A stretch of 27,045 nt of DNA, from positions 1-27,045 of the IMG/VR virus record IMGVR_UViG_3300046001_001259; one strand, 5' to 3'. The translations under genes and the position numbers were made by a program. Shown piece after piece: positions 1 through 27,045 of this stretch (the first letter of the stretch is position 1; the number at the start of each line of letters is the position of its first letter). Source of the DNA: a virus. The notes below the pieces were generated by a model, which saw only the letters and a program-made list of their open reading frames with translations, did not search any database and was not told the origin of the DNA.

Positions 1-1
1 G

Positions 2-214
2 AGAAGTGTATTCTATTTTACTTTAACCTGGAATGATCCCTATGTTGATCCAATGCCAGGAGCACCTCCTTTACCAGAAGACATTGTTGACGGAACATTG
101 AGCTATTCTGTTGAAATAACCTTTCCAACAGGCGGCCACGCACTTACTCCTAGCGGTACCTGGACCAGCTATACTTATTCTAGTTACTCAGCAGGCGCTA
201 TAACAGGCGGATAA
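2..214 (+). CDS. C-terminal part of an upstream (probably virion structural) protein
   Basis: The frame beginning at base 2 is open from the window edge to a TAA at 212-214, giving the last 70 residues of a protein whose start lies outside the window. The segment is rich in Thr, Ser, Tyr, Gly and Pro, and ends in a Ser/Tyr/Gly-rich tail (SSYSAGAITGG). It looks like beta-rich tail or baseplate material, but no family is recognised. Its position just before the small phage gene at 272 and the sugar operon would suit a tail-fibre or baseplate region. The virion assignment is inference from composition and context only; the coding frame itself is secure. Confidence 0.6.
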   Translation, partial: RSVFYFTLTWNDPYVDPMPGAPPLPEDIVDGTLSYSVEITFPTGGHALTPSGTWTSYTYSSYSAGAITGG

Positions 215-232
215 TATTTTGAACTCCTAGAC

Positions 233-261
233 TAGCTGGTAAATAAACAGCTATGTTTATT
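233..261 (+). promoter_or_regulatory. Two mutually exclusive hairpins with a late-promoter-like octamer
   Basis: TAGCTG (233-238) pairs with CAGCTA (248-253). AATAAAC (242-248) pairs with GTTTATT (255-261). Both cannot form at once because the second stem begins inside the loop of the first. GGTAAATA (238-245) is one base from the T4-type late promoter NATAAATA and would place a start site near 252, ahead of the GGAG ribosome site at 263-266 of the 272 gene. The pairing is directly visible. A promoter or attenuator role is inference, and neither stem is a convincing terminator because both are short. Confidence 0.3.
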
Positions 262-271
262 CGGAGACCCA

Positions 272-622
272 ATGGACGACAGATTATCTAAGGCTCTTGA
301 GTTTGCCAATTATCGTCAAACTCTAGCTATCCAGAGAAAAACCCTTAAAGAAAAAATTGCTGCAAAGCTAACCTACGGCCATGCTGGCGGGCTATTCAAA
401 ATCAATCGTGAGCTCATTGTATTTGTACAAATGCTGATTGATCAAGGCCGTACGGAAAATGTACCCTTTGTTGACGAAAATGGAAATCCGGTACTCGTAG
501 CTGACCTACACTCTTTTAAAGATGAAATCATAGACAGGTACTTTACCGCTACCTATGAATACTATGAAGACTATCAAAAGATTAAATCTAGTAGAACAGT
601 TGAAAAGTTATTGGATGTATGA
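272..622 (+). CDS. Small conserved marine-myophage protein, unknown function
   Basis: A 116-residue protein starting at ATG 272 after GGAG at 263-266. The N-terminal half is helical and basic (RKTLKEKIAAK, around 22-32). The C-terminal third is rich in Tyr and acidic residues (YEYYEDYQKI) and ends in a basic helix. It has no signal peptide or membrane segment. It resembles small proteins of about this length that recur next to tail-fibre regions of marine T4-like phages; this is from memory and not checked. The stop codon overlaps the next gene's start (ATGA at 619-622), so it leads the sugar operon. No enzymatic motif is visible and no function is proposed. Confidence 0.75.
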   Translation: MDDRLSKALEFANYRQTLAIQRKTLKEKIAAKLTYGHAGGLFKINRELIVFVQMLIDQGRTENVPFVDENGNPVLVADLHSFKDEIIDRYFTATYEYYEDYQKIKSSRTVEKLLDV

Positions 623-1479
623 CTCGAGGCGTATTAATATTTGCTCACAACAGCCCTGATATTGATTACGGTCTAATGGCCACAATTGCAGGAGGACTTG
701 CCAAAAAGAATCTAGATGTTCCTGTGAGTCTTGTAACTGACTTAGGTACACTAGACTGGTTGCGAGAGTCCGGTACATTGGTCAAAGCACAGGCAGTATT
801 TGATCAAATTATACAAGTGACTAGACCTTACACTAAGAATGTGAGAAATTTGCATGACGGATTTGAAAGCAAAGTTATTCCATTTGTAAATTCAAATAGA
901 TACAGCGTGTGGGAACTTAGCCCTTACGATCAAACACTGTTGATAGACAGCGACTATCTAATCTTTTCCAACAAGTTAAATGAGTATTGGTCAGTAGATG
1001 CCCCAGTAATGATGGGGCACAGTATGACAGACCTTACTGGAGAGCGTGGCGGCATTCTTGACAGTCGTGTAAGTGAAACCGGCGTACACATGTTCTGGGC
1101 TACAACAGTGATGTTTGACAAGAGCTCCGAAAGCGAATTCTTTTTTAAACTAGTAGACTTTGTCAAAGACAATTATGTCTACTATGCAGATCTATTCCGT
1201 TTCAATCCCAAACAGTTCAGAAACGACATTGCCTTCAGTGTTGCTAAACATATTATGAATGGATTTGAAACTGAGTTTGCCTACACACTTCCTCCCATTC
1301 TAACAGTCTTTGACAAAGACATTTTACACAATGTTGAACAAGATAGACTGACATTCCTAGTCAGTCAGCCACACGATGTTGCAGGTTTTTGGGCTGCTAC
1401 AACCAAGGGTACTGATGTTCATATTATGAATAAACAAAGCATAATCAGAAACGCCCACAGTCTTCTGGAATTAATATGA
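619..1479 (+). CDS. GT-A fold glycosyltransferase, GT8-like
   Basis: A 286-residue protein. It opens with a strand typical of nucleotide-binding GT-A folds (GVLIFAHNSPDIDYG, 4-18). It carries a DXD-type metal and nucleotide-sugar motif, DSD at 110-112, after a hydrophobic strand (QTLLIDSDYLIF). This layout fits glycogenin/GT8-like transferases, which use a divalent metal to bind a nucleotide-diphosphate sugar. The next gene is a paralogue with the same opening and spacing. It overlaps both neighbours by ATGA and lies at the head of the sugar operon. Donor and acceptor are unknown. The fold is well supported by the opening strand plus DXD; the GT8 label is by resemblance only. Confidence 0.65.
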   Translation: MTRGVLIFAHNSPDIDYGLMATIAGGLAKKNLDVPVSLVTDLGTLDWLRESGTLVKAQAVFDQIIQVTRPYTKNVRNLHDGFESKVIPFVNSNRYSVWELSPYDQTLLIDSDYLIFSNKLNEYWSVDAPVMMGHSMTDLTGERGGILDSRVSETGVHMFWATTVMFDKSSESEFFFKLVDFVKDNYVYYADLFRFNPKQFRNDIAFSVAKHIMNGFETEFAYTLPPILTVFDKDILHNVEQDRLTFLVSQPHDVAGFWAATTKGTDVHIMNKQSIIRNAHSLLELI

Positions 1480-2312
1480 ACTTTGGATATCTAATATTTG
1501 TAGCAGCCCATCCCGATATAGACTATCTTAAATTGGCCTATGCTTTAGCTCTGAGCATTAAGAATACACAGAAACCGGGCTATGATCGAGTAGCACTGAT
1601 AATCAATGACAAGTCAGCAGTTGATACATTAAAAAGCCCCTGGGTGTTTGACAAAGTTATAGAGTGGCCAGAACAAAAGTTCTGGGACGGCCGATCGTGG
1701 ATGGACGAAATAACACCGTGGGAACACACAGTTTGCCTAGATGCCGACATGTTGTTTCTTAGAGATTACAGCCACTGGATTGACTACTTTGTAGAAAACA
1801 CAGAAGTATATGTGGCTAATCGTGCATTTACATTTAGAGGTGAGGTAGTTACCAGTGATACTTATCGTAGAGCATTTACCAAAAACGATTTGCCCAACTT
1901 ATATTCAATGTGGACTTTCTTTAAGAAAGATAGCGGTAAAGAATTCTTTGAACTTGCTCGTCAGATTTTTATTAATCCACAGGAATTTAAAAATCTGTAT
2001 CTAAGCAATCATGTTCCTAAAGTTATAGGCACAGACGAAGCGTTTGCACTAGCGGCCAAGTTGTTAGACATTGACAGTGAAATTGCCTACCCTTTAGATT
2101 TTCCTAGACTAGTACACCTAAAGCCTAGGGTGCAGAATTGGCCCTGGGATGCAGAGCGTGTGACTGACCAAGCAGGATTTTATCTCAAAGGCGACGGTAG
2201 TTTAAAGATTGGAAATTATCAACAGACCGACATTGTGCATTATGTTGAAAAAGACATAATTACAGATGAGTTGGTTAGTATGTTAGAGGAGATAGCATGG
2301 AAGAAAAACTAG
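1476..2312 (+). CDS. GT-A fold glycosyltransferase, paralogue of the 619 gene
   Basis: A 278-residue protein opening with GYLIFVAAHPDIDYLKLAYA, closely parallel to the start of the preceding protein, with DAD at 89-91 after VCL as the likely DXD metal site. A Trp-rich stretch (FWDGRSWMDEITPWEH, 69-84) precedes the DXD. The pair probably arose by tandem duplication and then diverged, which suggests two successive transfers or two acceptors rather than redundancy. The start is ATG 1476 in an ATGA overlap with the previous stop. The end overlaps the next gene by 16 bases. Substrate is unknown. Confidence 0.65.
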   Translation: MNFGYLIFVAAHPDIDYLKLAYALALSIKNTQKPGYDRVALIINDKSAVDTLKSPWVFDKVIEWPEQKFWDGRSWMDEITPWEHTVCLDADMLFLRDYSHWIDYFVENTEVYVANRAFTFRGEVVTSDTYRRAFTKNDLPNLYSMWTFFKKDSGKEFFELARQIFINPQEFKNLYLSNHVPKVIGTDEAFALAAKLLDIDSEIAYPLDFPRLVHLKPRVQNWPWDAERVTDQAGFYLKGDGSLKIGNYQQTDIVHYVEKDIITDELVSMLEEIAWKKN

Positions 2313-2899
2313 ACCTTGCTCCCTTTGACGAGTGGATAAAAACACTTGAAGTTCCCGAAGAGACCTACTTCTTTGAGTTCGACACTGAAGGCAATGTCGT
2401 CGCACTTCATCCCGGACCAGCAGTTGATCATATTAAAAATAAAATACAAGTTGATCTTGATGTTGCGTTGGGTATATATGAGCGCGGAGAAACTCTACGG
2501 CACTATAAAGTGGATGTGATTTCGGGTAGAGTTATAAAAGTAAATCTTGCCAGCATCACTGGTCTTACTAAAATAGACGATGTCTTGCATAGAGTTGTTG
2601 ACAAGAAGTGGAGCAAAGTTGCTAAACCTGATGTCAGCATAGAATATTCTAGAGAAGACGCTCTATTGACATTTAAGATTAATCCTTTACTGAAAACTAT
2701 AGAATGGCAAGGTGATCAAGACATGGTATTTTTAATAACAGAATACAACGATCCTAATGTATTACAAGAAATGATCAGCTTCAATGTCAACGAACTGGTA
2801 AAATACCCACAGCGGTTTACACTGGTGCTTCCAGAAAAGTTTAGCATTTACACACGAAGAATTTTTGACAAGTATACCTATGAAGACACTAGAGCTTGA
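2297..2899 (+). CDS. Unknown protein inside the sugar operon
   Basis: A 200-residue protein starting at ATG 2297, with a good ribosome site (GAGGAG, 2285-2290) inside the end of the previous gene. It looks mixed alpha/beta and acidic, without Cys clusters, DXD or membrane segments. The middle (LRHYKVDVISGRVIKVNL, around 67-84) looks beta-rich. I do not recognise a family. Because it lies between transferases and is translationally coupled to them, an accessory or acceptor-binding role is possible, but a virion protein that receives the sugar is equally possible. Coding is well supported by overlap with both neighbours and an undisturbed 200-codon frame. Confidence 0.65.
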   Translation: MEEKLDLAPFDEWIKTLEVPEETYFFEFDTEGNVVALHPGPAVDHIKNKIQVDLDVALGIYERGETLRHYKVDVISGRVIKVNLASITGLTKIDDVLHRVVDKKWSKVAKPDVSIEYSREDALLTFKINPLLKTIEWQGDQDMVFLITEYNDPNVLQEMISFNVNELVKYPQRFTLVLPEKFSIYTRRIFDKYTYEDTRA

Positions 2900-3758
2900 T
2901 ATTGTTTTTTTAAGTTATGATGAGCCTAATGCTGACCAGCACTATGCTGACCTATGCAATAAGGTGCCATGGGCCAAGCGTGTTCACGGTGTTAAAGGCA
3001 GTGATGCTGCCCACAAAGCCGCAGCAGAACTCAGCGAAACAGATTGGGTTATCACGGTGGACGCAGACAATATTGTGGACAATAGATTTTTCAATCTAGG
3101 ATTTGATCCCGACAACAAGGACATACAGGTCTACAGTTGGTTGGCTAGAAATCGTATCAACGGATTGTTATATGGCAACGGTGGCCTAAAAATATGGCGC
3201 AAAGATTTCATCCTCAACATGAAGAGTCATGAGGCCAGCGACAACGATCGTGCGCAAGTAGACTTCTGTTGGGAAGATGGTTATAAACAGTTTGCCGAAT
3301 GTTACAGTGAAACAGTTATCACTGGAAGTCCATTTCAAGCATGGCGAGCAGGATTCCGCGAAGGCGTTAAAATGACTCTGCTTGACGGAGTTCGTATTCC
3401 AGCTGACGAGATTAAAGAACGCATCTGGTGGCATAATCTACATAGACTTAAAGTTTGGAGCACCGTTGGCGCACACGAAGAAAACGGCCTATATGCAGTC
3501 TATGGTGCAAGACTAGGTCAATGGATGACCAATTGTACTGATTGGAACTATGTAGATGTTAGAGACTTTGAAATCTTAAAAAACATCTACAATGAAAATG
3601 TCAATCATACCAATCTAGAACACGACATACAGGATCTAGGCTATCACATTAAACGAGGTATGGGATTTGATTATCCTTACCTAGATGCAGATCAAAGCAA
3701 GTATACTCTAGACCTTTACGAAGAAACAATTAAACTTACTAACACCTACCTAAGATGA
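2880..3758 (+). CDS. GT2-like glycosyltransferase
   Basis: From ATG 2880 the protein has 292 residues. A TTG at 2865, with a weak GAAGA upstream, would add five residues, and the start is uncertain between the two. It opens with LDIVFLSYDEPNADQHY and carries DAD (61-63, after WVITV) as the DXD motif. It continues with NGGLKIWRKDF, a glycine-rich turn also seen in its relative. This is the arrangement of metal-dependent GT-A (GT2-like) transferases. The last unit of the next gene is clearly homologous (RVHGVKG, DAD, YGxGGxK all shared). Donor and acceptor are unknown. It overlaps the previous gene by 20 bases and the next by 4 (ATGA). Confidence 0.6.
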   Translation: MKTLELDIVFLSYDEPNADQHYADLCNKVPWAKRVHGVKGSDAAHKAAAELSETDWVITVDADNIVDNRFFNLGFDPDNKDIQVYSWLARNRINGLLYGNGGLKIWRKDFILNMKSHEASDNDRAQVDFCWEDGYKQFAECYSETVITGSPFQAWRAGFREGVKMTLLDGVRIPADEIKERIWWHNLHRLKVWSTVGAHEENGLYAVYGARLGQWMTNCTDWNYVDVRDFEILKNIYNENVNHTNLEHDIQDLGYHIKRGMGFDYPYLDADQSKYTLDLYEETIKLTNTYLR

Positions 3759-5149
3759 TCTACGATATTTTTTATGTAAGCAAAGAAAAGATTAGCGATA
3801 TTGAATGGCAGCAATTTCGTAACCGATTCCCGTCTGCTCAAAAAATTGAAAATGTAAAAACCATAGACGATGTAAAGAAAAAATCATTTACAAAATTCTT
3901 TTGGCTTGTTTGGGACGATGTTGTAATTGCAGATAATTTTACATTTGATTATCGCGTAGAAAAATGGGATGAAGATTATGTCCATGTGTTTAAGAACAGT
4001 TGTAATGGCGCGGAATCCTACATCTCTGGAATAACATTGATTCCTAAAAAAGCAACTATACTTAAAAAAGAATTTGATTTTAAATTCTATGTAAACAAAA
4101 AAGAAACAGGTATAGTAGCCAGTAAGTTTCAATATCCTATTAGACATATTGATAGCTATGAGCAATACCTCAAGATAGTCAATGAAGAATCTAAGTCAAT
4201 GTTTTGGTGTGTGCGTAACGATATTAATTTAATCAACAACAATATCTTTGATTTATATTTTGACCCGTTAGATGGAAAGTACGATTACGATCGCAGTATA
4301 AATCATGTGTTTAAAAACGGAGAGTCATTTGACGGACTCATGCTGGCCAGTAAAGATAAAATTTTAATGGAAAAAGAATTCAAGTATAGATTTCCTATAG
4401 AAAAAAAAGAATGGGATATTGTTGCCAGCAAACCTAAACCTTATGATGTTGTGTTTATAAGTTACAACGAATCTAATGCAGATGCAAACTACGAAAAGTT
4501 AAAATTAAAAAGACCAGATGCTAAAAGAGTACACGGTGTAAAAGGTATACACAATGCTCATCTAGCTGCTGCCGAATCAGTCACAACAGAAATGTTTTGG
4601 GTAGTAGATGCCGACGCTGAGCTAGTTGATGACTTTAATTTTGAAATAGAATATATTCCTCATTATGATGCTGGAAATAGATTAGAACAAACATCAATGG
4701 TACATGTATGGGCTAGTCAAAATCCAATTAATGATCTTGTTTACGGCTACGGCGGAGTTAAATTATTGCCAACAAAATTAACCTTAGAAATGGATACTGA
4801 GTCAGTAGATATGACGACCAGCATCAGTAAAAAATTTAAAGCGGTTAATCAAATTAGCAACATTTCTGCTTTTAATGTTGACGAGTTTAGCACATGGCGT
4901 AGCGCATTTAGAGAATGTGTTAAATTATCTACCAAAGTTATTAATGAACAATACGATGAAGAAACTGAAAATAGATTATTTTTATGGTGTGTGGTTGGAG
5001 AAACTCGACCATTTGGAAAATATGCAATTGACGGCGCAGTTGCAGGAAAAAAATACGGCGAGGCAAATATCAACGACTTTGATTCTTTAAGAAAAATTAA
5101 TGATTACACTTGGATATTAGAACAATTTAACAAAGCATACAATGAATAA
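3755..5149 (+). CDS. Triple-unit GT2-like protein with only the last DXD intact
   Basis: A 464-residue protein made of three related units, read by eye at about 1-120, 121-225 and 226-464. Corresponding motifs are FFWLVWDDV (48-56), MFWCVRNDI (149-157) and MFWVVDADA (280-288), followed by VHVFKN, NHVFKN and VHVWAS. The third unit has DAD at 285-287 and matches the preceding gene along its length. The first two have WDD and RND at the DXD position and lack the C-terminal part, so they probably do not catalyse transfer; acceptor binding or assembly is possible. The first half is Lys- and Asn-rich and visibly more A-rich than the 2880 gene, which hints at a different history. The start is in an ATGA overlap. 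Confidence 0.65.
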   Translation: MIYDIFYVSKEKISDIEWQQFRNRFPSAQKIENVKTIDDVKKKSFTKFFWLVWDDVVIADNFTFDYRVEKWDEDYVHVFKNSCNGAESYISGITLIPKKATILKKEFDFKFYVNKKETGIVASKFQYPIRHIDSYEQYLKIVNEESKSMFWCVRNDINLINNNIFDLYFDPLDGKYDYDRSINHVFKNGESFDGLMLASKDKILMEKEFKYRFPIEKKEWDIVASKPKPYDVVFISYNESNADANYEKLKLKRPDAKRVHGVKGIHNAHLAAAESVTTEMFWVVDADAELVDDFNFEIEYIPHYDAGNRLEQTSMVHVWASQNPINDLVYGYGGVKLLPTKLTLEMDTESVDMTTSISKKFKAVNQISNISAFNVDEFSTWRSAFRECVKLSTKVINEQYDEETENRLFLWCVVGETRPFGKYAIDGAVAGKKYGEANINDFDSLRKINDYTWILEQFNKAYNE

Positions 5150-6500
5150 TCTTGAAACAATTAAAAAATTCATTCCTATAATGAATGAAATTTCGCCTAC
5201 ATTCTGCATGGCCAAATGGCATCACACCACTATCTATTTGCAAACGGGAGAAACGCATAGTTGTTATCATCCTAGACCACACAAAATTTCGTTAGACGAA
5301 ATTGCTATAGATCCTAGCGCCCTGCACAACACAGAACAAAAAAAACTAGAAAGACTAGAAATGTTAAATGGCGGAAAGCCTAGTGGATGTCAGTACTGCT
5401 GGAATATTGAAGCAATGGGCGAGGATTATGTTAGCGACCGCAAAGAGCGCAACAGCACAATATATAGAGCCGATAGATTTGAACAGATTAAAAGTGGCCC
5501 ATGGGATCAAAACATAAATCCTGAATACATTGAAATTAGCTTCGGCAATGAATGTAATTTCAAATGCGGATACTGCCATCCTAAACATAGCAGCGCCTAT
5601 CATAAAGAAATTAAAATGCACGGGCCTTATACTGCTGTGAATAATCATCGAAACGACATAGATTGGTTTAAAGTCTACGAAGAAGAAACCAATCCTTATG
5701 TTGAAGCATGGTGGAAGTGGTGGCCAGAAGTTAGCAAAACTCTAAATATTCTACGCATCACAGGCGGCGAGCCATTGCTACAAGCTAGTACATGGAGGCT
5801 ATTAGAAGACCTAGACAAAAATCCTCTACCCAACTTAGAACTAAACATCAATAGTAATTTTGGTGTAAAGCCTATTCTAGTCGATAGACTAGTAGAGCGT
5901 ATTAATAAGTTACTTGTAGAAAAAAAGATCAAAAAGTTTAAAATGTTTACTAGTATGGATACTTGGGGACCACAAGCAGAATACATCCGTACAGGATTGG
6001 ATTTAGAACTATGGGAAAGAAATCTTAAAAAATACTTAGCAGACACTGATTTGTCGATAACTTTTATGGTTACATTTAATATTCTCACAGTTACTAATTT
6101 TCAAACATTGTTAGAAAAAATATTAGAGTGGAGGAAAGAATACCCATTCAATACAGATTATCGTGTAAAATTTGATACCCCTTATCTTAAAGAACCACTA
6201 CAATACGACATGAATATACTTCCTAAAGAAGAGTTTATGCCATACATGCATAAGCATCTTGAATTTATTAAAGAAAATGTTAATGATAAGAATCTTAATA
6301 AATTCACAAGTTTAGAATATGAACGATTTAGACGTGTAGTTGACTATATGGAAACTACACACTATTCAAAAGATAAAATTAAAGAAGGTCGAAAAGATTT
6401 TTATAATTGGTTTACAGAATATGATCGTAGAAGATCAGTAGATTTTGTTACTACATTTCCTACAATGGTAGATTTTTATAATAGATGTAAAGATGAATAA
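5142..6500 (+). CDS. Radical SAM protein with N-terminal auxiliary Cys region
   Basis: A 452-residue protein. The canonical radical SAM cluster motif is C138-x3-C142-x2-C145 (CNFKCGYC), followed by ITGGEPLL (206-213), the SAM-binding GGEP loop. The core should bind a 4Fe-4S cluster and cleave S-adenosylmethionine. An N-terminal region of about 125 residues adds C22, C41, C83 and C86 (GCQYC), which could hold a second cluster, as in SPASM or twitch proteins but on the opposite side of the core. The protein resembles uncharacterised radical SAM proteins of marine phages. Within this operon it could modify a sugar (dehydration, epimerisation) or a peptide; the sequence does not decide. It overlaps the neighbours by 8 bases at each end. 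Confidence 0.8.
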   Translation: MNNLETIKKFIPIMNEISPTFCMAKWHHTTIYLQTGETHSCYHPRPHKISLDEIAIDPSALHNTEQKKLERLEMLNGGKPSGCQYCWNIEAMGEDYVSDRKERNSTIYRADRFEQIKSGPWDQNINPEYIEISFGNECNFKCGYCHPKHSSAYHKEIKMHGPYTAVNNHRNDIDWFKVYEEETNPYVEAWWKWWPEVSKTLNILRITGGEPLLQASTWRLLEDLDKNPLPNLELNINSNFGVKPILVDRLVERINKLLVEKKIKKFKMFTSMDTWGPQAEYIRTGLDLELWERNLKKYLADTDLSITFMVTFNILTVTNFQTLLEKILEWRKEYPFNTDYRVKFDTPYLKEPLQYDMNILPKEEFMPYMHKHLEFIKENVNDKNLNKFTSLEYERFRRVVDYMETTHYSKDKIKEGRKDFYNWFTEYDRRRSVDFVTTFPTMVDFYNRCKDE

Positions 6501-7785
6501 AAAAATTAATTTAGCCTACGAATGGATAGGCCCAACCGGACCGTTGACAAACAATAGAATGCCTACATTAGCTGACCTAATGACTGCATCAGTAGACTAT
6601 CACTTTCCGCAGTTAAAAGGCGATCTATTTCAAAAGCCACATTTTCATTCTAGGATAGTCGACTCTAGGATTGTGTCTACTTATAAACTTCCTCAAGAAA
6701 TATTCTTGTATGAATTAAATTGGAATACCTTTCATTACAGAGATAAGTTTCATAACTTTCATAGTGCAGACGGACTTTTTGATGACAATCAAATTGATAT
6801 CAAAGTACTAAACAGAGTGCAAAACAAGACAGCTTATTTTCTTGTAACGCTGTTCTATGAAGGGTACATGGATGACGAATTTTTAAACCATCTATCAGAT
6901 TACTTTACATCTAAAGGCTTGTCGCTAACACAGGTAATTTATCTAACTAACTGTTACAATGGTAAAGAAGTATATGAAGATTATTGCAGGCGCAATCATA
7001 AATTGCCAGAAATGCAAATGGAATACTTTCCTGTGTTTAGAATTGACCGATGTAATATCCAACAGGCAATTGCAGAGTCTGTAAACTCAACATATCGACC
7101 GGGTCCTCGCAAAAAAACATTCTTGTGCTTTAATAGACGATATAATGATCATAGATTGATGTTGTACTTGGCAATAGTACAACGTGGCCTAATTGATCAG
7201 TGTTATTACAGCATGGATAAAACTCAGCCCGAATCCACTAGAACATTTGTTGAAAATTGCAAATACTTAATAAGTAGATTCCCTGACATGGGATTAACCA
7301 GCACCGATGTGTTGGTCGCGGATAAGTTATTGCCTTTGGTATTAGACAATCCTAATTTTAGTCAATATCCCATGGAGCACAGTGTTGATCCAGTTAAACA
7401 CTTATATGATAATTCTCTAGTTAATATTGTTACTGAAACATATTTCTTTAATAACATTATTCACATTACAGAAAAGACCTACAAGCCAATTGCTTTTATG
7501 CAGCCCTTTATATTGTTAGGTGCCGCTCGAAGTCTACAGCATGTTAAAGATATGGGATTTAAAACATTTGGAGAATTCTGGGATGAAACCTACGATCTAG
7601 AATTAGATGACAAACAACGTTTTAATAAGATAATAGCAGTAATAGAATCTATAGCTAAGTGGACAGAACAACAGCGAATAGAGTTTACTGTTAGAGTTAA
7701 AGATATCATTGACTACAATGTCAATCATTTAAATACAATGCAAGATATTGAAATTGAAAATTTGGTGAAAAAATATGGAACATAA
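6493..7785 (+). CDS. Putative GT-B-like transferase, family shared with 7775 and 11161
   Basis: A 430-residue protein. A conserved core begins with FNRRYNDHRLMLYLA (213-227) and ends with HITEKTYKPIAFMQPF (324-339), then a GF-TF turn and an acidic ETYD (365-368). The same ordered motifs appear in the C-terminal half of the 7775 protein and in the 11161 protein. The TEKT-KP-PF segment is reminiscent of the donor-binding SEK/TEK region of GT10 fucosyltransferases, where a Glu-Lys pair contacts GDP-fucose. That resemblance is weak and is offered as a hypothesis. The N-terminal 200 residues are not shared clearly and may define the acceptor. It overlaps the previous gene by 8 bases and the next by 11. 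Confidence 0.5.
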   Translation: MNKKINLAYEWIGPTGPLTNNRMPTLADLMTASVDYHFPQLKGDLFQKPHFHSRIVDSRIVSTYKLPQEIFLYELNWNTFHYRDKFHNFHSADGLFDDNQIDIKVLNRVQNKTAYFLVTLFYEGYMDDEFLNHLSDYFTSKGLSLTQVIYLTNCYNGKEVYEDYCRRNHKLPEMQMEYFPVFRIDRCNIQQAIAESVNSTYRPGPRKKTFLCFNRRYNDHRLMLYLAIVQRGLIDQCYYSMDKTQPESTRTFVENCKYLISRFPDMGLTSTDVLVADKLLPLVLDNPNFSQYPMEHSVDPVKHLYDNSLVNIVTETYFFNNIIHITEKTYKPIAFMQPFILLGAARSLQHVKDMGFKTFGEFWDETYDLELDDKQRFNKIIAVIESIAKWTEQQRIEFTVRVKDIIDYNVNHLNTMQDIEIENLVKKYGT

Positions 7786-9901
7786 AAAAATATTAGTATG
7801 CGGAGCAGGTGGATTTATTGGAACACACCTAGTTACCAGTTTAAAAAGTCAAGGGCACTACGTTGTTGGTGTTGATTTAAAATTTCCAATGTATTCTAAA
7901 ACTGATGCAGACGAGTTTCACATAGTTGATTTAAGAAATCAGGATCTAGTAGCCAAGATTGTTACTAGCGACCTAGATGAAATTTATCAATTAGCAGCAG
8001 ATATGGGCGGTACCGGGTATATAGGCACAGGTGAAAATGATGCCGATATAATGCATAATAGTGCTGTAATTAATCTCAACATTCTAAATGAGATGGTTAA
8101 GAAGGATGTTAAGAATGTATTCTATACCAGTAGTGCCTGTGTCTACCCAGAATACAATCAACTAGATCCAAATAATCCCAATTGTGAAGAATCGAGTGTA
8201 TATCCAGCAGAACCTGATACAGAGTATGGTTGGGAAAAACTATTCAGTGAACGTCTGTATCTAAGCTACGGTCGCAACTATGGGTTCAGAGTTCGTATTG
8301 CTAGATTACACAATGTATTCGGTCCACTGGGATCTTGGTGTGATGGTAAAGAAAAAGCGCCAGCAGCATTATGCCGTAAGGTAATTGAAAGCACAGGAGA
8401 AGTAGAAGTCTGGGGTCCTGGTAATCAGACTCGCAGTTTTATGTATATAGATGAGTGCATCAAAGGTATTCACCTAATGATGGCCTGCGCTAGTCAACTG
8501 CCAATTAATCTTGGCAGTGATAGAATGATCAGCATTAACGATCTAGTATTGTTAATTGCCAAGTTGGCCGGTAAAGATATTAAAATTAAAAATATTCCCG
8601 GACCCCAAGGTGTTATGGGCCGTAACAGCGACAACAATTTAATCAAAGGTTTAATTGGTGGATGGGCGCCAGCCGATGCACTAGAGTACGGACTGACAAA
8701 AACCTATGCCTGGATCAAAAGTCAAAAGAAGATTTTTAGTAAGACAGGCAAAGTATATGACCTAAGAGTAGACAAAAATTTCATTGCTCCTTTGACCGAG
8801 TGTGAATGTGCGCCTAATTCAATTTATTACTTTCACTACTATTACGATCTACACGACGGTGTAGGTATCCTAGATAGCCTAGAAGAAAAGCATTGGGATC
8901 ATTTACGAACTGATCCGACAGCCAAGTTTCTTTATGAAAATTGCAATGAAACATTCACCTACAAACTAGCAGATGACATTGCCAAAGTAATAACAGAAAA
9001 AAATATACATCCTTCTAAGATCTATATGATAGTAATGGATGATGTACATAAAAACTTTCTAAGTAAACGATTAACCGAAAGATCAATTTACGGAGTCAAC
9101 ATAGGTGTGTTTAACGATTTATTGGCAAAGACACAGATACACGACAATCAACATACTGAACACAAATTCAGTATGCTGAGTAGAAATTATCGTCCTTGGA
9201 GACTGCACCTATATGCTGAACTGGCGCAGCAGGATCTATTGAAAGACTTTAGATATAGTTTTTACAACATATTCCCCTATGGTGAAGTTAGATACTTTGA
9301 CAAAGACACAATGGCTAAAGATCTAACTGCATTGAACTTTAAAATAGATTCTAATGTAGACACTTGGTTATCCGGAGTGCCTTATACACTAGATGCTAGT
9401 GACAATGTTCTAAACAAATGGGGTGATGTAACCTACGATGCAATCCTAAATGCAGATTTTCATATTCTAGTAGAAACACACTATGATGTATCCTATTATG
9501 TAGATACTAGAAAAGGTAATTTAAGAGATCTAGCGCCTAGTAGCATTACCGAAAAAACCAATAAGCCCATTGCCTGCGGCAAGCCCTTTATTGCATTTTC
9601 TACGGCACACTTCTTAGAAGACTTCCGTAGTCTAGGATTCAAAACATTCAGTCCGTATATAAACGAATCATACGATCTTGAAGAAGACAATCACAAAAGA
9701 CTAAGTATGATAGTTGCCGAAATAAAAAGAATATCAGAATTACCAAAAGATCAATATGACGAGCTGCTGTTTAATTGTCGTTTAATCGCAGCTAAAAATC
9801 GTGAAATATTGCTTTCTAAGAAAGACAACACAGCATACAATGCATCGTTTGAATTTTTAAGGAGTTATTTTGAGTCACAGTCAAATATACAAATTCTTTA
9901 A
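7775..9901 (+). CDS. GDP-mannose 3,5-epimerase fused to a putative transferase
   Basis: A 708-residue fusion. Residues 4-325 form an extended short-chain dehydrogenase: GAGGFIG (10-16) for NAD binding, AADMGG (74-79), SSACVYPE (119-126), YGWEK (151-155), KEKAPAALCRK (192-202) and QTRSFMYIDE (218-227). These closely follow GDP-mannose 3,5-epimerase, which makes GDP-L-galactose; its catalytic Cys and Lys correspond to C122 and K194. From about 335 the protein joins the putative transferase family: SMLSRNYRPWRLHLY (466-480), then ITEKTNKPIACGKPF (591-605). Fusion suggests the sugar nucleotide made by the first half is used by the second. The ATG start overlaps the previous gene by 11 bases. Epimerase assignment is strong; the second half is inferred. 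Confidence 0.8.
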   Translation: MEHKKILVCGAGGFIGTHLVTSLKSQGHYVVGVDLKFPMYSKTDADEFHIVDLRNQDLVAKIVTSDLDEIYQLAADMGGTGYIGTGENDADIMHNSAVINLNILNEMVKKDVKNVFYTSSACVYPEYNQLDPNNPNCEESSVYPAEPDTEYGWEKLFSERLYLSYGRNYGFRVRIARLHNVFGPLGSWCDGKEKAPAALCRKVIESTGEVEVWGPGNQTRSFMYIDECIKGIHLMMACASQLPINLGSDRMISINDLVLLIAKLAGKDIKIKNIPGPQGVMGRNSDNNLIKGLIGGWAPADALEYGLTKTYAWIKSQKKIFSKTGKVYDLRVDKNFIAPLTECECAPNSIYYFHYYYDLHDGVGILDSLEEKHWDHLRTDPTAKFLYENCNETFTYKLADDIAKVITEKNIHPSKIYMIVMDDVHKNFLSKRLTERSIYGVNIGVFNDLLAKTQIHDNQHTEHKFSMLSRNYRPWRLHLYAELAQQDLLKDFRYSFYNIFPYGEVRYFDKDTMAKDLTALNFKIDSNVDTWLSGVPYTLDASDNVLNKWGDVTYDAILNADFHILVETHYDVSYYVDTRKGNLRDLAPSSITEKTNKPIACGKPFIAFSTAHFLEDFRSLGFKTFSPYINESYDLEEDNHKRLSMIVAEIKRISELPKDQYDELLFNCRLIAAKNREILLSKKDNTAYNASFEFLRSYFESQSNIQIL

Positions 9902-10574
9902 TGAATTGAATCAGTACTACGATCCTACCGAATTAGCAGTAAGTCATGCTGAAGGTTCTCCAGTCCCCTACACGATCATAGACAATTTTTTACCCGATGA
10001 ACTATTCAATACACTAAGTTTTGAAGTTGATTTCTTACAAGAAAGTGATTGGACTGTGTTTAGTAAAGGAACAAGTTATAGAAAAGAGTGCAGAAATTTT
10101 ACCAGCACTCCTAGAATACAATCAATGGCCTATAGTTTTCAAGGTAGTATATTTCTCAAATGGATAGAACAACTAACAGGCATTGACAAACTAGTAGGAG
10201 ATCCTCACCATCGAGGTGGCGGCATAACCCGTATGCCTACTGGAACCAGTCTAGGACTTCACAATGACTTCAATTGGAATGAACAAATTAGACTTACTCG
10301 TCGTGCCAATGTAATATTATACATGAATCCCGTTTGGGAAGAAAGTTGGGGCGGAGAATTAGAGTTTTGGGACTTTGACCGAACTGAATGCCTAGTTAAA
10401 ATTGCACCCAAGCCCAATAGACTGGCCGTATGGAATTACGACGAACGTCTGATACACGGTCAGCCACATCCATTGACCTGCCCTGACTCCGTAGAAAGAC
10501 AAAATTTCATACAGTTTTATTATAGTAGTAATGCTACGCATGAAACTCCACCTCATCGCAGTCAATTTGTCTAA
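9870..10574 (+). CDS. 2-oxoglutarate/Fe(II)-dependent oxygenase
   Basis: A 234-residue protein with the facial triad H131-x-D133 (LHNDF) and distal H196 (LIHGQPH), plus R210 placed to bind 2-oxoglutarate (ERQNFIQFYY). The segment ITRMPTGTSLGLHND matches the double-stranded beta-helix of prolyl-hydroxylase-like oxygenases, which hydroxylate peptides, sugars or small molecules using O2. The start is TTG 9870, chosen because AAGGAG (9859-9864) sits five bases upstream; no in-frame ATG nearby has such a site. It overlaps the end of the epimerase fusion by 32 bases and abuts the next gene as TAATG. It could hydroxylate the glycan or the protein that carries it; the substrate is unknown. Confidence 0.8.
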   Translation: MSHSQIYKFFNELNQYYDPTELAVSHAEGSPVPYTIIDNFLPDELFNTLSFEVDFLQESDWTVFSKGTSYRKECRNFTSTPRIQSMAYSFQGSIFLKWIEQLTGIDKLVGDPHHRGGGITRMPTGTSLGLHNDFNWNEQIRLTRRANVILYMNPVWEESWGGELEFWDFDRTECLVKIAPKPNRLAVWNYDERLIHGQPHPLTCPDSVERQNFIQFYYSSNATHETPPHRSQFV

Positions 10575-11161
10575 TGGCAAACTTTCATCTTAACAGTCAA
10601 TCATATCTAGCTCAGCTGTCTTACAATCAAGACACAGATATGATATTAGAAATAGGTAGTGATCAGAATGAAGGATCTACAGAATTTTTTAACGGATTAT
10701 CAGTTAATTGGGAAATACCCTTTTATACTGTGGATGTTATTGATGAACCTCAACATAGATTCACACATCTAGATCATATTATATGGCAAGTATCAGAAAG
10801 TGGAGCAGTATGGACTAAGTCAGTACTGCCTACATTGGGCAAACAAATTAAAGTGCTTTACCTTGATAATTATGATTGGTCTAACCCTGGATCAAATGCA
10901 GATAACATTAAAGCAAATTATGCTCAACGAAATGTTGAGTGGTCAAATATGGGCAGTCAGATTGAACATCTAGCACAAATGGCAAACTGCATGCCATACA
11001 TGTCAGCTGAGTCTTTAGTGATATGTGATGACACGCCTCTAGTAGAAGCAAGCGGAACTTACTCCGGCAAGTGCGGAGCAGTTGTACCTTATCTATTAGT
11101 TAATGGTTATCAAATAGTCTATACCGGAAACAACGGAGTTATACTTCAGAGAGGCAAGTAA
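10574..11161 (+). CDS. SAM-dependent methyltransferase-like protein
   Basis: A 195-residue protein with a motif I-like strand and loop (MILEIGSDQNEGST, 23-36), an acidic strand end (YTVDVID) suited to the ribose of SAM, and a hydrophobic strand KVLYLDNYDW that could be motif II/III. The C-terminal half (LVICDDTPLV, then GKCGAVVPYLLVNGYQIVYT) has the strand order seen in methyltransferases of the FkbM or Methyltransf_24 type often found in glycan clusters. The glycine-rich loop is not canonical, so a non-catalytic Rossmann-like protein remains possible. It is coupled by TAATG to the oxygenase before it and the transferase after it, which suggests a late decorating step. Confidence 0.5.
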   Translation: MANFHLNSQSYLAQLSYNQDTDMILEIGSDQNEGSTEFFNGLSVNWEIPFYTVDVIDEPQHRFTHLDHIIWQVSESGAVWTKSVLPTLGKQIKVLYLDNYDWSNPGSNADNIKANYAQRNVEWSNMGSQIEHLAQMANCMPYMSAESLVICDDTPLVEASGTYSGKCGAVVPYLLVNGYQIVYTGNNGVILQRGK

Positions 11162-12360
11162 TGCTCTGTTACTTTGATAGTGCTATTGATGTAAATCTTT
11201 CACATATTGCAGACATTAAACAGGTACGGTCGCTGGACGAATTAAAAAAACGACTAAGTGAATCTAATTTTGAATTTGTACATTCAACAGAATACTCGCA
11301 GCAGGGATTATACATAATTGAAATTAGTAAGATACCAGAGCTCTGGTGCGCAAAAACTTTTTTAAAAAGCTTCAACCTATTGCTTAATATACCAAGTAGA
11401 GTAATTAAGGCCGCTAAATCTAAAAAGATAAGAATACTGATTTTGTCAACAGTAGAAGGAGATAATTTCAGTTATGATACATTTGACGGATTCCAGCATT
11501 TACATAGTACAGTTCAATTGTTGGGGCTTCCTAAACACTCTGTACTTATTGTTTCTGGAAATTTAAATGCTGGGCAACAATATACAGAATGGTGTATAAA
11601 AAATTCTAAAGAAGAATATATTGAATTTCAAGAAGGTATTGAGTGGGATGGAAAAATGTCACATCCTCCTAGTACCCCTGTTAAGATAACAGATTATGGT
11701 TTACCGTTTAACAGTTTAAATCGTGCCCATAGAAATCACAGAACAGAACATTTATATTTTCTAGCCGAAAATAAAATACAGGGTTTAATAAGTGGTGGGG
11801 CTTGGTTTAATACACACACTATTGATATGCCGATATATCAAACAGTAGAATACAATCATTATAAAACTGTACTAACAGCTAACTACCCTAAGACTGTAGA
11901 TGTACTAGACCTAGTTAATCAAGTACCTAACCTAATTAACAATCTAGAAATATATGAACGCAGCCAACTAACAGTTGTAACCGAAAGTCATTTTAATCAA
12001 ACAGGCGGATTGTTTATTACGGAAAAAACATTTAGGCCGTTATTAGTTGGCCATCCGTTTATGGTACTAGGTCAAAAAGGATCTTTAGAAAAATTGAAAA
12101 GTTGGGGATTCATAACTGACTTTGATGGCATTGATCAAAGCTATGATAATGTTGCAGATGATAAAGAACGATTTTTACAATTTCATTTATCTTTAAGAAA
12201 CTGGTGTGTACAAGATTCGGAAATTCGAAGAACTGCAATTTACAAATGGAACAACATTATCCAACACAATTTTCAAAATTATAAAAAACTAAATTTTAAG
12301 AAAACTATGTTTGATAATGTTATCTTGTCTACGGAACAGTATTTTAAAAAATGTTTTTAG
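11161..12360 (+). CDS. Putative GT-B-like transferase, third member of the family
   Basis: A 399-residue protein with the same ordered motifs as the 6493 protein and the second half of the 7775 protein: NSLNRAHRNHRTEHLYFLAE near the middle, and FITEKTFRPLLVGHPFMVLG near the C-terminal third, followed by GF-TDF and DQSYD. An aromatic and charged N-terminal half is not shared. It is the last gene of the + strand operon and converges on the - strand run with a 17-base overlap (12344-12360). It begins at ATG in a TAATG overlap. Sequence around it is A+T-rich compared with the 7775 gene. A sugar-transfer function is inferred from family and context. Confidence 0.5.
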   Translation: MLCYFDSAIDVNLSHIADIKQVRSLDELKKRLSESNFEFVHSTEYSQQGLYIIEISKIPELWCAKTFLKSFNLLLNIPSRVIKAAKSKKIRILILSTVEGDNFSYDTFDGFQHLHSTVQLLGLPKHSVLIVSGNLNAGQQYTEWCIKNSKEEYIEFQEGIEWDGKMSHPPSTPVKITDYGLPFNSLNRAHRNHRTEHLYFLAENKIQGLISGGAWFNTHTIDMPIYQTVEYNHYKTVLTANYPKTVDVLDLVNQVPNLINNLEIYERSQLTVVTESHFNQTGGLFITEKTFRPLLVGHPFMVLGQKGSLEKLKSWGFITDFDGIDQSYDNVADDKERFLQFHLSLRNWCVQDSEIRRTAIYKWNNIIQHNFQNYKKLNFKKTMFDNVILSTEQYFKKCF

Positions 12361-12649
12361 AACTTTCTTGAATATCAACTTTTAATCTTTCGATATCCAT
12401 TTGAAAATCCATCTTTTTAATATCGTTACGATATTCTTGAAAAATGTTTAACAGTTTTTCAGCAACTTCGTCAGAGGTTGAATTAGACAATTGTTCTTGT
12501 ACATTTATTTCCCAAATACGACCATTGGTAAATTCTAATCGTAATTGGTTTAGATAGGCCACAGGCATAGTGTTCATGTAGAGATCTTCAAATATCTCCG
12601 GCCACTCACTAACCAAATGCCTGGGCGGTTTAAACAACGGTTTAGGCAT
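12344..12649 (-). CDS. Small conserved phage protein, unknown function
   Basis: A 101-residue protein. The N-terminal part SEWPEIFEDLYMNTMP (14-29) is of a kind seen in marine T4-like phages, by memory only. The C-terminal 40 residues are predicted to be helical and charged, possibly a short coiled coil. The start is ATG 12649, overlapping the preceding gene's stop by eight bases. It is the last gene of the leftward run and its end lies inside the end of the opposing transferase gene. No enzymatic motif is visible. Confidence 0.7.
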   Translation of the reverse strand: MPKPLFKPPRHLVSEWPEIFEDLYMNTMPVAYLNQLRLEFTNGRIWEINVQEQLSNSTSDEVAEKLLNIFQEYRNDIKKMDFQMDIERLKVDIQESSKNIF

Positions 12650-13295
12650 CAGCAGATTCTTCTGCCTTCACTGTTGCTTTTTTCTTTGGTGGATCTAGTG
12701 CATCTGCTTCTTTACGCAACCTGGCAGCTTCTTTGTACATAGCATCTGCTTGGCTTCGATAGCTTTTAGCAATATCAGTGTCAGTAAGAACTTCGTTAGC
12801 AGCGGCCTGAGGCATTGCTGGAACAGAAGTTGCTTCACTGTTTGGAACAGCGTTTTTCTTACTGTCTTGCGTTTTCTTAGCCTGAGCATTAGCCTGTGCG
12901 CCACTAACAAAATTACACAATTCGTCAACTGCACAATTTTTCTGTTCGGCAATCAGCACATTTAACTGATCTAAAGGAACAGCGGCGTTAACAGTTGGCG
13001 TCATCAACACATTGCTAGTGGACACTTTTTGCAATCTTCCGTCTTGTTGTAATGCTGATAGCATTGGACGACCGTCTGGGAAATGACGAATAAACAACAT
13101 CTCTCCAAATTCAAATGCTTCCTGAGCCTGATCAGTTTCAAGCATTTGCATAATTGCATCGTGGTACTCATCTTTAAGTTGATTAACTTGAATCACTAAA
13201 GCTGAGTCTGATTCGCCTGGAAGAGTTCTAAATACTGTGAGTACTTTAACTCCGGTATTTTTCATCCTTCCAATGTGTTTGACTGGATTGGCCAT
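12642..13295 (-). CDS. Conserved phage protein with Ala/Lys-rich C-terminal helix
   Basis: A 217-residue protein. The N-terminal 125 residues look globular (VLTVFRTLPGESDSALVIQV, then FGEMLFIRHFPDGRPMLSAL) and resemble a conserved protein of marine T4-like phages whose function I cannot name. After an Ala-, Gln-, Ser- and Pro-rich linker (about 130-170) comes a charged helix (YRSQADAMYKEAARLRKEAD) that could form a coiled coil, and a Lys-rich end. AAGGA lies just before ATG 13295. It follows the 13297 gene with a one-base gap. An assembly or scaffold role would suit the layout, but this is a guess. Confidence 0.75.
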   Translation of the reverse strand: MANPVKHIGRMKNTGVKVLTVFRTLPGESDSALVIQVNQLKDEYHDAIMQMLETDQAQEAFEFGEMLFIRHFPDGRPMLSALQQDGRLQKVSTSNVLMTPTVNAAVPLDQLNVLIAEQKNCAVDELCNFVSGAQANAQAKKTQDSKKNAVPNSEATSVPAMPQAAANEVLTDTDIAKSYRSQADAMYKEAARLRKEADALDPPKKKATVKAEESADA

Positions 13296-13296
13296 A

Positions 13297-13533
13297 TTAT
13301 TCCTTTTTAGTGGTTACTGATTCTAGAAATACTGACAGCTTGTTGTACACTTTGCCTACAGCTTCCATTTCAGCAGCCTTGAATGCGCCCCGTGAACTTG
13401 CAACATCAATAATACTACGGATAGCAGCAAGATCGTTGAGATTTAGATCAGGTGCAGCTGGTTGTTCAGCAGCTGGTGCAGTGGTTGGCTCTACTGGAGC
13501 GCCCGGTGATACTTTGCTTTCTTGTTGGTCCAT
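13297..13533 (-). CDS. Small conserved phage protein with Pro/Ala-rich start
   Basis: A 78-residue protein. The first 30 residues are Pro/Ala-rich and probably disordered. The rest is a compact helical domain (NDLAAIRSIIDVASSRGAF, then AVGKVYNKLSVFLESV) that I associate with marine T4-like phages. The start is ATG 13533, with AAGGAGA six bases upstream, in a TAATG overlap with the gene before it. Tight coupling to the next gene suggests that the two are expressed at matched levels. Function unknown. Confidence 0.75.
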   Translation of the reverse strand: MDQQESKVSPGAPVEPTTAPAAEQPAAPDLNLNDLAAIRSIIDVASSRGAFKAAEMEAVGKVYNKLSVFLESVTTKKE

Positions 13534-13814
13534 TAGTTTCTCCTTAAATGTGGACAGGCTAACATAAAGTATGTTAGTTCTTTTTGATCTTCAAATGCCA
13601 CAAATGTGGCAGTTTTCAAGTGGCCGTCTTTATCGATAGAAGGCAGTTTAGCAATTGAGTATCGTCCTCGTAATCGAGTACGCACCCAACTTTCCATAAT
13701 TCCTGTTTGTGACAGGAAGTGTCCGCCCTCATCAATTTTAAACTTCGCAAAATGCGGAGGTATGTGTGACAGCGAGCGTTTGTTTAGAACTTCTAAAGGG
13801 TTTAGATCGAACAT
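13533..13814 (-). CDS. Small basic conserved phage protein
   Basis: A 93-residue protein starting at ATG 13814. It is basic, with a central Arg-rich segment (WVRTRLRGRYSIAKLPSIDK, 43-62) and a hydrophobic strand near the end (ELTYFMLACPH). The ATG has no clear ribosome site and lies only about nine bases from a perfect late-promoter octamer (13823-13830), so a late transcript from there would have almost no leader. It may be read mainly from longer transcripts. No family is recognised. Confidence 0.65.
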   Translation of the reverse strand: MFDLNPLEVLNKRSLSHIPPHFAKFKIDEGGHFLSQTGIMESWVRTRLRGRYSIAKLPSIDKDGHLKTATFVAFEDQKELTYFMLACPHLRRN

Positions 13815-13822
13815 AGTGAAAA

Positions 13823-13830
13823 TATTTATA
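13823..13830 (-). promoter_or_regulatory. T4-type late promoter octamer TATAAATA
   Basis: The - strand reads TATAAATA, an exact match to the T4 late promoter -10 element recognised by the gp55 sigma factor with the gp33 and gp45 co-factors. It lies in the 24-base gap between the genes at 13839 and 13533. Start of transcription would fall about six or seven bases downstream, only a few bases before ATG 13814. No gp55 gene is in this window, so activity is inferred from the motif alone. Confidence 0.45.
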
Positions 13831-13838
13831 GATAAAGA

Positions 13839-14240
13839 TTAATTGATAGAGGATTCTTGGCGCAGCCTTTTTGCCATTGTTCTAGCCATCCCAAGTTTTT
13901 TAATGTCTCCAGAAAACATATATAGTTCAAAGGCTGTTTTTTCTGATAGTACCACAATATGTTTTTTAGTAATGTGCCACGGAGTATCGATATATTGATC
14001 TAACCAAATTAGCACCTGCGGACTAATGGTCATCTCTTTTGGAATCTCAATCTTATAAGTTTTAATTTCGGATTTAGTTTCGACAAATTCCAAACAGTGA
14101 TCGGTCATCCTTAATCCGCCGATGTCTTTTTCTCTAGTGCTGTACCACCAAATGGCCTTAAAGTCTTTTGTTCTTTTAACATCTGCTTCTACACCTGCGG
14201 CTTTTAAAAAAACTTCAGTGTAGGAATCTTTGCGATCCAT
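13839..14240 (-). CDS. Conserved phage protein, unknown function
   Basis: A 133-residue protein with alternating beta-like and charged segments (FKAIWWYSTREKDIGGLRMT, 28-47). It ends in a basic amphipathic helix (ARTMAKRLRQE). The WW pair and the GLRMTDHCLEF strand give it a globular look. It starts at ATG 14240, one base after the stop of the 14242 gene. The size and layout are typical of small early genes of T4-like marine phages. No catalytic motif is visible. Confidence 0.7.
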   Translation of the reverse strand: MDRKDSYTEVFLKAAGVEADVKRTKDFKAIWWYSTREKDIGGLRMTDHCLEFVETKSEIKTYKIEIPKEMTISPQVLIWLDQYIDTPWHITKKHIVVLSEKTAFELYMFSGDIKKLGMARTMAKRLRQESSIN

Positions 14241-14241
14241 T

Positions 14242-14526
14242 TTATTTTATTTCTTCGCCGGCAGTTAGTTTATAAACAGCAAAGTCTTTGGTTTTAAATA
14301 AACGATTGAGTTTCTTTGCAAGATTGTGTGCATGACCGGGATTACTAAATGATACTTTCTTATACTTAGGTCCTGGATAACTAGCTACTAAACTACCGCT
14401 TTTTAAATTGAATGGTTGCCCTTTATAAAACACAGCCCAAATGGCCTCAGAGTTGAGAACTTGCTCAACTTTGTAGGTTTCTTTGTTTGCGTACTCAAGC
14501 AACACTTGAGGTTTCGGTCTACTCAT
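14242..14526 (-). CDS. Small basic phage protein, unknown function
   Basis: A 94-residue Lys-rich protein, with a beta-like N-terminal half (EQVLNSEAIWAVFYKGQPF) and a helix around NPGHAHNLAKKLNRLFK. The start is ATG 14526; upstream is a late-promoter-like CATAAATA (14556-14563), which would give a leader of about 20 bases. The pattern of a short beta sheet followed by one helix could suit nucleic-acid binding, but nothing specific supports this. Confidence 0.65.
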   Translation of the reverse strand: MSRPKPQVLLEYANKETYKVEQVLNSEAIWAVFYKGQPFNLKSGSLVASYPGPKYKKVSFSNPGHAHNLAKKLNRLFKTKDFAVYKLTAGEEIK

Positions 14527-14555
14527 ATCTATACATGTCCAATAAAGTGCATATA

Positions 14556-14563
14556 TATTTATG
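14556..14563 (-). promoter_or_regulatory. T4-type late promoter octamer CATAAATA
   Basis: The - strand reads CATAAATA, matching the NATAAATA late consensus of T4-like phages. It overlaps the TAA stop of the gene at 14559 and precedes the gene starting at 14526, with a start site expected near 14549. The position between genes is right for a promoter. Other A+T-rich octamers are common in such a genome, so confidence is moderate. Confidence 0.4.
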
Positions 14564-14813
14564 TTTTTCCGAAGCCACCCCCGTCAACTTTTACTTCTAT
14601 CTCAGTGGTACTCTGGCGTATCTCGGCTAGCATAGCATGTATTTCCTGCATGGTTTTTGCCATTTTGGATGTCATGATTGCTAATTCAGCAGTTAGGTCT
14701 CTAGCTTCCTGCACACTAATGCGAATTTCTTTTTGTTGACTTCTTTCGGCAGCTACTAGTCGTTGTACTAGTTTTTCTACACTTGGTAAATTTACAGGAT
14801 TATTTAGAGACAT
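14559..14813 (-). CDS. Small coiled-coil phage protein
   Basis: An 84-residue protein that is almost entirely helix with heptad-like spacing of hydrophobic residues (residues 15-75, for example VQEARDLTAELAIMTSKM). It ends in a glycine-rich tail (DGGGFGKT). This suggests a parallel or antiparallel coiled coil that oligomerises. The ATG at 14813 overlaps the previous gene by 14 bases. Function unknown. Confidence 0.7.
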   Translation of the reverse strand: MSLNNPVNLPSVEKLVQRLVAAERSQQKEIRISVQEARDLTAELAIMTSKMAKTMQEIHAMLAEIRQSTTEIEVKVDGGGFGKT

Positions 14814-15339
14814 TGCTCAATACCTGTTTCATTTCAAGTTCTGTTTTAAACGGTCCTTGATATTCGTATCGTTGAAGTGTGATGGCTTTTGGACAGAAAC
14901 TTTTAACCCATCCTTTGTCAAAACGAATAACATAATATCCTGCACAGTAAAGGCTTTTACTATCTCCGCTCTTAGTAAAGAGTGGTAATTTTCTTTTAAC
15001 ATCAAACATTGAATTGTGCGGAGTGGTTGAAGTTGCATAGCCATGCACCTCATTTGGTTCTGCATTGTCTGCTTCTTTGATAATTTTTGCAACAAAGAAA
15101 TCCTTACCAAATTCTAATGTTAGTTTTTCTTTTGTTTCATAGACTTTGATACCTAATTCATTACTCATTACAAAGTGATTGTCTTCACTCTTTCTTAGCG
15201 TAGCAAACTTAGTTCCTGCTTTTTCTACTATCCAAAACTTTTCTGGAATAATAGGTTTAGCGTGTAAATCTGTCATAGTTGTCTCCTGACATGTGTCTGT
15301 TTTGTGTGGGCATGTATCGATGTAGTTGCAGATCATCAT
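14800..15339 (-). CDS. Conserved phage protein with two possible starts
   Basis: The long form (179 residues) starts at ATG 15339, in an ATGA overlap with the stop of the 15336 gene. It begins with a Cys-rich stretch (C4, C10, C17 with H12). An internal ATG at 15276 (M22) has a strong GGAG site just upstream and would give 158 residues without the cysteines. Both may be used. The body is beta-rich and moderately basic (KFWIVEKAGTKFATLRKSE) and ends with a segment containing CPKAITLQRYEYQGPFKT. No family is recognised. If the long form is real, the cysteines could hold a metal. Confidence 0.7.
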   Translation of the reverse strand: MMICNYIDTCPHKTDTCQETTMTDLHAKPIIPEKFWIVEKAGTKFATLRKSEDNHFVMSNELGIKVYETKEKLTLEFGKDFFVAKIIKEADNAEPNEVHGYATSTTPHNSMFDVKRKLPLFTKSGDSKSLYCAGYYVIRFDKGWVKSFCPKAITLQRYEYQGPFKTELEMKQVLSNVSK

Positions 15340-15551
15340 TTACATGTTCCTAACCATTCATCGAATATATTTACGGCTTCGTCAAAGTCTATGGCTAATA
15401 CTTTGGCTGATATGACGCCGTCTGTAATAGACATGTCAAACGGTACCACTCCGTTAAATCTAAAATCTTCAGGAGTATCAGTTTCGACAATGAACTCCTG
15501 TAAGTTCTTTGCTCTAAAAATTAAATTATTTGCCATGTCTACTGAATTCAT
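15336..15551 (-). CDS. Small acidic phage protein
   Basis: A 71-residue protein, acidic, with a beta-like core (FIVETDTPEDFRFNGVVPFD, 20-39) and a C-terminal helix (DEAVNIFDEWLG). The start at ATG 15551 overlaps the exonuclease stop as ATGA; an alternative ATG five codons in is possible. It is coupled to the exonuclease before it and the 14800 gene after it. Function unknown. Confidence 0.65.
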   Translation of the reverse strand: MNSVDMANNLIFRAKNLQEFIVETDTPEDFRFNGVVPFDMSITDGVISAKVLAIDFDEAVNIFDEWLGTCK

Positions 15552-16534
15552 AATACATACCTTGCATTTAACGGCTCAGCATACGCTTGCGCCTGATCGG
15601 AAATCTTTTTAAGATCATAAAGATTACAGAATTTAATAAGTCTAATACCAACTTGACTGATATTCTTATTAGCACTTGTTGCAGTAGCGATAGTTTCTGC
15701 AATGATAGTCTTAATCTCATCTGGTTGTGCAGACAGATCGATCAGCACTCGATTGCGTTCGTAGTCATCCAGCACACGATGCTCTTCACCGTTGTGGTCG
15801 GTCCAACGCTGAAGCATCATGTTGTTCCAATTGTAGCCTTTTGAGTCTCGATCACCGTAGGCCTCACGGAGACCAACCTTATTCTTTGTGCCTTTTTCCC
15901 GTACTCCCGGATATGCAGAGAATACATTGTCTGAGGTATCGCCTCGCATACACTTCTCAAAGAGTAACCACTGGGGGTCCGGAATGGCTTTTGGCTCTTG
16001 AGTCTTTTTATCAATAACTCTCTTACCTTTTGCATCGAAGATACCTTCATGTGTGATAGTAGTTTCCATAACACCATTATATTGTTTCACATTGGGTGCA
16101 ATAAGTTGTACAAAATCTGTGTCTGTGCTAATGATCACATGTTTATCATTTGGATGTGTCTGAATCCAACCTGCAATAAGATCATCTGCTTCTAGACGAG
16201 AATTTTGTAAGACTGTACAATTTGTCTTTTCTGTTACAAATTCTTTAAAGGTATCAAAGGCTTCCCAAAAGACTTTTTCTTCTTCTGCTTCACGCTCTGT
16301 ATGTGCGGCACGACTAGCGGCTCTTTGTGCCTTGTAAGGCTTGTAATGGTCTTTACGCCAGCTACGACCTTCTAAACAGAACACAACATGAGTACCGCCA
16401 AAGTCTTGCCACGCTTTTTTAATCGAATTAAGTGTAATATGAAACGCCATGCCTAGTTTGATATCAGCGTCACCGTTGATAACGTGACGAGCACGAAAGA
16501 ATGTGTTTGCTGTATCTACTAAAATATAAGTCAT
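15548..16534 (-). CDS. rnh: 5'-3' exonuclease / flap endonuclease (phage RNase H type)
   Basis: A 328-residue protein of the FEN/PIN superfamily. Acidic metal ligands appear in the expected order: D7 (ILVDTANTFF), E115-A-D117-D118 (LEADDLIA), D138 and D140 (ISTDTDFVQL), then D199 and D202 (GDTSDNVFSAYPGV), which leads into the helix-hairpin region. Arg/Lys-rich helices at about 60-85 fit the arch that threads the flap. The T4 member removes RNA primers from lagging-strand fragments and trims flaps. The length is close to T4 RNase H. It overlaps neighbours by ATGA on both sides. The family is secure; the rnh symbol rests on the T4-like context. Confidence 0.9.
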   Translation of the reverse strand: MTYILVDTANTFFRARHVINGDADIKLGMAFHITLNSIKKAWQDFGGTHVVFCLEGRSWRKDHYKPYKAQRAASRAAHTEREAEEEKVFWEAFDTFKEFVTEKTNCTVLQNSRLEADDLIAGWIQTHPNDKHVIISTDTDFVQLIAPNVKQYNGVMETTITHEGIFDAKGKRVIDKKTQEPKAIPDPQWLLFEKCMRGDTSDNVFSAYPGVREKGTKNKVGLREAYGDRDSKGYNWNNMMLQRWTDHNGEEHRVLDDYERNRVLIDLSAQPDEIKTIIAETIATATSANKNISQVGIRLIKFCNLYDLKKISDQAQAYAEPLNARYVL

Positions 16535-16968
16535 TTATTGTTTCTTTTCACACTTTGAATGTCAATAACACCTGTGTTAACTTCGGGCAAATTTTCATCT
16601 ACTACGACATTAGCACAGAGCTCTCTAAACCAGCGGTCTACAATTTCTTCGTCTTTATCACCGTCGTAACCGTAGCCCTCTTGCTTTAATTTTAACACAA
16701 AATGGTCGTTCCAGTCAAGTTCAAAAAAACCATTGCGTACATTGTCTTTATTGACATGTGTGTTAAGCACAGCAACATAAGGCTCTTCTTTACGAGTAGC
16801 TCGTTCTTTAGCTGTTAATTTGGACTGTTCTTCTGCTTGGGTAGCTCTTTCGGCTGCGGCGGTAGCATCTTGTGCAATCTTAGTAGCTTCACTAGCCGCT
16901 TTTAAACTGGCTTCTGTTTCGGCCCTAATCTTATCAATGCCAAATAACTTTTCAATCCATTTATTCAT
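16531..16968 (-). CDS. Coiled-coil phage protein with conserved acidic C-terminal domain
   Basis: From ATG 16968 the protein has 145 residues; a GTG four codons upstream is less likely. The ATG forms a TAATG overlap with the queE stop. The first 60 residues are Ala/Glu/Lys-rich helix, probably coiled coil. The rest contains PYVAVLNTHVNKDNVRNGFF and EEIVDRWFREL, an arrangement I recognise as a conserved protein of T4-like marine phages without known function. The contrast between a disordered or helical start and a conserved globular end suggests a scaffold plus a binding domain. Confidence 0.75.
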   Translation of the reverse strand: MNKWIEKLFGIDKIRAETEASLKAASEATKIAQDATAAAERATQAEEQSKLTAKERATRKEEPYVAVLNTHVNKDNVRNGFFELDWNDHFVLKLKQEGYGYDGDKDEEIVDRWFRELCANVVVDENLPEVNTGVIDIQSVKRNNK

Positions 16969-17816
16969 TAGGTTCCCCACTCATTTTTAAACAACGGCAC
17001 CTGTAATCTATCACTGTAGCGCAAGCCGTTTTTCATTGCCAAGTCTGCTACTGTACGATTGTTTAGTGCATAAACACTTTCTACACCACCAACGGGCATC
17101 AGATAAACATGACCGTTGAATCCTGCTCGTCGATAAGCGGCAATAGCACATTCTGCGTCTTTAAAGTCTTGTTCTGTAGCAATGACAAATTTTAAATATG
17201 CTGTGCCAACTTGTTCGTATTCGCAAACAATTTCAGGTTTAATAGCATCGTCCCAAGACTCGCCTGAACAAGGAAGTTTAGCACTTACTGAGAATGTAAT
17301 TTCTCTTTCATCATTACCGAACGACCAATCGGTTAAGTATTCTTTAAACTTGGGATCAAGTTTCTGAGTACCGTTTGTTTCAAAGGTAATCTCTTTTAAT
17401 CCTGCCATCTTAGGATGACTCAGCAAGTCTGGATATGCTCGTTGCCAACCTAGCAAAGGCTCACCGCCCGTGATAACTAGATGCTCGTCCTTCCACTCAT
17501 TGAAGGGCAGTATCTCCATGATTCTGTCTGCAATGGCGTCTGATGTAAGCATAGGACTAAGGTCCTTAAAACGTGGATCCCAAGAAGCATAACTATCGCA
17601 ACCAGTACTAACCAACGGAAGTTCTTCATAGACTTTAAATTCAGTGATGCGTTCAGCAATAGATTCAACCTCTGTGCTTAGTTCACCACGAGGCATGCCA
17701 AAGCCTGCACATTTAAAGTTACAACCAAATGTGCGTAGAAACACAGACGGAACGCCCATATAGCGTCCTTCACCTTGTATGCTGTAGAACAGCTCTGCTA
17801 TTTTTAATTTACTCAT
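16968..17816 (-). CDS. queE: 7-carboxy-7-deazaguanine synthase, radical SAM (QueE)
   Basis: A 282-residue protein converting carboxytetrahydropterin to 7-carboxy-7-deazaguanine. Family landmarks are FYSIQGEG (10-17), PSVFLRTFGC (23-32), ITGGEPLL (115-122) and FETNGT. The cluster cysteines are unusual: C32 and C36 are in place (GCNFKC), but the third position is Phe39. The usual C-D-T/S-x-Y continuation appears later as CDSYASWD from C73, giving C-x3-C-x36-C. I read this as an insertion in the cluster loop. A shift of the cluster motif is not unprecedented in QueE (Burkholderia multivorans QueE has C-x14-C-x2-C). It works between QueD and the transglycosylase, both encoded in the same run. The start is ATG 17816 without a strong ribosome site. 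Confidence 0.88.
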   Translation of the reverse strand: MSKLKIAELFYSIQGEGRYMGVPSVFLRTFGCNFKCAGFGMPRGELSTEVESIAERITEFKVYEELPLVSTGCDSYASWDPRFKDLSPMLTSDAIADRIMEILPFNEWKDEHLVITGGEPLLGWQRAYPDLLSHPKMAGLKEITFETNGTQKLDPKFKEYLTDWSFGNDEREITFSVSAKLPCSGESWDDAIKPEIVCEYEQVGTAYLKFVIATEQDFKDAECAIAAYRRAGFNGHVYLMPVGGVESVYALNNRTVADLAMKNGLRYSDRLQVPLFKNEWGT

Positions 17817-17822
17817 AGTTTA

Positions 17823-17987
17823 TTATACACTCTTTTTCTCTAAAAGCCAAGAACCATCTCCCCGATCCTTCCATTCTAATGTGTCTCCTTCTTTCCAACC
17901 TGCTTGTTCTAGCAGGTCTGGAGGAAACTGGAGTATGGCATCCCCAGTTTCTGGATCTTCCTCAACCGTTAAGGTCCAATTGTTCAT
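17823..17987 (-). CDS. AbrB/MazE-like small DNA-binding protein
   Basis: A 54-residue protein from ATG 17987, with GAGG just upstream and an ATGA overlap with the previous gene. An in-frame GTG nine codons earlier is less likely. The pattern ILQFPPDLLEQAGWKEGDTL followed by a short strand pair (DGSWLLEKK) matches the swapped-hairpin AbrB/SpoVT/MazE fold: a strand, a Pro-led helix, GxKxGD, then strands. Such proteins bind DNA as dimers. No toxin partner is next to it, so a phage regulator is more likely than an antitoxin. The fold assignment is from motif only. Confidence 0.5.
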   Translation of the reverse strand: MNNWTLTVEEDPETGDAILQFPPDLLEQAGWKEGDTLEWKDRGDGSWLLEKKSV

Positions 17988-18178
17988 AATGCCTCGCTTA
18001 TAAGAATTTTGCACATAAATGCATCTTGTTCGTTTTTGAAAATAAATTCCATATTATTTTCAGTAGGATGGGATGTATACTTATCACCTGGTAATCCAAA
18101 GTGCTCAATTATTGTAGCACATACTTCATTCCACCAAATGTTAGATTGGTTTTCCCAAGGGACGTTAATGATATTCAT
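17984..18178 (-). CDS. Small phage protein, unknown function
   Basis: A 64-residue protein with a Trp-rich start (NVPWENQSNIWWNEVCATII) and a helical end. It overlaps the next gene as ATGA and the previous gene by four bases, so coding is supported by chained coupling rather than by family. No motif is recognised. Confidence 0.6.
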   Translation of the reverse strand: MNIINVPWENQSNIWWNEVCATIIEHFGLPGDKYTSHPTENNMEFIFKNEQDAFMCKILISEAL

Positions 18179-18360
18179 TCTGGCAATGCTGTAAATCTTG
18201 ACAAGAAGCTGTCTTTGTAACAGCTATATTCTCGGGGAGGATCTCCTGCCTCGTCTCTATAGTGTATCCAATCGTGTCCGTCTTGTTCTATTTCATGCAA
18301 GACTATAAATTTTTTACTATGATCATTTCCGGTCCAGCGACTACCTTCTTTTATTTTCAT
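18175..18360 (-). CDS. Small phage protein, probably one compact beta domain
   Basis: A 61-residue protein with strands KKFIVLHEIEQDGHDWIHY (16-34) and EYSCYKDSFLSRFTAL. It looks like a small beta barrel with an aromatic face, similar in feel to short conserved phage proteins, but I cannot name the family. ATG 18360 follows the 18363 gene by two bases and AAGGAA lies just upstream, at the end of that gene. Confidence 0.6.
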   Translation of the reverse strand: MKIKEGSRWTGNDHSKKFIVLHEIEQDGHDWIHYRDEAGDPPREYSCYKDSFLSRFTALPE

Positions 18361-18362
18361 AA

Positions 18363-18494
18363 TTATTCCTTAAAGCATTTATCAACCCAACCGGTTACAG
18401 CAACTAACCACCCATATCCGGCCGGCTCACCCCAATATACCCATGCTAGAAACACAGCACAGATAGTAATAATAATTGCTAGCGATCGTTTCAT
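18363..18494 (-). CDS. 43-residue single-span membrane protein
   Basis: A short gene reading from ATG 18494 to TAA at 18363-18365. It begins MKRSLAIIITICAVFLAWVY: two basic residues followed by about 16 hydrophobic ones, then an aromatic and charged tail of about 20 residues ending KCFKE. This is a typical N-in or signal-anchor membrane segment; a signal peptide is possible but no clear cleavage site is seen. It forms an ATGA overlap with the phosphoribosyltransferase stop and ends two bases before the next gene, fitting the packing exactly. Candidate roles include superinfection exclusion or lysis timing, by analogy only. Confidence 0.65.
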   Translation of the reverse strand: MKRSLAIIITICAVFLAWVYWGEPAGYGWLVAVTGWVDKCFKE

Positions 18495-18988
18495 TTAGCC
18501 CACCATTCTTCGTAGGGGAATTCAATCCAAACATCTTCTTCTGCCTTATTTACTTCCATACCCCAGTAGTTCATACCTTTACTACATTGACTGGATAGAT
18601 TGTCTACTACTACGGCAAAACGAACATTGCCGCCCCAGATATGTTCCCAGCGTTCATCGTAGGGAAAACAACCACTAGGCCAATCCTTCATAATCCAATT
18701 TAGTGTGCTACCTTGGTCGTTGATGTCGTCAACAATTAGGATATTCTTTCCGTCAAATGCATCTTCGGCCATGCCTAAGTTACTGGTACACTCTCCACCG
18801 TCACGCAGACTGACATCTAGCGATTGCATAGGAATATTAAAATAATGACTGATCATAACAGCTGGTAGTAGTCCACCGCGAGTTAACCCTACAATATAAT
18901 CTGGACGCCAATCACTAGCGCCAATTTGTTTGCAAATATTTGCAACTAGATTTTTAAATTGTTTATTTTTAATTATGAGCTTGTTCAT
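18491..18988 (-). CDS. Type I phosphoribosyltransferase
   Basis: A 165-residue protein with the PRPP-binding loop ILIVDDINDQGSTL (83-96) and an upstream IVGLTRGGLLPAV (32-44) that forms the pyrophosphate loop. This is the layout of purine phosphoribosyltransferases such as the xanthine-guanine type, which join a base to PRPP. The base cannot be read from the sequence. In this window a role in purine salvage, or in handling a deazaguanine base, would suit the neighbouring genes; the second is speculation. It overlaps the cupin by 20 bases and the small membrane protein by four. Confidence 0.8.
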   Translation of the reverse strand: MNKLIIKNKQFKNLVANICKQIGASDWRPDYIVGLTRGGLLPAVMISHYFNIPMQSLDVSLRDGGECTSNLGMAEDAFDGKNILIVDDINDQGSTLNWIMKDWPSGCFPYDERWEHIWGGNVRFAVVVDNLSSQCSKGMNYWGMEVNKAEEDVWIEFPYEEWWAK

Positions 18989-19436
18989 ATCTTTCTTTCA
19001 AATATTGTTCGTGTTGTATCCATTTGTTATTGACTAAAAATCCCCAATCTCTTTTCTTGGGACCGGGCATAAACAATGTCCATGCAGTTACGCTAGGATC
19101 AAGCTCAATGCGATGGTAGCTATTAGCCCTGCATATACGAAAACTGCCAGGTCCTCTCCATACACACATTTCAGCGATCTTGTTACCCTTGTTGTCAAAT
19201 TGTGGAAGCCATTCATAATACCCGCCTTTTAGTATTAGAGTAGCATAAGGCCACGGATGATCATGTACATCATCTGGGTCACCTTTTAAGAACTTATGTA
19301 AGAATACATTAAAGGGAAAACGGTCTCTATCTTTTAGAAACAGATAATAGCGTTCAAGATAAGGTTCGTCACTCTGACGATCCATAACAATACGCTTGCG
19401 ACCCATGCGATCTAAAAAATCTAGAAACCATTTCAT
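18969..19436 (-). CDS. Cupin-fold protein
   Basis: A 155-residue protein with the two cupin motifs. Motif 1 is DDVHDHPWPYATLILKGGYYEW (55-76), giving H58, H60 and E75 as likely metal ligands. Motif 2 is GPGSFRICRANSYHRIEL (95-112), giving H108. A single cupin domain of this size can be an oxygenase, an isomerase or a binding protein, so the reaction is not predicted. It follows folE by three bases and overlaps the phosphoribosyltransferase. Its steady place in the nucleotide block suggests a small-molecule role. Confidence 0.7.
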   Translation of the reverse strand: MKWFLDFLDRMGRKRIVMDRQSDEPYLERYYLFLKDRDRFPFNVFLHKFLKGDPDDVHDHPWPYATLILKGGYYEWLPQFDNKGNKIAEMCVWRGPGSFRICRANSYHRIELDPSVTAWTLFMPGPKKRDWGFLVNNKWIQHEQYLKERYEQAHN

Positions 19437-19439
19437 ATA

Positions 19440-20186
19440 TTACCTTGGAGCAAATTCTTGCTGTAGTTTAATGTTGTCAAAGAACTCTTTCTTTGTATGA
19501 GGATCGTCTTTGAATGTGCCTTTGAGCACTGTAGTCTGTGTCAGTGAGCTATGTGCCATGATGCCGCGATTTTCGCAACATCCGTGAACTGCTTGAACAT
19601 ATACTGCTACATTCTCTGAGTCAGTTGCTTTGCTAATTTCTCGGGCTATGTCGTTACACAATTCTTCTTGTAGTGTTCCTCGACGAGCACACCATTGTGC
19701 GATACGAGTATATTTAGAAAGACCAATGAGTTTATTAGCGGCAATGATACCGATGTAGGCAACCCCAGATACAGGCTGGTGATGATGAGAGCACATGGAC
19801 CGTAGCTCACTGCGAACCACGAGCATACCTTCGTAACGGTCTGCAGAATCATTTGGGAATGCTGTTGCGTCTGGTGCTGTTTCATATCTTCCTGCCATTA
19901 CTTCATTAAAATACATTTTAGCAAGTCGTTGGGCTGTACCTTTTGAATTAGGATCGTTCTCACGATCAATTAGCAAACAATCTAAAACTTTTTCAAAAGC
20001 TAGAGTTGTTTCGTTGATTAGCTCTTCTTTCATTTTGTCATCAATGTATTCACTGATGTTATCTCCAGCCCAAAATCTTTTACCATTGCGTTTCATTACA
20101 AAACCCAAATAGTTATGCGCTGTGCCTACTTGATAACCACTGTCGCCGTACATAGCGTCAAGTGCTGTTTCTTTTTTATCTGTCAA
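19440..20186 (-). CDS. folE: GTP cyclohydrolase I (FolE)
   Basis: A 248-residue protein catalysing GTP to dihydroneopterin triphosphate, the first step to tetrahydropterins and 7-deazaguanines. Zinc ligands are present: C132 and H135 (MCSHHHQP) and C203 (HGCCENRG). The core GLSKYTRIAQWCARR is typical of the family. The first 50 residues form an extension beyond the usual catalytic core. The start is TTG 20186, supported by GGAG eight bases upstream; the next ATG is 11 codons in and would lack a site. A gap of 40 bases separates it from the glycosyltransferase gene, and it holds only a five-base-pair hairpin (ATGTC...GACAT). Likely source of pterin for queD and queE in the same run. Confidence 0.92.
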   Translation of the reverse strand: MTDKKETALDAMYGDSGYQVGTAHNYLGFVMKRNGKRFWAGDNISEYIDDKMKEELINETTLAFEKVLDCLLIDRENDPNSKGTAQRLAKMYFNEVMAGRYETAPDATAFPNDSADRYEGMLVVRSELRSMCSHHHQPVSGVAYIGIIAANKLIGLSKYTRIAQWCARRGTLQEELCNDIAREISKATDSENVAVYVQAVHGCCENRGIMAHSSLTQTTVLKGTFKDDPHTKKEFFDNIKLQQEFAPR

Positions 20187-20226
20187 TTAAATTTCTCCGA
20201 GTTAATGTCGTGGATGACATAAATTA

Positions 20227-21330
20227 TTATTTTAACATCTCTAATAGCTTATTGCAACTAAAAAAGTTTTCTTTTAATTCATATACCTGTTTATTTAGGC
20301 TAGGCAAGAATTTTTCGTAATTATTCATGTACTGAATAATCTTGTTACAGACTTCTGGTCTGTGTGCCTCGTAGGCAGTATAGCTTTCAGTCCATTCGCT
20401 AGGATACTTAAATGTATCAAATGCCATCTCGCTATAACTTAGTCTATCAGGCACCATTGGAATAGCATCAACTACAGCACCTTCGTACCAACTGATGCCT
20501 AGAGTTTCTTGTAGGTTAGCACTGAACACTAACTTAGCTTCACCCAGCAAGTTATGATATTCGTTCTTTGTAAGTTGTTGATCTTGACAAACAACAAATT
20601 CGTATTGAGGAAGATATTGTTTTAGGTCACGGAAGATCTCAACCTGCTTCTCAGGAGCAATACGATGCGGAAACAAAATGAGATCACGCTTGGGCATGTT
20701 CTTATACATTAGCAAAGTATCTTGCATATACTCCATGGGCCATCCTGTACGCACAAACTTAGGATACTCTCCGCTTAGTATTTCTTCAAGTTCTTCCTCG
20801 TACCAAGGATTTTCTGCACTATGTCCATTGTTCAATAATTCTCTATTAAACATTTCTATATGGAATTCTGTAGCAAAGTAGTTGTGATCAAAAGCAGAAA
20901 AGAATGATTTCTCTGCATTTCTAACCCAAGGCTTATTACCAACAAGACGACCTAGGAAGTCTTGTGGATCATAACTGCCGGCATGCCATAGTCCGTGTGT
21001 GGTTACTGGAATGCCCAGCAGTTCACTCATGTATTTTAAGTTTATGATGCCTGGATGCCAAGCGTCAGTAAAGATAAAATGATCGCCAGCCTTGATGGAT
21101 CCTGTACAAAAAAGTCTTCCAAGCTGTTCAACTTGGCTTGCCTTATAGATATTAGTGCCCCCAAAATTGAGAAATGCACCAGGAGTAGTGGCGCTAGGAA
21201 TATCGCTAGGGCCCGATATAACATGAACTTCATGTCCTGCCTTTCGTAAGAGATTAGGTACATGGGCCTTCCATTGACCCGTGTACCTTGTTTCTACTGC
21301 TTCTAGATCAACGAGAAAAACTTTGCTCAT
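20227..21330 (-). CDS. GT-B glycosyltransferase, GT4-like
   Basis: From ATG 21330 the protein has 367 residues; the in-frame extension further upstream covers the 21308 gene and is rejected. It opens SKVFLVDLEAVETRYTGQWK, has VISGPSD at the end of an early strand, a donor-domain opening LILFPHRIAPEKQVEIFRDL, and the E-x7-E motif in ANLQETLGISWYEGAVV near the C-terminus, typical of retaining GT4 enzymes. These use a nucleotide sugar without a metal. It sits between folE and queD, away from the + strand sugar island. Possible targets include DNA, a modified base or a small molecule. No ribosome site is visible, so translation may be coupled through the 23-base overlap with the 21308 gene. Confidence 0.75.
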   Translation of the reverse strand: MSKVFLVDLEAVETRYTGQWKAHVPNLLRKAGHEVHVISGPSDIPSATTPGAFLNFGGTNIYKASQVEQLGRLFCTGSIKAGDHFIFTDAWHPGIINLKYMSELLGIPVTTHGLWHAGSYDPQDFLGRLVGNKPWVRNAEKSFFSAFDHNYFATEFHIEMFNRELLNNGHSAENPWYEEELEEILSGEYPKFVRTGWPMEYMQDTLLMYKNMPKRDLILFPHRIAPEKQVEIFRDLKQYLPQYEFVVCQDQQLTKNEYHNLLGEAKLVFSANLQETLGISWYEGAVVDAIPMVPDRLSYSEMAFDTFKYPSEWTESYTAYEAHRPEVCNKIIQYMNNYEKFLPSLNKQVYELKENFFSCNKLLEMLK

Positions 21331-21574
21331 TGCGTGGACCGCGATAGTTGTTTTGTCCTCGAGGCTTGTATTCGCCTTTTGGTACCCATGGTCTCCGTGG
21401 ACGCTGACTATCAAGGAAAGCCTTGTAGTTAACATTGGCACGATCATAAAGATGTGCCGGATTAAAATCACACAATTCCATTCTACAGAAATCGTGATAT
21501 GCCTCTAGGTCGTCAAAGACCTTGTTAACTTCGGGCTTCATTGTAAGATATTTCTTGAGCCATTCTTGAGCCAT
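21308..21574 (-). CDS. Small phage protein with basic Arg/Gly/Pro tail
   Basis: An 88-residue protein. The N-terminal half is helical (WLKKYLTMKPEVNKVFDDLE, 5-24) and contains LEAYHDFCRMELCDFNPAHL. The C-terminal third is basic and low-complexity (Arg-Pro and Arg-Gly repeats), likely to be disordered and able to bind nucleic acid. I associate this combination with small conserved proteins of marine T4-like phages. It starts at ATG 21574 after AAGGAAAG. Function unknown. Confidence 0.7.
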   Translation of the reverse strand: MAQEWLKKYLTMKPEVNKVFDDLEAYHDFCRMELCDFNPAHLYDRANVNYKAFLDSQRPRRPWVPKGEYKPRGQNNYRGPRNEQSFSR

Positions 21575-21588
21575 TATAGCTTTCCTTA

Positions 21589-21978
21589 TTAATACTTGAT
21601 AAAAGAACCATTTTCTCCGTCTTCGGAGACCTCAATCCAAATCTCACGACCTGGATACTTTGTGGAGATAGCGTCAAACAAATCGCCTGACATCATCTCG
21701 CAACTCTTGTGATCTAAACTTAGTGTAGCATCTTTGTAAAGATTTTCCAACCATCTCTTGAACTGAATAAACTCAATATCACGGTCATCGTGTGTTACGC
21801 CTATCCAAACTTTAAAGTGGAAGATGTGACGATGTTCGTTAGCGAGAAACGAAACATCATATTCGTCGCCTGTGGCTAGATTAGGATCAGTTGCTGCCGC
21901 AGGATAACGATGCATACCTTCTTTACGGAAAGTAACCCAGATCATTTTGTTTGGGCGAATGTCTTGACGAATAATCAT
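21589..21978 (-). CDS. queD: QueD/PTPS-family protein without the usual catalytic cysteine
   Basis: A 129-residue protein of the 6-pyruvoyl-tetrahydropterin synthase family, which in this pathway makes carboxytetrahydropterin. Zinc ligands are present as H23 (GMHRYPAA) and H49/H51 (EHRHIFHF, the HGH equivalent). LDHKSCE (88-94) and the closing VSEDGENGSF (117-126) match the LDH and Glu motifs. At the site four residues before HGH, where the family has Cys, this protein has L45; C93 is the only Cys in the chain. The pattern fits phage-type QueD-like proteins I recall from cyanophages. It may use C93, or may do a related reaction. ATGA overlap with the 21975 gene. Confidence 0.75.
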   Translation of the reverse strand: MIIRQDIRPNKMIWVTFRKEGMHRYPAAATDPNLATGDEYDVSFLANEHRHIFHFKVWIGVTHDDRDIEFIQFKRWLENLYKDATLSLDHKSCEMMSGDLFDAISTKYPGREIWIEVSEDGENGSFIKY

Positions 21979-22202
21979 ACTGATAGCAGTCCTTTAGCAA
22001 ACGATTGAATTTCTTCTTTAGTCATATGGAAATTATAGGTGCTGGTAGAGTCTACTTCGCCTTTATCGTTAAGACATTCTTGAATAACATCAACAGCCAT
22101 TAATCCTTTGGGAACCATTGCTTCCCAAGATTCTACACGCACTCTAAATGCAGCATCTTCTTTAACTACAAACTTTTTTACTTTTAAACTTTCGTGTTTC
22201 AT
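21975..22202 (-). CDS. Small phage protein, unknown function
   Basis: A 75-residue protein with a beta-rich first half (FVVKEDAAFRVRVESWEAMV) and a helix at the C-terminus (KEEIQSFAKGLL). It is locked between neighbours by ATGA overlaps, upstream with the 22199 gene and downstream with queD. No motif is visible and no function is proposed; its constant pairing with queD can be tested in relatives. Confidence 0.65.
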   Translation of the reverse strand: MKHESLKVKKFVVKEDAAFRVRVESWEAMVPKGLMAVDVIQECLNDKGEVDSTSTYNFHMTKEEIQSFAKGLLSV

Positions 22203-22591
22203 CTCAAACTCTCCATAGTGATGATTTTTGCTAACTCTTCTCCAAGCTCTTTGTCGTCTGTAACTACATGCAGACTGTGTTTATGATCATCTCGTTGACG
22301 ATCATACTTGGTAGTTTCAATGATAGTTCCACCACTGGCACTATATACATTCAATCTAAATCCTTGTGATTGAATATTTGGACCGTCGCTGTCAACAGCA
22401 ATAGCATTGCCGTACTCTAGCTCGTCATCGTTCATTAGCCAGTTTCGAATTCTTTGTTTAAATGTTAATTTCATAGGTTTTTCTTCTACTGTATATCGTA
22501 CAGGACGGACCGTGTTGTTTAATGTCTTTATCGACCTCTGTAAGCGGTGAATAGACTTTGCGGTTGAGGCATATTGCCCAATATTACTCAT
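22199..22591 (-). CDS. Conserved phage protein with extra N-terminal segment
   Basis: A 130-residue protein from ATG 22591, in an ATGA overlap with the 22588 gene. The part from M40 (MKLTFKQRIRNWLMND) to the end (LAKIITMESLR) is of a type I recall in marine T4-like phages. The first 39 residues are basic and probably helical and may be an addition particular to this phage. A second start at M40 would give 91 residues. Predicted globular beta-rich domain in the middle (GFRLNVYSASGGTIIETTKY). Function unknown. Confidence 0.65.
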   Translation of the reverse strand: MSNIGQYASTAKSIHRLQRSIKTLNNTVRPVRYTVEEKPMKLTFKQRIRNWLMNDDELEYGNAIAVDSDGPNIQSQGFRLNVYSASGGTIIETTKYDRQRDDHKHSLHVVTDDKELGEELAKIITMESLR

Positions 22592-23121
22592 TTGATGATC
22601 TCATCCTTGCCATATTGATCCCAACTGGTAAACCGATCTCTACCAAGTAGATCGTGAAGATTATGACACCACACTCCGGGATTTGTTGCTTTAAAATCTT
22701 TGTCGTCTATCTTTATTGTAGCATTATATCCTAGCTGTTGTAAATAGGGCAGTTTAACCGAAATCTGCGGAATAAACTGACGCTTCTCTACAAGACCGCT
22801 TTCTAATAGACCTTCTACCTGTGCTACATCTAGATCCAGTGTACACCAAAATTCGTCGTCTGCATCTAAGCAAACATAAATCATATCTTCCCATAGACGC
22901 CATGGTTCGGCGTCATTGACAGCTAGTTTAGGAAAACTTTGATTAGCACCAAAGTAGATATGAGTACACTTGTGTTCACGAGCAAGTTCCATGATTACAT
23001 AGGCATCATGCACACCTGTTACAAACAATGTCTTCATTCCGTATGCAGGAGTTTTTTCAATCTCTATGCCTGTAAAGAATGTAATACTGTCTGCAACACC
23101 TGATTCGTAATTTCTTTTCAT
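22588..23121 (-). CDS. Conserved phage protein in the queD block, unknown function
   Basis: A 177-residue protein. An N-terminal strand and loop (ITFFTGIEIEKTPAYGMKTL, 13-32) is followed by a Rossmann-like pattern (LFVTGVHDAYVIMELAREHK, then THIYFGANQSFP). The middle is acidic and rich in Trp. I recall relatives in cyanophages, always unassigned. The alternation of strands and helices would suit a nucleotide or base-binding role. It is three genes upstream of queD in the same coupled chain. It is not recognisable as QueC: it lacks the N-terminal ATP-pyrophosphatase SGGxDS motif. Confidence 0.7.
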   Translation of the reverse strand: MKRNYESGVADSITFFTGIEIEKTPAYGMKTLFVTGVHDAYVIMELAREHKCTHIYFGANQSFPKLAVNDAEPWRLWEDMIYVCLDADDEFWCTLDLDVAQVEGLLESGLVEKRQFIPQISVKLPYLQQLGYNATIKIDDKDFKATNPGVWCHNLHDLLGRDRFTSWDQYGKDEIIK

Positions 23122-23654
23122 TCGTCGTCTTTCGGAAATGCCGGACTAAATGGCCAAGCGGTTGATGGTTCTGGTCTTTTCTTTAATTCTACATTTTCTA
23201 TAACAAATGTTCCGTCGTCTTCACAAAGACTAACAGTGAACGGTCCATATATTATAACATACTCATCCTCGGTTTGCCAAGCATGAGTTCCATCAAATAG
23301 CCAAGCAGCACCTCCAATATCTGGACAGTTCTCGTCATCGGGGTCACCATTGTAGTAACAGTTCTTGATAAACTCCTGTGCTTCTTCATCTAGGTCATCA
23401 CTGAATTCCCATTCGATGTTGATGCTGTCATCAAACTCGCAACCCCAACCACAGTCTGTTTTGGCATAGGCAACTTTATCATCTTCGTAAGGAAGATTAC
23501 AGTCCATGTCTGCCTCAACAAAGCCCTGACCCCAACGATAGGTCTCAGTCATGTTAAACCAGCTAATAGATCCGTCCTCGTTTTCACGAAACATCTCAAC
23601 AACCCACTCGATGCTTTTCTTATCTAGCGGTTTAATTAGATAAACTTTAGACAT
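23118..23654 (-). CDS. Acidic Trp- and Cys-containing phage protein
   Basis: A 178-residue, strongly acidic protein with scattered Cys (DCGWGCEFDD, then IKNCYYNGDPDDENCPDIGG) and many Trp and Tyr residues. The start is ATG 23654, with AAGGAAG upstream. It looks beta-rich. The acidic surface could mimic DNA, in the manner of phage anti-restriction proteins, but composition alone is weak evidence. ATGA overlap with the next gene. Not recognised. Confidence 0.65.
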   Translation of the reverse strand: MSKVYLIKPLDKKSIEWVVEMFRENEDGSISWFNMTETYRWGQGFVEADMDCNLPYEDDKVAYAKTDCGWGCEFDDSINIEWEFSDDLDEEAQEFIKNCYYNGDPDDENCPDIGGAAWLFDGTHAWQTEDEYVIIYGPFTVSLCEDDGTFVIENVELKKRPEPSTAWPFSPAFPKDDE

Positions 23655-23656
23655 AG

Positions 23657-23830
23657 TTACTTCCTTTGAAAAAGATTTTTAATTGATTGAATTAGATTAA
23701 CAAATCTAAAATGATAGTTAGTTAGCATAGGAGGATGATAAGGGCAGCGACCCTGACGATAATCACACTTAGAGTCATACTCCTTACCGCAGGTGCTGCA
23801 CTTATTCTTCAAGTCCGTTTGATTTAGCAT
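23657..23830 (-). CDS. Small Cys-rich putative zinc protein
   Basis: From ATG 23830 the protein has 57 residues. Cysteines are arranged as KCSTCGKEYDSKCDYRQGRC with a following PYHPP, giving four Cys and one His close together, which suits one zinc site. The C-terminus is a basic aromatic helix (IQSIKNLFQRK). An upstream in-frame extension using GTG at 23941 would lie almost entirely inside the 23802 gene and is rejected. The ATG overlaps that gene by 29 bases, and the ribosome site is weak. Function unknown. Confidence 0.55.
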   Translation of the reverse strand: MLNQTDLKNKCSTCGKEYDSKCDYRQGRCPYHPPMLTNYHFRFVNLIQSIKNLFQRK

Positions 23831-24242
23831 ATTCTGCCCGTTCTGTTTCTCGTTTAGTTTCACAAGGTTCGCATATAGTACGGATCCATCCAGGACCGTG
23901 TGTTTTTGCAGGAGCACTACATTCTTCGCAAGTAACTCCACTCATACTCTCGGCCATGCGTACCATACCATCTATAGCGTCATCTCCACCGGAGTAGTAA
24001 AACCGTAATGTGCCAAACTTTTCTTTAACTTGGTCTAATGTTACCTGTGCTACAACTTCTTCTTTTCTATTCTTCCAATCAATGTGATGTTGAATATTAC
24101 CCATAAGCTGATCTAGGATATTGAACCAGCCATCTCCACATTCAAAGCCCCAGCACATACAAGTTTCTTGCATGTTCTTGTTGCGATTAACCATCATCTT
24201 AGGATACTTCTCGCACAACAGCTTGTCTAGTTCTTGTTTCAT
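23802..24242 (-). CDS. Conserved phage protein with zinc-ribbon-like cysteines
   Basis: A 146-residue protein. The centre holds QVKEKFGTLRFYYSGGDD and MVRMAESMSGVTC, motifs I recognise in a widespread uncharacterised phage family. Two pairs of cysteines (CEECSAPAKT and then ICEPCE) around WIRT form a likely zinc ribbon. The N-terminal segment also has CMCWGFECGDGW, so two metal sites are possible. It starts at ATG 24242 in a TAATG overlap. Nucleic-acid binding is a fair guess for the ribbon. Confidence 0.7.
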   Translation of the reverse strand: MKQELDKLLCEKYPKMMVNRNKNMQETCMCWGFECGDGWFNILDQLMGNIQHHIDWKNRKEEVVAQVTLDQVKEKFGTLRFYYSGGDDAIDGMVRMAESMSGVTCEECSAPAKTHGPGWIRTICEPCETKRETERAEYAKSNGLEE

Positions 24243-24430
24243 TACCAGTTACTCACATCAGTGTTATCAATTTTAACATCCTTGCCCATGATCTCAAATA
24301 CAATAGTTTGGGTAGGGCCTATACCACTTGAGTTTTCTTCAACAATTTCAAATTGTTCTACTTCTACAAAACGATTAGCAATATCTGCCAGTGTTTTAAT
24401 TTGTGTTTGTGTTAGAGTGTATTTTTTCAT
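24242..24430 (-). CDS. Small phage protein, unknown function
   Basis: From ATG 24430 the protein has 62 residues; an in-frame extension of nine codons would begin inside the 24396 gene and is less likely. A helical start (TQTQIKTLADIANRFVE) is followed by a beta hairpin (EIVEENSSGIGPTQTIVFEI). It ends in a TAATG overlap with the 23802 gene. No motif is recognised. Confidence 0.6.
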   Translation of the reverse strand: MKKYTLTQTQIKTLADIANRFVEVEQFEIVEENSSGIGPTQTIVFEIMGKDVKIDNTDVSNW

Positions 24431-24599
24431 GTTCTTGCTTTCGTTTAAGTATAGCAATTTCGTCTTTTAAATGCAACCGTTGTTTCTTCAAAGCGTCTAA
24501 CTTTAGATCTTCAAACAGTCCTGTTCTTTCTAAAGTATCAACTTGTTTGTCCAAAGCACGATGTGCTTCTTCTAAATGTTTAATTCGAAGTTCGTACAT
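24396..24599 (-). CDS. DUF465/YdcH-like small coiled-coil protein
   Basis: A 67-residue protein from ATG 24599, with a strong GAGGAG seven bases upstream and four bases after the transglycosylase stop. The pattern RIKHLEEAHRALDKQVDTLE followed by DLKLDALKKQRLHLKDEIAI matches the YdcH-type family, which is two helices with a conserved LDK and LKKQ-LKDEI pattern. A longer in-frame reading that extends into the transglycosylase gene is rejected. The family has no firm function. The position right after dpdA-like is worth noting. Confidence 0.7.
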   Translation of the reverse strand: MYELRIKHLEEAHRALDKQVDTLERTGLFEDLKLDALKKQRLHLKDEIAILKRKQEHEKIHSNTNTN

Positions 24600-24603
24600 G
24601 CTG

Positions 24604-26148
24604 TTACTCCTCTTGTATGTCAGTTTCCAAGTTGCGCAAGACATCATCATCTTGCTGATCGAATTCTTCTTCTTTGACTTTTTTAGCATCACCCCAGTCA
24701 AACAGATCTTTGTTACCGTAGGCAACAGGACCACCTTGTAGTCGAGCACCTTCTAGGCTAGTTAAGAATTGATTGGCATTGTTGATTAGTGCAAATGCTT
24801 CGTCCTTAGTCTTTGTATTAAACAATTCTTCAATGAAAGTAGCAAAGTAAAGAATTTTACGAGGAACCCAATCACTGAATTCGATCTCTTTCTTGCCTTC
24901 TACTCCCCATTGACGCCAGTCGGGTTTGTGTTTGGCACATTCAATATCCATTAACTGTTGTGCTCTTTGCACAGCTTTGATATGACATTCAACATTATGA
25001 CCCATCATAAGAGCGTAGCTAAAGCTATCCCACGATGTTTTGCCTTCTTTCTTAATTTTATTCAACATGCCTGGCTTGTACCAACAGATGTCTCCAATGG
25101 AAAGTCTGTTTCCAAGCTCTGATTCAAAGGGGAACGGGACATCAAAATTCTGGCTAAGGGCTTTTGTGTCTGGGGCTTTGTCCATGATGACAGACCAACG
25201 CTTGTTGGTATGTTGTGCATTGGTATAGACGAGTCCGTGTGCTGTGGCAATAAAGGGCGAGGCGCAATCAAAAGAGATGGTAAAGTTTTCATTTATGTGC
25301 TTTTTAATTTGTCGTTGGATTAAAGTGAGATAACAACTCCAGTCAAGTTGTGCGGTACCCAAGAAGTGCATCCAGTCTTTGCCTTCTAGCAAGCCGTCTT
25401 CTCGTAATGTCATTAATCTCTTTAAGGTAATAGGCATCTTGCACATATTAGCGCCACCCATTGCCCAACCTTCTGCTTCCTTGCCAGCATACTTGCCTTT
25501 AGGGTCGCTAAATTCTTTTACACCTTGGTACCATGCTTCCGCAGTATCCCAGTCACCACCTTGTAGAACATTGAGCCACTTAGTTTGACCTAGTCTATTT
25601 TGCAAGAAGTAATCATTATTAAAGCGGGTCTTGTCTAGACAGTCTTCAAATGTTTTTAATCCGGTCTTTGGACTGTGAATATGATCACAAGCCCAAGTAG
25701 GAACATCAAGCATCATACTCCAATCAGCAGTAAGTTCCAACCATTCTAGAATCTTTTGACGAGTTTTTGTTGCTTCAACACCTTCAAAGTCTAACCAATC
25801 AAATTTAAGAACACCTTTACCAATCTGATATCCACCTGAGTCACCTAAGATCATTGTGTTGCCACGATCTCGTTGTTGAATCATAGATTCTTGTACCAGA
25901 CTCTTTTGTAAATCTAACTGTGCATGTCCTGCAGAATATAGGGCATACTTGTAGGTAAAGTAGCCCTGTTCTTCATTTAAGAAGTTCATACCTTCAATGC
26001 CACGGTCAAATCCTTTGGGAATACGATCTGCTGGTACAAATTCTTCTAGTCGCTGTTTAGCAACATAGGTACTATAGAAACTACTAATAGCAGGTAGATA
26101 AACTGCATAGTCCTTCTGTAGCGGTGTTAAATTAACTGGTTGTCTCAT
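24604..26148 (-). CDS. dpdA: DpdA-like DNA 7-deazaguanine transglycosylase (TGT fold)
   Basis: A 514-residue protein with the catalytic signatures of tRNA-guanine transglycosylases in order: GDSGGYQ (102-108, general acid/base D103), VLQGGD (194-199), WAMGGANM (228-235), and ISFDCASP (291-298, nucleophile D294). The bacterial TGT zinc motif (C-x-C-x2-C and distant His) is not seen. The phage DpdA family exchanges guanine in DNA for a 7-deazaguanine base made by FolE, QueD and QueE. Those genes lie in the same run, supporting DNA rather than tRNA as the target, but a tRNA role cannot be excluded from sequence. AAGGA lies five bases before ATG 26148. Overlaps the next gene upstream by 17 bases. 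Confidence 0.8.
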   Translation of the reverse strand: MRQPVNLTPLQKDYAVYLPAISSFYSTYVAKQRLEEFVPADRIPKGFDRGIEGMNFLNEEQGYFTYKYALYSAGHAQLDLQKSLVQESMIQQRDRGNTMILGDSGGYQIGKGVLKFDWLDFEGVEATKTRQKILEWLELTADWSMMLDVPTWACDHIHSPKTGLKTFEDCLDKTRFNNDYFLQNRLGQTKWLNVLQGGDWDTAEAWYQGVKEFSDPKGKYAGKEAEGWAMGGANMCKMPITLKRLMTLREDGLLEGKDWMHFLGTAQLDWSCYLTLIQRQIKKHINENFTISFDCASPFIATAHGLVYTNAQHTNKRWSVIMDKAPDTKALSQNFDVPFPFESELGNRLSIGDICWYKPGMLNKIKKEGKTSWDSFSYALMMGHNVECHIKAVQRAQQLMDIECAKHKPDWRQWGVEGKKEIEFSDWVPRKILYFATFIEELFNTKTKDEAFALINNANQFLTSLEGARLQGGPVAYGNKDLFDWGDAKKVKEEEFDQQDDDVLRNLETDIQEE

Positions 26149-26512
26149 TATGGTCCTTAACTAATTTTGCAGTAATATCTAATTGCTGCTTTGCCTTCTT
26201 CATGTTCTCTAATGCAATTTTAACAGCATCGTTTGTTTTTGCCAACTTTTCCCACTCCGATTCTTCTGCCATTTTTAAATTAGCCCAATTTATAACAGCT
26301 TGTATTTGTGGGCTAAGTTGAATGTCGGCAGTTTTACCATACATCGGTTGCCAAAGATTTGTACTACCATCAAAGACTTCTATGGAATTATTATTGCCGT
26401 TCCATCGCATCATGCCTGAACTTGGTGCATTCATATTGATGTAAGGCATTGTACTCCCTCCTGTACTGACCCACAGGAGGGAATTGCCGTTGGCAGTAAT
26501 AGTTGCTATCAT
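26132..26512 (-). CDS. Phage protein with possible internal start behind a hairpin
   Basis: A 126-residue protein from ATG 26512, in an ATGA overlap with the previous stop. The N-terminal half looks like a beta domain of virion type (SGMMRWNGNNNSIEVFDGST, 32-51). The C-terminal half is charged helix. An ATG at 26449 (M22) has a strong AGGAGGG behind it, but that site is the 3' arm of a ten-base-pair hairpin (26455-26482). The long form is favoured because its extra residues read smoothly as protein and fit the overlap habit. A shorter second product is possible. Confidence 0.7.
   Translation of the reverse strand: MIATITANGNSLLWVSTGGSTMPYINMNAPSSGMMRWNGNNNSIEVFDGSTNLWQPMYGKTADIQLSPQIQAVINWANLKMAEESEWEKLAKTNDAVKIALENMKKAKQQLDITAKLVKDHNETTS
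26455..26482 (-). promoter_or_regulatory. Perfect 10-bp hairpin sequestering an internal ribosome site
   Basis: The - strand reads TCCCTCCTGT, an eight-base loop, then ACAGGAGGGA: a perfect ten-base-pair stem. The 3' arm contains AGGAGGG, positioned seven bases before ATG 26449. When folded, the site is hidden. No T-tract follows, so it is not a terminator. It lies inside the coding frame of the 26132 gene and encodes ordinary residues, so a chance match is possible but unlikely at this length. A control of internal initiation is inferred. Confidence 0.45.
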
Positions 26513-27045
26513 GCCTGTGCAGGAATAATGTACTTGTAAGTGGCAATGCCGCTGTCAAGAGTAATCTGAATAGCACCCTCGTTACTCAAACTCATCTTGG
26601 TGTTGTTGACATCTGCAATCTTAAGAATGCTCAAGATTGGCATAACAGGCCAAGTCCAACCACGATCCAATTTACCTTCAACACCCATAGCAAAGATGAA
26701 TTCGCCTGCATGTGTTGATGCATCACCAAAGATAAACTTTAGATTGCCGCCATCTGTTTTAGCAAGGAATGTTGGATGTTCGTTATGAGCACCTGCCTGG
26801 AAGTTGAATCGAGTCACAGAAGCCACGGTTGGCTCTAGTTCTACATCCCATTTAACACCACGGAACTTAACAGTCTTCATTTTTTCATTAATAACTTCTG
26901 TATTCATGAAACGATAATCGTTTTTAAAGTCACCGTCTTTATTTTCAAAGTGAATGCCTACAGGCACAACTTCACCATTGCGTTCTGCTGTAGTGATAGA
27001 AATCTTTGCGTTTTCTTTGTACTCTGGACCATCAACAAGATACTT
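26509..27045 (-). CDS. C-terminal part of a protein resembling a DNA sliding clamp
   Basis: The frame is open from the window edge at 27045 to TGA at 26509-26511, giving 178 residues of a larger protein; a GTG at 26967 is internal, because the coding sequence continues upstream of it. The last segment (WPVMPILSILKIADVN, then MSLSNEGAIQITLDSGIATY) has the helix-then-strands order of the second half of a PCNA/gp45-type clamp. The preceding part includes KFIFGDAS and AGEFIFAMGV. I do not see the standard T4 gp45 sequence, so the clamp call is structural guesswork and a virion protein remains possible. It overlaps the next gene as ATGA. Confidence 0.45.
   Translation of the reverse strand, partial: KYLVDGPEYKENAKISITTAERNGEVVPVGIHFENKDGDFKNDYRFMNTEVINEKMKTVKFRGVKWDVELEPTVASVTRFNFQAGAHNEHPTFLAKTDGGNLKFIFGDASTHAGEFIFAMGVEGKLDRGWTWPVMPILSILKIADVNNTKMSLSNEGAIQITLDSGIATYKYIIPAQA

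Follow-up and report, generated by a model that had tools for sequence, protein, structure and literature searches.

The stretch of viral DNA analysed in this study (the window, 27,045 nucleotides, a 27 kb virus fragment from IMG/VR) encodes on its minus strand a DpdA-like guanine transglycosylase of 514 amino acids (P0001, positions 24604 to 26148), which starts with ATG and contains no zinc site. We consider it likely that this protein is a phage DNA-guanine transglycosylase that inserts a 7-deazaguanine made by the virus, with the inserted base probably derived from 7-carboxy-7-deazaguanine (CDG) rather than from preQ0. The protein family represents a real, well conserved lineage among the guanine transglycosylases of phages, which is unnamed in the libraries that we searched and located in an unusual deazaguanine operon.

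Searches of Pfam (E up to 1), PHROGs (E up to 0.01) and NCBIfam (E up to 0.1) assigned the transglycosylase to no family, so that nothing in the identification rests on annotation. The curated cut-off for PF01702, the TGT family of Pfam, was not reached, with no match at E <= 1 and none in the window record. A phmmer search of the PDB with the protein gave a single meaningless match (E 0.38), and a search with the family profile gave none. Because the sequence libraries returned no family, the identification required profile-profile and fold comparisons. The family alignment was obtained from 196 sequences, which an 88% filter reduced to 69 including the query, and contained 68 members after omission of one sequence (L021). 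The AlphaFold model computed from this alignment has a pLDDT of 87.6 and a pTM of 0.88 and adopts the TIM-barrel fold of TGTs, with 307 residues aligned to 2ash_A (Z 18.9, rmsd 4.7). TGTs occupied ranks 1-15 in a Foldseek search against the PDB (E 8e-7 to 1.1e-3), followed by the first unrelated structure at 3.5e-3, and the best 50 matches obtained with VIA were all TGTs (Z 18.9 to 17.7). Named near matches in a library of viral models include the TGT of Motura (E 2e-12) and DpdA2 of nt-1 (E 1e-9). As judged by hhalign, the closer of two phage profiles was a zinc-bearing TGT-like family from vB_PpuM-Aura, GR7B, PhiXhv-15, NCTB and Motura (prob 98, E 8e-14), while DpdA2 was a remote profile homolog (prob 88, E 3e-6). 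The profile of the zinc-bearing family also matched the transglycosylase of PA5oct (E 1.5e-8).

A preliminary description of the sequence had listed four motifs, and these were found in the order given: DSGGYQ (residue 103), QGG as part of LQGG (195-198), AMGG (229) and FDCASP (293). This set is far above chance, since Foldseek ranks 1-15 and the best 50 VIA matches were all TGTs. Seven residues (D103, D148, G197, G264, D294, S297 and H384) are invariant in all 68 sequences, query included, while the first position of QGG is variable (Q in 57, S in 10 and H in one of the 68) and F takes the place of the M in AMGG in 38 of the 68 family members. The predicted catalytic Asp pair consists of D103 in DSGG-Q and D294 in FDCASP, both kept in 68/68 sequences and aligned with the motifs of the E. 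coli TGT. The fold matches and the invariant Asp pair identify the product as a transglycosylase of the TGT superfamily whose catalytic pair is intact. The acidic character noted earlier for the last 60 residues was also recovered (15 D/E as compared to 6 K/R), and the last 50 residues have a median net charge of -8 (range -13 to +2) across the family alignment.

The C-x-C-x2-C motif of the zinc site, which reads CDCYTC in the E. coli TGT, is missing from the window protein, as stated in the preliminary description, and likewise from all 68 members of the family alignment. It is present in 5/5 members of the zinc-bearing phage family and absent from DpdA2 of the nt-1 type (7/7) and DpdA of phage 9g (1/1). 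In the profile alignment, the Cys region of the zinc-bearing family corresponds to the FPFESELG region and its His to H384 of the window protein; the Cys zinc ligands of the window family seem, from the aligned sequences, to have been replaced in place with the His retained. The absence of the motif is thus real, yet it is common to known DNA-directed enzymes and hence not distinctive, since the phage enzymes DpdA (9g) and DpdA2 (nt-1) also lack it. An interpretation of the lost zinc site as an indicator of DNA specificity was therefore rejected, with other phage TGT-like proteins having the site. The earlier proposal of a DNA-directed enzyme holds in that the FolE- and QueE-like neighbours in a virus make DNA a likely target, but not in taking the absent zinc motif as a pointer. 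Within the zinc-bearing family (L084, L219-L222), the genes of Aura, GR7B and PhiXhv-15 are located close to a sigma factor gene.

The genes around the transglycosylase are all on the same strand, the minus strand of the window, and their order was compared over 135 distinct transglycosylase genes, 59 of which have at least 8.5 kb of downstream sequence. Upstream is the gene for a sliding-clamp-like protein (26509 to 27045), which runs off the end of the window and belongs to phrog_12062, a family of unknown function. The family of this protein aligned with T4-type clamps from nt-1, RHph_I1_18 and Phosso (hhalign prob 97.3, E 2e-11), and the gene was found upstream of the transglycosylase in 124 of the 127 distinct genes with at least 1.5 kb of upstream sequence, in agreement with the clamp-like neighbour previously suggested. 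In the window, the two are separated by a 126-aa ORF (26132 to 26512), which is present in 69 of the 127 distinct genes with upstream sequence. Downstream of the transglycosylase follow several ORFs, including that of a 177-aa conserved protein (22588 to 23121; 55/59 distinct loci; no Pfam match at E 0.01), a 129-aa conserved protein that is a candidate CDG-processing enzyme (21589 to 21978; 56/59), a small ORF, a predicted GT4-type GT-B glycosyltransferase (20227 to 21330; 367 aa from ATG; 56/59) and a FolE-like GTP cyclohydrolase I (19440 to 20186; 45/59), which scored 135.9 bits to PF01227 (cut-off 27) and matched phrog_2197 but was below the NCBIfam cut-offs for FolE. Thereafter come a cupin-like protein named cysteine dioxygenase in PHROGs (18969 to 19436; phrog_4786, E 2e-38; no Pfam match; 45/59), a phosphoribosyltransferase (18491 to 18988; PF00156, E 5.5e-13; 40/59), small ORFs, a QueE-like radical SAM protein as a putative 7-carboxy-7-deazaguanine synthase (16968 to 17816; 56/59), another ORF and, at the far end, a 5'-3' exonuclease-like protein (15548 to 16534; phrog_107, E 4e-40; 40/59). 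The QueE assignment rests on phrog_2076 (E 5e-52), with QueE models as the best NCBIfam matches but below the cut-offs of both NCBIfam and Pfam. The 129-aa protein, the glycosyltransferase and QueE co-occur in 55 of the 59 distinct loci. The surroundings of the transglycosylase are a conserved block and not a chance neighbourhood, with the loci representing related viruses and not independent events.

The phosphoribosyltransferase and the cupin-like gene lie together (18491 to 19436) between FolE and QueE, and relatives of the phosphoribosyltransferase are also present in the clusters of BUCT-ZZ01 and PA5oct. This enzyme could salvage the guanine freed by base exchange. The opposite part of the window (272 to 12360) contains a long run of plus-strand genes, two of which were scanned: an epimerase (7775 to 9901; PF01370, E 1e-42) and a gene with a radical SAM match below the cut-off (5142 to 6500). 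This block may represent a set of genes for a glycan.

With FolE- and QueE-like genes for 7-deazaguanine synthesis located beside a transglycosylase in a virus, DNA is the likely target of the enzyme. We propose that, after replication, D294 would attack C1' of deoxyguanosine with the release of guanine, and that a 7-deazaguanine produced by the viral FolE, QueD and QueE would fill the vacated position, QueD being encoded elsewhere in 13 of 23 large records. The clamp neighbour would fit a recruitment of the enzyme behind the replication fork, and the modified DNA would withstand host restriction enzymes. A sequence relative of the transglycosylase is located about 3 kb from QueE in PA5oct, and another in Vibrio phage 2.275.O lies within about 8 kb of an annotated QueF and transporter and of matches to QueC, FolE and QueE. 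As a counterpoint, the transglycosylase of Phosso is about 170 kb away from the FolE-QueE cluster. For phages that encode DpdA or DpdA2, preQ0 and related bases have been reported in the DNA (Hutinet 2019, PMC6884629), and for Vibrio phage 6E351A a modification of 15% of dG, consistent with dPreQ1 (PMC12028318).

The inserted base would probably be CDG or a product thereof such as 7-deazaguanine, and not preQ0, since a full-length QueC, which the formation of preQ0 requires, is missing and the 129-aa protein is present. We surveyed the pathway in 23 large records (20 from IMG/VR and three named phages, chosen from those at hand), in which QueE was identified in 22, FolE in 18, QueD in 13 and a full-length QueC in a single record. 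QueC matches of any length were obtained in three of the 23 records: full length in Vibrio 2.275.O, and partial in two IMG/VR records, G003 (positions 4-68, E 1.1e-6, above the cut-off) and G020 (E 1.5e-5, under the cut-off). The window, which is a fragment, matched neither QueC nor QueD. IMG/VR records may be fragments, so that a missing QueC in one such record is of little weight; no QueC match was obtained either for PA5oct and Phosso, whose genomes were deposited as complete.

The 129-aa family was searched in 22 phage records that carry a transglycosylase relative or a 129-aa gene, and was identified in 11 (PA5oct, Phosso, ACP17, X1, BUCT-ZZ01, RHph_I1_18, Bakedbeans, Ahp1, phiST, MA9V-3 and D479), of which PA5oct, ACP17, X1 and BUCT-ZZ01 are rows of the family alignment and match by construction. 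None of these 11 has a full-length QueC, with partial matches in X1 (E 6.6e-4, under the cut-off) and D479 (E 6e-9, positions 133-201, above the cut-off), while the 11 phages without the 129-aa family were all QueC-positive, nine at full length and Yut3 and NCTB in part. The 129-aa family and a full-length QueC thus never occurred together in the 22 phages. Fisher's test gave a p-value of 2.8e-6 with the partial matches of X1 and D479 scored as absent, and 78/705432 (about 1e-4, one-sided) with these scored as present, but both values are too small because six of the 11 positives were picked for having the 129-aa gene and several of the phages are kin. Among the 16 phages picked beforehand, a full-length QueC was found in 0/5 positives as compared to 9/11 negatives, and any QueC match in 1/5 as compared to 11/11. 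The 129-aa family was also present in 19 of the 20 IMG/VR records, six of which contributed rows to the alignment.

In the six phages added for their 129-aa gene (RHph_I1_18, Bakedbeans, Ahp1, phiST, MA9V-3 and D479), about 18 kb each were searched and none matched the three profiled transglycosylase types or the 9g type; the controls nt-1, Motura and PA5oct were all detected. On this basis, an obligatory link of the 129-aa family to a transglycosylase was rejected. FolE is annotated close to the 129-aa gene in all six, and with no transglycosylase of these types within the 18 kb of any of them, the 129-aa protein is associated with the synthesis genes and not with this transglycosylase. The protein has no Pfam family, with six single-member matches at chance level among 24 members. 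By eye, its HRH and SCE motifs resemble those of PTPS, but hhalign gave a prob of 2.6 to QueD/PTPS and Pfam PTPS was not matched. Cui et al. 2023 reportedly predicted a CDG decarboxylase, DpdL, and found that phage DNA contains dCDG and 7-deazaguanine. The 129-aa protein may correspond to DpdL, and phages with this family would have a step that uses CDG without QueC. In Vibrio phage Bakedbeans (383 aa; L244:8212-9363) and Chryseobacterium phage MA9V-3 (293 aa; L247:8431-9312), the family forms the C-terminal portion of a longer protein, and it adjoins a MazG-like pyrophosphatase in Cellulophaga phage phiST (L246:8430-9354).

The product of 20227 to 21330 is predicted from its model to be a GT4-type GT-B glycosyltransferase. 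The AlphaFold model (49-member alignment, pLDDT 92.2) aligned over its full length in VIA to sucrose-phosphate synthase (Z 25.2) and BshA (Z 23.9), and those recognised among the best 50 matches (Z 20.1 to 25.2) were GT-B glycosyltransferases. Sequence support is weak, with PF00534 matched by 7/49 members (best 5e-5) and Rsbr_N by 9/49 (best 0.0015) and neither by the window protein itself; it is stronger for the homologs of X1 (E 8e-12) and BUCT-ZZ01 (E 6e-6). A homolog of the glycosyltransferase gene directly adjoins the transglycosylase in PA5oct (gp167), ACP17 and X1, and is one gene away in BUCT-ZZ01, where the gene in between is a member of the 129-aa family. In Phosso, it adjoins the 129-aa gene and is followed by FolE and QueE. 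Overall, it was identified in 5/11 of the phages with the 129-aa family as compared to 1/11 of the others in the 22-phage set; the latter, PhiXhv-15, has a partial match about 0.9 kb from its QueC match. It was not found in Vibrio 2.275.O. The glycosyltransferase accompanies two types of transglycosylase, the window type and DpdA2, which points to a role in the modification pathway.

We tentatively suggest, as a rather unlikely extension, that the DNA contains a glycosylated 7-deazaguanine: FolE, QueD and QueE would make CDG, the 129-aa protein would prepare it in place of QueC, the transglycosylase would insert it behind the clamp and the glycosyltransferase would add a sugar. To our knowledge, no glycosylated deazaguanine has previously been described in DNA. 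Parallels are provided by the glucosylated hydroxymethylcytosine of T4 and by mannosyl- and galactosyl-queuosine in tRNA. In the literature on deazaguanine and DpdA in phage DNA, no title among the matches listed names a glycosylated deazaguanine. A pterin is the main alternative acceptor for the predicted enzyme. The glycosyltransferase might act on a pterin or on a cell-surface sugar and be connected with FolE instead of the DNA base, a reading that is compatible with the main explanation and that we regard as conceivable if somewhat doubtful. The products of FolE and QueD are pterins, and the GT4 matches include a pterin glucosyltransferase (5zes, Z 20.1), which was not nearer than other structures. 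Against a pterin or surface sugar as acceptor stands the gene order, with the glycosyltransferase next to the transglycosylase in PA5oct, ACP17 and X1, one gene off in BUCT-ZZ01, and next to the 129-aa gene in Phosso.

The transglycosylase could also be an ordinary preQ0-inserting DNA enzyme, with QueC supplied by the host and with other roles for the 129-aa protein and the glycosyltransferase. In support, these enzymes share homology with those of known preQ0 pathways and the relative Vibrio 2.275.O has a full-length QueC match, but we hold this to be unlikely, as the 129-aa family fills the phages without a full-length QueC. FolE, QueD and QueE are usually present in hosts too, and yet the viruses carry them, which makes the loss of QueC alone odd. 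It is much less probable that the protein acts as a tRNA-guanine transglycosylase and modifies tRNA of the host or the phage in favour of phage translation. The fold and catalytic residues are indeed common to the tRNA enzymes; however, no tRNA gene was found within the 27,045-nucleotide window, the zinc site is lost in 68/68 family members, the gene sits with clamp and replication genes, and the characterised viral relatives act on DNA.

A tblastn search with the transglycosylase against 50,697 phage records (E limit 1) matched 27, and in 13 of these the match extends over 80% or more of the query: eleven records of PA5oct-like Pseudomonas phages (41.5% identity), Sinorhizobium phage Phosso (29.1%) and Vibrio phage 2.275.O (30.6%). 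The remaining 14 matches were partial (E 0.07 to 0.4). In IMG/VR, 509 of 510 candidate stretches encode relatives of the transglycosylase, and the best 80 were kept. A FastTree phylogeny (29 sequences, 387 columns) placed the window family with PA5oct, Phosso and Vibrio 2.275.O (support 0.87), apart from DpdA2 (support 1.0), but is given little weight since it is rooted with a single tRNA enzyme and two deep nodes have values of 0.18 and 0.73. A profile scan of GTDB genomes recovered 42 loci with relatives, six of which (L249-L252, L263, L290), from metagenome bins, also contain further genes of the block seen in the phages. The other relatives are 26-37% identical, with one fragment at 52%, and integrase-like genes of two clusters were present in 25 and 12 of their loci and a DUF6641 gene in 17. 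None of the 42 ORFs, four of which are short (143 to 346 aa), contains C-x-C-x2-C. The distant relatives at L253-L289 are from genomes and bins of proteobacteria, in many cases close to an integrase of the phage type, and two copies each were found in one Burkholderiales bin (L273, L277) and in Rhizobiales TNE-4 (L254, L255).

We compared the window protein to systems known from other phages. The DpdA2 protein from Vibrio phage nt-1 (phrog_10773), a fold match in the viral library, has the motifs DSGG-Q, FD..P, G, LG and ISYD in the same order, lacks the zinc motif and adjoins FolE. It differs in that the nt-1 protein matches phrog_10773 at E 4e-211, which the window protein does not (no PHROG family at E 0.01), in that QueC is located beside DpdA2 and the 129-aa family is missing in nt-1, and in that the profile match between the two is remote. 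The DNA of nt-1 has been reported to contain preQ0 and dG+ (Hutinet 2019, PMC6884629). The zinc-bearing phage family shares an alignable zinc region with its His kept as H384, but differs in C-x-C-x2-C itself. DpdA of Enterobacteria phage 9g (phrog_887) is DNA-directed, has no zinc motif and adjoins clamp and FolE genes, but is shorter (317 aa) and has DSGAFS in place of DSGGYQ; phage 9g was not among the 27 tblastn records. The PA5oct-like Pseudomonas jumbo phages share 41.5% identity over 98% and have QueE, the 129-aa gene and that of the glycosyltransferase close by, although the transglycosylase gene of PA5oct is annotated as hypothetical. PA5oct has been listed with a system for deazaguanine synthesis and incorporation, and the passage in question contains no mention of a missing QueC or of a glycosyltransferase of this system (Iyer 2021, PMC7824862). 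Queuosine, QueE and GTP cyclohydrolase do not appear in the MIJ3 paper. In Phosso (L083:11181-11903; L242:2969-4803), the gene just upstream of the transglycosylase is annotated as a virion structural protein and does not match the clamp-like family; the annotated clamp instead precedes the 129-aa gene and the glycosyltransferase by about 0.7 kb.

The kind of enzyme and the deazaguanine system of PA5oct were thus already known, and the new part is the gene set without QueC and with a glycosyltransferase. The combination of a pathway without the last step in the production of preQ0 and with a glycosyltransferase suggests a DNA modification that has not been described previously. If so, a widespread group of phages would use a QueC-free deazaguanine route, with a candidate replacement gene and possibly a sugar on the base. 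Among named phages, the PA5oct-like phages and Phosso combine the 129-aa protein and the glycosyltransferase with a transglycosylase of the window type, and ACP17, X1 and BUCT-ZZ01 combine them with an enzyme of the DpdA2 type. Such a modification would have a bearing on how phages escape restriction.
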